Assembly: GCF_040687965.1 (NCBI RefSeq) | Contig: NZ_CP156084.1 | Location: forward strand, 2,480,501-2,544,500 | Direction: 5' to 3' | Source of the DNA: Methylocystis echinoides | GTDB lineage: Bacteria > Pseudomonadota > Alphaproteobacteria > Rhizobiales > Beijerinckiaceae | Length of the DNA: 64,000 nucleotides | Shown: positions 1-64,000 of the stretch, piece by piece | Layout of the letters: each line of letters starts with the position of its first letter | Position numbering within the stretch: position 1 is the stretch's first letter | Notes under the pieces: generated by a model | The model's input: only the letters and a program-made list of their open reading frames with translations | The model's database searches: none | What the model was told of the DNA's origin: nothing | Position numbers and translations under genes: made by a program

Positions 1-127
1 CCTCCGTATCGCCGGGGTGGCGATCGGGGTGACATTGCATCGCCGCCTTTCGAAAGGCGATCTTCATTTCAACTTCGGTGGCCGTCCTCGATATGCCGAG
101 AACTTCGTAATAGTCGCGCTTGGACAT
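1..127 (-). CDS. dnaJ: DnaJ chaperone, N-terminal J domain only (runs off left edge)
   Basis: Only the first 42 codons lie in the window, read leftward from an ATG at 125-127. They encode the start of a J domain ([14 protein letters not shown]) and contain the HPD tripeptide that stimulates DnaK ATPase. The gene follows dnaK on the same strand after a 126-base gap that holds a hairpin, the usual dnaK-dnaJ order in alphaproteobacteria. The protein would be the Hsp40 co-chaperone of the neighbouring DnaK. The zinc-finger and C-terminal substrate-binding regions are outside the window, so integrity of the gene cannot be judged. Confidence 0.93.
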
Positions 128-184
128 GGTCAGGTCGTCGAATCCAAAGGGTGCATCGGCGGGGAAGGCCTGAACGCAAGGAAA

Positions 185-204
185 CCCGGCGCTCCCACGC
201 CGGG
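185..204 (-). terminator. Hairpin between dnaK and dnaJ
   Basis: Perfect 7-bp stem CCCGGCG/CGCCGGG with a 6-nt loop, followed on the minus strand by only a short T run (TTTCC). It sits about 50 bases after the dnaK stop and before dnaJ. It could attenuate or partly terminate transcription, giving more dnaK than dnaJ product. The short U tract makes full termination uncertain. Confidence 0.5.
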
Positions 205-253
205 CTTCTGTTGGCTAGCCCTTCAGGCCATGCAAAGCCAGCGCCATTGGCGC

Positions 254-2146
<1,893 letters not shown>

Positions 2147-2259
2147 ATTGTTCTTCCTTTCGCTTTCGAATCTGGACCCCGAAGCGGTCCCTTCGACGCC
2201 TCAGGACGGCGGCTCGCCATGAGCCCGCCGCGCGATCCAAAGGCGCTGTCGATCCCAAG

Positions 2260-2288
2260 ATTGTATTTGCCCCACTCTGCCGCAAGGG
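2260..2288 (-). promoter_or_regulatory. Putative dnaK promoter
   Basis: On the minus strand, CCCTTG and TACAAT are separated by 17 bases, about 115 bases upstream of the dnaK ATG. The CTTG core of the -35 element resembles both housekeeping and heat-shock (RpoH) promoters of alphaproteobacteria. The assignment rests on motif and position only. No CIRCE-type inverted repeat was seen. Confidence 0.4.
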
Positions 2289-2465
2289 CTGGCCGCATAT
2301 AGAAGAAGGAATCCGCCGCGACAAGCCGCCACGCCGCCAAGCTTCTGGTAACCATTATGGGCGCAACTTTGCCTGGACGGCGCCTTGACCATTTTGTGAT
2401 GAGTGATATTTTTTAAAAGTCGTCAGTTGTCGCATCCGTTCTGGCGCAGGAGGCGCCGCGCGGCC

Positions 2466-3569
2466 ATGACCCAATTTTCCAAATCGGTTTTCTCGCCCCT
2501 GCTCATCGTGGCGGCGCTCGCCGGCTTTAGCCTGTCCGCCTGCGGGAAATCGGGCGAAGGCAGCGGGGACGCGCAAGACGACCGGCCGGTCCTGGTGACG
2601 AATCCCCGCCTCGCGGCGCAGTCGCAGGCGCGGGAATTCGTCGCGACGATCCGCCCCAGGGTCGAATCGGATCTCGGCTTCCGCGTAACCGGCAAGGTGG
2701 TGAAGCGCTTTGTCCAGACCGGCCAGAAGGTGAAGGCCGGCGAGCCGCTCGCTTCCCTCGACGAGAACGACTTCAGGCTGCAGAAGGAGCAGGCGGAGGC
2801 GGAACACGCGGCGGCCAAAATGGTGGTGGCGCAGGCCTTGGGCGACGAGAAGCGCGCGCTCGCCCTGCGCAAGAACGGCTGGACGACTGACGCCACGCTC
2901 GACCGCATCCGCGCCGCGGCGCAGGAGGCGCGCGGGCGTCTCCAGCGCGCCGAGCGCGCGCTGGAGCTTGCGGGCAATTCCCTCAATTACGCGACGCTCC
3001 GAGCGGACGGCGACGGCGTCGTGACGCAGGCGCTGATCGAACCCGGGCAAGTCGTGGCGGCGGGCCAGACCGCGATCCGCCTCGCGCATTCGGGCGAGCT
3101 GGAGGCGGCGGTGGCGCTGCCGGAGGATTTCGCGCCGCTCGCCGACAAGGGCGCGGCGACGCTCACGCTCTGGTCGAACAAGGCCAAAAGCTACCGCGCC
3201 AAGCTCAGAGAGCTGAGCCCCTCCGCCGACGCCGCGAGCCGCACTTTCGCCGCGCGTTACGCGATCCTCAACCCCGATTCCGCGGTCGCGCTCGGCATGA
3301 GCGCCACGCTCTCAATCGCCGCGAACGGCGCCGAGCAGATGATGAGCGTGCCGCTCTCGGCTCTCTACAACCAGGGCCAGGGTCCGGCGGTGTGGAAAGT
3401 CGACGTCGACGGGCGGCTCCAGCTCGCCCCGGTGAAGCTCGTGCGCTTCGATTCGGACGCGGCTCTCGTCTCGGGGGGCGTCGCCCCCGGCGACCAGATC
3501 GTCGTGCTCGGCGTTCACAAGCTGGAGGCCGGCCGCAAGGTTCGCGTGATGACGCGCGAGACGCTGTAA
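2466..3569 (+). CDS. RND efflux periplasmic adaptor (HlyD/AcrA family), lipoprotein
   Basis: This 367-aa membrane fusion protein couples an inner-membrane RND pump to an outer-membrane channel. The chosen ATG at 2466 gives a lipoprotein signal (hydrophobic stretch, then LSAC with Cys26), and an AGGAGG lies upstream at about 2448. An earlier in-frame start at 2403 would add 21 residues and bury the signal. The lipoyl half motif (RVTGKVVKRFVQTGQKVKAG), an alpha-helical hairpin rich in Ala/Glu/Arg, and the beta-barrel region are visible in order. It is followed after 15 bases by the RND pump gene, so the two form an operon. The substrate cannot be told from sequence. Confidence 0.9.
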   Translation: MTQFSKSVFSPLLIVAALAGFSLSACGKSGEGSGDAQDDRPVLVTNPRLAAQSQAREFVATIRPRVESDLGFRVTGKVVKRFVQTGQKVKAGEPLASLDENDFRLQKEQAEAEHAAAKMVVAQALGDEKRALALRKNGWTTDATLDRIRAAAQEARGRLQRAERALELAGNSLNYATLRADGDGVVTQALIEPGQVVAAGQTAIRLAHSGELEAAVALPEDFAPLADKGAATLTLWSNKAKSYRAKLRELSPSADAASRTFAARYAILNPDSAVALGMSATLSIAANGAEQMMSVPLSALYNQGQGPAVWKVDVDGRLQLAPVKLVRFDSDAALVSGGVAPGDQIVVLGVHKLEAGRKVRVMTRETL

Positions 3570-3584
3570 GGAGAGGAGGGGCGC

Positions 3585-6500
3585 ATGAGCTTCAATCTCT
3601 CCCGGTGGGCGGTCTCGCGCCCGGCGCTGATGCTGTTCCTGATGTTCGCGATCAGCGCGGCGGGCGTCTATTGCTATCTGCGGCTCGGACGCGCCGAGGA
3701 TCCGTCCTTCACCATCAAGGTCGCGAATATTTCTGCGCAATGGCCGGGCGCGACCGCGCAGGAGATGCGCGACCAGGTCGCCGACCTTTACGAGAAGAAA
3801 CTGCAGACGCTGCCCTTTCTCGACAAGATCGAGACCTATACCAAGCCCGGCTTCCTGGCGATGCAGGTGACGTTCAAGGACACGACGCCGCCCAAGGAAA
3901 TCCCGCAGCTCTTCTACCAGCTGCGCAAGAAGCTCAACGACATCAAGAACGATCTTCCGGCGGGCGTGCGCGGGCCGCAGATCAACGACGAGTATGGCGA
4001 CGTCGACTCGGTGCTTTACGCGGTGACCGGCGACGGCGCCGACTACAATATGCTCGACAAGGTCGTCGAGGTTTTGCGCCAGCGTCTCATCGAGACGCCG
4101 GAGGTGATGAAAGTCGACGTTTACGGCGAGCAGATGCGCCGCATCTACGTCGAGTTCAGCGAAGCGAAGATCGCCAATCTCGGCGTCGAGCCGCAGGCGA
4201 TCTTCGACTCGCTCGCCAAACAGAACGCCGTCACCGACGCGGGCGTTTTCGAGACTTCCTCGAACCGTATCCGCGTCCAGGTCACCGAGGAGCTGAAAGG
4301 GTCCGACGCCATCGCCGCCATTCCGGTGCCGGCGAACGGCAAGATTATCCGCCTCGGCGACATCGCCAATGTCTACGCCGGCTTCGAGGACCCGCCGTCC
4401 TTCATCGCGCGCTACAGGGGCCAGCCCGCCATTATCGTCGGCGCGGTGATGGCCAAGGGCGGCAATGTCTTCAAATTCGGCGCTTCGGTCGAGGAGGCCG
4501 TCGCAGAAGTTCGCGCCAAGACGCCGATCGGCATCGAGATCGACCAGATCGCCGACCAGCCGAAAGTCGTCGAGGAGGCCGTCGGCGAATTCACCCGCTC
4601 GTTCATCGAGGCGCTGGTCATCGTGCTCGGCGTGAGCTTCGTCTCGCTCGGCTTCCGCACGGGCATTGTCGTCGCGCTCTCCGTGCCGCTGGTGCTCGCC
4701 TTCGTGTTCATCTTCATGTATCTGATGGGCATCGACCTGCAGCGTATTTCGCTCGGCGCGCTCATCATCGCTCTCGGCCTTCTCGTCGACGACGCCATCA
4801 TTGCGGTCGAGATGATGATGGTGAAGATGGAGCAGGGCTACACTCGCATCAAAGCCGCGACCTTCGCCTGGGAGTCGACGGCCTTTCCCATGCTCACCGG
4901 AACGCTGATCACGGCGGCGGGCTTCCTGCCCGTGGGTTTCGCCGCCTCGGGCGTCGGCGAATATACGGGCTCGATGTTCTGGGTGCTGCTCAGCGCCCTC
5001 CTGGCCTCCTGGCTGGTCGCGGTGATGTTCACGCCTTATCTCGGCGTGAAGCTCCTGCCCGATTTCGGCAAGCTCCATCCTCACCAGGACCCCGACGAAA
5101 TTTATCGGACGCCTTTCTACACGCGCCTGCGGGCCGTCATCGCCTGGGCGGTGGATCATCGCCTGCTGGTGATCGGCGCGACGGCGGGCGTGTTCGGCCT
5201 TGCGACATTCGGCATGGTCGTCGTGCAGAAGCAGTTCTTCCCCTATGCCGAGCGGCTGGAGCTGTTCTTCCAGATGCGGATGCCCGAAGGCTCGGCGATC
5301 GGGGCGACGCTCGACGCGGCGAAACAGGCTGAGGCGCTGGTCAAGGACGATCCCGACGCCGCCTTTTACACGACCTATGTCGGCCAGGGGCCGCCGCGCT
5401 TCTGGCTGGGGCTCAATCCGCAGCTGCCCAATGAATCCTACGCAGAGATGGTGATCGTTGCGAAGGACATCCCGGCGCGCGAGCGCCTCAAGAAAAGGCT
5501 CGAAGCGGCGATCGCCAACGGCGCCGTGCCACAGGCGCGGGCTCGCGTCGACCGCTTCTCCTATGGTCCGCCAGTCGGCTTCGCCGTGCAGTTTCGCGTC
5601 ATCGGACCCGATCCGCAGAAGGTGCGCGCCATCGCCTATCAGATTCGCGACGTGATGGAGCAGGACGAGGGCGTCGACGATCCGCATCTTTCCTGGAACG
5701 AACAGAGCCCGAGCGTGCGGCTCGTCATCGACCAGGACCGCGTCCGCCTGCTCGGCGTGACGCCGCAGGACGTCTCCAACCGTCTGCGCATGGCGATTTC
5801 CGGCGTCACCGTCACGACGCTGCGCGACGGCATCGATCAGATCGACGTGATCGCGCGCGCCGTTCCGGGCGAGCGCGGCGACCTCGGGCGGCTCGGCGAT
5901 CTTGTCGTCTATTCGCGCGACGGCAAGCCGGTGACCGTCTCGCAGGTCGCCAAGATCTCCTATGAGCACGAGGAGCCGATCATTTGGCGGCGTAACCGCA
6001 ATATGACGATCACCGTACGCTCGGGGGTCAAGGACGGCGTTCAGGCGCCCGACGTTTCGACGCGGGTCTGGCCCAAGCTCGCCGGGATTCGGGACAACCT
6101 GCCCGTGGGCTACCGCATCGAAATGGGCGGCGCGATCGAAGAATCGGCCAAGGGCAACGCCTCCATCTTCGTGGTGTTTCCGGTGGTGATCTTGTTCATG
6201 CTGACGATCGCCATGTTCCAGCTGCAGGATTTCACCCGCGTCGCGCTCGTCATGATGAGCGCGCCGCTCGGCCTGATCGGCGCGTCTCTCGCGCTCAACC
6301 TCGCTCACGCGCCCTTCGGCTTCGTTGCCCTTCTTGGCCTGTTCGCGCTCTCCGGCATGGATATGCGCAATTCGATCATCCTCGTGGATCAGGTGCGCCA
6401 GGACCTCGAAAACGGCGCCAATTACCGCGAGGCGATCATCGGCGCGACGGTGCGGCGCGTCCGTCCTGTCGCGCTGACGGCGCTCGCCGCCATTCTCGCG

Positions 6501-6704
6501 ATGATCCCGCTGTCGCGCTCCGCCTTTTGGGGGCCCATGGCGCTGACCATCATGGGCGGACTGTTTGTCGCGACCTTCCTGACGGTGCTATTCTTGCCTG
6601 CCCTTTACGCCCTCTGGTTCCGCAAGCATCTCGACGCCCGTCCGGCAAGCGCGGCGGAGTCCGTTGCGCTCGGCCAAAGGCTCGCCGAGGAGGCCGCCGA
6701 ATGA
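3585..6704 (+). CDS. RND family efflux pump, inner-membrane transporter (AcrB/HAE-1 type)
   Basis: The 1039-aa length is typical of RND drug/solvent exporters. A first transmembrane helix (residues about 12-31) is followed by a large periplasmic loop, a block of helices from about residue 340, a second periplasmic loop and a second helix block after about 860. The transmembrane segment GLLVDDAIIAVEM holds the paired Asp residues needed for proton relay. It belongs to the branch of AcrB-like proteins paired with short lipoprotein adaptors. The gene is 15 bases after the adaptor and overlaps the TetR gene by 4 bases. No outer-membrane channel gene is in the window. Confidence 0.93.
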   Translation: MSFNLSRWAVSRPALMLFLMFAISAAGVYCYLRLGRAEDPSFTIKVANISAQWPGATAQEMRDQVADLYEKKLQTLPFLDKIETYTKPGFLAMQVTFKDTTPPKEIPQLFYQLRKKLNDIKNDLPAGVRGPQINDEYGDVDSVLYAVTGDGADYNMLDKVVEVLRQRLIETPEVMKVDVYGEQMRRIYVEFSEAKIANLGVEPQAIFDSLAKQNAVTDAGVFETSSNRIRVQVTEELKGSDAIAAIPVPANGKIIRLGDIANVYAGFEDPPSFIARYRGQPAIIVGAVMAKGGNVFKFGASVEEAVAEVRAKTPIGIEIDQIADQPKVVEEAVGEFTRSFIEALVIVLGVSFVSLGFRTGIVVALSVPLVLAFVFIFMYLMGIDLQRISLGALIIALGLLVDDAIIAVEMMMVKMEQGYTRIKAATFAWESTAFPMLTGTLITAAGFLPVGFAASGVGEYTGSMFWVLLSALLASWLVAVMFTPYLGVKLLPDFGKLHPHQDPDEIYRTPFYTRLRAVIAWAVDHRLLVIGATAGVFGLATFGMVVVQKQFFPYAERLELFFQMRMPEGSAIGATLDAAKQAEALVKDDPDAAFYTTYVGQGPPRFWLGLNPQLPNESYAEMVIVAKDIPARERLKKRLEAAIANGAVPQARARVDRFSYGPPVGFAVQFRVIGPDPQKVRAIAYQIRDVMEQDEGVDDPHLSWNEQSPSVRLVIDQDRVRLLGVTPQDVSNRLRMAISGVTVTTLRDGIDQIDVIARAVPGERGDLGRLGDLVVYSRDGKPVTVSQVAKISYEHEEPIIWRRNRNMTITVRSGVKDGVQAPDVSTRVWPKLAGIRDNLPVGYRIEMGGAIEESAKGNASIFVVFPVVILFMLTIAMFQLQDFTRVALVMMSAPLGLIGASLALNLAHAPFGFVALLGLFALSGMDMRNSIILVDQVRQDLENGANYREAIIGATVRRVRPVALTALAAILAMIPLSRSAFWGPMALTIMGGLFVATFLTVLFLPALYALWFRKHLDARPASAAESVALGQRLAEEAAE

Positions 6705-7315
6705 GCAATGTGACCGAGGCGCCGGCCTCCCGCGAGGCGGAAACGCGCGCGCGCATCGTGGCGACGGCCGAGCGGCTGTTTCGGGAGATCGGCTTCCAGA
6801 AAACGACGGTGGCCGACATTGCGCGCGAACTGCGCATGTCGCCGGCCAACGTCTATCGCTTCTTCGGCTCCAAGGCGGAGATCCACGTTGCAGTCGCCCG
6901 GCAGCTGATGGGCGAGGTCGAGGCGGCGGCGCGTCGGATCGCTTTCGGGCAGGGCTCGGCCGCCGAGCGCCTGCGGGCGCTTATTGTGTCGATCGAGTCG
7001 CTGAACGCGGATCGTTACATCGCCGACCGTAAACTCCACGATATGGTCGAGGCCGCGCTCGACCAGCACTGGCCGACGATTGACGAGCATATCGATCGCA
7101 TCGACGCGCTGTTCGAAGCCGTTATCGCGGCGGGGATGGACGCTGGCGAATTCGAGAAGGGGGACGCTGGTCTCGCCGCCAAGCTCGTGCATACCGCGTG
7201 CATCCGCTTCTGCCATCCGCGCCTGATGGTGGAATGCGCCGATCGCCCCGAGCCGGCGAGCGTGCAGATGGTCGAATTCTGCCTTGCCGCGCTACGCCGC
7301 GGCGTTTCCCGCTAG
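6701..7315 (+). CDS. TetR/AcrR family transcriptional regulator
   Basis: A 204-aa regulator whose ATG overlaps the stop of the RND pump gene (ATGA). The N-terminal helix-turn-helix is clear: ATAERLFREIGFQKTTVADIA, then the recognition helix segment MSPANVYRFFGSK around residues 45-60. The C-terminal ligand-binding half is helical and unassigned. It probably autoregulates the efflux operon it closes. Such regulators are more often divergent from their pump, so the co-directional arrangement is mildly unusual. The inducer is unknown. Confidence 0.9.
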   Translation: MSNVTEAPASREAETRARIVATAERLFREIGFQKTTVADIARELRMSPANVYRFFGSKAEIHVAVARQLMGEVEAAARRIAFGQGSAAERLRALIVSIESLNADRYIADRKLHDMVEAALDQHWPTIDEHIDRIDALFEAVIAAGMDAGEFEKGDAGLAAKLVHTACIRFCHPRLMVECADRPEPASVQMVEFCLAALRRGVSR

Positions 7316-7440
7316 AACCTTCGCCGTAAGGTCACTTTCCACGCGCCCGCGGGCTATACGCGGCCGGCGACGCTTGTGTATGATGTGCGCAGGAAACGAA
7401 AGAACGCGCGCCCGCGCGGCAGAGGAACAGCAGAGCCGTT

Positions 7441-8265
7441 ATGAAGGTCACCCTGGTTCAGATGAACTCGATTGGCGACAAGGCCGTCAATCTCGCCAAT
7501 GCAAAGGCGCTCATCGAGCGCGCAGTCGAGCAGGAGAAGCCGGACTGGATCTGCCTTCCGGAAGTGTTCGACTTTATTGGCGGCTCGCGCGCCGAGAAGA
7601 TGGCGGCGGCCGAGGAGCTGCCGGGCGGCCCGGCCTATGAGATGTGCAGCCGGCTCGCCCGCGAACACAAAGTGTTCATCCACGCCGGCTCGATCCTCGA
7701 AAAAATCCCGGGCGAAGAGCGCCTGCATAATACGACCGTCGCCTTCAACCGCGAGGGCCAGGAGGTCGCGCGCTACCGCAAGATCCATATGTTCGACATT
7801 ACCGCTCCGGATGGCGCCAAATATCATGAGAGCGCCGCCTTCAAGCCCGGCGACGAAGTCGTCACCTATGACTGCGACGGGCTAAAGGTCGGCTGCGCCA
7901 TCTGCTACGATCTGCGTTTCTGCTATCTTTTCCAGGCGCTTGCCGACAAGGGCGTCGACATTGTCGCCCTTCCCGCCGCCTTCACCCTCGTGACCGGCAA
8001 GGACCACTGGGAGGTGCTGTGCCGCGCCCGGGCCATCGAAATGCAAGCCTATCTCTGCGCGCCCGCGCAGACCGGCGCGCACAAGGCCGGGCACGAGACG
8101 CGCTTCACATACGGCAATTCGCTGATCGCCGACCCGTGGGGCCATGTCGTCGCCAAGGCGTCCGAGGGGCCGGGCCTCGTCTCGTCCTATGTCGACGTTG
8201 ATCGCATCCGCAAAGTCCGGACGATGATCCCCGTGTCTCAGCACAAGGTAAAGCTGGCGGTTTAA
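7441..8265 (+). CDS. Carbon-nitrogen hydrolase (nitrilase superfamily, Nit-type amidase)
   Basis: This 274-aa enzyme has the nitrilase catalytic triad Glu41 (CLPEVF), Lys114 (YRKIHMFD) and Cys155 (CYDLRF). The spacing and the KIHMFD and CYDLRF motifs resemble the Nit1/Nit2 branch, which hydrolyses omega-amides or deaminated glutathione, a metabolite-repair role. The protein is cytosolic with no signal peptide. A 125-base gap separates it from the TetR gene and it appears monocistronic. The exact substrate is not determined by sequence. Confidence 0.85.
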   Translation: MKVTLVQMNSIGDKAVNLANAKALIERAVEQEKPDWICLPEVFDFIGGSRAEKMAAAEELPGGPAYEMCSRLAREHKVFIHAGSILEKIPGEERLHNTTVAFNREGQEVARYRKIHMFDITAPDGAKYHESAAFKPGDEVVTYDCDGLKVGCAICYDLRFCYLFQALADKGVDIVALPAAFTLVTGKDHWEVLCRARAIEMQAYLCAPAQTGAHKAGHETRFTYGNSLIADPWGHVVAKASEGPGLVSSYVDVDRIRKVRTMIPVSQHKVKLAV

Positions 8266-8331
8266 CCTAAAGCTTTACTGTTTAATTGAGGCGAGGCTGA
8301 GCCATTATTATGGCGAAGCTTCGCCGCGGCC

Positions 8332-8360
8332 TTGTCAAATCCATTGTTTCTGAATAGTAT
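8332..8360 (+). promoter_or_regulatory. Putative sigma-70 promoter for ihfA
   Basis: TTGTCA and TAGTAT are separated by exactly 17 bases in the 220-base gap before the ihfA start. This gives a leader of about 120 bases. The call rests on consensus match only. Confidence 0.45.
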
Positions 8361-8486
8361 GCGCCTCCGTAAGCTGTTGCGCTCGCGTACATAAATCCGT
8401 TTTGCCGCGTCGCTGGAGAGTTGTGAAAACGTGTCCACTTCGGTCATCTTGAGAGCGGCGCTCCCTCGAGTTCGTGTTTGTCCCGC

Positions 8487-8822
8487 ATGGTAAGAAAGAA
8501 CGAGTCCGGAAGCACATTAACGCGCGCCGCGCTGCGGGAGGCCGTATACAGCTGCTGCCCGACCCTGTCCCGGGCGGAAGCGCGCAAGATCCTCGATTCC
8601 ACTTTCGAGGAAATCAGCGAGGCCCTGCTGCGCGGGGAATCTGTCAAACTCCGTTCATTCGGCACATTTAATGTGCGCGCAAAGCGCGAGCGCGTCGGCC
8701 GAAATCCAAAAACCGGCGTCGAGGCCACAATTACGCCGCGCCGTGTGCTCACTTTCAAGGCGTCTCCCGTGCTCGTCGCGCATGTGAACGGCGACGCCGT
8801 CATCCCCGAAGAGGATGATTGA
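8487..8822 (+). CDS. ihfA: Integration host factor alpha subunit
   Basis: A 111-aa member of the HU/IHF DNA-bending family. It shows the N-terminal helical dimer region (LTRAALREAVY), the beta-arm approach KLRSFGTFNV and the DNA-intercalating proline context RNPKTG, then ITPRRVLTFKAS typical of IHF-alpha. IHF bends DNA at specific sites in recombination, sigma-54 transcription and chromosome organisation. The start is taken at ATG 8487; an in-frame TTG at 8478 would add three residues (MSR) and cannot be excluded, as no strong ribosome-binding site favours either. The C-terminus ends in an acidic tail (PEEDD). Confidence 0.92.
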   Translation: MVRKNESGSTLTRAALREAVYSCCPTLSRAEARKILDSTFEEISEALLRGESVKLRSFGTFNVRAKRERVGRNPKTGVEATITPRRVLTFKASPVLVAHVNGDAVIPEEDD

Positions 8823-8910
8823 GAAGAAGTCGCCGGCCGTGCAAAGGTGAGGGGAGCGCTTTCGCGCCGTCGCCCGCAGCGTCGGCGCCGCCATCCTCAA
8901 AGGGCCAAAG

Positions 8911-11010
8911 ATGCGAAAACTGAGCGCGGCTGTCGCCGCCTTCGCCGTGCTTGCCGCGCTGTCGGGCGCGCATATGGCGGACACCGACCTCTTTATTCTC
9001 GCCGTCGCCGCTGCGCTGTGCGCCTACACCACCTGGCGCGGGGCGGAGATGTCGAGCTTCATGAAGATCTTCGCGGCGATCTTCTCGACTGAAACCATTG
9101 TCTTCGGTCTGATCAGGCTCGTGCAGGCGGAAGGCGGCTGGCCGGGCGCTCTCGCAGCCTATGCCCCGCCTGAGAGCATGGCTGTCACCGTCGCCGTCTT
9201 TTCGATCGCCGTCTATGCCGTGTCGCGCATCCCCGTCGTGCTTGAGATGACGCGCATCGCCGATCTCTATTTCGATTCGCAGGATCGCGGCGAGGGGCGC
9301 GTCTGGCCCTTTCCGCGCTTTGCTGCGCGCGAAAGCGCCATCGCCATCGCCATGATTGTCGTGCTGGTGCTCATCAACCAGGGGCAGGTCGGCATCACCG
9401 TCCGCCTCTCCTTCTTCAACCGCGACTGGTTCAACGCCATTCAGGAGAAGAACGCCGCCGAATTCTGGCGTCAGCTGCTCTTCGTATTCACGCCCTGGGC
9501 ATTCTTCTACGTCGCGATTGCGGTGATGGAGTTCGTCATCCAGTCGATGCTCATCATTCGCTGGCGGCGTTGGCTCACCGAACATTACGTGGCCCGCTGG
9601 CTCGGGGGACATACGCATTACGGCATGACGCTTGCGGGCGGCCCGGCCGACAACCCCGACCAGCGCATCGCCGAAGACGTCAACCGCTTCATCAATGGCG
9701 GCGACGAGGGTTATGGCATTTACTCCTATTCCATCCTGCTGATCTCGACGGTCAGCTCGCTCGTCTCCTTCTCCTTCGTGCTTTGGGAGCTGTCGGGAAA
9801 CTACCCCCTTCCCGGCACGAATTTCTATATCCCGGGCTTTCTGTTCTGGGTGGTTCTGGCCTACGCCACGCTCGGCACGGTCATCACCCATATCATCGGC
9901 CGGCGCTTGACGACCCTCTATTTCGACAAACAGCGGCGCGAGGCCGATTTCCGCTTCTCGCTGGCGCGCCTGCGTGAATATAGCGAGCAGATCGCGCTGC
10001 TTTCCGGCGAAAATGCAGAACAGGGGACGCTGTTGCAGCGCTTTCGCGGCATCGTGTTCAATTATCTGTCGATTGTCGTCAAGCGCAAGCAGCTGATGAT
10101 CTTCACCGCCACCTATGGCCAGCTGTCGCCGATCATTCCTTACGTGATCACGGCGCCCTTCTATTTCGCCGGGCGCATTCAGCTCGGCGTCATGACCCAG
10201 ACCGCCAGCTCCTTCGCGCGGGTTGAAAGCGCGCTCACCTTCTTCATCAACTATTACACGTCGCTGGCGCAGTTCAAGTCGGTGCTCGATCGTTTATCGT
10301 CCTTCGACGAGACGATCGACGTCGCGCGCGCGCGAAGCGAGGGCGCCCGCGTCGTTTCTCGCGCGAGCGGGGAGGCGCTTGCGCTTGCCGATCTGACCTT
10401 GTCGCTGCCCGACGGGCGCCGCATCGTCCAGGTCGACAGGCTGTCGTTCGAGCCGGGTCAATCCGTGCTGCTCACCGGCCCCTCGGGCTCGGGCAAATCG
10501 ACGTTGTTTCGCGCCATCGCCGGAATCTGGCCGCATGCGACGGGCTCGGTGGCGCTGCCCCAGGGCGCAAGCCTCATGCTCGCGCCGCAGCGTCCCTATA
10601 TCCCCATGGGGACGTTGGCCGCGGCCGTCGTCTATCCCGCCGCTGTCGAGGATTTCGTGCGCAGCGACATAGAGGCCGCGCTCATCGCGGCGCGGCTCGC
10701 GCCTTTCGTCGACCAGCTGGACGTGAACAACAACTGGGGGCAAAGGCTGTCGGGCGGCGAGCAGCAACGCGTCGCCATCGCTCGCGCCCTGCTCGCCAAG
10801 CCGGATTGGCTGTTCCTCGACGAAGCGACCTCCGCGCTCGACGAGAAGCTCGAGGGCGAAATCTATCGCATGCTGCGGGACCAGCTGCCGAAGACGACGA
10901 TCGTCTCAATCGGCCACCGCTCGACCCTGCTCGACTATCACGCGCGCCAGATCGAGATGGAAGAGCGGGCCGACGGGCTGTTCGCGCCGCGCGACAAGGT
11001 GCATGCATGA
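8911..11010 (+). CDS. ABC transporter, fused permease and ATPase (SbmA/BacA-YddA type)
   Basis: A 699-aa half-transporter. The N-terminal region to about residue 110 carries extra hydrophobic helices. The SbmA/BacA-like transmembrane domain follows ([17 protein letters not shown] and [15 protein letters not shown] are diagnostic). The C-terminal ATPase has Walker [10 protein letters not shown], the signature LSGGEQQ and Walker [13 protein letters not shown]. Relatives act in uptake or export of peptides or long-chain acyl compounds in the inner membrane. The stop codon overlaps the rlmE start by 4 bases, so the two are cotranscribed. Confidence 0.9.
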
Positions 11011-11729
11011 GCGAGGGCAAAGGGTCGGGACGCGAAGGCGGGCGCTCGCTGAAGACGCGGGTGAAGACCGCGCGCAAGCGGTCGCTTTCCTCGACGCTCT
11101 GGCTCGAGCGCCAGTTGAACGACCCCTATGTGGCGCGCGCCAAGCGCGAGGGCTATCGCTCGCGCGCCGCCTATAAGCTCATCGAGATGGACGACCGCTG
11201 CCATCTCTTGAAGCCCGGCGGTCGCATCGTCGATCTCGGCGCGGCCCCGGGCGGCTGGTCGCAGGTGGCGGCCGACCGCGTGAAGGCGAAGGACGGCAAG
11301 GGGAAGGTCGTCGGCGTCGATCTGCTCGACATGGAGCCGATCCCGGGCGTGACATTTGCGGTGAAGGACTTCAACGACAACGACGCGCCGGACGTCATCA
11401 AGGCCATGCTCGGCGGCGAAGCGGACGGCGTCATGTCCGACATGGCGGCCAACGCCACGGGTCACAAGCAGACGGATCATTTGCGCATCGTCGCGCTCGC
11501 CGAGCTTGCCGCGGAATTTGCGATGGACGTTCTGGCGCCGGGCGGCTTTTTCGTCGCCAAGGTGTTGCAGGGCGGCACCGAGGGGCAGTTGCTCGCGCGC
11601 CTCAAGCGCGCGTTCGCCGTGGTGCGGCATGTGAAGCCGGCGGCGAGCCGGGCCGATTCCGCCGAGCTTTACGTGCTGGCGACGGGGTTTCGCGGCCGCG
11701 GCGATCAGTCGCCCGTCGAGACCGCGTAA
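11007..11729 (+). CDS. rlmE: 23S rRNA (uridine-2'-O)-methyltransferase RlmE (FtsJ)
   Basis: A 240-aa SAM-dependent methyltransferase. It shows the family start [18 protein letters not shown]-binding motif [14 protein letters not shown], the acidic motif VVGVDLLDM and [16 protein letters not shown]. The catalytic K-D-K-E tetrad of FtsJ is consistent with these motifs. RlmE methylates U2552 of 23S rRNA late in 50S assembly. The ATG at 11007 overlaps the preceding ABC transporter stop. The 3' end overlaps the convergent deaminase gene by 25 bases. A basic N-terminal extension (about 30 residues, rich in Arg/Lys/Ser) is longer than in E. coli. Confidence 0.95.
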
Positions 11730-12724
11730 GCCTCGACGTCGGCGATCAGTTGTCGCTTTTCCGCTTCCGCAAGGAAGGACGCCTCGAAACTGTTTTTCGC
11801 CAGCGTCGCGATCTCCGCCGGGGTGAGCGCAAAAGCCTGCGCCACCGCCAGATAATTGGCGTTCACATAGCCGCCGAAATAGGCGGGATCGTCTGAATTC
11901 ACCGTCGCCACTACGCCTTGCGCCATCAGCCGGCGAATGGGATGAGCGCGCATGTCCGGATAGACGCGGAGCCGGATATTGGAGAGCGGGCAAATCGTGA
12001 GCGGGACGCGATGACGGGCGAGCCGTTCGACCAGCGCGGGGTCGTCGATCGCGTGCACGCCATGGTCGATCCGCTCGACCTCGAGAATGTCGAGCGCCTG
12101 CGCAACATAAGCCGCCGGCCCTTCCTCGCCGGCATGCGCGACGACATGGAGCCCCATGGCGCGGGCGCGCTCGAAGAGCCGCGCGAATTTGGACGGCGGA
12201 TTGCCGGCTTCCGCCGAGTCGAGGCCGACGCCGGCGATCTTATCGAGCCAGGAACGCGCCTTGTCGAAGGTCTCCAGGGCGTCCGCTTCGTCGAGATCGC
12301 GCAGAAAACACATGATGAGACGCGACGTCGGGCCGCCCGCGCTTGCCGCTGCGTCGAACGCCCCCGTTAATCCCTCCATGATCGCCTCAAACGCGACGCC
12401 GCGGCGCAGATGCGCCTGCGGATCGAAAAAGATCTCGGCGTGGCGGATATTTTCGTCGCGGGCGCGGCGCAGATAGCTCGCCGCGAGATCGTGAAAATCG
12501 CGCGCCGTCAGCAGAACCTGCGTGGCCTGATAATAGAGGTCGAGAAACTCCTGGAGGTTCTCGAAGTCATAGGCGCTGCGCAGGGCCTCGACCGAGGCGT
12601 AGGGCAGGGCGACCCCGTTGCGCGCGGCCAGCGCGAAGACCATCTCGGGCTCCAGCGCGCCTTCGATGTGAAGATGCAGTTCGGCCTTGGGGAGGCGGGC
12701 TATGAAGCGCTCAGTATCAAGCAT
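11705..12724 (-). CDS. Adenosine/adenine deaminase
   Basis: A 339-aa metal-dependent purine deaminase of the amidohydrolase superfamily. Zinc-binding and catalytic motifs are present: HLHIEGAL near the N-terminus, HAGEEG in the middle, HG in IDHGVH, and SDDPAYFGG towards the end. In this family members with SDDPAYFG are often adenine rather than adenosine deaminases, so purine salvage is sure but the exact substrate is not. The ATG at 12724 was chosen because upstream codons lack family similarity. It is convergent with, and overlaps, rlmE. Confidence 0.88.
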
Positions 12725-12873
12725 ACGGGCTTCCGCGTCTGTCTGGCAGGTAATCAGGCATATAGGGCGCACTCGAGGTCCCGCGGAGCAAAGCTCGCGC
12801 ATGGCTTCCTCTGCGGCGCGCGCGATCCATATTGTCTTGAGCCCTGGGCGGCTGGCGAGCGAACGAGCGCCTC

Positions 12874-13329
12874 ATGGATCGATTTCAAATTCTCCCGCAT
12901 CTCGCCGCCCTTGGCGCAGCCTATATCCTCGCTTTGCCCATTGGTTGGGATCGCGAAAGGGAAGACCGAAGCGCCGGGCTGAGAACCTTTCCGCTGGTCG
13001 CGATCGCATCTTGCGGCTTCATTCAGGCGGCCGAAGCGTTGCTCGTCAATTCCCCGGAAGGAATCGCCCGCATTGTCGAGGGCGTCGTTACCGGCATCGG
13101 CTTTATCGGCGGCGGCGCTATTCTCAAAACCGGCGCTTCCGTTCATGGCACGGCGACGGCGGCGAGTCTCTGGGCGACCGGCGCGGTCGGCGCCGCCGTT
13201 GCGCTGGGGACCTACGACGTTGCAATCGCAATCGCCGCCATGACCTTCGTGACGCTGAAGGTTATCACGCCATTCAAACAGGAAGGGGCGCAAGAATCGG
13301 CGCAGGCGAAGCGCGAAGGCCAAAAGTAA
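12874..13329 (+). CDS. MgtC/SapB family membrane protein
   Basis: A 151-aa inner-membrane protein with four predicted hydrophobic segments. It has the MgtC family hallmarks: LPIGWDRERE with charged residues between helices 1 and 2, AGLRTFPLVAIA, and the GIGFIGGGAI motif followed by TAASLWATGAVG. MgtC proteins modulate the F-type ATPase or magnesium homeostasis in other bacteria. Short MgtC proteins without the C-terminal ACT-like domain, as here, are common and functionally unassigned. The C-terminal tail is charged and Gln/Glu/Lys-rich. Confidence 0.85.
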   Translation: MDRFQILPHLAALGAAYILALPIGWDREREDRSAGLRTFPLVAIASCGFIQAAEALLVNSPEGIARIVEGVVTGIGFIGGGAILKTGASVHGTATAASLWATGAVGAAVALGTYDVAIAIAAMTFVTLKVITPFKQEGAQESAQAKREGQK

Positions 13330-13379
13330 CGTTTCGTCGCATGCGCCCGCACGACTGGTTACTGCGCGGACGCGGCGCT

Positions 13380-14822
13380 TCAGTCTGACAGAGCGACTTG
13401 CTGGGGGCGCGCATTGCGGCCTGTCAGTTCGTCGCCGGCGTTGGGCGACAGCCGGACAAAGCTGAAGAGCGACAGGGCGGAGATGGAGGCGACCACGAAA
13501 AAGGCCGGCGCGAAATCCTCCGCGCGCAGCATGCCGCCATCGTGCAAGGCCCGCGACGTCTCGAGCGCCGCCGCGCCGATGGCGACGCCGGTCGAGAGCG
13601 ACAATTGCTGGCCGACGGCCGCGAAGCTCGTCGCGTTGCTCATGGAATCGCGCGGAACGTCGGCGTAGCAGATCGCGTTGAGCGCCGTGAACTGCAGCGA
13701 ACGGAAGAAGCCGCCGATGAGCAGCGCCGCCATGATCAGCCAATGCGGCGTGGCCAGCGTGAAAAAGGCGTTGGCGGCGAGGAAGCAGACGGCGATCAGC
13801 GCATTGCCGATCAGCACGCGACGGAAACCGAAGCGCTTCAAGATCGGCTGCGCCGTGGTTTTCATCACCATCGCGCCCGCTGCGGAAATGAAGGTCAGGA
13901 ATCCCGACTCATAGGCGCTGAGGCCGAATCCCACCTGCAGCAGCAGCGGCAGCAGGAAGGGCGTCGCGCCGAGGCCGATGCGAAACAGGAACCCGCCATA
14001 GATCGCCGCCTGAAACGTCGGGATGCGCAGCAGCGCAAGATCGATGATCGGGTATTTGGCGCGCCGGGCGTGTCGGAGATAGGCAAGGAGAGACGCGGCG
14101 CCGACGCCGATGATCGCCGCGACGAGCGGCGCCGGCGCGAAGTTGCGCCCAAGCAGCGTGACGCCGAAGACGATGCAGGAGAGGCCGATCCCGGACAGCG
14201 CCGCGCCCGTCACGTCGAGCGGGGGCACGTCTTCTTCCTTGAGGTCGGGGATAAAGCGCGTCGTCAGCGCGACGCCGAGCAGGCCGATCGGCACATTGAT
14301 CCAGAAGATGTAACGCCAGTCGAAATAAGTGGCGAGGAAGCCGCCGAGCGGCGGCCCGATCAGCGGTCCGATGAGCGCGGGGATCGTCAGCCAGGCCATG
14401 GCGCGCACGAGCTCATGGCGCGGCGCCGTGCGCAGCAAGACGAGCCGACCGACCGGCACCATCATTGCGCCGCCCATTCCCTGCGCGACGCGGGCCGCGA
14501 CGATCTCGACGAGCGAGTGCGAAAAGCCGCAGAGGATGGACCCTACTGTAAACACCACGATCGCCGCGCGAAACACGCGGCGCGCGCCCAATTTGTCGGC
14601 CACCCAGCCCGAAAGCGGAATGAAGACCGCGAGCGACAGAAGATAGGACGTGAGCGCGAGTTTCAGCGCCACCGGGTCTTCGTGAAGATCCGAGGCCATC
14701 GCCGGCAGAGCGGTGGCGAGCACCGTGCCGTCGAGCTGCTCCATGAAAAGCGCGGTGGCGATGATGAGCGGGGTGACCAGAAAGGAGGGCTGTTTCCTCG
14801 TAAGGGCGGCGAGCGGCGTCAA
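13380..14822 (-). CDS. MFS multidrug exporter (DHA2/EmrB family)
   Basis: About 480 aa with roughly 14 hydrophobic segments, as expected of the EmrB/QacA family. Motif A is visible between helices 2 and 3 ([14 protein letters not shown]), the antiporter motif C region as [15 protein letters not shown], and a first helix [19 protein letters not shown] typical of DHA2 exporters. The start is uncertain: a TTG at 14822 overlaps the radC stop, while an ATG at 14888 lies well inside radC. Position after radC suggests readthrough from the map-radC unit. The substrate is unknown. Confidence 0.85.
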
Positions 14823-15550
14823 ATCAGCTTCAGCCCTTTGAAGCTCGTCTGTCCATTGCGGCCGACAATCAAATGATCGTGCACGCAAATGCCGAAGGGC
14901 TGCGCGATGACGGCGATCTCTTTGGTCATACGAATGTCGGCGGCCGAGGGCGTCGGGTCGCCGGAGGGGTGGTTATGGGCAAGGATGAGCGCGCTCGCGC
15001 CGAGCTCCAGCGCGCGCCGCACGACCTCGTGCGGGTAGACGGGGGTATGGTCGACCGTGCCGACGCCCTGAACCTCGTCGGCGATCAGGGCGTTGCGCTT
15101 GTCGAGAAAGAGAATGCGAAACTGCTCCCGCTCGGCGTAGGCCATGGCGGTGCGGCAATAGTCCATGACCGCGGAAAAGGAGGAGAGCACCGTCCGTTTT
15201 TCCAAAGCGCCGCGGGCCAGGCGCCGCGCGGCCGCTTCCGCAACCTTCAAATCGACAATGGCGCTCTCCGGCAACCCCGGGATTTCGCGCAGCCGCTCCG
15301 GGCGCGCGGCGATCGCCTCGGCGAAAGAGCCGAAACGTTCGACGAGCGCCTTGGCGAGCGGCTTCACGTCGCGGCGGGGGATGGCGCGAAAGAGAAGAAG
15401 CTCCATGAGCTCGTAATCGGCCAGGGCCGCTTCGCCCGCCTCCATGAAACGCTCGCGCAGACGTTGGCGATGGCCATGGTAATGCGGGACCGCGGCCTCC
15501 CCCAGGCCGGCCGGCGCCGTATCCAGAATGCCGTCGCCGCGTTTCCTCAT
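14819..15550 (-). CDS. radC: RadC family JAB/MPN-domain protein
   Basis: A 243-aa protein with an N-terminal helix-hairpin-helix region ([23 protein letters not shown] and EIPGLPES) and a C-terminal JAMM metalloprotease-like domain carrying [14 protein letters not shown]. The fold and motif are diagnostic of RadC (YeeS/YkfG family). Despite the name, a DNA-repair role is not supported in several bacteria and the biochemical function is open. Its start overlaps the map stop by 4 bases, so the two are translationally coupled. Confidence 0.93.
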
Positions 15551-16386
15551 GAAGCCGCGCGCGGCGCCGCCGATGGATTGTCCAGTCCCTTGGGCGAGAG
15601 GGTGAATATCTCCGCGCCCGTCTCGGTCACGCCGATCGAGTGCTCGAATTGCGCCGAGAGGGAGCGGTCGCGCGTCACCGCCGTCCAGCCGTCGGAGAGA
15701 ATTTTGACCTGCGGCTTGCCCAGGTTGATCATGGGCTCGATGGTGAAGAACATGCCGGGGCGCAGCTCCAGGCCCTGGCCCCTCGCGCCATAGTGCAGAA
15801 TGTTCGGCTCGTCGTGAAAGACCCGGCCGAGCCCGTGGCCGCAGAAATCGCGCACGATGGAGCAGCGCTCGCTCTCGGCGTATTGCTGGATCGCCGCGCC
15901 AATGTCGCCCGTGGTCGCGCCCGGCTTCACCGCGGCGATGCCGCGCAACAGCGCTTCATAGGTCACGTCGATCAGCCGCTGCGCCTTGCGGGGGACGTCG
16001 CCCACCGCGAACATGCGGCTCGCGTCGCCGTGCCAGCCGTCGACGATGAAGGTCACGTCGATATTGACGATATCCCCGTCGCGAAGCGGCTTTGCGTCTG
16101 GGACGCCGTGACAGACGACGTGGTTGATCGAGGTGCAGATGGACTTGCGATAGCCCCGGTAATCCAGTGGCGCGGGATAAGCGCCATGAGCGATGGCGAA
16201 GTCGAAGACGAGGTCGTCGAGATGCTGGGTCGTGACTCCCGGCTTGACATGGGGCACGAGCATGTCGAGCGCCTCGGCGGTCAGGCGGCCGGCTTTGCGC
16301 ATGCCTTCGAAATCCGCGGGCCCGTGCAGCTTGATATGGCCGCTCTTGCGGCCGGCGGGAGCAAGATGGGATTCGATGAAGGTCAT
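15547..16386 (-). CDS. map: Methionine aminopeptidase, type I
   Basis: A 279-aa pita-bread metalloprotease that removes initiator Met from nascent proteins. Conserved features include [16 protein letters not shown] with the substrate-binding His, the metal ligands in [20 protein letters not shown], the [11 protein letters not shown] motif, and the Glu ligands in FTIEPM and near the C-terminus ([10 protein letters not shown]). The ATG at 16386 fits the family start (MTFIESHL) better than a farther upstream start. It heads the map-radC unit. Identification is firm. Confidence 0.95.
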
Positions 16387-16631
16387 AGGGCTCTTTTTTC
16401 GCCAGGAATGGACGGGATTGATCGACAAGGTAGTGATTTCAACGGCCAAAGCAAGGACGGCGATCAAGCTGCGCCTTGGGCGCGCGCCGGACGGGCGCCG
16501 TTAGGCTCTAAACCGGCGGCGCGCACGCATTTTTTCCGCGAGGCGGGGTCGAGCGCCTCACATGCGCCGTCGCGAGACTTGGCGTTTGCGCCCGCCGTCG
16601 CCATAATCATGGCCTCCAGGGAGGCGGGCAG

Positions 16632-17384
16632 ATGAAGCACACCGGAACGGGCGACGCGCCGGCGACGGCGGCGGTTCTCGTCATCGGCGACGAAATCCTG
16701 TCGGGGCGCACCCAGGACGTCAACACGCGCTACATCGCCAATTATCTGGCCGAGATCGGCGTCGATCTGCGCGAGGCGCGGGTGGTCCCGGACGAAGAGG
16801 CCGAAATCGTCGCTGCGGTGAACGCGCTCCGGACCCGCTATACCTATCTCTTCACCACGGGCGGCATTGGCCCGACTCATGACGACATCACGGCGGATGC
16901 GGTCGCCAAGGCTTTCGGCGTCGAGATCGGCGAAGATTCCCGCGCCATCGCGTTGCTGCGCGAGCGCTTCACCGAGGAAGAACTCAACCCCGCCCGTCGC
17001 CGCATGGCCCGAATCCCCAGCGGCGCGGAGCTCGTGCGCAACGCGGCTTCGAAGGCCCCCGGGTTCTGGATCGGCAATGTCATCGTCATGGCGGGCGTTC
17101 CGAGCATCATGCAGTCGATGATGGACACGGTTGGCCCGCAGCTTAAGGGCGGCGCGCGCGTGCTCGTTGAAACGATCGAGGCGGGGGCGATCCCCGAGGG
17201 GAGCTATGCGATGGGGCTCGAGGACATCGCCCGCGCGCATGAGGCGGTCAGCATCGGCTCCTATCCGAAATTTACCAGCAGAGGCTTCGACAACCAGATC
17301 GTCTTGCGCAGCCGGGACGCGGCGCGACTCGGCGCGGCGGCCAAGGCCGTGCGCGCGCTTCTAGCCAAACTCGCAGCCGCCTGA
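16632..17384 (+). CDS. CinA-like molybdopterin-binding domain protein (COG1058)
   Basis: A 250-aa protein with one domain of the CinA N-terminal/MoaB-like fold: VLVIGDEILSGRTQDVNTRYIA, then TTGGIGPTHDDITADAV and PGFWIGNVIVMAGVPSIM. Full CinA proteins have an additional C-terminal nicotinamide-nucleotide amidase domain that is absent here. Single-domain versions are common in alphaproteobacteria; an NMN/ADP-ribose-related hydrolase role is known for CinA but not shown for these. A GGGAGG ribosome-binding site precedes the ATG. The gene is followed after 18 bases by gpt. Confidence 0.88.
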   Translation: MKHTGTGDAPATAAVLVIGDEILSGRTQDVNTRYIANYLAEIGVDLREARVVPDEEAEIVAAVNALRTRYTYLFTTGGIGPTHDDITADAVAKAFGVEIGEDSRAIALLRERFTEEELNPARRRMARIPSGAELVRNAASKAPGFWIGNVIVMAGVPSIMQSMMDTVGPQLKGGARVLVETIEAGAIPEGSYAMGLEDIARAHEAVSIGSYPKFTSRGFDNQIVLRSRDAARLGAAAKAVRALLAKLAAA

Positions 17385-17402
17385 CAAAGGGAGCGCGGAG
17401 AT

Positions 17403-17918
17403 ATGAAGGCCTTGCCGGAAAAAACCTTCCCCGTCTCCTGGGACATGTTCCACAGGGACGCGCGCGCCCTCGCCTGGCGGCTCGCCTCGATCGGCGGCTT
17501 CTCGGCGATTGTCGCCGTCACCCGCGGCGGCCTGGTGCCGGCTGGCATCATCGCCCGCGAACTCGGCATTCGCGTCATCGAGACCGTCTGCGTGGCGAGC
17601 TACCACGAGGAGACGGAGCGCGATGCGATTCAGGTGCTCAAGCCCCTGACCGAGACGATCCTGTCGCGGCCAAGCGAAGAAGTGCTGATCGTCGATGATT
17701 TGGTGGACACGGGCGCGACCGCCAGGGCCGTGCGGGAGATGCTGCCGCGGTCGCATTTCGCGACCGTCTACGCCAAGCCGCAGGGGCTGCCGATGGTCGA
17801 CACTTTCGTCACCGAAGTCTCGCAGGACACCTGGATCTATTTTCCCTGGGACACTGGCCTGTCCTTTCAGGCGCCGATCCGCAAGACGCAGGACCTGCGC
17901 GAGAAAATCCGACGCTGA
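17403..17918 (+). CDS. gpt: Xanthine phosphoribosyltransferase
   Basis: A 171-aa type I phosphoribosyltransferase. The PRPP-binding signature [14 protein letters not shown] is at about residues 97-110, with the [11 protein letters not shown] loop near residue 40 and the C-terminal segment ISQ-like WIYFPWDT that is typical of bacterial Gpt. It salvages xanthine and guanine to nucleotides. It lies close behind the CinA-like gene and ends 56 bases before the tRNA-Leu gene. Confidence 0.92.
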
Positions 17919-17974
17919 AATCTAAGCTTGTCGGCCTCGCCGGGCGCGCCCTATAAGAGACGCGTCGCGTGCAA

Positions 17975-18282
17975 GCGGGCGTGGCGAAACTGGTAGACGC
18001 AACGGACTTGAAGCAATTTGAGTGCTCCAGTGGGAAACCGCCGGAGTAGAACCGCTCAAAGTCGGGGAAACCTCTGAAAAAGTGGCGATCCCGAGCCAAG
18101 CCCGCCGTTAGGCGGGAAGGTGTAGAGACTAGACGGGCGGCGCCTAAGGCGCGATGAGCGCTAGGGCGAAGGGATAGTCCAGACCCCAAACCCGCGTCAG
18201 CGGGGCGGCGAAAGCCGTGGCGGGTAAGAAAATCCGTAGGGCCGCAAGGCCTGTGCCGGTTCGATTCCGGCCGCCCGCACCA
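17975..18282 (+). tRNA. trnL: tRNA-Leu(UAA) interrupted by a group I intron
   Basis: The 5' exon is 17975-18009 and the 3' exon 18229-18282, giving an 89-nt tRNA with encoded CCA. The acceptor stem GCGGGCG pairs with CGCCCGC (18272-18278), followed by discriminator A and CCA. The D arm contains GGTAGACGC, as in tRNA-Leu, and there is a long class II variable arm (GGGCCGCAAGGCCTGT). After removing the intron the anticodon arm reads ACGGA-CUUAAAA-UCCGU, so the anticodon is UAA, decoding UUA/UUG. Reading straight through would give a false UGA anticodon and break the molecule. Confidence 0.95.
18010..18228 (+). ncRNA. Group I self-splicing intron in tRNA-Leu(UAA), IC3-like, 219 nt
   Basis: Inserted between U34 and A35 of the anticodon; it starts with G and ends with G, as group I introns do. 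P1 is a 7-bp hairpin: exon ACUU (18006-18009) plus GAA pairs with UUUGAGU (18017-18023), with the splice-site U·G wobble and a GCAA loop. P2 is capped by GAAA (18034-18037). P3 pairs CGCUC (18053-18057) with GAGCG (18156-18160). P4 pairs UCGGG (18062-18066) with CCCGA (18090-18094). P6 is 18101-18116. P7 pairs GACUA (18127-18131) with UAGUC (18175-18179). P8 is 18140-18152, P9 18191-18204, and a further hairpin with GAAA loop lies at 18206-18217. It has no homing endonuclease ORF. The site is the same as in the cyanobacterial/plastid tRNA-Leu intron. Confidence 0.95.
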
Positions 18283-18434
18283 AGCCGGCCCTGCTGCAGA
18301 AACCTCTCCCTTTGCGCGCAACCAGGCGAGTTCCTGGCTCCATCGGATTTTGTTGGCGTGGCTTGATGTCCTGCGGCCGCGCGGCGCCTAGCTGAGGCGA
18401 AGGTGAACCGTCACCTGCACACATGAGGACAGAC

Positions 18435-18707
18435 ATGAAGAAGCTTTCTTCCACGACGCTGCGATTTGGCGCCGCGACTCTGGCCGCCGCCGCCGTGAGC
18501 GCATCGCCCGCCGCCGCCTTTCTGCACGAAAGCCATCACGGCGCCCATCACCGCGCTTCGGGCTGCTTCGTCACCACCTCGCCGACGCATAACACCAAGG
18601 GCATCCGCCATTGGCGCAGCCCTTGTCCGCACCATGAGCGCAAGCACCTCAATCCTTATCATCCCGGCCACCACCGCCCGCATCATCCCCACCCGTCGCC
18701 CCATTGA
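18435..18707 (+). CDS. Small secreted histidine-rich protein
   Basis: A 90-aa product with a signal peptide (KK, hydrophobic Ala-rich core, ASPAAA-F cleavage region near residue 28). The mature part is about a quarter histidine, with clusters such as HESHHGAHHR and a C-terminal HHPHPSPH, plus two cysteines. No known family is recognised. The composition suggests binding of divalent metal such as copper, nickel or zinc in the periplasm, but this is inference. It stands alone between the tRNA gene and a small unrelated ORF. The ATG at 18435 gives a better signal peptide than the in-frame ATG at 18423. Confidence 0.7.
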   Translation: MKKLSSTTLRFGAATLAAAAVSASPAAAFLHESHHGAHHRASGCFVTTSPTHNTKGIRHWRSPCPHHERKHLNPYHPGHHRPHHPHPSPH

Positions 18708-18838
18708 GCGCCACGCTTGCCGTTCTTCCCCGTTCCGTGGCCGGAATCCCCGCGGTCTTTGGCGGCTGATGCGCAGCAAGGCCGCCCATTGCGCCTTAAC
18801 TTCCCGAAAAACGAGTTTGGGGAAGAAAGGCGAAGGGC

Positions 18839-19033
18839 ATGCTCATCGTCATTTATATTTGCGCCAACGCCATCGCGCGCGATCAGTGCAACGACGAAAC
18901 GGCGCGCGCAGTCATCAAGCGTCAGGTCGAGAGCGTGATGTGCGGCGTGCCCAGCCAATACATGGCGCAACTGACCGGCGAGGCCGGCGTGAAGGAGGGC
19001 GAATATGCGCGGGTGCGGTGCATCATGAGATAA
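18839..19033 (+). CDS. Small hypothetical protein
   Basis: A 64-aa ORF starting MLIVIYICANAIARDQC, preceded by a purine-rich GAAGAAAGGCGAAGGG. It contains four cysteines. The N-terminus could be a short signal or an exported beta strand, but cleavage is unclear. Similar short proteins with an LVIYLCA-like start occur in Rhizobiales, without function. The stop is 12 bases from the convergent permease stop. Confidence 0.55.
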   Translation: MLIVIYICANAIARDQCNDETARAVIKRQVESVMCGVPSQYMAQLTGEAGVKEGEYARVRCIMR

Positions 19034-19045
19034 TCCGCCCCGCGG

Positions 19046-20464
19046 CTATTCCGACGGCGGCGCCGCGCCGGACATGTCGCGCGCAAGGCGGCTATGGCGC
19101 CGGCCGTAGAAGAAGTAGACGGCGAAACCGATCGCCAGCCAGATGATGAAGCGTTCCCAGGCGATCGCGGGCAGGCGTGACAAGAGCCAAAGCGAAAAAC
19201 CAATTCCGACGAGCGGCGTCACCGGCACGAAGGGCGCGCGGAAACTGCGCGGCGCGTCGGGCCGGGTGCGGCGCAGGACGATCACGGCCACGCAGATGAC
19301 GACAAAGGCGGAGAGCGTGCCGATATTCACAAGTTCGGCGACCTCCTTGATCGGATAGAGCGCGGCGACGACCGCCGTCGCCGCCCCGGCGATCAGCGTT
19401 GGCCGATGCGGCGTCCGAAAGCGCGGATGCAGGACGGCGAACCACGCGGGCAGCAGGCCGTCGCGGCTCATCGCGAACCAGATGCGCGCGCAGCCGAGGA
19501 GAAAGGCGAGCATTACGCTCGTGATGCCGGCGACTGCGGCAAGGGACACGATGAAGGCGACCCAGGGCAGGCCGATCGATTCGAAGGCGGTGACGACGGG
19601 CGCGGGATTATCGAGCGTGTCGTAACGAACGATACCGGTCAGAACCAGCGCCATGGCGACGTAGAGCGTAAGGGATATGGCGAGCGACAGCAGCACGGCG
19701 CGCGGCAGGTCGCGCTGCGGATGGCGCGCCTCCTCGGCCGCAGTCGTCAACGTGTCGTAGCCGAAGACCGCAAAGAACACGACCGCCGCGCCTTCCGTAA
19801 CGCCAGAGAAGCCGAAGGGCATGAACGGCCGCCAGTTCTCGACGCGGATATAGGGCAAGCCGACGGCGATCACGAAGATCACGGCGGCGACCTTGAGGAC
19901 GACCATCGCCGCGTTGAAGCGGGCGCCCCATTCGATGCGCAGCGTCAGCAACCCGCCGACGGCGAGCGCGCCGAGGGCCGCCAGAAGATCAAATCTGTGG
20001 CCGGGGCCGGTCCCGGGCGCGCCGGCGGCCCAGTCGGGCAGGGGGAGGCCGAGTTGCGCGAGGAGCGCTTGCAAATAAGCGGACCAGCCGATCGAGACCA
20101 CCGCGACGACCAGCGCATATTCGAGGAGCAGGTCCCAGCCGATGATCCAGGCGACAAATTCGCCGAGCACGGCGTAGGCGTAAGTGTAGGCGCTGCCCGC
20201 AGCCGGAATGAGGCCGGCGAATTCAGCGTAAGACAGCGCCGCCGCGCCGCTGGCGACGCCCGCGATGAGGAAGGACAGCGCCACCGCCGGGCCGGCCTGC
20301 GTCGCCGCCACCACGCCCGTGAGCACGAAGATGCCGACGCCAATGAGCCCGCCGAGTCCGATGCTGGTGAGCTGCCAGACCCCGAGAACGCGGCGGAAGC
20401 CCGAGCCGGCGTTCGATGACAGAGCGTCGATTGATTTGACGCGTCCAAGCTCTCGCAGCCTCAT
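19046..20464 (-). CDS. APC superfamily amino-acid permease
   Basis: A 472-aa membrane protein with about 12 hydrophobic segments. It has the APC family first-helix motif GLGGLIGVGIFVLTG and the second-helix region GPAVALSFLIAGVAS, plus FAVFGYDTLTTAAEEARHPQRDLPRA, characteristic of cationic amino-acid transporter-like permeases (YfnA/CAT group). It probably imports an amino acid across the inner membrane by proton symport; specificity is not evident. Transcribed away from smbP-like gene's terminator, it appears monocistronic. Confidence 0.88.
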   Translation of the reverse strand: MRLRELGRVKSIDALSSNAGSGFRRVLGVWQLTSIGLGGLIGVGIFVLTGVVAATQAGPAVALSFLIAGVASGAAALSYAEFAGLIPAAGSAYTYAYAVLGEFVAWIIGWDLLLEYALVVAVVSIGWSAYLQALLAQLGLPLPDWAAGAPGTGPGHRFDLLAALGALAVGGLLTLRIEWGARFNAAMVVLKVAAVIFVIAVGLPYIRVENWRPFMPFGFSGVTEGAAVVFFAVFGYDTLTTAAEEARHPQRDLPRAVLLSLAISLTLYVAMALVLTGIVRYDTLDNPAPVVTAFESIGLPWVAFIVSLAAVAGITSVMLAFLLGCARIWFAMSRDGLLPAWFAVLHPRFRTPHRPTLIAGAATAVVAALYPIKEVAELVNIGTLSAFVVICVAVIVLRRTRPDAPRSFRAPFVPVTPLVGIGFSLWLLSRLPAIAWERFIIWLAIGFAVYFFYGRRHSRLARDMSGAAPPSE

Positions 20465-20524
20465 GTGTCGCCCCCTCTGTCTAGGGCTTCACATAAGCAA
20501 TCGGGCGGGCGCTGTCATGCGGGT

Positions 20525-20550
20525 AAAAAAAAGCGGCCTTGCGGCCGCTT
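20525..20550 (-). terminator. Rho-independent terminator of the SmbP-like gene
   Basis: On the minus strand an 8-bp GC-rich stem AAGCGGCC/GGCCGCTT with a GCAA loop is followed directly by a run of T residues. It begins 10 bases after the stop codon of the SmbP-like gene and ends its transcript before the downstream permease. Confidence 0.88.
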
Positions 20551-20560
20551 TTCCAGCTGG

Positions 20561-20899
20561 TTACTTGCCTGCCGCCTCGAGATGCTTGAGCGCCTCTTCG
20601 GCATGCGTCGTCGCCACGTCGGCGTGCTTCATCTTGCCGTGCTCGATCGCCTGGTCGAGATGGGTGATCCCCTCCTTGACATGCGGGTTCGCCTTTTCCT
20701 TCTCGGCGGCGTTGGCGTGTTTCAGCGCCTCTTGGGCATGGGTGACGAGCACATCCGCGTGACCCATTTTCCCGTGTTCGATAGCCTGCTTTGTATGGGT
20801 GATAGCCTCCCCGACATGGTTTTCGGCGAGCGCCAGCCGGGGCGCCAAGAAGAGGCCGAGGCCGACAGAAAGAGCAAGAGCGAAAACGCGACGGTTCAT
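20561..20899 (-). CDS. Small metal-binding protein, SmbP-like, periplasmic
   Basis: A 112-aa protein with a signal peptide (MNRRVFALALSVGLGL... cleaving near ALA-EN). The mature part is made of imperfect repeats built on EAITHTKQAIEHGKMGHADVL, rich in His, Ala, Glu and Lys, forming a predicted helical bundle. The pattern resembles SmbP of Nitrosomonas europaea, which binds copper and other divalent metals in the periplasm. A GAGGAG ribosome-binding site precedes the ATG and a strong terminator follows. A role in copper or metal buffering is inferred. Confidence 0.78.
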   Translation of the reverse strand: MNRRVFALALSVGLGLFLAPRLALAENHVGEAITHTKQAIEHGKMGHADVLVTHAQEALKHANAAEKEKANPHVKEGITHLDQAIEHGKMKHADVATTHAEEALKHLEAAGK

Positions 20900-20978
20900 C
20901 GATATTCTCCTCGAAACAATGGTCCGCCGCTCTATATATGGGCGTCCGTGAACGACGATTCCAGTGGCTTTGAAGATT

Positions 20979-21380
20979 TTACTGTCGGTCCGCCGCGTAC
21001 AGAGCGCAGCTTTCGCCAAATTCGCCCAAGCCGTTTTCCAGATAGGAGGCGAGCAAGGGCAATCCCAGAAGGTAAGCAGCTGTCGGTCCCTCGCGCCGCG
21101 CCCGCGCTTCGCCAAGCGCATCGTCCCATTCGTCCGCTGAAAAGTCACCGCGTCCGACCCAGGCGAGAGCGACAAGCTCGGCTTGCTCTTCCTCGTCCAT
21201 GCCGTCGATAAAGGACGTGATTTCCGTCCGCACCGTATCGAAGGCGTCCTCGGTCAGAACGCTGACGAAACGATCGTCCGTCGGGTTGGAGGCGTCGGCG
21301 TCGATCCCTTCGTCCTCGCTCTCGAGCTCCCGCGCCTTCACGACGATGAAGCAGACTTTGTCCGTATTGATGGTCGGCAT
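20979..21380 (-). CDS. DUF3775 domain protein
   Basis: A 133-aa acidic cytosolic protein of the family common in Rhizobiales and other alphaproteobacteria. The recognisable core is DEEEQAELVALAWVGRGDFSADEWDDAL followed by YLLGLPLLASYLENGLGEFGESC. No enzymatic motif is seen and the function is unknown. The start at 21380 is supported by a strong GGGAGGAGG ribosome-binding site. It is divergent from alanine dehydrogenase. Confidence 0.75.
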   Translation of the reverse strand: MPTINTDKVCFIVVKARELESEDEGIDADASNPTDDRFVSVLTEDAFDTVRTEITSFIDGMDEEEQAELVALAWVGRGDFSADEWDDALGEARARREGPTAAYLLGLPLLASYLENGLGEFGESCALYAADRQ

Positions 21381-21503
21381 GAGCCTCCTCCCAATGCGCT
21401 GGCTTCGGCTTCGCGGTCGCACTTGTCCGGCGCCGCCGCCCCTTTCATATAAAGACAGCAAACAAGTTTCGAAGGGCTCGTAGAAGACGATTGGGAGCGG
21501 CAA

Positions 21504-22616
21504 ATGCGGGTCGGCGCGCCGAGAGAGATCAAGAACAACGAATTTCGCGTGGGACTCACCCCGTCTTCAATCGCCGAACTGTCTCACGCCGGCCATCAAA
21601 CATTCGTGGAAAAGGGCGCTGGAGAAGGCGCCGGCGTCTCCGATGCAGAGTATCTCGCCGTGGGCGCGACGCTTGTCGAGGCGGCCGCCGAGCTCTACGA
21701 ACGCGCCGATCTCGTCGTCAAGGTGAAGGAGCCGCAGCCCGAGGAAATACGCTTACTGCGTCCCGAGCAGGTCCTTTTTACTTACCTTCATCTTGCAGCG
21801 AGCGCGGATTTGACCCGCGCGCTCATGGCCAGCGGCGCGCATTGCATCGCCTATGAGACGGTGACGTCGCCCAATGGCGGCCTGCCGCTGCTCGCGCCCA
21901 TGTCGGAGATCGCCGGGCGTTTGGCGCCCCAGATGGGCGCTCGCTTCCTCGAGCGACAAGAGGGCGGCAGGGGCGTCTTGCTTTCGGGCGCGCCCGGCGT
22001 GCCGCCAGCCGAGGTCTTGATTCTGGGCGCCGGCAGCGTCGGCGCGCAGGCGGCGGCGATCGCCATGGGCATGGGCGCGAATGTGCTGGCCGCCGACCGC
22101 AACACTGACGCGTTGCGCCGCCTGTCCGCGACGCTCGGCCCGGCAATTAGAACAATCTATTCCACGAAGACCTCCATCGCCGAGTCGATCCGTCGCGCCG
22201 ACGTCGTCATCTGCGCGGCGCTGACGCCCGGAGCGCGCGCGCCCATCCTCGTCACAAGAGACATGCTGAAGACGATGAAGCGTGGCGCGGTGATCGTCGA
22301 TGTGGCGATTGACCAGGGCGGCTGTTGCGAAACGTCGCGGCCGACGAGTCATTCGGACCCCGTCTATACTGTCGACGGCGTGTTGCACTACTGCGTGACA
22401 AATATGCCAGGCGTCGTGCCGCGCACATCGACCTTCGCGTTGAACAATGCAACGCTGCCCTTTGTCCTCGCTCTCGCCAACAAGGGTTGGCGCAAAGCGT
22501 TGAAGGACGATCCATACTTGCGCGCTGGCCTCGAGATCAGCGCCGGCGCTGTCGTGTCCGCGCCAGTCGCGGCGGCGCACGGCCTTAGTTTTACATTGAA
22601 CGACGATGTTAAATAA
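21504..22616 (+). CDS. ald: Alanine dehydrogenase
   Basis: A 370-aa NAD-dependent enzyme interconverting alanine and pyruvate plus ammonia. The signature start MRVGAPREIKNNEFRVGLTP is present, with the substrate-binding Lys in VVKVKEPQ, the Rossmann motif LILGAGSVGAQAA, and VIVDVAIDQGGCCETSRPTSHSDP which carries the catalytic Asp region. Length is normal. In methanotrophs and related bacteria it serves ammonium assimilation; here that is a suggestion only. The CtrA-type TTAA array for ftcR begins within its last codons. Confidence 0.95.
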   Translation: MRVGAPREIKNNEFRVGLTPSSIAELSHAGHQTFVEKGAGEGAGVSDAEYLAVGATLVEAAAELYERADLVVKVKEPQPEEIRLLRPEQVLFTYLHLAASADLTRALMASGAHCIAYETVTSPNGGLPLLAPMSEIAGRLAPQMGARFLERQEGGRGVLLSGAPGVPPAEVLILGAGSVGAQAAAIAMGMGANVLAADRNTDALRRLSATLGPAIRTIYSTKTSIAESIRRADVVICAALTPGARAPILVTRDMLKTMKRGAVIVDVAIDQGGCCETSRPTSHSDPVYTVDGVLHYCVTNMPGVVPRTSTFALNNATLPFVLALANKGWRKALKDDPYLRAGLEISAGAVVSAPVAAAHGLSFTLNDDVK

Positions 22617-22633
22617 GGTTAATAAAGTGTTAA
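22609..22633 (+). promoter_or_regulatory. CtrA-type TTAA array upstream of ftcR
   Basis: Three TTAA tetramers occur at 22609-22612, 22619-22622 and 22630-22633. The last two are separated by 7 bases, matching the full CtrA consensus TTAA-N7-TTAA; the first pair has a 6-base gap. The array lies 155-180 bases before the ftcR start and overlaps the ald 3' end. The remaining gap to 22788 is AT-richer than the surroundings and holds no credible gene. Confidence 0.6.
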
Positions 22634-22788
22634 AGGTTGACAATTGACTGTCTTGAAAGAGAAACAACTATAAATCATCGGCGCGTCTACTATCAGTATT
22701 CAGTTGACCCCGAGGACCGCCGGATTTTAACTGAGGTTACCGGCCGATTCGACGCGGCGTCTCGACATTCCCCATCAGGAGGCACAGC

Positions 22789-23496
22789 ATGTTCATCATC
22801 GTCGATGAGCGCGATCTCGTAACGAGTGGATACGCCAGCCGATTTGGTCAGGAAGGCATCGCCTCGACGGGGTTTCGCCCCGGCCAGTTCCGGGATTGGG
22901 TCGCTTCCGCTGTCGAAGGCGACGTCCAGGCGATCGAGGCTTTTCTTATCGGCGAATGTCCAGAGCGCGAAGAGATTCCGCGTCTCATTCGCCGCCGCTC
23001 ACAGGCGCCCGTCATCGCCATGAATGACGCGCCATCACTCGAGCAGACTCTCGGCCTGTTCAGCGCGGGCGTCGACGACGTCGTCCGCAAGCCGGTGCAT
23101 GTGCGTGAGATATTGGCCCGCGTGAACGCGATCCGCCGACGCGCCGAGGCGCGCCAGGAATGTGCGACGGTGGGCGGCATCCAGGTGTTTTTCAACGGCA
23201 GCGATCCAATCGTCAACGGCGAAGTTTTGTCCCTTCCGCGCCGGGAGCGGCGCATCCTGGAATATCTTCTCGTCAATCGGGGACGCCGGTTGACGAAGTC
23301 GCAGATCTTCAACGCCGTCTATGGTCTCTTCGACGATGACGTTGAAGAAAACGTCATCGAAAGCCACATCAGCAAGCTGCGCAAAAAACTTCGCGCGCGG
23401 CTCGGTTACGATCCAATCGACTCTCAGCGCTTCCTTGGCTATCTCCTCGTCGCGCCGCCAGCCGGCGAATCGCAGCATTTGCGCGCCGCCAGCTGA
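22789..23496 (+). CDS. ftcR: Flagellar transcriptional regulator FtcR (OmpR-type, Rem family)
   Basis: A 235-aa two-domain regulator closely resembling Brucella FtcR and Sinorhizobium Rem, which switch on flagellar genes. The receiver-like domain begins [11 protein letters not shown] and keeps the Lys of VVRKPVH, but no Asp is evident at the usual phosphorylation site, as is typical of this atypical family. The C-terminal winged helix contains [26 protein letters not shown] and [23 protein letters not shown] ribosome-binding site precedes the ATG. It sits at the head of the flagellar locus under a CtrA-type box and faces the flgE operon about 11 kb away. Confidence 0.92.
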
Positions 23497-23572
23497 CGGT
23501 CCGCACGAAACGCAACCAATTTTTCAGCGCGACGGACATATCCTGCTTTTGCTCTTGTTGGCGAAGCAAGTC

Positions 23573-23971
23573 ATGGTCGCGTTTGTCAGTGTCCTCATCG
23601 AAGTCGAAAGACGCTCCGAAGAAGTCCAGCGGCCCTTTACGCCGCTGCATGTCGGTTTTACCGAGCCGCTTCCGCCCTTCGAGGCGAATGCAAGGGCGGC
23701 GCGGCAGGTCATCGCCGCCTACCGGCGCTTTCAGCAGGAGCAGCCGCCCGCGCCGGCAGGGCGCGCCGTCGACGACCCGTTTCCCGAACTCTTGTCGCAG
23801 GCGCGACATTCAGCGCGTGATCTGAAGTCTTTGCGTCGGCGCCTGGCCTGGCGCCTGCACCCGGACCGAGGCGCCGCGACAGACGATACGCCGTCGCTGT
23901 CGTTGTCGGAGATCAACGCCACGATCGATGCGGCCCTCGCGCGCTGTTCTTCTAGCGGGCGGCGGGAATAA
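23573..23971 (+). CDS. Hypothetical protein with J-domain-like C-terminus
   Basis: A 132-aa ORF starting at ATG 23573; in-frame upstream starts are possible. The N-terminal half contains FTPLHVGFTEPLPPFEANARAARQVIAAYRRF. The C-terminal half contains LRRRLAWRLHPDRG, resembling J-domain helix II plus the HPD tripeptide, followed by a helix (LSEINATIDAALAR) like helix III. It may be a degenerate J-domain protein. It sits in the flagellar locus and overlaps the 3' end of the convergent gene. Function unknown. Confidence 0.55.
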   Translation: MVAFVSVLIEVERRSEEVQRPFTPLHVGFTEPLPPFEANARAARQVIAAYRRFQQEQPPAPAGRAVDDPFPELLSQARHSARDLKSLRRRLAWRLHPDRGAATDDTPSLSLSEINATIDAALARCSSSGRRE

Positions 23972-24398
23972 CGCCCGCTTCCGTTACAAGCGCCCATTTA
24001 TCCCCACGTCGCTCGATGGCGATGACGCTGCCGAGCCCGGGGACGCCGCCGCCGGGCGTGACGCGCATAATGCGGCCCTGAGGCAAGCGGACGAGCGCCC
24101 AATCGCGCGACGCTTCGAGAATCTCATAGTTAGTCGGCGCTCGGCGTGGATCGCTCTTTGCGGTCGAGCCGACCGGCATGTAGTCGACGCCTGGCGTGGC
24201 CCGCTGACGCGAGGCCACATGCGTTGCGGGCCTCGCGTAAATAGCAAGATGTTCGATGCCGTTGATTCGTGGCTCCGCCTTGTCATCGGACATCATGTGA
24301 GCGGCGAAGCCGATGCTGCTCGTCGCGAGCGCCAGACCGGTCAATCTCAGGCCGGTCTCCCAAGGATCGATCTTCGGTAATTGCGGGGCGCGCATCAC
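23952..24398 (-). CDS. Hypothetical membrane-anchored protein of the flagellar locus
   Basis: A 148-aa protein with one hydrophobic segment near residues 15-33 (GLRLTGLALATSSIGFAAHMM) and a basic, Pro-rich extracytoplasmic part. The C-terminal portion DWALVRLPQGRIMRVTPGGGVPGLGSVIAIERRGDKWALVT resembles small beta-rich domains found in pilus- or flagellum-associated assembly proteins, but no family is assigned. It is convergent with the J-like ORF (20-base overlap) and divergent from the 24560 gene. Confidence 0.6.
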   Translation of the reverse strand: MMRAPQLPKIDPWETGLRLTGLALATSSIGFAAHMMSDDKAEPRINGIEHLAIYARPATHVASRQRATPGVDYMPVGSTAKSDPRRAPTNYEILEASRDWALVRLPQGRIMRVTPGGGVPGLGSVIAIERRGDKWALVTEAGVIPAAR

Positions 24399-24448
24399 TC
24401 GTTCCAGAATTCAAGTTCTCTTCGCTCAGCGTATGTTTCCCATAATGT

Positions 24449-24464
24449 GTGAAACTGGTTTCAC
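24449..24464. promoter_or_regulatory. Inverted repeat, candidate operator
   Basis: GTGAAAC-TG-GTTTCAC is a perfect 7-bp inverted repeat with a 2-base spacer in the 161-base gap between two divergent hypothetical genes of the flagellar locus. Size and symmetry fit a homodimeric regulator site. It lies about 95 bases before the 24560 ATG. The protein that would bind is unknown. Confidence 0.5.
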
Positions 24465-24559
24465 GCCGTGGAGAGGAGTAAATGAGGTATTAAACTCTGC
24501 AAGTCTCATGAAAGCTTCGGCAGCTAGCGTATGACTGCAAGGAAACGAGAGGCTGCTAA

Positions 24560-24829
24560 ATGAATCCCTTGACGCAACTCGACCAGCTCCGCCGCCAGAT
24601 GGCCGAAGAACTAACCCAGATTCCGCAATATCGCGCTCTGAAAGCCACGGAGCGTTTCATTGCGGATCTTTCCGCAATCTACGAAGGACCGAGCGAGGCG
24701 CACGCGCCCAGAAGCGACGAGCCCAATCGTAAAATCGCGCAGGCGATCGAAAACCACCTGAAAGGCGAAGCGAGCGCGGCGTCGATCGTCAAGAATGGCA
24801 GCTATCTGCCGGTCCACCGCGTCGCCTGA
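24560..24829 (+). CDS. Small hypothetical protein
   Basis: An 89-aa soluble protein, predicted mainly helical (LTQLDQLRRQMAEELTQIPQYRALKATERFIADL). No family is recognised and there is no signal peptide. Codon use fits the region. It follows a palindromic element and is convergent with the FliL-like gene. It may relate to motility by location alone. Confidence 0.6.
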   Translation: MNPLTQLDQLRRQMAEELTQIPQYRALKATERFIADLSAIYEGPSEAHAPRSDEPNRKIAQAIENHLKGEASAASIVKNGSYLPVHRVA

Positions 24830-24873
24830 ACACTGTGCGCGCGGCCGGTGAAGGCCGCGCGCCAGTCAGTGTT
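24829..24873. terminator. Long bidirectional hairpin between convergent genes
   Basis: A 10-bp GC stem (24837-24846 with 24853-24862, loop GGTGAA) is extended by an outer 7-bp AACACTG/CAGTGTT stem (24829-24835 with 24867-24873). It covers the whole gap and the stop codon of the minus-strand gene. There is no U tract, so it may act as a barrier or RNA 3'-end stabiliser rather than a classical terminator. Confidence 0.5.
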
Positions 24874-25312
24874 GCATCTCGTCGCGTGGTATGAACGCAA
24901 AGCTTTTTACCAGCGTCTCCTTAATAACATTCTTGCCGGTGCGCTTATTCACATTGGCGGTGATGCGGCTCGTCAAGACGGCGAGATCGGTCTTCTGCAT
25001 CTGTGTAAAGTCGATTTTGTTTTCGGCATAGATCAGACGAAACGCTTCATCCATGAAGTAATTTTCGGGATCGATTTCTCCGTGGCCTTCGGCCTTCGGC
25101 CCGAGCACGCTGAATTCGGCGGAAATATAGCCTTTCAAGACCCCGTCCGCGATGATCGGCACAGTCAACGGCCTGATCCTGCGGCTCTCAAGCTTTTCCT
25201 CATGTGCCGGCTGTGGGGCTGCGACAGGGCGGGATCGCCACGCCGCTGCGCCATAGGCGGCCCCGAGAGTGACGGCGCGGGCCCATACGCCAACAATCAG
25301 CGCTTGCTTCAT
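24866..25312 (-). CDS. FliL-like membrane-anchored flagellar protein
   Basis: A 148-aa protein with an N-terminal hydrophobic anchor (residues about 4-24), a Pro/Ala linker, then a periplasmic domain RRIRPLTVPIIADGVLKGYISAEFSVLG and a C-terminal region with helical character (ADL..LTSRITANVNKRTGKNVIKETLV). The architecture resembles FliL, the flagellar basal-body protein that supports the motor, but identity is not certain. It is the last gene of the flagellar operon and overlaps the FlgN-like gene by 4 bases. Confidence 0.55.
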   Translation of the reverse strand: MKQALIVGVWARAVTLGAAYGAAAWRSRPVAAPQPAHEEKLESRRIRPLTVPIIADGVLKGYISAEFSVLGPKAEGHGEIDPENYFMDEAFRLIYAENKIDFTQMQKTDLAVLTSRITANVNKRTGKNVIKETLVKSFAFIPRDEMQH

Positions 25313-25716
25313 CTCGGCTTCACTCCCCGCGAGCGGATCGAATATGTTCCGTCCGACTCGCTTTCGCGAATATGGTGGACGATCAGGTTGGTGATCTCCT
25401 GCGTCGCCTGCAGGCGGCGCTCGAGAAGCTGCGCATTCTCCGCCAAAAGCCTTTGCAGATCCCTTATTCGGCCGGAAGCGCGTCGCACGGCGTCAGGAGG
25501 GGCGGTTCTCGAGACCTGCAAGAATTCCAGCAGCGCATGCGTCTTGCGCTGATTGAGCGCGTCGAAGTCAAGGCGCTTGCCCTCCTTTAGAACGCCCGTT
25601 TCCACTCTGATGATGTCCTGCAGTCGTCCGATACAGAGGCTGAACGCATCCTCGGGCGCGCCTGCGCTCTCGTTGGGCTGACGTCTATCATCATTGGTGA
25701 GCCGCGGTAGCGTCAT
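25309..25716 (-). CDS. FlgN-like flagellar chaperone
   Basis: A 135-aa helical protein from ATG 25716 (MTLPRLTNDD). Its core FSLCIGRLQDIIRVETGVLKEGKRLDFDALNQRKTHALLEF resembles FlgN-family chaperones, which keep hook-associated proteins FlgK and FlgL soluble before export. The gene lies 8 bases after the flgJ-like gene, in the order seen in other Rhizobiales. The rest is coiled-coil-like. Family assignment is by pattern and context. Confidence 0.65.
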   Translation of the reverse strand: MTLPRLTNDDRRQPNESAGAPEDAFSLCIGRLQDIIRVETGVLKEGKRLDFDALNQRKTHALLEFLQVSRTAPPDAVRRASGRIRDLQRLLAENAQLLERRLQATQEITNLIVHHIRESESDGTYSIRSRGVKPR

Positions 25717-25724
25717 GTCGCTCG

Positions 25725-26171
25725 TCAAATGGGCTTCGAAAGCGGGCTGTTCTCGGCTTCGATGAGCTTGCGCAGTCCAGCGACATCGGCGCGGGCAAGC
25801 TGATAACTGATCTGCTCGGCCATCATCGAACGCCAGATGTCGGCGCCCGCCTCCGTTCCATAGGCGCCGCCGCCGGATTTCGGCAGAATGTTTTCCAGCC
25901 ATCCCTGGAGGAGAAACGCCTCGAATTTTTGCGTGGGGGAAAGCGTCTCCAAGCGCCCGCCAAGGCGCGGCGCGCCGATGTCGTTGGTCGCAACAGATCT
26001 TGTCGACGTCGCGTGGGGCGCCGCGGGAGGCGGGAGCGCGAACGCATGGCCGACGCCGAAAGCCTTTTGGCCCCCGATATCCTCGAGCCGCTTCGTTGCG
26101 ATTCTGAGCTTCTCCGGGTCAGCGGCGCGCGCTACGTCGGTTATGATGTCGGTTGCAGGGAAAATGGACAT
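25725..26171 (-). CDS. Rod-binding protein, FlgJ N-terminal domain (CheL-type)
   Basis: A 148-aa protein with the single FlgJ rod-binding domain: KFEAFLLQGWLENILPKS, then YGTEAGADIWRSMMAEQISYQLARA. The muramidase domain of enterobacterial FlgJ is absent, as normal in alphaproteobacteria, where the protein is often called CheL. It would cap rod assembly in the periplasm. It lies between the FliJ-like and FlgN-like genes in the flagellar operon. Confidence 0.8.
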   Translation of the reverse strand: MSIFPATDIITDVARAADPEKLRIATKRLEDIGGQKAFGVGHAFALPPPAAPHATSTRSVATNDIGAPRLGGRLETLSPTQKFEAFLLQGWLENILPKSGGGAYGTEAGADIWRSMMAEQISYQLARADVAGLRKLIEAENSPLSKPI

Positions 26172-26211
26172 CGCCTTCTCCTTCGCTAGCCGCTATCCTA
26201 TTAATGACGCC

Positions 26212-26592
26212 TTACTCTACACTGACGTCGACGTCGCCGCGTATTGCGGCGGAGCGAAGCAGCGCCTCGGCTTCTTCTCTCTGCGCGCGCTCAGTGGCTT
26301 CCTTGTGCAGTTTTCCCGTCAGTTTTGCGCGCCGTCCATAGTCTCTCGCGCGCGCCTGGGCGTCGGCGAGCGCCGCCTCCGCTTCGCGGCGCGCTTTTGC
26401 AAGTTCAGCGATGTGAGGGAGGATCAGAGAGGGTTCGAGGCGATCGAGAGAGTCGAAAGCGGCGGCCTCCCTCGCCTGGACAGCGGCAAGCTCTCGCTCC
26501 GCCGCCGACAGGCGCATTTGCTGCAAGCGCCACAGCTTGTCGCCGATGCTCTTGGCGCGGGCGAGACGGTCCTTTCGATTCTGCACTTTCAC
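26212..26592 (-). CDS. FliJ-like coiled-coil protein of the export apparatus
   Basis: A 126-aa, almost wholly helical protein rich in Arg, Glu and Ala (RLARAKSIGDKLWRLQQMRL; AELAKARREAEAALADAQAR). Size, charge and position directly after fliR fit the rhizobial FliJ-like component, which would contact the export ATPase. The GTG start at 26592 overlaps the fliR stop (GTGA), indicating coupling. Assignment is by context and pattern, since FliJ proteins diverge strongly. Confidence 0.6.
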   Translation of the reverse strand: MKVQNRKDRLARAKSIGDKLWRLQQMRLSAAERELAAVQAREAAAFDSLDRLEPSLILPHIAELAKARREAEAALADAQARARDYGRRAKLTGKLHKEATERAQREEAEALLRSAAIRGDVDVSVE

Positions 26593-27341
26593 CCCTTGAT
26601 CAGCCAGGCGCCGTAATGGGAGACGAACGCCGAGAAGAAATCCCAGTCGAAAACGAAGAGCGCCGAAACTCCCAGAAAGATCGCCAGCGGACCGGAGACG
26701 AAATATATCTGCAGCTGGGGAGTGAGGCGCGCGAGAAGGCCGAGCGCGACATTGACGACGAGGCCAAATAGCAGGAAAGGACTGCAAATTCTTAACGCCA
26801 GCAAGTGAGATTCCGTCAGGATACGCGACAGCTCCTCGAGAAAGGCGCCGGCGCTCGGCGTCGAGAACAAGGGCGTCGTGTCGTAGGAAAGGTACAGCGC
26901 TCGAATGAGCTCGAGATGAAGATCCGCACAGAAGACGAGCAGGAGGGCGCCAAGAATTACGAAGGAGGAAAGGCTCGGCGTCGGCTCCTGCTCCGTGAGC
27001 GCGGTCCCGAAGATGTTGCCGAGGCCGATCGTCATGGCGACCGTGGTGGAGAGCGTCTCCAAGGCGAAGAAATAGTAGCGCGCGAGCAAGCCGAGCGTGA
27101 CGCCGACGCCAAGCTCTGCGAGGATCGTCGCCAGCAGGCGTTGCGGACCAATTTCCACGAAGGCAGACTGATGTCGCTCGAGAAGCGGCGGGGCGAGGGC
27201 GAGCGTCGCCGCAATAGCCATGTAAAGGCGGAACTGCACGGGGACGCGTTCGCTCGAAAATCCCGGCGCGGTCATGAGGCAACCAGCGACGCGACAGAAC
27301 AGGATGAAAATTGGATAGACGGGAACTGCAAGATCGATCAC
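26589..27341 (-). CDS. fliR: Flagellar export apparatus protein FliR
   Basis: A 250-aa inner-membrane protein with about six hydrophobic segments. The start [29 protein letters not shown] is the standard FliR N-terminus. It forms the export gate of the type III flagellar secretion system with FliP and FliQ. It overlaps flhA by 4 bases upstream. No fliP or flhB lies in the window. Confidence 0.92.
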
Positions 27342-29428
27342 GAAATCGCCCCGACGGACTTTACCTGCACGCCGCCGCCGACCTCCATGTGCGACAAGAC
27401 CGCCTGTGAGGGGAACGGCCGGCTCAGCAAGAGGCGGACATAGGGCCTGGCTTCGGGCGTCGTGAGAACGATGAAGGACTCGCCTCTCTCCATGCGCTCG
27501 CGAATGGCGGCCCCGGCTTCCTGCGAAAATTTTTCGATTTGCGCCGGATCAGCGTCAAAGCCGATTATTTCTCCTTTGGCGTCGCGCTTCATTCTTTCAT
27601 GAAAAAACAGATCCCAGCGTGGTCCGAGGCGCAGGACGCAAAGCACCCCTTCGACCGCGAGGTCGCTGCAAATCTGCGAACCTAGCCGCACGCGCACATG
27701 CTCGACGATCGCCTCGGCCCGCCGGGCAAAGGGCGCAATTTCGGCTATGGCTTCGAGGATCAATTCGAGATTGCGAATAGAAACGCGCTCGGCCAATAAA
27801 AGCTTCAATACGCTTTGCAGCGTCGACTGTGTGATCAGGCTCGGCGCCATATCGTCGACCAGCTTGCGATATTCCGGCTCGAGCCGCTCTATGAGCGCGC
27901 GCATGTCCTTATAGGTCAAGAGCTGCGCCAGGTTATTGCGCAAGGTTTCGGAAACGTGCGTCAGCAGGGCGGAGACGGGATCAATCGGCATATAGCCCAG
28001 TCGTCGGGCCTCTTCGATCATCGCGTCCGGAATCCACATGGCGCGCATGCCGAAGGCGGGATCGGTGGTTTCTTCCCCGGCAAGGTCCGGCGCCGAACCG
28101 CGCCCGAGAATGACGAGTTGACGCTTGAGCTGCAATTCGTTGGTGGCGACCAAGGCTCCCTGGATTCTGATCTGATAATGTTTTGGACGCACGTCGAGGT
28201 CATCCGACAATTTTATGTCCGGAAAGACGAAGCCGTAGTCGCGAGCGAAATTGCGGCGCATGCGTAGCACGCGTTGTCCTAGTTCCGCCTGATAAGGCAG
28301 CAGCCCCGCCCAGAGCTGCTTGCCGAGCAGCAGTTCAACCGGGGCGATGCGGAGGAGATCGCGCGCCGATTCCTTCGCGTCCTGCTTGGCCTGCCGTTCG
28401 AGCGACCGCTCGGTTTCATCCTTGAGAAGACGCGCCTTCTCGGCCTGTTTGGGAATGAGGTAAGCGACAAAGGCCATGACCCCGCCGAGCGCGCCAAACG
28501 GCGCAAGGGGAAGGCCGGGGATAAGAGCGAGAATGAACATCAGCGAAGCGGCGACAAAAAGCGCGCGCGGATACATGCCGAGCTGGCGCAAGATATTCTG
28601 CTCGGCGGAGCCCCTCGTGCCGCCTTTCGAGACGAGGAGGCCGGCGGAAAGCGAGACAATCAGCGCGGGGATTTGCGAGACGAGACCATCGCCGACCGAC
28701 AGCTTAGTGTAAACATCCGCCGCCGACGCGAGGGTCATGCCATGGCGCGTGACGCCAATGATGATTCCGCCGAAAACATTCACGGCGAGAATGATGAGGC
28801 CAGCGATTGCGTCGCCTCGGACGAATTTCGACGCGCCGTCCATCGAGCCAAAGAAGGCGCTTTCCTCTTCGAGTTCACGGCGACACAGCTGCGCTTCACG
28901 TTCGTCGATGAGACCCGCCGAGAGATCGGCGTCGATCGCCATCTGCTTGCCGGGAATGGCGTCCAGCGTGAAACGCGCGCCCACTTCCGCGATACGCGTG
29001 GCGCCCTTGGTGATCACCAGAAAATTCACGGTGACGATGATCGCAAAGACGGTGAGGCCGATCACGAAATCGCCGCTCATCACCAGCCTGGAAAACCCGC
29101 TGATGATGTAGCCCGCGGCCGTTGCGCCCTCCGACCCGTGCGAAAGGATCAGGCGCGTGGTCGCAATGTTGAGCGACAGACGCAAAATCGTCGCGACGAG
29201 AAGAACGGTTGGAAAAGAGGAGAAATCGAGTGGCTTTTGAATCCAGAGCGCCACCATCAGGATCAGCACTGAAAGGCCGATCGAGAAGGCGAGCCCCGCG
29301 TCGAGCAGGAAGGCGGGAATCGGGAGAAAAAATACGCAGAGGATGAAGACGATCGACATGGCGAAGCCAATGTCTTTCGAACTTCCCTCTGCCTGCTTGG
29401 GCCTGCTGGCGCCAGCGACATCCGTCAT
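27338..29428 (-). CDS. flhA: Flagellar export gate protein FlhA
   Basis: The 696-aa length is standard. The N-terminal half has eight hydrophobic segments, with the FHIPEP family region [26 protein letters not shown] between them. The soluble C-terminal half (from about residue 340) is the cytosolic nonameric ring that docks substrate-chaperone complexes. It uses the proton gradient to drive export of flagellar subunits. It overlaps fliR by 4 bases and follows fliQ. Confidence 0.96.
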
Positions 29429-29453
29429 TCAATGCGCTCCATCGCGCGACGGC

Positions 29454-29720
29454 TCAATAGCCCTTCTCGACCTTCGAATAGGCGAACTGAGCGAGCACGT
29501 TGATTTGTGAACCCACAAACGGGGCTGCGAAGCCGAGGACCGCGATCATGGCCACGATCTTGGGCACGAAGGTTAAGGTCATCTCCTGAACCTGCGTGAG
29601 GGCTTGGAAAAGCGCGACGACGATTCCCACGGCCATGGCGGCGCCCACCAAGGGGCCGGAGACCATCAAAATCGTCACGAGAGTACGATGAATGATTTCG
29701 AGTGCGTCCGCTTCATTCAT
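29454..29720 (-). CDS. fliQ: Flagellar export apparatus protein FliQ
   Basis: An 88-aa protein with two transmembrane helices (residues about 16-40 and 52-75), start MNEADALEIIHRTLVTILMVSGPLVG, and the conserved ALTQVQEMTLTFVPKI loop. It belongs to the FliP-FliQ-FliR gate. Its stop-start spacing to flgD is only 2 bases. Confidence 0.93.
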   Translation of the reverse strand: MNEADALEIIHRTLVTILMVSGPLVGAAMAVGIVVALFQALTQVQEMTLTFVPKIVAMIAVLGFAAPFVGSQINVLAQFAYSKVEKGY

Positions 29721-29722
29721 TG

Positions 29723-30124
29723 CTAGGAGATCGTCACGCCTGGCTGAAGAGGCAGCTGACCGCCGCTTGTAAGATTGACGGCCATTCCGTTTGCAGCGAG
29801 CGTGACGGAAGCTACCTTACCGGTCACGGAGCCGTCCGCGGATGTGACCACGCGTCCGATGAGAGCGGCGCCTTGGGTAAGGGAGGACTGCTGGGAAAGG
29901 GACGTAAGCAAATCATTGGTCTTGACCGCCTGCTCCAGCGAGGAAAACGTGGCGAGCTGGGTGACGGTCTGCGTTGGATCGACTGGCTTTGTCGGATCCT
30001 GATGCTTCAGCTCCGTCACGAGAAGCTGGAGGAACGTCTTGTAGTCTCCGAACGCCTTGGTTGCGTCCTTGCTTACCGAGGAGCTGGATGCGGCGGTCGC
30101 CGCCTGGACAGGGGAAACGGTCAT
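29723..30124 (-). CDS. flgD: Flagellar hook capping protein FlgD (short form)
   Basis: A 133-aa hook scaffold protein. The diagnostic FlgD N-terminal motif is YKTFLQLLVTELKHQDPTKPVD followed by QLATFSSLEQAVKTNDLL. It lacks the C-terminal Tudor and fibronectin-like domains of the enterobacterial protein (about 230 aa), as usual in Rhizobiales. ATG 30124 was chosen over 30226, which overlaps flbT without similarity. Confidence 0.9.
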   Translation of the reverse strand: MTVSPVQAATAASSSSVSKDATKAFGDYKTFLQLLVTELKHQDPTKPVDPTQTVTQLATFSSLEQAVKTNDLLTSLSQQSSLTQGAALIGRVVTSADGSVTGKVASVTLAANGMAVNLTSGGQLPLQPGVTIS

Positions 30125-30134
30125 ATGTGGATCC

Positions 30135-30545
30135 TTAAGCGACTTCGCGAGCGTTTTCCGCCTCCGCCGTCGTTGTGAGCTGTTCTTCGATGGGAAAAAG
30201 CCCGCGAACGACTTTGAGCGCGTCAAACATTCTTTTGTCCTCTATGTGCCGGACGGCCGCTCTCAATCCTTCCATAATTCGAGGGTCGAGCGCGTTGCTG
30301 CTGAGAGAGACGAACATCTCCCGACAAAGCTGCAGGGCAGCTTCACAGTCGTTCGGCGACATAAGCATCGCCTGGATGACGAAGTAGAGCCGCTTGAGCG
30401 GCGTGGTCGCGCTCTCGGCCTGCATGACATGGTTCTCGAGCAGAAAAGTCACGTCGTTGAGAAGTTCCAGACATACTTTTCGGTCGACTCTGAGGACCGC
30501 CCCATTGATGAAGATGCGTTCGCCACGGCGAAGGGAGATGTTCAT
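30135..30545 (-). CDS. flbT: Flagellin synthesis repressor FlbT
   Basis: A 136-aa RNA-binding regulator typical of alphaproteobacteria (MNISLRRGERIFINGAVLRVDRK; HVMQAESATTPLKRLYFVIQ). In Caulobacter FlbT binds the 5' leader of flagellin mRNA and lowers its stability until the hook is complete, opposed by FlaF. The gene lies one base after flaF. No flagellin gene occurs in this window. Confidence 0.94.
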   Translation of the reverse strand: MNISLRRGERIFINGAVLRVDRKVCLELLNDVTFLLENHVMQAESATTPLKRLYFVIQAMLMSPNDCEAALQLCREMFVSLSSNALDPRIMEGLRAAVRHIEDKRMFDALKVVRGLFPIEEQLTTTAEAENAREVA

Positions 30546-30546
30546 G

Positions 30547-30894
30547 TTAAGTCAGTCCGTCGGCGATGAGCTTGTTGACGTCGATGAGCCCGTCGAAGTT
30601 GACCGACTCGCCGCGATCGATCAGATCGGTCTCGCGGCGGACCCAGAATCCGATGGAAATGAGCGAAGCGCGAAGATCGTGCGGGAGGCCGTTCTCGTCG
30701 TTCGAAAGATCCGAGATGAAGATTGACCATAATCGACGCACGAAATCCGTCGCCTCGAACGCCTCAGGCGAGAGGGCTCCCTTCGATTTTGCGGCGGTCA
30801 GCTTTAAGACGGCCTTTTCGAGCGCCTCCTTCTCTCGCGCCCGAGCGGTCTGCGACGACTCGCTTGCCATTTGCACGTAGCGTTGCTGATACAT
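30547..30894 (-). CDS. flaF: Flagellar biosynthesis regulator FlaF
   Basis: A 115-aa helical protein (EKEALEKAVLKLTAAK; FVRRLWSIFISDLSNDENGLPHDLRASLISIGFWV). FlaF promotes flagellin production and secretion and works with FlbT. The ATG at 30894 (MYQQRYVQM) is preferred over 30909, which is five residues longer and overlaps flgL. It is in the conserved flgL-flaF-flbT order. Confidence 0.92.
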   Translation of the reverse strand: MYQQRYVQMASESSQTARAREKEALEKAVLKLTAAKSKGALSPEAFEATDFVRRLWSIFISDLSNDENGLPHDLRASLISIGFWVRRETDLIDRGESVNFDGLIDVNKLIADGLT

Positions 30895-30905
30895 TGCGCG
30901 CCGCC

Positions 30906-31952
30906 TCACAGATATTTGGTGAGGCTGAGCTGGTTAATACGAGCAGTGAGCGTATAGGCGGTCTCGATCCTGGTCATCAGGTTATTCACCCTGGTGGTTG
31001 CTTCGGTGGGATCAACGGCTTCGAGATCCTGCAGCTGTGCGTCAAAATAGTCTTTCTGAGTCGCCATCGTATCGCTCGCGTTCTTGACTGTATTTTGCAT
31101 CACGCCGACCCGCGCTCGGGTCTTCATCAAATCTCGAATCCCCGAGTCCAGCGTATCCATCGCTGTTTCAACCAGAACATTATAAGCGTCATTGCTCAGC
31201 TGCTGCGCGCCGATGTCGCTCAACATGGCGTATGCCGACGCGATTTTTCGCATGGCTGGTTCATTTGCGCTGATCGACGCGTCAGTGCTCACGGAGAGCC
31301 CGATCTGGCTGTGGAGCACTACGTCGGACGCCGAGGACCAGTCGCTCTTCCACCCTGCATCGGAAAACAGCGCATCGAACGGGCCGGACAGAAAGCTTTG
31401 CATCTGCGCTGATGTAATCGACGCCACGGCTGGATCGGACTGGGTAAAGCCAAAAGTTGCGGAGAAGGCGGCGTCCAACGCGAGTTTGGCCGCAGACGGA
31501 GGAACGGCGACGTAATTCGCGATCGGCTCTTGGTCGGTGCTGACCCCGCCGAAAAGAAAGCCGTCAGCATTAGAGCTGTTGAGTTTGCCGATGAAGGTCG
31601 TCAGCGATTGGCTTGCCTGGGTGATGATCGCAGCGCGTTCCCCGCCGGTGGTCCGCGTCACGACGAGCGAGGATCGCATTTGTTGTGCGTCTGAAAGCAG
31701 GGCCGAAAGCGCCGCCTGCGTCGTATCGAGCCGCGTCGACACAACTCTGTTGGACCCAAGGGTCGCTTCCAGGGCGTCATGGATGTCGTTGATGGCGTAA
31801 CTTTCGCTTGCGCGAACGCCAAGCGCAATGGCGAGGTCGGCGTGACGGCCGGTGGTTATTTCCTTTTGGCCTCTGGCCAGCTGGCTCTGTAGAAGGGCGA
31901 CGGTCTGCCTAAGGGAGGCTGTGATGGAATAAGTAGAGGTCTTGAGCAGCAT
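30906..31952 (-). CDS. flgL: Flagellar hook-filament junction protein FlgL (HAP3)
   Basis: A 348-aa protein with flagellin-like N-terminal helices (SLRQTVALLQSQLARGQKEITTGRHADLAIALG) and C-terminal helices (ARVGVMQNTVKNASDTMATQKDYFDAQL). It joins the hook to the filament. ATG 31952 lies 7 bases after flgK. An upstream extension of the frame into flgK is a shadow. Confidence 0.9.
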   Translation of the reverse strand: MLLKTSTYSITASLRQTVALLQSQLARGQKEITTGRHADLAIALGVRASESYAINDIHDALEATLGSNRVVSTRLDTTQAALSALLSDAQQMRSSLVVTRTTGGERAAIITQASQSLTTFIGKLNSSNADGFLFGGVSTDQEPIANYVAVPPSAAKLALDAAFSATFGFTQSDPAVASITSAQMQSFLSGPFDALFSDAGWKSDWSSASDVVLHSQIGLSVSTDASISANEPAMRKIASAYAMLSDIGAQQLSNDAYNVLVETAMDTLDSGIRDLMKTRARVGVMQNTVKNASDTMATQKDYFDAQLQDLEAVDPTEATTRVNNLMTRIETAYTLTARINQLSLTKYL

Positions 31953-31959
31953 GGTCGCC

Positions 31960-33432
31960 TCAGGAGCGAAGCGCCGAGAACAGCGCGGTGAACATGGCGT
32001 TAACGGCTTCGAGCAGCTTGGCTGAGGCCTGGTATGAATTTTCGAGCGCGAGCATTTGCGACATCTGATCGTCGAGATTGACGCCGGTTGCGTTGGAGAG
32101 GGCCTGCGTGGTCTGGGAGACGACAGCTTCGTAATAGGTCGTCGTGCTTTCCAACTGCTGGCGTTTTCCCGCGATCCAGCCATTGGAGTCGGTTGCAAGC
32201 GCTTCAACGGAACCCGAGGGGCCCAGGCCCGCCGCAGGATCGAAGTTCTGGTTCTCCGACGGGGCATTGACGAGCTCGATGAGCCGATTGGCGTAGCCGG
32301 GCGCGCCGGTCGTATTGTAGACATAGGCTGGATTTCCCGAGGCGCCGCCGTCACGCAGCCTCGCAAGATCGCCCCCCTGAATCGGATCGACGTTTGCATT
32401 AAGGACGATCTGACCAGCCAGTCCGGGAAGGAGCGTTGCGGCGGGGGATTGGGTTGCGCCCGGATAAGTGAAAAGGCCCGGAAGATCCGGCCCGCCGCCG
32501 CCGCTTTGGTCCCTTTCGGCGAAGGCGACCACGAGACCACGCGCAATTTCGTCCAGCTGGCTTTGATAGAGAGGCGCAATTTCGTCGCGAATCTGAGCCA
32601 TTCCCACGATCGAGCCGGAACGCAAGGCCAGGGGAGCTCCGGCGCCCGTCACCTGTACCCCGTCGACATAGACCGCCGCGCCATTGGCGCTGGGGGTCAA
32701 TGTGGGAGTTGGCTGGAAAGTCAATTTGCGGGGCGTCGTCTCGAAGAGGGTGACGCCGCTATCGGTGTAAATCACCACGTCGTTATTCGGGCGGCTCACG
32801 GCCGTGACGCCGATTCGCTTGGAGATCTCCGTCAGCAAGGCGTCGCGACGGTCGAGGATGTCTGTCACGTCGGCGCCGGCCGCCGTGCCCTCGACGACGT
32901 CCGTATTGTAAGTCGCGAACTTCTCGAGAAGCGAGTTGACCTCCGAGACCGCCGAGGCGATCCCTTCGTCCGCCGTGAATCTCTCCTTCTGCGTGGCGGC
33001 GGTCGCGTCATTGAGGGCCGCGACGACGTTCCGAGCGGCGGAAATCGCGAGTTCCGCGGCGGTTTCGTTCTGGGGCGTTGCGCTATACGCTTGTAGCGCG
33101 CTTTTCAGCTTTGATATAACCGTGGAAGCGGAACGGCTGTTCGACGAATCCGAGAGGTTGAGCGCCTGATCGATCCGCGAGAGCGCATCCGAGACGGCGG
33201 TCGCCGCCTCCTCATGAGCGCTCGCCGAAAGGAGATTGCGAAACAGCGCGACGTTGGTCGCGCGTCCGACGCCGAGGAACTCGACGCCAGCCTCATCGGA
33301 GGCGAGAAGGGCGTGCTTCACGTTGACGCCGGTCACGCCGGCTCCCGCGATATTGCGGGAGGTCACGTTGATCTGGTTCGAGACGACGCCGAGCGACCGC
33401 AAGGCGATCGCACCGGCCGAGCTGAGAGACAT
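31960..33432 (-). CDS. flgK: Flagellar hook-associated protein FlgK (HAP1)
   Basis: A 490-aa axial protein. The N-terminus has the rod/hook motif ALRSLGVVSNQINVTSRNIAGAGVTG, and the C-terminus ends with GVNLDDQMSQMLALENSYQASAKLLEAVNAMFTALF, the typical FlgK termination. The middle is a divergent variable domain. It joins hook to filament with FlgL. Confidence 0.93.
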   Translation of the reverse strand: MSLSSAGAIALRSLGVVSNQINVTSRNIAGAGVTGVNVKHALLASDEAGVEFLGVGRATNVALFRNLLSASAHEEAATAVSDALSRIDQALNLSDSSNSRSASTVISKLKSALQAYSATPQNETAAELAISAARNVVAALNDATAATQKERFTADEGIASAVSEVNSLLEKFATYNTDVVEGTAAGADVTDILDRRDALLTEISKRIGVTAVSRPNNDVVIYTDSGVTLFETTPRKLTFQPTPTLTPSANGAAVYVDGVQVTGAGAPLALRSGSIVGMAQIRDEIAPLYQSQLDEIARGLVVAFAERDQSGGGGPDLPGLFTYPGATQSPAATLLPGLAGQIVLNANVDPIQGGDLARLRDGGASGNPAYVYNTTGAPGYANRLIELVNAPSENQNFDPAAGLGPSGSVEALATDSNGWIAGKRQQLESTTTYYEAVVSQTTQALSNATGVNLDDQMSQMLALENSYQASAKLLEAVNAMFTALFSALRS

Positions 33433-33444
33433 CGCGCCGCTCCG

Positions 33445-34677
33445 TTACTTGATGTTGTTCAGGACCTGCAAGATCTCTGATGTGGTTTGGAAGCTCTGCG
33501 TGTTCGCCGTGTAGCACCGCTGGGCGATGATCATCGCCGAAAGCTCGGTTGCAAGATCGACGGCGGAGGATTCCAGGGATGAGGCGACGATGGTGCCGCG
33601 GCCGCCGGCGCCCGGGGACGAAACGGAAATTTCGCCCGAGTCGCGATTGGGCACATAGACGTTGCCGGTGAAATTGAAGAGCTCGGTCGGGGCGCGGACC
33701 TCGGCCAGGGGAATCGTGTAAGCGGAGACCAACTGCCCGTTATCGAGCTGATAGCTCAATACGCCGTCCGACCCCACGTTCACGAGACGCACCGCGCCGG
33801 CTGCGTTGCCGTTGCTATTCACATAATTCACGACAAACGGAGCGCCGAGCTGGGTCGTGTTGCTCAGATCCACGGTGATTGTGCTCGCGCCAGTCGGCGT
33901 GATCGTTGCGGTCCCGCCTGTCAGGATCGAACCGTTGGCCGGATCGAAGGTGAGCGTCTGCGTGAGTAGCGCGGGGTTCGCGTACGGGAAGCCGCCGCTT
34001 GTCGCATCGGCGGCGTCATAGATCGACATTTCCCATGTTTCGGCGGCGGTCTTTGCAAAGTAGACGTTGAGGACCTTGGCGGCGCCGACGTTGTCGTAGA
34101 TCGTCAAAGACGATTTGGCTGTAAAGGTAGACGTGGCCGCATTGGCCGATGGCAGATCCGCGGCCGCGACGATCGCGGAAGTGGCCGGCAGATTGGCGGA
34201 GAGGACCGCCGAGGTTGAGGGAGCGGAGTAGAGTCGGTCGTTATGAATTCGTACGACCTGCAGATTGCTCAAGGCGTCCGGCTGTGTGCCGGTAGGCGCC
34301 GCCATCAAATAGTATCCTGCGGTGTTGACGAGCCGGCCCTGCGAATCTGGCGCGAAAGACCCCGCGCGAGTAAGAAAGACGCCGCCGGCGGAGTCCGATA
34401 CGACAAAGAAGCCTTTGCCGCGTATGGCGAGGTCCGAGGCGTTGCCCGTCGTGGCGATTGTCGCTTGCGACGACACGTCGTAACGGCTGCGCGTTGTCAC
34501 GCCGCCGCCAAATTGATTGGCGTCCTGATAGCCGTTGAGGACTGTTAGGAACTGCGTCGTCGCGCGCTTGTAGCCAGTCGTGCTGACGTTGGCGATGTTC
34601 TCGGACAGATTCGAAAGCGCATTCGATTGCGCTGACATGCCCATGATGGAGGTGTTGAAGAGTCCAAAAATCGTCAT
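33445..34677 (-). CDS. flgE: Flagellar hook protein FlgE
   Basis: A 410-aa axial protein starting MTIFGLFNTSIMGMSAQSNALSNLSENIANVSTTGYKR, the flagellar rod/hook N-terminal motif. It then has RGKGFFVVSD and C-terminal SSAVDLATELSAMIIAQRCYTANTQSFQTTSEILQ. It is the first gene of the minus-strand flagellar run, with the intergenic space to the PilZ gene (34678-34819) as likely promoter region. Confidence 0.93.
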   Translation of the reverse strand: MTIFGLFNTSIMGMSAQSNALSNLSENIANVSTTGYKRATTQFLTVLNGYQDANQFGGGVTTRSRYDVSSQATIATTGNASDLAIRGKGFFVVSDSAGGVFLTRAGSFAPDSQGRLVNTAGYYLMAAPTGTQPDALSNLQVVRIHNDRLYSAPSTSAVLSANLPATSAIVAAADLPSANAATSTFTAKSSLTIYDNVGAAKVLNVYFAKTAAETWEMSIYDAADATSGGFPYANPALLTQTLTFDPANGSILTGGTATITPTGASTITVDLSNTTQLGAPFVVNYVNSNGNAAGAVRLVNVGSDGVLSYQLDNGQLVSAYTIPLAEVRAPTELFNFTGNVYVPNRDSGEISVSSPGAGGRGTIVASSLESSAVDLATELSAMIIAQRCYTANTQSFQTTSEILQVLNNIK

Positions 34678-34819
34678 CGCGTCGGTCCGAGAGAGTAACC
34701 CGGTGGAATTAAACGCCGAGCGGCTTGTCTGAAGCTTTCAGGCTGGCGACTCGCGGCGTTGTCCGCGTCCCTGCGGCGGATTAAGACTGCGCTTCCGCCC
34801 GTTGCAAAGGAGCGACGCC

Positions 34820-35233
34820 ATGTTTGACGAATTTGCGCCCCATGGCGTCCGCCGCCAGCTGGCGGCCGCGCCACGCCCCGGCAAGCAGGGATTTCCCCTT
34901 GGAGCGGCGTCAAATTTGGTCGCCGCCGAACGGCGGCAGGACAGGCGGCGCGGCGTGCGCCTCAATTGGGGGAAGGCGCTCGACGCTTCGGATCGTTTTT
35001 TGTGTGAATGTCTTGTCGTCAATCGTTCGCGCGGCGGCGCGCGCGTCCGACTGGCCCGCAGGATCGGTTTGCCTTTGAGGTTTCATTTCTTCGACGACGC
35101 CGAAAAGGCGCTCTATGACGCCCGAGTCGTCTGGCGCCAGGGCGATCTCGTCGGTTGCCGTTTGGCGCTGTCGCCGTTGCGCAACAAGCAGGAAGTCGTG
35201 AAGCGTATGAGCGGCCGCTACTACGCGGTGTAA
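34820..35233 (+). CDS. PilZ domain protein
   Basis: A 137-aa protein with the c-di-GMP binding motif of PilZ: the arginine-rich RRQDRRRG segment at about residue 40, then CLVVNRSRGGARVRL matching the [DN]xSxxG element. An AAGGAG ribosome-binding site lies 8 bases before the ATG. The location next to flagellar genes suggests a link between c-di-GMP and motility, but this is inference. Divergent from flgE. Confidence 0.75.
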   Translation: MFDEFAPHGVRRQLAAAPRPGKQGFPLGAASNLVAAERRQDRRRGVRLNWGKALDASDRFLCECLVVNRSRGGARVRLARRIGLPLRFHFFDDAEKALYDARVVWRQGDLVGCRLALSPLRNKQEVVKRMSGRYYAV

Positions 35234-35240
35234 TAATTTT

Positions 35241-35579
35241 TTACGCCTCGCCGCCGACGAAATAGCGAAGGCGGCGTTGGGCGGCCCATATTGCGGCGCT
35301 ATTGGCGCTCGCGGCGAAGGAATTCGCATCGAAGGGCGCGCGGTGGTCTTCAGCTGCGCGGGCGAGCAGGCCGGCGGCGATGGACAGCAGGACGGTCGTC
35401 GACGCCTTCACGAAAACTGCGTCGTCGGCGCCGGCCTCGCGGGCCTCGCTGCGAATGCGCGCGACGAGGCTGCGCACCTCGTAGTCGAGCACTTCGAGGT
35501 CCTGGCGAAGCGGCTTGTCGAGCTTTTGGCATTCTTCAATGGACATGACGGTCATTCGGGCGCCTTTTCCGATACTCAT
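35241..35579 (-). CDS. Hypothetical protein
   Basis: A 112-aa soluble helical protein (EECQKLDKPLRQDLEVLDYEVRSLVARIRSEAREAGADD) starting at ATG 35579. No family recognised. A hydrophobic-leaning stretch TTVLLSIAAGLLARAAE is amphipathic rather than a clear membrane helix. Its stop lies 7 bases from the convergent PilZ gene stop. Confidence 0.55.
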   Translation of the reverse strand: MSIGKGARMTVMSIEECQKLDKPLRQDLEVLDYEVRSLVARIRSEAREAGADDAVFVKASTTVLLSIAAGLLARAAEDHRAPFDANSFAASANSAAIWAAQRRLRYFVGGEA

Positions 35580-35692
35580 GCTGGCCTCTCCGATACGCGG
35601 ATTGCGCCGGCGACTTTCCGCGCCGCCTCTAAACAAACGCTTGCCAGGTTGAACGCCTCGCAGGGCTGCGCAAGCCCTGCGCAATTTTAGGC

Positions 35693-36046
35693 TCATCTTA
35701 CCGGCAGGATGCAGCCGGCGCGCTGCATTTGCGCCGCGAGCGCCAGGGCGTCGCCCTTTAATCGCGCGACCTCGGGCGCCGCATCCTCATCGAAGAGCGT
35801 GGCCATGAGCGTCGGCGCGCCAAAGGTCCGGATGCGATCGTCGTGGTAATGCTTGTCCTGGACCAGTTCGGAGAAAATGAGGGCGCGCGTCGTCTTCGCA
35901 TGCATCCGCGCAAGGTCCCGGCAACTCGCCTGCGCATAGGCGCCGGGTTCGATGAGCTCCGGGGCGATTTCGTCGTGCCGCTTCGCGCAGGCCGCGAGGC
36001 ACAAGAGGATGCAGAGCGTGATTGGCGCGCGCGTGGTTTCGAACAT
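35693..36046 (-). CDS. Small lipoprotein
   Basis: A 117-aa protein with a lipoprotein signal: MFETTRAPITLCILLCLAAC, lipobox LAAC with lipidated Cys20. Two more cysteines near residues 42 and 112 could form a disulfide. The mature domain has no recognised fold. ATG 36046 is preferred; the longer start at 36094 would displace the signal. Divergent from phaC. Confidence 0.65.
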   Translation of the reverse strand: MFETTRAPITLCILLCLAACAKRHDEIAPELIEPGAYAQASCRDLARMHAKTTRALIFSELVQDKHYHDDRIRTFGAPTLMATLFDEDAAPEVARLKGDALALAAQMQRAGCILPVR

Positions 36047-36193
36047 TCTTCCTCCGCCCAGGAGCGGGTCTCCGGCCGTTTCAGTCTTGAGCAAAGAGGC
36101 TGGCGCGAGGCCTTCGGGTCCGCCGCGACATCGTGGCCGCCTCCCGGCGCTTTTCCGGTCGTGAGCCTGTGGCGTATAAGGACCTGTCGTTAT

Positions 36194-36234
36194 CGGGCGC
36201 CGGCAGGGGCCGGGTTGCGCCCGGCCGGTTTTTT
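36194..36234 (+). terminator. Intrinsic terminator in the phaC leader with competing stem
   Basis: GGCCGGG (36208-36214) pairs perfectly with CCCGGCC (36220-36226), then GG and six T residues: a good rho-independent terminator on the plus strand. The only upstream neighbour runs the other way, so it would end a phaC leader transcript or a small RNA. CGGGCGC (36194-36200) can instead pair with GCGCCCG (36217-36223), which would disrupt the terminator. The remaining 36047-36327 gap holds no gene; TATAAG at about 36174 may be a -10 element. Confidence 0.55.
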
Positions 36235-36327
36235 CACCGCGGAAACAGATTTGGCCAAGACGCGGCGCACCGGTACGGGCATACTGTCGACACGTCCGAT
36301 CGGTTTGAAAAAGGGACAGGAAAGAGC

Positions 36328-38340
36328 ATGACGATCAGCCGCGACGAAGAGCCCACGGTCAAGGGGCGGAAGGTCCCGCCGAAGACCGAGGGAGGTTCGG
36401 AGCGCAAGGCCAAAGCGGCCCGAAAGGGGACCCGGAAATCCACGGAGAAGGCTCAAACGCCGTCTGTGGCGCCGCCGGCGACAGGGAATGCGGAAAAGCC
36501 GCCGGCCCCGAAATCGCGGGCGGCCAAGGCTGCGCCAACGGTGCTCGCGCCCCCGATTCCGACCCCGCTCACGGCCGTCGATTTCGAGGCCATGGCGGAG
36601 AACATGGCCCAACTTGTCGATCAGGGTCGCAAGGCGCTGGCGGCGGCGATCGGCAATGTCGAAGCCGGCGGGCCGCGCAGCGAGCTTGCCGCCAATGTCG
36701 CCGACGCCACCAAGACCCTCGGCGTCGTCGCCGAATACTGGCTCGCGAAGCCGGAGCGTGCGGCGGTTGCGCAGGCGGAGCTCTACGGCGGCCTGAGCGA
36801 GATCTGGCGCCAGACCATGCGCCGTTACACGGGCGAAGACGTGCCGCCGGTCGTGACGCCGGAGCCGGGGGACAAGCGATTCGACTCGCCCGAATGGGAG
36901 CAGAACCCGTTCTTTGATTGGCTGCGTCAGTCGTACCTCTACGCGTCGCGCTGGGCCGGCGAGATGGTGGAGAAGGCCGAGGGGGTCGACCCTCATACGC
37001 GCGCCAAGGCGGCCTTTTACACGCGGCTGATCTCGAGCGCGGTGTCGCCGTCGAATTTCGTGCCGACCAATCCGGAACTCCTTCGCGCCACGATCGAGAA
37101 CAAGGGCGAAAATCTCATCCGCGGCATGACAATGCTGGCCGAGGACATCAGCGCCGGCGGCGGCATGCTGAAGATTCGCCAGAGCGACGACACGAAATTC
37201 CGCCTCGGCGTCGATCTCGCGACGACGCCGGGCAAGGTCGTCTGGCGCAACGACGTGATGGAGCTCATCCAATATGCGCCGACGACCCAGGAGGTTTATG
37301 CGCGCCCGCTGCTCATCACGCCGCCGTGGATCAACAAGTTCTATGTGCTGGACCTCAATGCGGAGAAAAGCTTCGTGCGCTGGGCGGTGGAGCAGGGCTT
37401 CACCGTCTTCATCATCTCCTGGATCAACCCCGACGAGAGCAAGGCCGAGAAGGGCTTCGAGGCTTATATGCACGAAGGCGTGCTCACCGCGCTCGACGTC
37501 ATCGAAAAGGCGACAGGAGAGCGGAAGGTCGCGGCGGCAGGTTATTGCGTCGGCGGCACGCTGCTGGCGCTGACGCTCGCCTATATGGCCGCCAAGGGCG
37601 ACGACCGCATCGACAGCGTCACCTTCTTTGCGACGCAAGTCGACTTCAGCGAGGCGGGCGACCTCCAGATCCTGATCGACGAGGCGCGGCTCGCGGCGCT
37701 CGACGAGGCGATGGCGAAGACCGGCTATCTCGAAGGCGTGAAGATGGCGAACGCCTTCAACATGCTGCGCCCAAATGAGCTGATCTGGACCTATGTGGTG
37801 AATAATTACATGAAGGGCGTCGAACCCGCGGCTTTCGATCTGCTCTATTGGAACTCGGATTCGACGCGCATTCCCCGCGCCAATCACTCCTTCTACATGC
37901 GCAGCTGCTATCTCGAGAACCGGCTGGCGCGGGGCGAGATGGTGATCGACGGCGTGCGTCTCAATCTGCGCCAGGTGAAGATCCCCGTCTATGAGATCGC
38001 CACCAGGGAAGACCATATCGCGCCCGCGCGCTCGGTGTTTCGGGGGGCGAAGTTCTTCGGCGGCGAAGTGACCTATGTGCTCGGCGGCTCGGGCCATATC
38101 GCGGGCATCATCAATCCGCCCTCGAGGGGCAAGTATAACTATCTGACCGGCGGCCCCGCGAAGGGAAGCTTCGACCAATGGGTCGCGACCGCCAAGGAGA
38201 CCAAAGGCTCCTGGTGGCCGCATTGGCTGCTGTGGATTACTGCGCAAGCGCCGCGCAAGGTTCCTGCGCGGCAGCCCGGCGGCGGCAAGCTCACGCCGCT
38301 TTGCGACGCGCCGGGGGAATATGTGCGGGTGAAGGGCTAG
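36328..38340 (+). CDS. phaC: Class I poly(3-hydroxyalkanoate) synthase PhaC
   Basis: A 670-aa polymerase of PHA storage granules. The lipase-like box is GYCVGG with nucleophile Cys407; the other triad members are Asp562 (REDHIAP) and His590 (GSGHIAG). NPFFDWLRQSYLYASRW and the PPWINKFYVLDL segments are typical of class I. The first 80 residues form a Lys/Ala/Pro-rich low-complexity tail absent from standard (about 590-aa) enzymes. ATG 36328 was chosen; no phaA or phaB is adjacent. It polymerises 3-hydroxyacyl-CoA, usually to PHB. Confidence 0.95.
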   Translation: MTISRDEEPTVKGRKVPPKTEGGSERKAKAARKGTRKSTEKAQTPSVAPPATGNAEKPPAPKSRAAKAAPTVLAPPIPTPLTAVDFEAMAENMAQLVDQGRKALAAAIGNVEAGGPRSELAANVADATKTLGVVAEYWLAKPERAAVAQAELYGGLSEIWRQTMRRYTGEDVPPVVTPEPGDKRFDSPEWEQNPFFDWLRQSYLYASRWAGEMVEKAEGVDPHTRAKAAFYTRLISSAVSPSNFVPTNPELLRATIENKGENLIRGMTMLAEDISAGGGMLKIRQSDDTKFRLGVDLATTPGKVVWRNDVMELIQYAPTTQEVYARPLLITPPWINKFYVLDLNAEKSFVRWAVEQGFTVFIISWINPDESKAEKGFEAYMHEGVLTALDVIEKATGERKVAAAGYCVGGTLLALTLAYMAAKGDDRIDSVTFFATQVDFSEAGDLQILIDEARLAALDEAMAKTGYLEGVKMANAFNMLRPNELIWTYVVNNYMKGVEPAAFDLLYWNSDSTRIPRANHSFYMRSCYLENRLARGEMVIDGVRLNLRQVKIPVYEIATREDHIAPARSVFRGAKFFGGEVTYVLGGSGHIAGIINPPSRGKYNYLTGGPAKGSFDQWVATAKETKGSWWPHWLLWITAQAPRKVPARQPGGGKLTPLCDAPGEYVRVKG

Positions 38341-38579
38341 GTGGCGTGGCCGCGGGCCGCATAGGCGACGAGCGCAGCCATGCGCTCCACCTCGAGCGGA
38401 TCGTAATCCATCGGCAGGTCTTCGGGCGGCACGTCGGAGTCGCTCGCGCGCGTCTCCATGCCGTCGTCGCCGAAATAATATCTCGCCCCCGTGGGGGTGA
38501 AAGTGACGACCCATTCGCCGTCCTTACGCTCCACGCGAAAGTCGTCGGTCTGCGGGGCGCTCAGTTTGGACGCGGTCAT
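38337..38579 (-). CDS. Small hypothetical protein
   Basis: An 80-aa protein (DDFRVERKDGEWVVTFTPTGARYYFGDDG; DLPMDYDPLEVERMAALVAYAARGHAT). It has an N-terminal beta-like half and a C-terminal helix. It overlaps the phaC stop by 4 bases on the opposite strand. Family unknown; similar short proteins occur near phaC in other Rhizobiales as far as I recall, without function. Confidence 0.6.
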   Translation of the reverse strand: MTASKLSAPQTDDFRVERKDGEWVVTFTPTGARYYFGDDGMETRASDSDVPPEDLPMDYDPLEVERMAALVAYAARGHAT

Positions 38580-38737
38580 GGTCCCATCTCCCGTGATCGA
38601 GGGGATTTAGAGCGCTCCCCGCAGCGGTGAACTCCGGACCCCGGAATTCCCCGCCATCGCCTAAGGGCTCGACGATCGTCGCCCCTGCGGCAAACGTAAA
38701 CGCAACCGTTAATTTTTCATAAAGCGCGCGGCGTAAG

Positions 38738-38753
38738 TTAATGCTTCGTTAAC
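38738..38753. promoter_or_regulatory. CtrA box upstream of minC
   Basis: TTAA-TGCTTCG-TTAAC matches the full CtrA consensus TTAA-N7-TTAAC. It lies 32-47 bases before the minC start, within the promoter region 38580-38784. CtrA is the master cell-cycle regulator of alphaproteobacteria, and Min genes are known CtrA targets in Sinorhizobium. The rest of this gap holds no gene. Confidence 0.65.
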
Positions 38754-38784
38754 CATCTGCAGGCATTAAGGAAAACTCAATTAA

Positions 38785-39591
38785 TTGAACGAGTTCGCCG
38801 TGACGCAGACTGCCTCCCGCCACATCCGCTTTCGGGGCCGTTCCTACCCGACACTCGCGCTTGAACTCGAGGCCCCGCTCGCCGACTGGATGGCCCGGCT
38901 CGACGCCTATCTCGCCTGCTCGCCCGCCTTCTTTGCGAAGAAGCCCATCGTCATCGACGTGGCCAGGCTCGAACTCGATCGCAGCAGCCTCGTCCAGCTT
39001 CTGCAAGAGCTTACCCAGCGGGGCATCAGGATTTTGGGAATCGCCGGCGTCGATCCGAGCTGGGCTGCGGATGATCTTCCGCCGATTCTGACCGGCGGAC
39101 GCGCGGCGTCGGCGCCGGATGGGGACGAGCCCAAGAAAAAAGCTGAGCTGACGGTTGAAGAGCGCGCCGCCTTCGAGCAGATCGCCGGCGCGCTCGCCGC
39201 GTCCCGCGATCCGACCGAAGGTCAGGAGAAGCCGGCCGCCGCGACTCCCGATCAAGGCCCCGTGACGCCGCTCGTCGTCGATGCGCCGGTGCGTTCGGGC
39301 CAAACCATTTTCCATCCGCAGGGCGACGTGATCGTCATCGGCTCGGTAAGTTCCGGCGCCGACGTGATCGCCGGCGGGTCGATCCATGTTTACGGAACCT
39401 TGCGCGGGCGGGCGATGGCTGGCGCCTATGGCGAGATGAGCGCGCGTATTTTCTGCCGCCGTCTCGAGGCCGAACTGCTCGCGGTCGGAGGCGTCTACCT
39501 TACCGCCGACGAAATCGACAAAGACATGTTGAGCCAGAACGTTCAGATCTGGCTCGACTCGGAAGACGTGAAAGTTGCGCGGCTGGATTGA
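38785..39591 (+). CDS. minC: Septum site-determining protein MinC
   Basis: A 268-aa inhibitor of FtsZ ring formation. The N-terminal domain (about 1-105) is followed by a variable Ala/Pro/Glu linker. The C-terminal beta-helix domain contains VRSGQTIFHPQGDVIVIGSVSSGADVIAGGSIHVYGTLRGRAMAG, which binds MinD. The start is uncertain: TTG at 38785 or GTG at 38800; neither has a strong ribosome-binding site. It is first in the minCDE operon. Confidence 0.93.
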   Translation: MNEFAVTQTASRHIRFRGRSYPTLALELEAPLADWMARLDAYLACSPAFFAKKPIVIDVARLELDRSSLVQLLQELTQRGIRILGIAGVDPSWAADDLPPILTGGRAASAPDGDEPKKKAELTVEERAAFEQIAGALAASRDPTEGQEKPAAATPDQGPVTPLVVDAPVRSGQTIFHPQGDVIVIGSVSSGADVIAGGSIHVYGTLRGRAMAGAYGEMSARIFCRRLEAELLAVGGVYLTADEIDKDMLSQNVQIWLDSEDVKVARLD

Positions 39592-39606
39592 GAGAGGATA
39601 ATTGAA

Positions 39607-40422
39607 ATGACCAAAGTCGTGGTGGTCACCTCGGGTAAGGGCGGCGTCGGAAAGACGACGTCAACCGCTGCGCTCGGCGCGGCGCTCGCCCAGCAGGGCA
39701 AGAAGGTCGCCGTCGTCGATTTCGACGTCGGACTGCGAAATCTGGATCTCGTCATGGGCGCCGAGCGGCGCGTGGTCTATGACCTGATCAATGTCGCCCA
39801 GGGCGATGCGAAACTGCAGCAGGCGCTCATTCGCGACAAGCGTTTGCCCAATCTGTTCCTCCTGCCGGCGTCGCAGACGCGCGACAAGGACGCGCTCACT
39901 GAAGACGGCGTGCGCGCCGTGATCGGCGAGCTGCGCGACAAATTCGACTGGGTGCTCTGCGACAGCCCCGCTGGGATCGAGCGGGGCGCGACGCTCGCCA
40001 TGCGATTTGCCGATGTCGCGATCGTCGTCGCCAATCCCGAGGTTTCCTCGGTGCGCGATTCGGATCGCATCATCGGCCTCCTCGACGCCAAGACCGAGCA
40101 GGCGGAGAAAGGCGGGCGCATCGAGAAGCATCTCCTGCTCACCCGTTATGACGCGGGCCGCGCGGGTCGGGGCGAAATGCTGAGCATCGATGACGTTCTC
40201 GAGATTCTGTCCATTCCCTTGATCGGCATCGTGCCGGAAAGCGAAGACGTGTTGCGCGCGTCCAACATGGGCTCCCCCGTCGTTCTGCATAATTCGAGCA
40301 GCGCTCCCGCCCGGGCCTATGGCGACGCGGCCCAAAGGCTCTGCGGCGCGGACCTGCCCATGAATATCCCAAGCGACAGGAAGGGCATTCTTGGGCGCCT
40401 GTTCGGCAGGAGGGCTGCATGA
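39607..40422 (+). CDS. minD: Septum site-determining ATPase MinD
   Basis: A 271-aa ParA/MinD-type ATPase. It has the deviant Walker A SGKGGVGKTTSTAALG at residues 8-23, VVDFDVGLRNLDL, and CDSPAGIERGA. The C-terminus (GILGRLFGRRAA) forms the amphipathic membrane-targeting helix. It recruits MinC to the membrane and oscillates with MinE. It overlaps minE by 4 bases. Confidence 0.97.
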   Translation: MTKVVVVTSGKGGVGKTTSTAALGAALAQQGKKVAVVDFDVGLRNLDLVMGAERRVVYDLINVAQGDAKLQQALIRDKRLPNLFLLPASQTRDKDALTEDGVRAVIGELRDKFDWVLCDSPAGIERGATLAMRFADVAIVVANPEVSSVRDSDRIIGLLDAKTEQAEKGGRIEKHLLLTRYDAGRAGRGEMLSIDDVLEILSIPLIGIVPESEDVLRASNMGSPVVLHNSSSAPARAYGDAAQRLCGADLPMNIPSDRKGILGRLFGRRAA

Positions 40423-40706
40423 ATTTGTTTCGTATCTTCAATCGCGGCGGCACCGCGCCCGTTGCGCGCGAGCGTTTGCAGATCCTGCTCGCGCATGAGC
40501 GCACCGCCGCGAGCAAACAGGACCTTCTCGCGATCCTCCATAAGGAAGTGCTCGCGGCCATCTCCAAACATGTCGCGGTCGAGCCGGACAAGGTCGAGGT
40601 GAAAGTCCATCGCAGAGACGAGATGTCGGTCCTCGAAATCGGGATCGAGATCGACGGAGAAGCGATGACGATCCCGGCGGCCCTCGCAGACGACAGGGCC
40701 GCCTGA
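40419..40706 (+). CDS. minE: Cell division topological specificity factor MinE
   Basis: A 95-aa protein with the MinE core VARERLQILLAHERTA, EVLAAISKHVAVEPDKVEVKVHR and a C-terminal dimerisation domain. It stimulates MinD ATPase and confines division inhibition to the poles. It ends 4 bases before the stop of the convergent acyl-CoA synthetase gene, with no visible terminator. Confidence 0.96.
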   Translation: MNLFRIFNRGGTAPVARERLQILLAHERTAASKQDLLAILHKEVLAAISKHVAVEPDKVEVKVHRRDEMSVLEIGIEIDGEAMTIPAALADDRAA

Positions 40707-40710
40707 TCGT

Positions 40711-42780
40711 CTATCGGGGGCTCACGGCGCGCATGCGCGCGTCGACCATCGTGAATGTTTCGCCGACGCCGATGATCGGGTTGAGGTCGAATTCCGACAC
40801 CCAGCCGGCCGCGGCGAACCAGCGCGACAACTCCGAGATCAGTCCCGCGAGGGCGTTCCTGTCGATTGGCGGCGCGCCCCTGTAGCCGTCGAGAAGCTTG
40901 CCGCCCTTCAATTCGTCGAGCATGGCGCGCGCCTCTGCGACCCCAAAGGGCGCGAGCCGCAGCGCCACGTCATTCAGCGCTTCCACCCAAACGCCGCCCA
41001 ACCCGAAAAGCACGAGCGGCCCGAAGGACGCGTCGCGACGGCCGCCGATGACGAGTTCAAGGCCAGCCGGCGATTGCTTTTGCACAAGCGCGGGACCCGG
41101 CCCGAGCCGCGCGCAAAAATCTTCATAGACGCGCGCGACGCTTGCCTCATCGCAAAGGCCGAGACGCACCGCGCCCTGATCGCTCTTATGCGTCAATCCG
41201 GCGCGCTCGGCCTTCACGACGACGGGAAAGCCGAGTTCCGCCGCGCCTGCGCACGCTTGCTTCGCGCTCGCCGCCATGACGAAAGGCGCGACGGAAAAGC
41301 CCTGCCGCGCGAGGAGGGAAAACGCGTCCGCCGTCGCGATCCAGCCGTCCGGTCCGACGGCGCCGGGAGAGGCGATTGCGTCCAACGGCGGCGGGAGATC
41401 GGCGGCCGGTCGGGTTCGTAGAGCGGCGAGCGCCGTCGCGGCTCCGGCTGGCCAGAGATGGCATGGAATGCCGGCGGAGAGCAGACGAGCGCGATTGGAA
41501 TCGGCCGCGCGCGGCGCCACCCAGCAAATATGCAGCGGCTTTTGCGAGCCGCCTGCGCGCGCCGTCGCTTGCGCGTCGATGATCGCCGCGCTGACTTCCT
41601 CCATCAGCGCGGAACGCTGCAGGAGCACGGGGACGACCGCGTCGACTTCGTCGCTTTCCATCAATTGGGCGACACACGCCCCATACATGCGTGAGAAGCG
41701 CGCCCAGTCGGTCGTCACGTCGATCGGGTTGATGGCCGAACCATGCGCGGGCAGCTCGCGCGCAAGCGCCTCTTGCAGCTCTCGCGAGAGGGCAGGAACG
41801 GCGAGGCCTTTCTCTTCGAGAAGATCGGTCAGCTCGACGCCGACGCCGCCAGAGTTGGTGATCACCGCGACGTTCTTCCCGCGCAGCGGCGGCTGCCAGT
41901 CGAGCGCGGCGGCGACATTCAGCAGGGCGTAGCCATCCTCGACCACATGCGCGCCGGCTTGCCGCAAAGCCGCCTCGACGACGACCGCGTCCGTCGACAG
42001 CGCGGCGGTGTGGCTCGCGGCGGCGCGCTGCCCTGCGGGACGACGCCCGGTTTTCAACACGACGACGGGTTTGCGTTTGGTAATGTCTGCAAGAGCCTCG
42101 AAGAGGCGCCTGCCGTCGCGGATTGATTCGAGCAACAAGGCAATGACCGTCGTTTCCGGATCGTCGGCCAGATACGCCAATATGTCCGTCTCATTGAGGT
42201 CGGCCTTGTTGCCGAGCGCGACGATTTTCGAAAATCCTACGCCTTCATCCATAGATCGCGAATAAGCCGCCATTCCGTAAGCGCCGCTCTGGGTGATGAG
42301 CGATACGCCGCCCTTCTTTGGCAGGCCAATCGAAAGGGAGGCGTTGAGGCCGCAACCGGCGCTGATGACGCCGAAGCAATTGGGGCCGATGAGACGCACG
42401 CCTTGGGCCGCGGCCGCCTCGAGCGTTCGACGCTGCAATTCCGCGCCTTGTGGCCCAACTTCGGCAAAGCCGCCGGTAATGACGACGGCGACGGGAACGC
42501 CCGCCTTGCCGCAATCCTCGATGACTCCGGGCACGCTCGCGGCCGGCGTGACGATGACGGCCAAATCGACGCCCGTCGGCGCGGCGTCGAGTCGTGAATA
42601 GGCGGGCGCGCCGAGCAATTCGCGGGCCGATGGGTGGATGGCGACGACCTGGCCCTTAAAGCCGGATTCCTGCGCCGTGAGGTTCTTCAAGAAAAGAGTT
42701 CCGGCCTTGCCGGGCGTCGCAGAAGCGCCGACCACGGCAACGCAGCGCGGAGCGAACAGTGCGTTTCGCCAGTTGCTCAT
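40711..42780 (-). CDS. NDP-forming acyl-CoA synthetase (acetate-CoA ligase, ADP-forming type)
   Basis: A 689-aa enzyme of the succinyl-CoA synthetase-like family with fused alpha and beta parts. The CoA-binding domain is at the start (CVAVVGASATPGKAG), the phosphohistidine motif ASHTAAL holds His257, and an ATP-grasp domain lies at the C-terminus (FPVVVKAERAGLTHKSDQGAV). It interconverts a carboxylic acid, ATP and CoA with acyl-CoA, ADP and phosphate. As last gene of the CoM/epoxide operon (4-base overlap upstream), it would plausibly activate the acid made from the epoxide. Which acid is unknown. Confidence 0.9.
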   Translation of the reverse strand: MSNWRNALFAPRCVAVVGASATPGKAGTLFLKNLTAQESGFKGQVVAIHPSARELLGAPAYSRLDAAPTGVDLAVIVTPAASVPGVIEDCGKAGVPVAVVITGGFAEVGPQGAELQRRTLEAAAAQGVRLIGPNCFGVISAGCGLNASLSIGLPKKGGVSLITQSGAYGMAAYSRSMDEGVGFSKIVALGNKADLNETDILAYLADDPETTVIALLLESIRDGRRLFEALADITKRKPVVVLKTGRRPAGQRAAASHTAALSTDAVVVEAALRQAGAHVVEDGYALLNVAAALDWQPPLRGKNVAVITNSGGVGVELTDLLEEKGLAVPALSRELQEALARELPAHGSAINPIDVTTDWARFSRMYGACVAQLMESDEVDAVVPVLLQRSALMEEVSAAIIDAQATARAGGSQKPLHICWVAPRAADSNRARLLSAGIPCHLWPAGAATALAALRTRPAADLPPPLDAIASPGAVGPDGWIATADAFSLLARQGFSVAPFVMAASAKQACAGAAELGFPVVVKAERAGLTHKSDQGAVRLGLCDEASVARVYEDFCARLGPGPALVQKQSPAGLELVIGGRRDASFGPLVLFGLGGVWVEALNDVALRLAPFGVAEARAMLDELKGGKLLDGYRGAPPIDRNALAGLISELSRWFAAAGWVSEFDLNPIIGVGETFTMVDARMRAVSPR

Positions 42781-43781
42781 GAGGCCTGCTCCGGGAAAGA
42801 CGCGAACAGCGCCGGCGCGCCGCCCGTATGGAGAAAAAGCACGTCGTCGACGTCGGCAAAGGCGCCGCCCCCCAGCAGATTGAGATAGCCCCCCATCGCC
42901 TTCCCCGTGTAGACAGGGTCGAGAAAGATCGCTTCGGCGCGGGCGACAGCGGCGATCGCCTCCTCGCCTTCAGGCGACGGGACGCCATAGCCGGGGCCAA
43001 TGAATGCGCCATGCACGCGGCAGTCGATGGCGTTTAAATTCGGGCGGGCGCCGATCAGCGCCGCGGCGTCTTCAGCGAGCGCATGGGCGCGCGCGGCGGC
43101 TTCCTCCGCAGGGCGGCTGACACTTATCGCCTCGATGCGCCAGGGGGCGCCCAAGAGCGCCGTTCCCAGGAGCCAACCGGCGAGCGTGGCGGAGCCGCCA
43201 ACCGCCATGACGACGCGGGTCGGCGCAACGCCGAGCGCCGCGCATTGAGCGAGCGTCTCCTGCGTCGCCAGCACATGTGCGAGCGCCGCAAGCGGGCAAG
43301 CGCCGCCGCGCGGCACGACATAGGGCCGGCCGCCCCGCGCGTCGATTTCAAAGGCCTTGCGCGAAATCTCGCGGTCGACGGAAGCGCGATCCGGATCGTC
43401 GGTAAAATGAACCTGTGCGCCGAGCGTCACAGCGAGTCGATAATTGCCTTCCGCGCGCCTCGGCTTGGCGCCCCAATAAACGGCGATGCAATCGAGACCA
43501 GCGAGCCCTGCGATCCCGGCGGCGGCGCGAACGTGGTTGGAGAGGGGACCGGCTCCCGTTATCAAAGCGTCGGCGCCGCGGCTCACGGCGTCGCCAACGA
43601 CGAGATCGAGCGCGCGCACTTTGTTGCCGCCGAACGCCGTTGGAATGAGGTCGTCACGCTTGAGCCACAGACGCGGTCCGCCGACGGCCGCGGAGAGACG
43701 CTCCGCGGCATGCAGGGGCGTGGCCTGCGCCAAGAGCGACAGGCGCGGAAGCGCATCGAGCTTCGCAGCCCATTCCGTCAC
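42777..43781 (-). CDS. xcbE: PLP-dependent D-cysteine desulfhydrase-like enzyme (XcbE-like, CoM biosynthesis)
   Basis: A 334-aa fold-type II PLP enzyme of the ACC deaminase/D-cysteine desulfhydrase family. The PLP Lys lies in LIPTAFGGNKVRALD, with TGAGPLSNHVRAAAG and the glycine-rich phosphate loop VVMAVGGSATLAGW. In Xanthobacter the corresponding XcbE1 is assigned to a late, C-S bond cleaving step of CoM synthesis. The GTG start at 43781 overlaps the preceding stop (GTGA); the more distant start at 43826 lies inside the neighbour. In gene order it follows the B, C and D homologues as in Xanthobacter. Confidence 0.75.
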   Translation of the reverse strand: MTEWAAKLDALPRLSLLAQATPLHAAERLSAAVGGPRLWLKRDDLIPTAFGGNKVRALDLVVGDAVSRGADALITGAGPLSNHVRAAAGIAGLAGLDCIAVYWGAKPRRAEGNYRLAVTLGAQVHFTDDPDRASVDREISRKAFEIDARGGRPYVVPRGGACPLAALAHVLATQETLAQCAALGVAPTRVVMAVGGSATLAGWLLGTALLGAPWRIEAISVSRPAEEAAARAHALAEDAAALIGARPNLNAIDCRVHGAFIGPGYGVPSPEGEEAIAAVARAEAIFLDPVYTGKAMGGYLNLLGGGAFADVDDVLFLHTGGAPALFASFPEQAS

Positions 43782-45139
43782 GTCGCGCCTCCCTCCTGGA
43801 GAAGCCGGTCGACGAGCTCCTGACATTGCCCGATCTGCGCCGAAGGGTCGAGCAAGCGCGCAATCTCTTCTGCGGAGAGATGCGCTCGAATATCCTTGTC
43901 ACGTGCGACTGCGTCAGAAAAAGTACGTCCCTCCCGCCGCGCCGCAGCGGAGAGCGCGTGGACAATCCGATGGGCGGTCTGTTTGCCGACGCGTCGCGCA
44001 AGCGCAAGCATCACGCCTTCCGACAGCGCGAAGCCGCCGTCGGCGAGAAGATTGGCGCGCATCCGGTTCGCATCCACTTCGACAGTTTCGAGCAGCGTAG
44101 CGACCAGGGCGATCGCCTTGCCGGCCGCCATGGTGAGTTGCGGGATCGCGTGCCATTCAACCTTCCACGAACGTCCGTCGCGCTCGTGATCGTGCACGAG
44201 ACTTTCGCTCAGCAGCCCGGCGTTGGCGCGGACGACCCGCGCCAACGTTCCCAAATGCTCGGCGATTTCAGGATTGCGCTTGTGCGGCATTGTGATGCTG
44301 CCGACGCCTTGCGCCAGCGGGGCTTCGCGCAATTCGCCGATTTCGCTGCGCTGAAGATTATAGACTTCATGGCCGATGCGATCGGATGTCGAGGCGGCAA
44401 GCGCCAGCAGCTGCGCCCATTCGACGAAAATGTCGCGGCTCGACGTCCAGGACAGGTCTGGCGCGTCGAGGCCAAGGCGTTCGAAAAAATCGCGCTGAAC
44501 CAAGAGCGCCGTTGCGCCCAGCGCCGACAGACTGCCGACGCCGCCGCATAATTGGCCGACGTTCATGCGCGCCTGCGTCTCATTGAAGCGCGTGCGATGG
44601 CGGCGCAACTCTGCAAGCCAGCCTGCGACCTTGAAGCCAAGAGTAATCGGCAGTCCCTGCTGCCCATGCGTGCGGCCGGCCATCACCGTGTCGCGATGAC
44701 GCCGGCAGAGCGTTTCGCAGGCGGCGATCGAGCGCTCGAGGTCTTGGACGATGAGCGTGCGCGCCTCCCGGAGAGCAAGAACGAGCCAGGTGTCGGCAAT
44801 GTCTTGGACCGTGGCGCCGAAATAGAACCATTCCGCGCCGGAAGCAGAGCATCGGCGCGCGACGGCGTCGATCAAGCCTGCCGTCGAGTGGCCGGTCGCT
44901 TCATATCCTGCACGGCATTCTTGCAGGAAATCGTCGTCGATGCGGAGCGACGCGCAGGCCGCGACAATGTCGCGCCCGGCGTCCGCCGGGATGAGCCCAT
45001 GCTCCGCCTCGATCGATGCGAGCAGGCCGAGCAAGTCCACCCAGCGCCGCGTACGCGCCGCGTCGGTGAAAAGCGCCTGCGTCGGCGGCGTCGCCCAGGC
45101 GTCGCCGTAAATTCGCGAGCCGAATGACCAGTCGCTCAT
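43778..45139 (-). CDS. xcbD: Aspartase/fumarase-superfamily lyase (XcbD-like, CoM biosynthesis)
   Basis: A 453-aa enzyme resembling adenylosuccinate lyase and carboxymuconate cycloisomerase. The superfamily signature loop is GVGSITMPHKRNPEIAEH; other conserved regions are AGRTHGQQGLPITLGFK and TGHSTAGLIDAVARR. A housekeeping purB role is unlikely given its operon. In the bacterial CoM pathway one such enzyme is thought to add cysteine to sulfoacrylate. Both ends overlap neighbours by 4 bases. Assignment rests on family plus context. Confidence 0.75.
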   Translation of the reverse strand: MSDWSFGSRIYGDAWATPPTQALFTDAARTRRWVDLLGLLASIEAEHGLIPADAGRDIVAACASLRIDDDFLQECRAGYEATGHSTAGLIDAVARRCSASGAEWFYFGATVQDIADTWLVLALREARTLIVQDLERSIAACETLCRRHRDTVMAGRTHGQQGLPITLGFKVAGWLAELRRHRTRFNETQARMNVGQLCGGVGSLSALGATALLVQRDFFERLGLDAPDLSWTSSRDIFVEWAQLLALAASTSDRIGHEVYNLQRSEIGELREAPLAQGVGSITMPHKRNPEIAEHLGTLARVVRANAGLLSESLVHDHERDGRSWKVEWHAIPQLTMAAGKAIALVATLLETVEVDANRMRANLLADGGFALSEGVMLALARRVGKQTAHRIVHALSAAARREGRTFSDAVARDKDIRAHLSAEEIARLLDPSAQIGQCQELVDRLLQEGGAT

Positions 45140-46650
45140 CCCGCCTCCGATACGAAGGCGGCGGCCTCGCCGAGAAGTCGGTCGATCGCCTCTTCACGAC
45201 GACCGCGCAGCGCCTGGAGCGCGTCGCGCTTTACGCGAATCTCGCTCTTGAGCTCTTCGGCCATCGCCGCCACTTCTGTCTCCGCTGCGCATCCGTAGTC
45301 GGTGCGCGCCGCTACGCAGGCGGCGGGATCCAGCGCGGTGAAGACGACCTGCTGGATATGCTTCCGGTCCAAAAAAACGTCGGCCGCCCGTAATGACGCG
45401 AGAACGTCGTCGACCGTCGCGTCGGCCAGCGTTTGCCCCGTCGCTTCGAGCCCGCTCATAAGCGCGCCAACAATCCCATGCGCGCGCCGGTAATCGATCT
45501 TGGCTTTGGCGCTGAGGCGTTCCGCGAGATCGGTCGCACAGACGCTGCGGTCGGCAAGCGCAGCGCCGGCGCGCGCCGCGTCGAACGTCAAGTCTTTGAG
45601 ACATTCGGCGACGAGCAGGGCGGCTTCCGCGACCGACGTCACGGCGTCGGGCGCCGCGGCATAGACGAAGAGGCGATTGTCCATCTGGCCAGAGGGCGTG
45701 CGTCCGGCGGCGCTCACCCCGGTCTGAACGCCGATGAGGCGGTTGGCGGTCGCGCGCACAAAGGCGAGCGCGAAGGGGTTGCGTTTTTGCGGCATGATTT
45801 TGCTGGCGCGCGCATGGCGGTCGGCAAGGCGGACGAATCCAAATTCGGCGCTTGCAAAAATCATCAGATCTTCCGCGAGGCGGTCGAGGTTGACGCTTGC
45901 CGCGACGGCGATCGAACAGGCTTCGATCGAAAGGTCGTGCAGCCACATGGCGTCGCGGGCGTGGCGGACCGGCGCGGGAAATCCCAACGACGCGGCCAAT
46001 GCCCAGCGATCCTGCCGAATTGTCGATCCATTGGAGCTGCCGATGCCGGCTGGGCACTGATCGGCGCGCGCATGAAGAGCTACGACGCGATCGACATCGC
46101 GCAGGACAGGAAAGGCGAAAGTCTGCAAGTAATGACCGAAGGTCGTCGGCTGCGCCGCTTGCAGATAAGTGTAGTCGGGCATCAAACTGCCCTTGTGTCT
46201 CAAAGACGTTTCGCTGAAGGTCTCGGCGCTCGTCAACAGCGCATCGCCCAGGCCGCATAACGCGTCGCAGAGCGTGAGATGAAAGGCCGTGGTCAGCGCT
46301 TCGCGCCTCGCGCGCGCGACGCCGAGCCATGCGGCCGAAGACGTTTTGCCAGTGAGCCAGGCTTCGCGGTTGGTGTAGAGATCGCCGAATTCCGCGCGAG
46401 GGGCGAAGCTCTCGGGCGCGACCTGCAGGTCTAGCAGCGCGGCGACAAGCTCTCGCGCCGCCGGCGCTGGAATGACCCCATCACTCGCCAGGCGCAAGGT
46501 ATGCGCGAGGTCGACCCATCCCACCGCTCTGACAAGGCCTGTCTGCGCTGTCAGCTCGCTTGCAAACGCCGTATTCACCAACCGCTCGGAAGGCTCCTGC
46601 AAGAGGCGTTCGCCAATCTCCAAGGCCGCAACGCGTGCGTCATGGTTCAT
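45136..46650 (-). CDS. xcbC: Aspartase/fumarase-superfamily lyase (XcbC-like, CoM biosynthesis)
   Basis: A 504-aa enzyme resembling argininosuccinate lyase. The signature loop is [35 protein letters not shown] matches the conserved second region and [12 protein letters not shown] a further loop. The C-terminal 100 residues include an unusual Glu/Arg-rich helix. In Xanthobacter, XcbC1 is reported to eliminate phosphate from phosphosulfolactate to give sulfoacrylate. It directly follows the ComA-type gene with a 4-base overlap, matching the xcbB-C-D-E order. An argH role is unlikely here. Confidence 0.75.
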
Positions 46651-47528
46651 TCCGGGCCTCTCGTTTCATCGAGAGGTCCGTTCTCGATCCGCGAAGGATC
46701 CCATAACCCGGCTTCTTTAGAGCGACGCGCAACGGCGTCGAAGGTTTCATAGCGGAGCCCACAACGCAGCGCCTCGAGCGCGAGACATTCCTCGGGCGGG
46801 ATATTGCCGAGGCTGACGTTGGCGCCGAACCGGCAGACGAGATAGGCTTGTTGGGCGCGCAGTGGCGCCTCCCAGATGATACGAGCGCCCGCATCGCCAA
46901 CGCGGCGCATGATTTCATCGAGGAACGGCCCGCGGATCTCTCCGCCCTCATCATAAATGCCGACGCCGCAACCGCTCTCCCTGCCTTCGACAATGACCCA
47001 GCCCGCGCCCCATTCGAGATCCTGAATGATTTGCGCGGCAAGTTCGCCGGCCTCCGGCTGGCGCGACGGATCCTTTCTTCCAACTTCCGTAATCGGCTGA
47101 AGACCAGCGTTTCGCGCGCAATCGATCATGCGGCGGCGCCGCTCGCCAGGCAAGCTGATTGTGCCTTCGGAAATTTCCGCGGCGCCAAAGCCCAGCGCAG
47201 CCGCGCGCGTCATGAAGACGCGGCAATGCTCCTGCACCACCGCGGCCTCGAGAAGCGTGCCCCCCGGATAAGCAAGAATGTCATGCGCGCGCAGCATGTC
47301 GAGCTTTGCCTCAAGGCAGGCGCGCGGCATGAGCGCGGTTGTTCCAAAGCCGAATTTCCAGTGATCGATATGTGCGGCGGAGATGTCGAGAATATCGCGC
47401 ATGGCGGCGAGCCCCACGCCCGTGTCGATGACCATCGTCACGCCGACTGGGCGCGGGCGCCGAAGCCTTCGATCGACGATGGCGTCGAGGGACCAGACGC
47501 CGCGCCATGCCGAGTCGGTCGCGCTCAT
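46647..47528 (-). CDS. xcbB: Phosphosulfolactate synthase (ComA/XcbB type)
   Basis: A 293-aa TIM-barrel enzyme of the ComA family, which adds sulfite to phosphoenolpyruvate to give phosphosulfolactate, the first step of CoM synthesis. Conserved segments are [72 protein letters not shown] and [10 protein letters not shown]. In bacteria it marks CoM-using alkene degraders, although relatives occur elsewhere. It overlaps the unknown gene upstream and the XcbC-like gene downstream by 4 bases. Confidence 0.88.
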
Positions 47529-48451
47529 GCAGGGCGCTCCTCGTCGACACTAGAGGCGAGGCTGCGCAATGCGCGTTCGATCATCGGTAGATCGGCGCCC
47601 CAGGGAACCACCATGACATTCCCGTCGCGCTCGATGTCGAATTCGAGCAGACAGCATTTTAGAAGCGTCGGCTCCTCGCGCCGCCCCGCAATCGCCCGCG
47701 GACACATTTCAATGCGCGGCGGTTCATCGCCGTAATAATGGCGGTGAAATTGAAGGCTGCGCGCGCAGCCGATCAGCGTCCAATCTTGGCGCGCGGCCGG
47801 ACGCTCGTCCAAATAATGAACAGGGACGCCAAGATCATCGAGCCCGCCAGAACGGCAGGGGACGAGAAAGGCAGGCGCCGCGCGATCCCGCACGAGCGCC
47901 TTCAACTCGATTCGCTCCAGGATCGGAACAATGGGCGGCAAGTCAGCGTAGCTGAGGACGTGACGCACGAGCTCGAAGAGCTTCGGAGGCTCCGGCGGCG
48001 TAACCTCCACGACGGTTACAACAAGCGGCTTGGGTCGGTGAATGAAATTGACGTGGTCGAATTTGCCTTCGCAAATCAAGGTGCGATCCGCGCCCACCCC
48101 CATGCGAGTTGCGAGCGCGGCGAGCGACGAGGGGTTCCCGCAGTCCGTATCCGGGTCGCGCAGAAACACGCAGCTTTCGGGCAACGCCAGAACCTCCACG
48201 TGTCGAATGGGCGAAAACAGAGGCTCGCGGTCGATCAATTCGACGGCGACGACGGCATGCTCGCCCCGCGGGGAGCGCAAGACGATAAATTCTGTACGGC
48301 GATAGGCCTCCCGATCCATGAAACGCCCGATAATGGCGTCCTCGCTCATCGTGCCGTCATAGGGTTGGACGCTGACGCCGCGATAGGGCAGGGGAACGAC
48401 ATTCGGCCTCCCGCGCAGCGATCGTCGGCTCGGCTCAACAGGGGCGTTCAT
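47525..48451 (-). CDS. Unknown protein embedded in the CoM/epoxide operon
   Basis: A 308-aa soluble protein that I do not recognise. ATG 48451 overlaps the CoA-transferase stop (ATGA) and its own stop overlaps the comA-type start, so it is tightly coupled. Notable segments: [71 protein letters not shown] and [26 protein letters not shown]. It has several conserved-looking Cys and His residues, no signal peptide and no membrane segment. Because the pathway from sulfoacrylate to CoM needs loss of one carboxyl, a role in that decarboxylation is one possibility. This is only inference. Confidence 0.8.
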
Positions 48452-49305
48452 GCCGTCTCCTTCTGCGCTTGGATCTCGAAGCGACGCCGCAAATCCTGTT
48501 CGCGAATCTCCTTCTCGTGAATCCGAAGCGGGTCCATCGCGCGGATCATCTCCACGATTGTGCGGCATGGCGGCGCAATGACGCCAATGCTGTCCGACAT
48601 CCGCAGCACGAAGCCTGTGTTGTCTTGAATCTCGTCGGCCGACACGTCCGGGTATGTCGCCGCCAGCCGCATATGGCCCTCCGCGTCGAAATCGAAGAGC
48701 CCAAGCTCGGTTACGAGAAATTGCGGCCCTCGGCCCACATGCCCGTAAGCAGCCCGCGGGCGGCCCTCGGAATCGCGATGGCCGAAGCTCGTAATGAAAT
48801 CACACCGCTCCACGAGGCGAAAGCGGCGGCGTCCTTCTGCATCAGGGGGAGAGCGGTGCGCCGGGGTCCACAGCGTCACATGCTGCGCGTCGCAGGAGAG
48901 ATTGCCGCCGCCGCCGCCGCCAGGCAGTTTCATTGTGACGCGTCGGCCGCCGAGCGCGGTAACATTACAGTTTCCCCATTTGTCGATCTGAAGCCCCGAA
49001 AGAAACATGCGTCCCATTCGGCCCGCCGCGGCGAGATCGAAAAGCTCTTCTATGTCGAGAGAGCAGGAAGCGCCGCGATCGACGACCCAGTCGTTCGTGG
49101 TCGGCGTCAAAAACGGTGGTTGCGGATCGACGCCGTAAGTTGCGCCGGCGATGAGAACCATTTGCGGTGCATGCGTACGCTTCGCCACATGCATGGCGAG
49201 CTGGGCCAGCGGAGAGCCGAAGCCGTGAAAAACCAGTTCGCCATTTGTGATCGTGCGCGCGAGCGCCGCTATCATCATCTCGCCGAGCGTGCAGTATAGC
49301 GTCAT
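48448..49305 (-). CDS. CoA-transferase family I, beta subunit (glutaconate/IpdB type)
   Basis: A 285-aa subunit of a heteromeric CoA transferase. TLGEMMIAALARTITNGELVFHGFGSPLAQLAMHVAKR is the usual N-terminus. A glycine-rich loop PGGGGGGNLSCDAQ and the segment TELGLFDFDAEGHMRLAATYPDVSADEIQDNTGF follow. The partner subunit is the preceding gene (4-base overlap). The pair would move CoA between acids; with acetoacetate formed by the nearby carboxylase, activation of acetoacetate is a sensible but unproven role. Confidence 0.85.
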   Translation of the reverse strand: MTLYCTLGEMMIAALARTITNGELVFHGFGSPLAQLAMHVAKRTHAPQMVLIAGATYGVDPQPPFLTPTTNDWVVDRGASCSLDIEELFDLAAAGRMGRMFLSGLQIDKWGNCNVTALGGRRVTMKLPGGGGGGNLSCDAQHVTLWTPAHRSPPDAEGRRRFRLVERCDFITSFGHRDSEGRPRAAYGHVGRGPQFLVTELGLFDFDAEGHMRLAATYPDVSADEIQDNTGFVLRMSDSIGVIAPPCRTIVEMIRAMDPLRIHEKEIREQDLRRRFEIQAQKETA

Positions 49306-50261
49306 GCCTGCGCCTCTTCGTCATAGAGCCGCATCCAGGCCTCCTCGCCGTCACGCCATGATTGCAGACGAGTGCAAATCGTTTCGCCGCCGATCAGATC
49401 GAGATAGGCCTCGTGGGTCGATGCGCCGTGGACATAGAGATCCAGATAATGCGCTTTGAATGCGGCGGGACCCTGCCGGGCCGCATGATGATAGAGCGAC
49501 ATATGAGCCCGGTCATAAGCATGAAACGGATAGCAGGCCGTCGGGTGAGCGCCCATTGGGACTTCGGCGAGGGCGGCGACATAAAAATAAGGGACGTTTT
49601 TTCCCGGCAGGCTTCGTAATTCGCTTGGCGGAATAATTTGTTCGACCGTTGCAACGACTGCTTTCGACGCCTTTGCAAACAGAATGTCGGCAACCGGCGG
49701 CCCCTGTATCAGAAGATTGCCTGCCGCGTCGCCGAATTGGGCGTGGATAAGCGCGACATCGGGTTCGATCGCCGGCGCCAGGAGCAACTCGTCTCCCGTG
49801 AAAGGGCAGGTCATCACTTTATATTCGGGATGAAGAGCTACGAAGTCTGTGCCGCGAACAGACCGGATGGGCATGAAGGGCAGGCCTTCAATCGCGGCGC
49901 GGAGCTGCTGAACCAGAGTGTAGCAACATGAATCGCTTGCCTCGACGGCCCCCGACTCGCACGCGCGACGAAAATTTGGCGCTAATCCAAAATCCTGCTC
50001 GAAGCCCACATAGCTTTCCATTGAGCGCACAAGTGCGCCGCCTGCGCAAAGGAGATCGATGTCGATTCCATGCGCTGACCCGACCGCCGTCAGGCCTTTG
50101 ATCCCTCGCCTTAAGATCGCGCGCAGAAGCGCCATCGGCGCGCGCGATGACAAGCCGCCGCCTATTGCAACGGTGGCCCCATTGGGGACCATCGCGGCAA
50201 GTTCATCGAGACCCCGCCGCTTGTCGGGGTCGGTGTATATCGGCCGGGGCGAGGCGGGCAT
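49302..50261 (-). CDS. CoA-transferase family I, alpha subunit (glutaconate/IpdA type)
   Basis: A 319-aa partner of the following beta subunit. GATVAIGGGLSSRAPMALLRAILRRGIKGLTAV is the CoA-transferase start motif; PFTGDELLLAPAIEPDVALIHAQFGDAAGNLLIQGP follows. No active-site Glu can be placed with confidence from reading alone. The start codon overlaps the GMC oxidoreductase stop (TAATG). It is closer to glutaconate and IpdAB transferases than to classic acetoacetate ScoAB. Confidence 0.85.
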   Translation of the reverse strand: MPASPRPIYTDPDKRRGLDELAAMVPNGATVAIGGGLSSRAPMALLRAILRRGIKGLTAVGSAHGIDIDLLCAGGALVRSMESYVGFEQDFGLAPNFRRACESGAVEASDSCCYTLVQQLRAAIEGLPFMPIRSVRGTDFVALHPEYKVMTCPFTGDELLLAPAIEPDVALIHAQFGDAAGNLLIQGPPVADILFAKASKAVVATVEQIIPPSELRSLPGKNVPYFYVAALAEVPMGAHPTACYPFHAYDRAHMSLYHHAARQGPAAFKAHYLDLYVHGASTHEAYLDLIGGETICTRLQSWRDGEEAWMRLYDEEAQA

Positions 50262-51853
50262 TAGACGATCCCCCTTCTAATAAGATCAGCCGCCTTTTCG
50301 GCAATCATAATGACGGGCGCATTCGTGTTCCCACTTACGATCGTCGGCATCACTGATGCGTCGACGACGCGCAGCGCTTCGACGCCATAGACGCGAAGCG
50401 CGCTGTCGACGACAGACATGTCGTCCTTCCCCATCTTGCAGGAGCCTGCCGGGTGCCATGTCGTCGAAGCCGTCCGGCGCACGAAGGCTTCGATCTCTGC
50501 ATCGCTTCGCGCGTGAGCGCCGGGCGCGATCTCCTCGCCGCGAATATCGTCGAAGGCCTTGGCGTAAAGGAGCTGGAGATTGCAGCGAACGCCGGCGACG
50601 GCGCACCTCAGATCCTCGGCGACGCTCAGATAGTTGAAGTCGATAATGGGCCGGTCGAGCGGATCAGCAGAGGCCAGCAGGACGGCGCCACGACTACGGG
50701 GACGATTAATATAGGCAGTAAAGGTCAAGCCATGACGGCTGAGGGCTCCGGCTTCGGGGAAATCCGGCGCGAGTTGGGCCAAAAAGAAAAGCTGAAGCTC
50801 CGGTCGGGTCTCCGAGCTGTCGATTTTCACGAAGGCGCCGGCTTCAAGAAAGTTCGACGCAAGCGGACCGCTGCGGTCCTTATGGTATTGTCGCCTTGCA
50901 GCCTCCTTCTCTGCTTCGGGAAGGCCCCCAAAGGTCAGCGGCGCCGTAATTGCGCATCTGACGCGCGTATGGAGGTGATCTTGCAAACTTTTCCCAACGC
51001 CGGGCAAATCGACGCGCACGTCGACGCCGCAGCTTTCGAGCGCGGCGCGCGGTCCGATGCCGGAGAGCATGAGCAATTGCGGAGATCGCACGGCGCCGGC
51101 GGATAGAATGACCTCATTCGCCGCACGAGCGCTCTCCGCAGCGCCGAGGCGCAGATAGTCGACGCCGAGCGCGCGTCGGCCTTCCAGGCGTATCTTCAAC
51201 GCGCGCGCATGGGTGAGGACCGTGAGATTGGGTCGCCGACGCGCCGGGGAAAGAAAGGCTTCAGTGACGCTGCAACGGGCGCCGTCGGCAAGCGTGGCTT
51301 GCAGCGGCCCGCACCCATCTTGTGAGCATCCGTTGAAGTCCGGATTGAAAGGAAGCCCGATCTCCTGGCCGGCTCGGAGATAGCGCTCCACGAGCGGGTT
51401 GGGCTTGTGGCTTGAAACGATTAACGGACCATCGCTGCTGTGAAAGCGATCGGAGAGGCGCCTGTTGCCTTCCGAACGGAGAAAGTAAGGCAAGACCTCC
51501 TCGTAAGACCAACCCTCCGCGCCGCGCTCGGCCCATTCGTCGTAGTCGAAGCGGTTGCCGCGAATGTAAATCATGTAGTTTATGGCGCTCGAGCCGCCCA
51601 GCGTCCGACCTTGCGGCAAGAAGATGCGTCGGCCGTTCAGTCCGGTCTGTGGCGCAGTGCGGTCGCCCCAGTCGTACGGGCTGTCTTGAAGCTCGCCATA
51701 AAGCGCCGGCGTCGACGCAATCGGCGAGCGGCACTCGCCTCCCGCTTCCAGTAGGAGAACTTTAGCCGCAGGGTCTTCGCTCAACCTGCTCGCCAAGACG
51801 CATCCAGCCGATCCTGCGCCGATGATGATGTAATCGTAAAGCTGCGTCTTCAT
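50261..51853 (-). CDS. GMC family FAD-dependent alcohol oxidoreductase
   Basis: A 530-aa glucose-methanol-choline oxidoreductase. The FAD-binding motif IIIGAGSAGCVLASRLSE is at residues 8-25, GGSSAINYMIYIRG is GMC signature 1, SAGAVRSPQLLMLSGIG signature 2, and the catalytic pair is His in TTWHPAGSCKMG and Asn in SGNTNAPV. It oxidises an alcohol to an aldehyde or ketone. In this operon it may act on a hydroxyalkyl-CoM or a related alcohol. ATG 51853 starts at MKTQLYDY; the upstream in-frame region is not conserved. Confidence 0.9.
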   Translation of the reverse strand: MKTQLYDYIIIGAGSAGCVLASRLSEDPAAKVLLLEAGGECRSPIASTPALYGELQDSPYDWGDRTAPQTGLNGRRIFLPQGRTLGGSSAINYMIYIRGNRFDYDEWAERGAEGWSYEEVLPYFLRSEGNRRLSDRFHSSDGPLIVSSHKPNPLVERYLRAGQEIGLPFNPDFNGCSQDGCGPLQATLADGARCSVTEAFLSPARRRPNLTVLTHARALKIRLEGRRALGVDYLRLGAAESARAANEVILSAGAVRSPQLLMLSGIGPRAALESCGVDVRVDLPGVGKSLQDHLHTRVRCAITAPLTFGGLPEAEKEAARRQYHKDRSGPLASNFLEAGAFVKIDSSETRPELQLFFLAQLAPDFPEAGALSRHGLTFTAYINRPRSRGAVLLASADPLDRPIIDFNYLSVAEDLRCAVAGVRCNLQLLYAKAFDDIRGEEIAPGAHARSDAEIEAFVRRTASTTWHPAGSCKMGKDDMSVVDSALRVYGVEALRVVDASVMPTIVSGNTNAPVIMIAEKAADLIRRGIV

Positions 51854-51891
51854 TCTTGATGCATTCTCGATCGTTCTCGGCGGACGCCGAT

Positions 51892-52119
51892 TCAATCGAC
51901 GGCGGAGCAAACGTAAGGGGCGGGCGAGGCGCAGCAGAGGCAGTTCGCGCCATGTCCCTCTTCCCACGGATGCGCCTGGACAAGCTTGGAGGCGTCAAGT
52001 TGCGCGCGTCTTCCGCCGCAGGCGCCGCAAACCCATTCGCTCGGCATTTGGCATCCCGCCAGAACCAAGGTCGGGGAGACGTTTCCGCAATCGGGGCAAG
52101 CGATCGTATAGACAGGCAT
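51892..52119 (-). CDS. Small cysteine-rich zinc-ribbon protein
   Basis: A 75-aa protein between xecA and the GMC gene. Cysteines lie at 8, 11, 23, 31, 34, 60, 62, 63 and 71; C8-x2-C11 with C31-x2-C34 forms a zinc ribbon, resembling FmdB-type starts (MPVYTIACPDCG). The extra C-terminal CLCC cluster is unusual. Start ATG 52119 was chosen because it begins the recognisable domain. It may assist zinc loading of the zinc enzyme EaCoMT or regulate; no function is known. Confidence 0.65.
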   Translation of the reverse strand: MPVYTIACPDCGNVSPTLVLAGCQMPSEWVCGACGGRRAQLDASKLVQAHPWEEGHGANCLCCASPAPYVCSAVD

Positions 52120-52171
52120 GCCGGCGTTCCCGCGTGAGAGGCGCGTCGCCTGGCGACGCGCCAAATCTTGA

Positions 52172-53302
52172 CTACTCCGCGGCGACGGCGCGTCCTGCCT
52201 GCTCGCGCACAAGCTTGACGCCCTCCACCAAAGCGTGAAGCTTGTCCTGCGCAATATAGCGTTGCAAGAGGATGAGGCCGCAGTCTGTCGTAACGCCGAG
52301 CCGGTCGGCGGGTATGACTTTGAGGAGCGCGTTGATCCGGTCGGCCACCTGCGCCGCCGTCTCGGTGATGGTGCTTTTCACGTCGATGACGCCCGCCCAG
52401 AAATCCACATTGTCGGGCAAGGGAAACTCTTTGAATGCGTCGAGGCCGGACATGTCGTCGACCCGGCGGCCGCAGTTCTCGAGATTGAGGACGTCGAACC
52501 GCGCTTCATAGGCCTTCGGCACGATCGAGCGCGTCGCGGCCGGGGCCCTGGCGTCTGTCTTGCGCTTGGCCAGATCGTAGATTTCGCCAGGCTTGCCGGT
52601 CTCGTCGGGATAATAGGCTGGCGTCCCGCCCCAATTTCCCCAGCAGACATGCACCACGATGCGCGCGTTCTTGACGCCGTCGACGGCCGTATTGAAGGCC
52701 TCGATCGCCCAGTCCTCAAAGAAATAAGGCCAGGTGAACTCATCGAGCTGTATGAAATCCACGCCAAGCGCGTCGACTTCGCGGATATCTTCGTTTATCG
52801 CCTTCGCAATGGCGAGCGCGCGGTCACGAGAACTCTTGTAATGGAGATCGTTCGTGCATTGCGCCAAAACCTGGACGCCCGTGTATTGCACCTTGGTTGG
52901 CTTGGTTGTCGCGCGTTTCAGCGCCCGCGCCTGTTCGACCATGATCGCGCCGCGGCGCTTGATCTCATGCTCGATCGTTCCCGTATGCAGACGGCTGTAG
53001 ATCGGGAAGCCGAGATGGCCGCCGCGCAGGTCGTAGCCCAGTCGCCTGAAATAATGGTAGACCGCCGTGTCAGCATAGTTGTCGCCGTGGATACGTCCGT
53101 CTGAGACGATATCCAGGCCGGCGCGCTCCTGATCGAGCGCAATGGAGCCAATGGCGTCTTCGAGAGCTTCGCGGCTCAAGGAATCCGGCGGCTCGCGATC
53201 TCCCGCGAAATAGCGCGCAAAAGAGGCGTCCCACCAGCGCGGATTCGGGTAGTTGCCGACCATGCTGGTTGGTATGAGAATGTCTTTCCCGGCGATCTTC
53301 AT
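52172..53302 (-). CDS. xecA: Epoxyalkane:coenzyme M transferase (EaCoMT)
   Basis: A 376-aa zinc enzyme of the MetE C-terminal superfamily that opens aliphatic epoxides with CoM thiolate to give hydroxyalkyl-CoM. The zinc site His-x-Cys...Cys is visible as His218, Cys220 (VVHVCWGNW) and Cys341 (TTDCGL), matching the spacing of Xanthobacter XecA, which is nearly the same length. MVGNYPNPRWWD and FIQLDEFTWPYF are further family motifs. The ATG at 53302 has a GGGGAG ribosome-binding site; the codon at 53317 is TTG. It heads the CoM/epoxide operon. A MetE-type methionine synthase is less likely because the whole context is CoM-related. Confidence 0.9.
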   Translation of the reverse strand: MKIAGKDILIPTSMVGNYPNPRWWDASFARYFAGDREPPDSLSREALEDAIGSIALDQERAGLDIVSDGRIHGDNYADTAVYHYFRRLGYDLRGGHLGFPIYSRLHTGTIEHEIKRRGAIMVEQARALKRATTKPTKVQYTGVQVLAQCTNDLHYKSSRDRALAIAKAINEDIREVDALGVDFIQLDEFTWPYFFEDWAIEAFNTAVDGVKNARIVVHVCWGNWGGTPAYYPDETGKPGEIYDLAKRKTDARAPAATRSIVPKAYEARFDVLNLENCGRRVDDMSGLDAFKEFPLPDNVDFWAGVIDVKSTITETAAQVADRINALLKVIPADRLGVTTDCGLILLQRYIAQDKLHALVEGVKLVREQAGRAVAAE

Positions 53303-53433
53303 GCTCTCCCCTTTCAATTTCTTTTTTGCGCTTGAGCTGACCGGCCCCCCTGTGACACGTAATATCTATGATGAACGTCCTGAATCTTCCCCGAGTTCCA
53401 CACAACCTGGCAAGCGTTTACGTGGCAATGCGT

Positions 53434-53446
53434 TGGCGATGCGCCA
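53434..53446. promoter_or_regulatory. Candidate operator upstream of xecA
   Basis: TGGCG-ATG-CGCCA is an inverted repeat with 5-bp arms, 132-144 bases before the xecA ATG. It is preceded by a partial direct repeat (GGCAATGCG, then GGCGATGCG). The site could bind the nearby LuxR-type regulator. The rest of the 53303-53520 gap shows no gene. Confidence 0.35.
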
Positions 53447-53520
53447 CTATCTGAGATTAGTTGCTTAGACCCATGACCATCATCATCCAAATGGGTGAAG
53501 CGAACGGCGGTCTTTCGTGC

Positions 53521-54327
53521 CTAGACCGCGCTTTGACCTAGGCGTTCTTTGAAAAATTCAATGACCCGAGCCTCGGCCATTCGCGTCTCGCCGCGGGGAT
53601 CGTCGTCGCGCAGATGGATTGTGAGAACGGAGTGGGCGGGCTTTGGCGCATCTTGCTTTGCGCTTTGCGGGTCGAGTTCAATCGCTTCGAAGCGATCGCC
53701 GAAGGTTCGACGAAGCGCGTCGAATCTTTCTTGCGGAACGTAAGGGTCATCCTTAAAGCGCAGGCCGAGAATGGAGAGGTCCTCATTAGCGAGCCTCTCT
53801 TTGACGCAAGCAATTTCTTCGGGCGAGGCTCCAAGGGCGGCGCGACGCGCGGCGCCGAGCGGAAGCGGCAGCGAGGGCTCGGCGAGAACAGGCGCCACAA
53901 CACTGGGTTCGGTCGTCATGGCGAGGGCGAAGTTCCCCGTCAGACACATGCCGATTGCGCCGACTCCGTTTCCCCTGCAATCTTCATGCGCCTTACGAGC
54001 CAGCGCGCGCAGCCAATCGACGATGGGGCTCGAGCGATCCGCGGCCCAAAACGAGAATTCCCGCCGCAAGCACAGCGTCGAGGCGAAGGACGAAAGCGCA
54101 TATGCAGACGAAACCGGCCGTCCGGGGTGGCCGAACAGGCTTGGCAGATAACATGTAAACCCGGCGTCGACGAGGCGATCGCCGAAACGGACGACGAGCG
54201 GATGAAGACCGGGCAGTTCATGGATGACGATGACCGCAGGGCCTGCGCCGCGCTTGAAGACGGCGCGCGTCCAGCCGCCATGTTGGAACTCGAAGCAATT
54301 GTAGCGATCAAGAGAAAAGGATTGCAT
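53521..54327 (-). CDS. Dienelactone hydrolase family protein
   Basis: A 268-aa alpha/beta hydrolase. The nucleophile is Cys in GAIGMCLTGNFAL, the triad Asp is in RFKDDPYVPQERFDAL, the His is in HSVLTIHLRDDDP, and VIVIHELPGLHP supplies the Glu near the oxyanion region. All are features of dienelactone hydrolases (C-D-H triad). It may hydrolyse an ester or lactone by-product of epoxide metabolism, or be unrelated. Divergent from the LuxR gene, upstream of and co-directional with xecA. Confidence 0.85.
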   Translation of the reverse strand: MQSFSLDRYNCFEFQHGGWTRAVFKRGAGPAVIVIHELPGLHPLVVRFGDRLVDAGFTCYLPSLFGHPGRPVSSAYALSSFASTLCLRREFSFWAADRSSPIVDWLRALARKAHEDCRGNGVGAIGMCLTGNFALAMTTEPSVVAPVLAEPSLPLPLGAARRAALGASPEEIACVKERLANEDLSILGLRFKDDPYVPQERFDALRRTFGDRFEAIELDPQSAKQDAPKPAHSVLTIHLRDDDPRGETRMAEARVIEFFKERLGQSAV

Positions 54328-54453
54328 CTGGCTGCCTTTCTAATTGCTAAGGCCAGCGTTCCAGCTTCAATCAAGGACGCGACCCTTTGACGTTTGGCGG
54401 AAGGACATATTAGGATCGGATGCGGCTTCTGAGGTAACCCTCAACGAGGCTTT

Positions 54454-57116
<2,663 letters not shown>

Positions 57117-57138
57117 GAGAAGTCGCGAAAGGCAGCGC

Positions 57139-57906
57139 GTGACGAAAGGATTGTCCGACAGAGTCGTAATGGTTACAGGCGGCGCGTCGGGGCTTGGGCT
57201 CGCTATTGCGCGTGATCTCATGCGCGAGGGCGCCACGGTCGCCATCGTTGACATAGATGGCGCATGTGCGGAGCGAGAAGCGCAAGCGCTTCGGGCGGCG
57301 GGAGGCCGGTCCCTCGGCGTCGGCGCGGACGTTTCAAAGTGTGGGGAGCTTTCGGACGCTAAGAAACAAATCGAGGATGCGCTCGGTCCTATAGAGGGGC
57401 TTGTCAATAATGCCGGCGTCGCCGTTCTCGGGGCCGTCCATGACACGGATGACGGACTATGGCGCCGCGTGATGGACGTCAATCTGGACGGTGTGTTCTA
57501 TGCCTGCAGGGCGATCCTTCCCTCCATGCAGGCGCGCGGGCGAGGCGCCATTGTCAATATCGCGTCCATCGCTGGTTTGGTGGGCGTTCCCAACATGGCG
57601 GCCTATTGCGCTTCGAAAGGGGCGATTATCGCTCTCAGTCGCCAGATGGCGATCGATTACGCTCGATCAGGCATCCGTGTGAATGCGATTGCGCCGGGCA
57701 CGATTGGTTCGACGCGCATGGGAGCGGCGCTGCTCGGGAGCGATCTCACGCCAGAGGCCCAGGCCCGCCGCTTGGCGAAATATCCGCTGGGGCGATATGC
57801 AGAAGCCGGAGAGATTTCGAAGGCGGCAGTTTTTCTTCTATCAGATGACGCGTCGTTCATCACGGGGACTGTGCTGACAGTCGATGGCGGGATGACAGCG
57901 TATTAA
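57139..57906 (+). CDS. xecE: (S)-2-hydroxypropyl-CoM dehydrogenase-like SDR
   Basis: A 255-aa short-chain dehydrogenase from GTG 57139. Cofactor motif TGGASGLGLA is near residue 13, NNAG at 90-93, and catalytic Ser143, Tyr156 and Lys160 (YCASK) are present. QARRLAKYPLGR places Arg211 and Lys214 exactly where Xanthobacter S-HPCDH binds the CoM sulfonate, so the S-enantiomer-specific branch is the best match. It oxidises hydroxypropyl-CoM to 2-ketopropyl-CoM, the substrate of xecC upstream. No second (R-type) dehydrogenase is in the window. Confidence 0.82.
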   Translation: MTKGLSDRVVMVTGGASGLGLAIARDLMREGATVAIVDIDGACAEREAQALRAAGGRSLGVGADVSKCGELSDAKKQIEDALGPIEGLVNNAGVAVLGAVHDTDDGLWRRVMDVNLDGVFYACRAILPSMQARGRGAIVNIASIAGLVGVPNMAAYCASKGAIIALSRQMAIDYARSGIRVNAIAPGTIGSTRMGAALLGSDLTPEAQARRLAKYPLGRYAEAGEISKAAVFLLSDDASFITGTVLTVDGGMTAY

Positions 57907-57928
57907 CGCGCGCACAAGGATAATGAGA

Positions 57929-57946
57929 GGCGCCCCGATCGGCGCC
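57929..57946. terminator. Hairpin between convergent xecE and the HPF gene
   Basis: GGCGCC pairs with GGCGCC across the loop CCGATC in the 52-base gap between convergent genes. There is no T run on either side, so it may be only a weak bidirectional terminator. Confidence 0.3.
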
Positions 57947-57958
57947 CCCGCCGTCAAG

Positions 57959-58525
57959 CTACTCTGGACTGTGCTCGCCTAGGGGAGACACGCGGCTTGC
58001 TTGCGGGCCTTCATCTCCCTCTTCCTCCTTGAATCCCACGCGAACGCCAGGCTCAAGATGGTCGAAGCCAGGCTCCTGGACGCTGTTGCGATGGAAATAA
58101 ATTTCTCGGCCGTCCGCGCTTTCCAGAAATCCGTAACCTTCTTCGCGCATCAGCCGTCTGACCACGCCCGTCAGCGGTTCGTCGTGTTGCTTCACCTTTC
58201 CGCGCATGCGTGCGACTTGATCTTGCAGTTGGCGCACCGCCCGGGCGAAGGCGTCGCCGAGAGCGAATTCGAAGCGCTGAAAGCGTTCGTCTTGATGCGG
58301 CGTGCGCTCGACGGCGACCTCGCGTTCGTCAGGCAGGCTGAGGTAGATGTTTATTTCATAAAGGCCGCCGGTCCGATGATGGCCGCCTGGCGCCTTGACC
58401 ACCACGCGGCAGGAGGTCATTCGCCCATAGCGGTCTTCGAGCCGCTCGATATGGCTGACGATTTGCTGCCGGAAGCTCTCGGAGGGATCCATGCCTTGAA
58501 AATCGATCTGCGGCTGGGTTTTCAT
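57959..58525 (-). CDS. HPF/RaiA-type ribosome-associated protein with C-terminal cold-shock domain
   Basis: A 188-aa protein. The N-terminal HPF-like domain (residues 1-105) reads FQGMDPSESFRQQIVSHIERLEDRYGRMTSCRVVVKAP. The C-terminal domain (about 118-175) is cold-shock-like: GVVRRLMREEGYGFLESADGREIYFHRNSV, with RNP-like aromatic residues. The combination occurs in other Rhizobiales. It may bind ribosomes or RNA in stress. Follows kynU on the same strand after 95 bases. Confidence 0.8.
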   Translation of the reverse strand: MKTQPQIDFQGMDPSESFRQQIVSHIERLEDRYGRMTSCRVVVKAPGGHHRTGGLYEINIYLSLPDEREVAVERTPHQDERFQRFEFALGDAFARAVRQLQDQVARMRGKVKQHDEPLTGVVRRLMREEGYGFLESADGREIYFHRNSVQEPGFDHLEPGVRVGFKEEEGDEGPQASRVSPLGEHSPE

Positions 58526-58620
58526 CGTGCGACTCCCTTCTTTTACCGGGACAGGCGTCAGCGTCAGCGCCGCTCGCCCAGAGCAATGTTACTTGATTTC
58601 ATCGTCTGCGCCGCCTTTCC

Positions 58621-59823
58621 TCAACGTCGCACCACACGCGCAATACGTTGCGCCGCCTCGCAGAGTTCGTGTGACGACGTCAATATGTCGGGGCAGAAAC
58701 GCAGCAAGCCTTCCCGAGCGTCGGCGACCACGCCCTCCGCGGCAAGACGTTCGATTGCGGCCGTTGCATCATTATGGGGAACTGCGACAAAGGCGCCTCG
58801 CGGGCTTTGTGGCGCAAAGCAGGCGACGCCGCGGTCATTGAGTTCAGCGTTAAAGAGCTTCTGCTGCGCTAATGAATAGGCGCGCAGGCGCGCGACTCCC
58901 ATCGCGAGCGTAAATTCCAGCCCCGCCCGCGCCTGATAAAAGGGCAGGATTGCAGGCGTCGATTCGAGCCAGCCGTTTGCGCCTTGTGCGAATCGCACCG
59001 TGTCAGTCCGCTCGAAGCTTGACGCCGTCGCCGATGCGAACCACCCCGTATCGAGCGTCCTCGGCGCTTCGTCGAGGCGGCGTGGATGGACATAGAGCCA
59101 TGCGGCGCCAGGTCCGCCCCGCAGATATTTATAGGAGCCGCCGATGGCGTAGTCGACGCCAAGACCGGCGACGTCGACGGGAAGGGCCCCAGCGGCGTGA
59201 TAGAGGTCGAGAAGGACTTCGACCCGCCGCTCTCTTGCAGCGTCGATAATCGTTTCGACATTATCGAGAAGCTGTCCGGTGTCGAAAAACACCAGGGACA
59301 GTACGAGCAGATCAGCTTCGCCTTGCAACGCGTCCAAAAAATCCTCGGCGCGGTAGAGGCGTCCCTCGCTCGGGCTGACCCAATGAACGGCGAGGCGCCC
59401 GTGGGCCCGGTAGGCTTTGAGAATTACGTCGATCGAAGCGAATTCGCTGCGTGACGCGATCACCCGCAGGGGTTTGTCACGGCGGTTCAAGACAGCGCGC
59501 AATCCCTGGCCCGCGCTCGTCTTGGGAACGATGCAGTGGGCGCCCGCCGCATGAATCAAGTCCGCGACGCGCGACCGGAAACGAAGCATTTCCGCCTCCC
59601 ATCCATTCCAGGCGGCGTCCAGATCGGCGTACCAGAGACCAAGGCCCTCCTCGACGTCGTCTTCCGTTCGGTCGAGCGGACGCCCGAGCGAATGGTTCGC
59701 GAGATAAATAGACGGCCTTCCGTGCAAGACCCGGGAGAACAAAGGATCGATATGACGGCGGAGATCCTGCTCCTCGAATGTTCGGTCTCCGAGTGCGCGG
59801 ACGGCCGCCTCGATCGCCTTCAT
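58621..59823 (-). CDS. kynU: Kynureninase
   Basis: A 400-aa PLP enzyme cleaving kynurenine to anthranilate and alanine. The PLP Lys is in [15 protein letters not shown], with [13 protein letters not shown] carrying the Asp for the pyridine nitrogen, and [15 protein letters not shown] typical of the family start. ATG 59823 overlaps the kynA stop by 4 bases; a longer frame is antisense-like. With kynA it forms a short tryptophan catabolic operon. A formamidase (kynB) is not seen nearby. Confidence 0.9.
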
Positions 59824-60680
59824 GGCGGCGCTCCGATTGCGGTTCTGACGTCGAGAAGCTCGGGGAAGAAAGTCAGATCCACGATTTTTTTCAAGAATGC
59901 GACGCCGGACGAGCCGCCGGTGCCCGGCTTGTAGCCGATGATCCGCTCGACGGTCTTCATATGGCGGAAGCGCCAGAGCTGGTGATGCTCGTCGATGTCG
60001 ACGAGCTTCTCGCACAGGGCGTATTCTTTCCAATAGGCGCTCGGTTCGGCGTAGATGCGCTGGAAAACCTTGACGAGGTCGTCGCTTCGTTCATGAGGCT
60101 TGGTCCAATCGCGCGCGATGCTAGCGCTCGGCACCTCGTGCCCCGATCTGTGGAGATAACATAGAAATTCGTCATAGAGGCTGGGAGACTCGAGCTCCGC
60201 GCGGAGCTCGATAAGCGACGTTTCGTCGTGCGCGTAGAGTTGCAGAATATCGCCCTGCTTATTGCCTAGTATGAATTCGACCAGGCGAAACTGGCGCGAC
60301 TGGAGACCCGAGGCCGGTCCCAGCAAATGTCTGAACTGCACATATTCGCTGGGGGTGAGGGTTTCGAGCACCGACCACTGTTCGAATAACTGCTTTTGCG
60401 TCGCCTTCACGCGGGAAAGGATCTTCTCGCAGGGCTCGATGTCGTCGTGGCGAATATGCGCGCGGGCGGCGCGCAATTCGTGCAGCATGAGCTTGAACCA
60501 CAGCTCGGCGACCTGATGCTGAATGATAAACAGCATTTCGTCGTGGTGTGGGGGAGAGGAAAGCGGTTGCTGCGCGCTCAGGAGCTGGTCGAGCTGCAGG
60601 TAGCGGGCATAGTCGAGTTTTCCCGCGAGGTCGCGGCGGACTCCCGGTTCCAGGCGGTCCAGATGTCGCGGGTCAGCCAT
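59820..60680 (-). CDS. kynA: Tryptophan 2,3-dioxygenase
   Basis: A 286-aa heme enzyme converting tryptophan to N-formylkynurenine. Typical segments are [71 protein letters not shown] and [29 protein letters not shown], where the last holds the proximal heme His. Length is normal. First of the kynA-kynU pair. Confidence 0.95.
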
Positions 60681-60872
60681 GGCGGTGCGCTCCTTGAAGC
60701 GGAGGCGTCGAATGTGATGGTAGAGCGCGGCCGCGTCGAGCGAAGCGTCGCAGCGACGGATATTTTTGTCATGGCGCGACGCCGGCCGCTGGATTCAACG
60801 CCTTGGGCCGGCCGCTTCACATGGCGCCGCGGCGCGCCATTTCTGGACCACCACGGTCTGGAGGCGCTCGTC

Positions 60873-61151
60873 ATGCCAAGAGAAAGCAAAGATCAGAAGG
60901 AAACCATCCACCGCGTCATGCACGAGTATAAGCATGGCGAGCTCAAAACGGCCGGCTCCGGCGCGAAGGTCAAGAACTCGCGGCAGGCGATTGCCATCGC
61001 TCTGCACGAGGCAGGCGCTACGAAACAGGAAAGCCCGGCGAAGAACAAGGCGACCCTGCGCAAGACTAAGGAGAAGGAGAGAAAGGGGCAGACGGCCGAG
61101 GCGGAAGCCGAGGGCAAGGCAGCGCAGGACCGCACGTTACGAGGCGAGTAA
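60873..61151 (+). CDS. DUF6496-like small basic protein
   Basis: A 92-aa Lys/Ala/Glu-rich protein (MPRESKDQKETIHRVMHEYKHGELKTAGSGAKVKNSRQAIAIALHEAG). The segment around NSRQAIAIALHEAG is the conserved core of a small family found widely in proteobacteria, of unknown function. The C-terminal half is a charged, low-complexity tail. Start ATG 60873 gives the family start; a longer upstream frame is antisense to kynA. Confidence 0.7.
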   Translation: MPRESKDQKETIHRVMHEYKHGELKTAGSGAKVKNSRQAIAIALHEAGATKQESPAKNKATLRKTKEKERKGQTAEAEAEGKAAQDRTLRGE

Positions 61152-61175
61152 ACTGAAGGAGAACGCCGCTTCGCG

Positions 61176-61757
61176 TCAGTGCGGATCGTGGCCCGCGACC
61201 TTCGGCTGGTCGTCCTCGATGGTGAAACTGCGCTGTGGCGACCGCATGCTCTGTTCCAGAGCAGCCAAGGCGTTGCGTTTTACTTTGGGCAGATCGGCGC
61301 GTGCGACGGAGACGAAGTCGGATGCGCCATGCGGACATCCGCGGTTCCCCTTGAAGACGACGATCGCGCCGTCGGTCACGACGCTATCGCCGGCGCGCAG
61401 CGTTTCGTCCCGGAGATAGGCGGTCGCGTTGTCGACTTTCGCGGCGCCGGGCGAGGCGCAAAGCGCGGCCCTGACAGGGCGCGATCCCGCAACATAGGGC
61501 CCATGCCCGGCGTCTTCGTCCTCGTCCTTCTTATCCTTCGCGACGCGCGCAGACTTGCGCTCATCGAGCGAACGGATGGAGAAGCCATCGCGCGCTTTCC
61601 GCTGGGGCCTCGCGCGCACAGGAGCCGGGGGCGGCGCGGCGCTTTCGCCGCCGCCGAAGAGGTCGTCGAGAAAATCCGCGCTTGCAGGCGCGCTGGCGAG
61701 GAGGAGGGTGAAGGCGGCGACAAGGCCGACGCTCTTGGAAAACCGGAAAATACGCAC
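61176..61757 (-). CDS. Secreted hypothetical protein
   Basis: A 193-aa protein with a clear signal peptide (MRIFRFSKSVGLVAAFTLLLASAPASA, cleavage near ASA-DF). A Pro/Arg-rich linker follows, then a C-terminal region with VDNATAYLRDETLRAGDSVVTDGAIVVFKGNRGCPHGASDF holding conserved-looking Cys and aromatic residues. Similar proteins of Rhizobiales lack a function. Periplasmic location is inferred. Lies after priA on the same strand. Confidence 0.65.
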   Translation of the reverse strand: MRIFRFSKSVGLVAAFTLLLASAPASADFLDDLFGGGESAAPPPAPVRARPQRKARDGFSIRSLDERKSARVAKDKKDEDEDAGHGPYVAGSRPVRAALCASPGAAKVDNATAYLRDETLRAGDSVVTDGAIVVFKGNRGCPHGASDFVSVARADLPKVKRNALAALEQSMRSPQRSFTIEDDQPKVAGHDPH

Positions 61758-61903
61758 GGCTCGGAGCCCCTCACACGTAAATTAAGACTTCGGTAACATA
61801 TCCGAACGACTCCGATCAAGCTGCGGTTGCTGCGGTTCACGCTTGCCGGCGCTCATCCGACGGTTTGTAGTTAATCTTATTGTTAAGCTGAAGTTATTAT
61901 GAG

Positions 61904-64000
61904 CTACAGGAACGTCTGGGGGTCGACGTCGATCTGCACGCGCACGCCGCCGCGCGGCTTCGGCGCCGCGTCGATCAGATCGCGCAGGAAGCTCTGTACG
62001 TCGGCGCTTCGCGGCGCCTTGACCAGCAGTCGGTAACGAAACCGCCCGCGAATGAGCGCAATCGGCGCTTCCGCGGGGCCGAGCAGCAGGATGTCCTCCG
62101 CCTCCGGCAGGCTGCCCGGCGCGGCGACGCGATAACGCGGCGCTGGCGGCAAATCATGGGCGGCGCGCGCCAGCGCGCGGGCGTGCGCTTCGGCCGTCGC
62201 AGCGTCCTTTGCGGAAACGATGAGCGCGGCGAGGCGCCCGTAGGGCGGCAGGCCCGCGCGTCGGCGTAGGGCGATTTCCTGCGCGTAGAACTTTTCAGCG
62301 TCGCCCGAGAGCAAGGCGGCGATGACCGGATGCTCGGGCTGGAACGTCTGAATCAGCGCGCGCCCCGGCTTGTCGCCGCGCCCGGCGCGCCCTGTCACCT
62401 GATTGAGCAATTGGAAAGTCCGCTCGGACGCGCGCGGATCGCCGCTGCCCAGACCCAGATCCGCGTCCACGACGCCGACGAGGGTGAGCTGCGGAAAATT
62501 ATGGCCCTTGGCGACAAGCTGCGTCCCGATAACGATGTCGAAGGCGCCCTTGGCGATGTCATCGAGTTCGCGCCGCAGCCGTTCCGCGCCGCCTGGAAAA
62601 TCCGACGAAAGAACCAGAACGCGCGCGTCGGGAAAAAGCGTCGCGGCTTCTTCGGCGAGACGCTCGACGCCGGGACCGCAGGCGGCGAGCGAGTCCGTCG
62701 CGTGACACTCGGGGCATGTGTCCGGCCGTCTTTCGACATGGCCGCAATGGTGGCAGACGAGCGCGCGGCGGAACCGATGCTCGACGAGCCAGGCGTCGCA
62801 TTGCCGGCAACGGAAGCGATGCCCGCAGTCGCGGCAGAGCGTGAGCGGCGCATAGCCGCGGCGATTGAGAAAGAGCAACGTCTGCTCGCCGCGCGCAATC
62901 GTTTCGGCAACCGCGGATGCAAGCCGCGGCGCAATCCAGCGGCCCCGCGACGGCCCTTCGCGCCGCATGTCGATCGGCTCGAGCAGCGGCATGGGACGCG
63001 CGCCGGCGCGGGCGTGCAGGCGCAGATGGCGATAGCGTCCGCTTTCTGCGTTGACGCGCGTCTCGATGGAAGGCGTCGCCGAAGCAAGCACGATGGCGGC
63101 GTGCTCGAAACGCGCGCGCACGACGGCCATGTCGCGGGCGTGGTAGCAGACGCCATCGTCCTGCTTATAGGCCGCTTCATGTTCCTCATCGACGACGATG
63201 AGCCGCAGATTGCAGAAGGGGAGAAACAGGGCGGAGCGCGCGCCCGCGACGACGCTGAGTTTGCCCGTCGCGGCCGCGCGCCAGATACGGGCGCGTTTTC
63301 TTGCGCTCACGCCCGAATGCCATTCGGCTGGCTTTTCGCCGAAGCGCGCGGCGAAGCGTTCGAGAAATTGCGCGGTGAGAGCGATCTCCGGCATCATCAC
63401 CAGCGCCTGCCCGCCGTCTTCAAGCGCCGCGGCGATGGCCTCGAAATAGACCTCGGTCTTTCCCGAGCCGGTGACGCCCTCGAGCAGGAAGGGCGCGTAG
63501 GCCTTCGCGCGCACGGCGGAGACCAGCGCTTTCGCGGCGTCGAACTGGGCGGGTTCGAGACTGGGCGGGGAATAGGCCGGATCGAGCGCCCCCGCCACGG
63601 GGTCCGGCGGCGCCGTCATTGCGACAAGCGCGCCGTCGTCGACGAGCGCGTCAATCACGGTCGGGCCGCAGCCGGCGGCTTCCGCGAGGGCCTTCTTCGA
63701 AAACGCCATGCCGCCCTCGGCCGCCGCCAGCACGCGCGCGCGGGTCGGGGTAAGACGTTCGGGGGCCTGGCCGGTTGCGCGGTAGAGCGTTCGCAGCGCC
63801 TCGGGCGCGGCCTCTTCCGCCGCGCGCGTTGCGAGCCGCAGCGCCATGCCGCGCGGCGTCAGCGTGTAGCGCGCCAGCCAGTCGATGAAGTCGCGCAGCG
63901 TCTGCGGCAGCGGCGGCCGGTCGAGCCGGGCCGCGACAGTCTTGAGATTTGCATGCGCTGGCGCGGGCGTCTCGGCCACAGACCAGACGACGCCATAGGC
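61904..64000 (-). CDS. priA: Primosomal protein N' (replication restart helicase PriA), 5' end outside window
   Basis: About 699 residues are visible and the frame continues past the right edge (AYGVVWSVAET precedes the first internal Met at 63979), so the start and part of the N-terminal DNA-binding domain are missing. Walker A is LLEGVTGSGKTEVY, the DEAH box is VVDEEHEAAYKQDD, and zinc-binding cysteines are in CRDCGHRFRCRQCD and CHHCGHVERRPDTCPEC. Helicase motifs V-VI include GTQLVAKGHNFPQ and QVTGRAGRGDKPG. It restarts stalled replication forks. Confidence 0.96.
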   Translation of the reverse strand, partial: AYGVVWSVAETPAPAHANLKTVAARLDRPPLPQTLRDFIDWLARYTLTPRGMALRLATRAAEEAAPEALRTLYRATGQAPERLTPTRARVLAAAEGGMAFSKKALAEAAGCGPTVIDALVDDGALVAMTAPPDPVAGALDPAYSPPSLEPAQFDAAKALVSAVRAKAYAPFLLEGVTGSGKTEVYFEAIAAALEDGGQALVMMPEIALTAQFLERFAARFGEKPAEWHSGVSARKRARIWRAAATGKLSVVAGARSALFLPFCNLRLIVVDEEHEAAYKQDDGVCYHARDMAVVRARFEHAAIVLASATPSIETRVNAESGRYRHLRLHARAGARPMPLLEPIDMRREGPSRGRWIAPRLASAVAETIARGEQTLLFLNRRGYAPLTLCRDCGHRFRCRQCDAWLVEHRFRRALVCHHCGHVERRPDTCPECHATDSLAACGPGVERLAEEAATLFPDARVLVLSSDFPGGAERLRRELDDIAKGAFDIVIGTQLVAKGHNFPQLTLVGVVDADLGLGSGDPRASERTFQLLNQVTGRAGRGDKPGRALIQTFQPEHPVIAALLSGDAEKFYAQEIALRRRAGLPPYGRLAALIVSAKDAATAEAHARALARAAHDLPPAPRYRVAAPGSLPEAEDILLLGPAEAPIALIRGRFRYRLLVKAPRSADVQSFLRDLIDAAPKPRGGVRVQIDVDPQTFL

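Follow-up and report, generated by a model that had tools for sequence, protein, structure and literature searches.

A putative coenzyme M-dependent epoxide-disposal cluster with a GMC flavoenzyme in a Methylocystis methanotroph

Gene content and organization of the locus

The window, which is the whole 64,000-nucleotide stretch of DNA analyzed in this study, was found to carry the following features.

40707–57958, no strand assigned: block of about 17.25 kb carrying the entire cluster, interpreted as an insertion, flanked by minE and an S30AE/cold-shock-domain gene
40711–42780, minus: ACS, NDP(ADP)-forming acyl-CoA synthetase (Pfam CoA_binding_2, Succ_CoA_lig, and ATP-grasp_5; 44% to the JS614 cluster ACS)
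42777–43826, minus: XcbE, PLP enzyme of coenzyme M (CoM) biosynthesis (NF052537, 519 bits, cut-off 450)
43778–45139, minus: XcbD, aspartase/fumarase superfamily (NF052536, 682 bits, cut-off 600)
45136–46650, minus: XcbC, aspartase/fumarase superfamily (NF052535, 726 bits, cut-off 575)
46647–47528, minus: XcbB, phosphosulfolactate synthase, ComA type (TIGR03849, 293 bits, cut-off 280)
47525–48568, minus: XcbA-family protein, DUF7714 (NF052538, 491 bits, cut-off 150; likely start ATG 48451)
48448–49305, minus: CoA-transferase-fold subunit B (PF01144; best solved relatives 5n00/5mzw, glutaconate-CoA-transferase-family entries)
49302–50261, minus: CoA-transferase-fold subunit A (PF01144; best solved relative 5mzw_A)
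50261–51967, minus: GMC oxidoreductase, choline dehydrogenase group (PF00732/PF05199; likely start ATG 51853)
51892–52119, minus: zinc ribbon protein of 75 aa (two CxxC pairs and further cysteines)
52172–53317, minus: XecA, epoxyalkane:CoM transferase (77% to Py2 XecA)
53521–54327, minus: alpha/beta hydrolase, dienelactone hydrolase type, between XecA and LuxR (PF01738)
54454–55530, plus: LuxR-type (GerE HTH) regulator (PF00196, weak, 20.1 bits, cut-off 23.5)
55545–57116, plus: XecC, 2-ketopropyl-CoM oxidoreductase/carboxylase family (784 bits to 1mo9; Tyr at the His506 position)
57139–57906, plus: XecE, S-type hydroxyalkyl-CoM dehydrogenase, a short-chain dehydrogenase/reductase (SDR) (277 bits to 4gh5, 157 to the R-type 2cfc)

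The genes named in the first-pass annotation were open reading frames at the places it gave. The alpha/beta hydrolase gene had been overlooked, and the product called unknown is the XcbA-family protein. The genes from ACS through XecA lie on the minus strand (40711–53317), and those for LuxR, XecC, and XecE on the plus strand (54454–57906). Most junctions had been described as 4-base overlaps; with the longest open reading frames, this held for five of the eight neighboring pairs from ACS to GMC, and the remaining three overlapped by 49, 121, and 1 bases. Later starts at GTG 43781 (XcbE) and ATG 48451 (XcbA) would turn the 49- and 121-base overlaps into 4-base ones.

For ACS, the best NCBIfam CoA-ligase models scored below their cut-offs, and the PF09723 match of the zinc ribbon protein was weak (21.7 bits, cut-off 34.4). 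Homologues of the zinc ribbon protein and of XcbA were each present in 27 of the 33 loci L003–L035. The alpha/beta hydrolase and the LuxR-type regulator had no relatives among the loci searched and were seen in the window only. All comparison loci were picked up via XecA, so that the frequency of CoM genes without XecA is not readable from them.

Host and insertion site

The host had been called rhizobial, a label that is not absurd because the order of Methylocystis is Hyphomicrobiales, and it is in fact a Methylocystis methanotroph with two pMMO (pmoA) copies. The monooxygenase search of this genome covered soluble di-iron monooxygenases (SDIMO; PF02332) and pMMO kinds. No PF02332 match was obtained, with positive controls in the Py2 and JS614 plasmids and in a genome of the same genus (G164); a dedicated SDIMO-type alkene monooxygenase, as expected of a growth-supporting alkene pathway, was thus not found. 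Given the two pmoA copies and no SDIMO match, the epoxide would most likely arise from co-oxidation by pMMO.

XecA matches were found in 9 of the 397 genomes of the family and in 5 of the 39 genomes listed for the genus. In two species of the genus outside these nine matches (G312 and G322), the alignment to the window ended at 40706 and resumed at 57972, with 165 bp and no cluster between the two aligned segments. Because the cluster is missing at this site in both species, the block is interpreted as an insertion of about 17.25 kb. Horizontal insertion is part of the main reading given below and shares its probability; alternatively, the empty site may mean that both relatives lost the block cleanly. 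In 4-mer composition, the block was not unusual for the window and thus did not stand out as foreign. The left boundary showed no repeat, and none of the region's 20 genes matched an integrase in a Pfam scan.

XecA and the CoM biosynthesis genes

XcbA, B, C, D, and E all scored above the curated NCBIfam cut-offs (5/5). XecA showed 77% identity to Py2 XecA and 50% to JS614 EtnE, and was closer to characterized epoxyalkane:CoM transferases (EaCoMT) than to methionine synthases: the plasmid matches below the top three, methionine synthases and similar proteins, reached at most 31.2% among the best 20 of 253 records listed. The curated Xcb models and the XecA identity support well the first-pass view of a locus that combines CoM-dependent epoxide catabolism and CoM synthesis, and the identities speak against the placement with MetE-type enzymes that had been named as refuting it. 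The zinc-ligand residues His223, Cys225, and Cys346 (His-x-Cys...Cys) were invariant in 39/39 rows, a set in which one gene can appear more than once. This motif is shared by MetE-type enzymes and therefore does not discriminate EaCoMT. XecA is assigned to the transferases by family, with epoxide opening as its putative activity.

The primary use of CoM might also be that of a thiol for redox or storage purposes, not epoxide handling, as its protection of methanogens against oxidative stress, reported in excerpts of PMC12713407, would allow. The CoM genes, however, lie behind those for XecA and GMC on the same strand, joined by overlapping junctions, and we regard this explanation as extremely improbable.

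XecC, XecE, and the Py2-type route

In comparison with Py2 2-KPCC, XecC retained Cys82, Cys87, His84, His137, Met140, Arg56, Arg365, and Phe501, and thus the redox disulfide, the CoM-binding arginines, His84, and His137. In the Phe501-His506 dyad, His506 was replaced by Tyr, giving a Phe-Tyr pair, as in 14 of the 28 XecC proteins in the tree, the window included. Owing to this replacement, the protein is placed in the XecC family as a putative carboxylase and not filed as a proven one. The xecE homologue noted earlier is indeed an SDR and can be refined to the S type, since it clustered with the Py2 S enzyme and not with the R enzyme in the tree, in agreement with the scores above. XecE retained RRLAK, the Arg/Lys sulfonate motif.

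These features bear on a Py2-type propylene route, in which XecA, XecE, and XecC would convert epoxypropane to acetoacetate, the synthetase and the CoA-transferase would yield acetoacetyl-CoA, and GMC would replace the missing R-specific dehydrogenase. The retained XecC residues, the grouping of XecE with its Arg-Lys motif, and the fact that propylene is also oxidized by pMMO are consistent with it, as is the Methylocapsa pair (G198 and G414), in which GMC is accompanied by an R-type SDR instead, as predicted for a stand-in of either hand. Against it stand the Tyr at position 506, the lack of an R-type SDR in the window genome at E 1e-50, and three genomes (G277, G412, and G413) that have XecA and GMC but gave no XecC match. 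Moreover, excerpts of PMC6440738 name CoA-transferase and synthetase as genes that mark ethene clusters, as opposed to those for propene. We consider this route unlikely. Acetoacetate as the end product, which the first-pass annotation had carried over from Py2, is not secured, in view of the Phe-Tyr dyad and a sister cluster genome without XecC.

The GMC flavoenzyme

The closest solved relative of GMC was 9lq0, an oxygen-dependent choline dehydrogenase. GMC domains with the catalytic residues His505 and Asn547 were retained. The acidic residue for the choline cation, presumably Glu312 in choline oxidase, was not: His333 aligned with position 312, which is elsewhere acidic or neutral, and was specific to the clade, being present in 16/16 cluster enzymes. 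Arg337 occurred in 16/16 clade rows and in none outside, and Arg335 in 16/16 and 1/9, respectively. The alcohol-oxidizing site thus looks, from these residues, re-tuned for a CoM adduct.

The GMC clade, defined by at least 59% identity to the window GMC, was found in 15 of the 27 XecA genomes (59–77% identity; next best matches at most 48%). Both R- and S-type SDRs were present in none of these 15 genomes versus 8 of the 12 without GMC; the pair was also absent in the other 4 of the 12, and the exclusion comprised two independent contrasts on starred branches and four on all branches (sign test p = 1). The SDR counts use a threshold of E 1e-50, which the S-type match in G410 barely passes (2.1e-51). 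Three genomes had GMC without an R- or S-type SDR. In one of these, the Methylocystis genome G277, no SDR, XecC, JS614-type aldehyde dehydrogenase, or DSOR1-type reductase was detected at the thresholds used, and its minimal cluster retains all CoM genes along with XecA, GMC, the synthetase, and the CoA-transferase-fold pair. A JS614-type aldehyde dehydrogenase accompanied GMC in 10 of the 15 genomes, and the oxidation by GMC may therefore stop short of the acid.

GMC might instead be unrelated to CoM adducts, having traveled with the cluster as an alcohol or choline dehydrogenase of accessory function. GMC enzymes are common and promiscuous, the nearest solved relative is named a choline dehydrogenase, and the position of the gene within the cluster varies between lineages. 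The distinct clade in more than half of the XecA genomes, its retention in the minimal cluster of G277, and the basic residues at the cation site argue against this explanation, which we hold to be doubtful; that GMC acts on a CoM adduct is somewhat more probable than not.

The GMC gene is split in the sister cluster L026, indicating that decay happens, and the window regulator lacks relatives in other loci, as might be seen if the cluster were a relic or silent in this strain. The window genes are nevertheless intact open frames, most with 4-base junctions, and catalytic residues are retained in XecA, GMC, and, except at position 506, XecC, making a relic or silent cluster very unlikely.

Proposed pathway

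The block probably makes CoM and uses it to trap and burn toxic epoxides formed from ethylene by the methane enzyme. Our main reading, with a probability of roughly three in four, is that a Methylocystis methanotroph gained, by horizontal insertion, a CoM-dependent pathway for epoxide disposal; that a CoM-epoxide pathway is fed by pMMO is very likely. pMMO would unavoidably co-oxidize ethylene and propylene to epoxides, XcbB-C-D-E with XcbA would make CoM from phosphoenolpyruvate and sulfite, and XecA would add CoM to the epoxide to give hydroxyalkyl-CoM. GMC and the S-type SDR would oxidize the alcohol of this adduct; GMC would most likely take the primary alcohol 2-hydroxyethyl-CoM to the aldehyde and then the acid, in analogy to choline oxidation by choline oxidases. 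A CoA ester would be formed and processed by the synthetase together with the CoA-transferase-fold pair, and XecC would release CoM reductively to give acetyl-CoA, or acetoacetate from propylene. Acetyl-CoA is moderately favored over acetoacetate as the main product. The gene identities, the genus, the additional block, the lack of an SDIMO match, the co-occurrence pattern, and the residue changes come directly from the sequence. We infer the substrates, step order, and regulation throughout, as well as a purpose of detoxifying epoxides and salvaging their carbon, as opposed to supporting growth.

At position 53 of subunit B, a putative column for the catalytic Glu of class I CoA-transferases, Ala was found in 7 of 10 rows including the window and Glu in 3 actinobacterial rows. 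The proteobacterial B subunits thus lack the Glu of the actinobacterial ones, a difference that touches on possible CoM release by the pair.

Tentatively, and with rather low probability, a flavin branch may operate in Methylocystis, in which GMC alone would take 2-hydroxyethyl-CoM to carboxymethyl-CoM and then the CoA ester would be formed, with SDR and XecC being optional. G277 would then free CoM via the CoA-transferase-fold pair, or spend it as a sacrificial thiol with the adduct shed in a mercapturate-like manner.

The stretch from hydroxyalkyl-CoM to acetyl-CoA is an uncertain part of bacterial ethylene metabolism, and the re-charged flavoenzyme site and the naturally minimal cluster lacking both XecC and SDR provide two directly testable handles on it. 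Methane oxidation is inhibited by ethylene, and the cluster bears on the ethylene survival of wet-soil methanotrophs.

Comparison with known systems

This cluster type, with CoA-transferase, NDP-forming synthetase, and CoM genes, is already published. Toppings et al. 2024 (PMC11507031, main text) reported it in 14 of 150 methanotroph genomes and in 2 of 16 Methylocystis genomes and proposed detoxification of pMMO-made epoxyethane; in the methanotroph Methylohalobius, ethylene raised 11 of the 13 proteins encoded by a comparable cluster, and even in the model strains few pathway steps are confirmed. Those etnE/CoM clusters share with the window EaCoMT, SDR, the CoA-transferase pair, the NDP-forming synthetase, XcbB-C-D-E, and DSOR, as well as the lack of an alkene monooxygenase and a patchy distribution. 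In contrast to them, the window has XcbA, a LuxR-type regulator (MEDS in M. crimeensis), and XecC and XecE on a divergent unit, and its genome gave no JS614-type aldehyde dehydrogenase or DSOR1 at the thresholds used. The combination of GMC, transferase, and NDP-forming ligase had been considered new; the latter two are published together, but the main text of PMC11507031, figures and supplements aside, mentions neither "GMC" nor "choline", and the GMC-bearing variant may be what is new.

Xanthobacter autotrophicus Py2 pXAUT01 resembles the window in XecA (77%), XecC (64%), the S-type SDR XecE (56%), XcbB (61%), XcbC (52%), XcbD (65%), and XcbE (52%), and in the zinc ribbon adjoining XecA. Py2 differs from the window in having the alkene monooxygenase, SDRs of both the R and the S type, and His506, and the 41 kb of Py2 sequence covered contained no CoA-transferase, synthetase, or GMC homologue. 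The clusters for ethene and vinyl chloride in Nocardioides JS614 and in Mycolicibacterium NBB4 share XecA/EtnE, the CoA-transferase pair, synthetase, SDR, and CoM genes including XcbA, and differ in an etnABCD-type monooxygenase, a MEDS regulator, and Glu rather than Ala at position 53 of subunit B. Choline oxidase/dehydrogenase has the fold domains, His505, Asn547, and QDHxx loop in common with the window GMC, whereas Glu312 of choline oxidase contrasts with His333, Arg335, and Arg337 in all 16 cluster enzymes.

Gene content of the epoxide cluster

The open reading frames, strands, and coordinates that the first-pass annotation had assigned to the coenzyme M (CoM)-dependent epoxide cluster agreed with the window sequence, and its calls of XcbE, XcbD, XcbC, and ComA scored above the curated NCBIfam cut-offs. 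Its gene listing held only in part: the protein described as unknown belongs to the XcbA family (DUF7714), with an NCBIfam score above the curated cut-off, and an alpha/beta hydrolase gene at 53521–54327 had been left out. The features considered below are as follows.

47525–48568, minus strand, XcbA-family protein (DUF7714; NCBIfam)
48448–49305, minus strand, B subunit with a CoA-transferase fold
51892–52119, minus strand, zinc ribbon protein of 75 amino acid residues
57959–58525, minus strand, protein with S30AE ribosome-hibernation and cold-shock domains (Pfam)

Global identities to the Xanthobacter Py2 counterparts were 77% for XecA, 64% for XecC, 61% for XcbB, 52% for XcbC, 65% for XcbD, and 52% for XcbE. 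XecE, a hydroxyalkyl-CoM dehydrogenase (SDR), was 56% identical to the S-type enzyme of Py2 and 41% identical to the R-type enzyme. A promoter scan of 53250–54500 yielded one weak match against 0.4 expected, and this match was disregarded. Homologues of the zinc ribbon protein were found in 27 of the 33 XecA-bearing loci (L003–L035), from Methylocystis to Acidimicrobiia, with no match in L023, JS614, and NBB4 or in L027, L030, and L031, the last three being cut off near XecA. Judging from these homologies, a zinc ribbon beside XecA is apparently a constant part of such clusters. The Py2 counterpart is an unnamed protein at 21200–21400 of the plasmid locus L033.

Host and monooxygenases

The earlier description of the host as rhizobial was rejected, since it carries pmo genes and its GTDB genus also contains named Methylocystis records. 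Its genome (G000; 4.35 Mb, four contigs, 100% complete) contained two matches to pmoA. A soluble di-iron monooxygenase had no match in G000 or in G277, another genome of the genus, in a search in which all three positive controls (the Py2 plasmid, the JS614 plasmid, and G164 of the same genus) were matched. Of 397 genomes searched in the family, nine encoded XecA. The 39 genomes of the genus that were compared are contained in the 397, and five of them are among the nine; the other 34, assigned by genome identifier, are taken to lack XecA.

Insertion site

Two genomes of the same genus, G312 and G322, which are not among the nine with XecA, encode a MinD 94% identical to that of the window, and in both of them MinD and the S30AE/cold-shock gene adjoin. 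Their DNA aligns to the window as far as the minE stop at 40706, and the alignment resumes at 57972, with 165 bp separating the two aligned segments. Because the site is empty in these genomes, 40707–57958 is either extra in the species of the window or was cleanly lost from both G312 and G322. Of the 39 genomes compared within the genus, 30 had a match to the S30AE/cold-shock protein. In four XecA-bearing genomes (G135, G164, G277, and G317), XecA is distant from the S30AE/cold-shock gene or lies on a different contig, and the cluster is thus not at the site of the window there.

Composition was rejected as proof of transfer: the distance of the island was 0.0998 versus 0.086–0.154 in other segments of the window. 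No direct or inverted repeats were found in 40650–40900. In the cluster of Methylocystis ND1, a phage-type integrase is encoded about 1.6 kb past XecE (L003, 5269–5907), a possible trace of mobility. G000 encodes a second MinD (C1:496044–496856), which shares 74% identity with the MinD next to the island. Elsewhere in the window, positions 17–2302 on the plus strand gave a strong Pfam match to "NAD-specific glutamate dehydrogenase" opposite a 630-residue open reading frame (254–2146, minus strand); we take this Pfam model to be an antisense artefact of DnaK genes.

Distribution of the GMC enzyme and SDR types

The cluster encodes a GMC enzyme, a flavin alcohol oxidoreductase of the choline dehydrogenase group. 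Its clade, defined by at least 59% identity to the window enzyme (next matches, at most 48%), was present in 15 of the 27 XecA genomes searched (G000, G164, G277, G198, and those of L003, L004, L007, L012, L013, L014, L017, L021, L025, L026, and L028) and absent from 12 (G180 and those of L006, L008, L009, L010, L011, L019, L020, L022, L023, L024, and L032). The gene in L026, from Methylocucumis oryzae Sn10-6, is broken into two frames (16240–17959).

The SDR tree splits into two sides, and the Py2 R enzyme falls on one and the Py2 S enzyme on the other; no further member of the tree is characterised. With the two Py2 enzymes as genome-wide queries (E 1e-50), both types were found in none of the 15 GMC-bearing genomes, of which 10 had the S type only, two the R type only, and three neither; among the 12 GMC-less genomes, eight had both types and four the S type only, including those of L010 and L011 with two S-type copies each. 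This distribution looks like one enzyme replacing another. On the XecA tree, however, it corresponds to two independent contrasts on well-supported branches and four on all branches (sign test, p = 1), so the exclusion of GMC and SDR is a pattern and no proof.

G277 (99% complete, 2% contamination) has a minimal form of the cluster: it carries XecA, the zinc ribbon, GMC, both CoA-transferase-fold genes, XcbA–E, and the synthetase in the same order as the window, and at the thresholds used its genome contained no R- or S-type SDR, XecC, JS614-type aldehyde dehydrogenase, or DSOR1. At these thresholds, G412 and G413, two other genomes with XecA and GMC, also lacked the SDRs and XecC and had the aldehyde dehydrogenase and DSOR1, and the JS614-type aldehyde dehydrogenase was absent from all five XecA-bearing Methylocystis genomes.

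His505 and Asn547, which we take to be the catalytic residues of GMC, are conserved. In an alignment of 16 cluster enzymes with eight outgroup GMCs and PDB 9lq0, His333, Arg335, and Arg337 were present in 16/16 cluster enzymes; the nine others had D, E, Q, or C at position 333 and I, Q, Y, or V at position 337, and one of them had Arg335. In a PDB search, residues 3–94 of the query aligned with residues 228–322 of choline oxidase, and His333 would correspond to position 312 of the latter if the last ten residues are gap-free. Glu312 of choline oxidase reportedly functions in binding and positioning of choline. Like choline, 2-hydroxyethyl-CoM is a primary alcohol with a hetero-atom two carbons away, but it ends in a sulfonate, and an acid-to-base change in the GMC site would suit such a substrate.

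Substitution at position 506 of XecC

The redox cysteines, His84, His137, Met140, two arginines, and Phe501 of the Py2 2-KPCC are conserved in the window XecC, and the position of His506 is occupied by Tyr. The Phe-His dyad of 2-KPCC reportedly promotes carboxylation, and given this Tyr the window XecC may not be a carboxylase. Among 28 XecC proteins longer than 400 residues, 14 had Tyr and 14 had His. Two His/Tyr changes are needed on the XecC tree, its starred branches forcing at least two, one in Methylocystis, adjoining His-bearing Methylocapsa enzymes, and the other in gammaproteobacterial methanotrophs. None of the 14 Tyr rows had an R-type SDR (12 by genome-wide search, L018 and L027 from the locus alone), and each of the 14 His rows had one in its locus or genome, a link comprising only two independent contrasts (p = 0.5).

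XcbA and CoA-transferase-fold proteins

An XcbA homologue was found in 27 of the 33 loci. On the Py2 plasmid, the homology lies in an unannotated gap (L033, 24621–25645) as two frames meeting at 25277, and the plasmid gene table has no XcbA gene there. Cys199, Cys229, Cys250, Cys266, and Cys267 as well as His133, His236, and His238 (numbering of the re-cut protein) are invariant in 16/16 rows, a pattern that might be like that of a metal or Fe-S protein. The nearest solved relatives of the CoA-transferase-fold B subunit are 5mzw/5n00, presumably a decarboxylase with this fold; position 53 of the subunit is Ala in seven of ten rows (proteobacterial) and Glu in three (actinobacterial). Replacement of XcbA by an aldehyde dehydrogenase has been suggested for Methylohalobius crimeensis, a species absent from our set of loci. 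A general replacement of XcbA by the gammaproteobacterial aldehyde dehydrogenase was rejected, since the two occur together in several loci, for example L010, L011, L013, L014, and L017.

Comparison with published systems

The combination of GMC oxidoreductase, transferase, and ligase had been considered new in the first-pass annotation; that the cluster type as such is new was rejected, since it has already been published in methanotrophs, with 14 of 150 genomes and 2 of 16 Methylocystis genomes carrying it (PMC11507031). The main text of that paper mentions neither "GMC" nor "choline", and its figures or supplements may show the gene. The literature found on hydroxyethyl-CoM and epoxyethane, which covers few subscription journals, does not mention a GMC oxidoreductase, and by title no other paper on the pathway in methanotrophs was among the matches listed. 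A CoA-transferase and a synthetase next to EtnE are described as standard in ethene clusters (JS614 and NBB4; PMC6440738). A close published parallel to the window cluster is that of M. crimeensis, which does not grow on ethylene and in which ethylene induces etnE up to 220-fold by RT-qPCR and raises 11 of 13 cluster proteins (PMC11507031).
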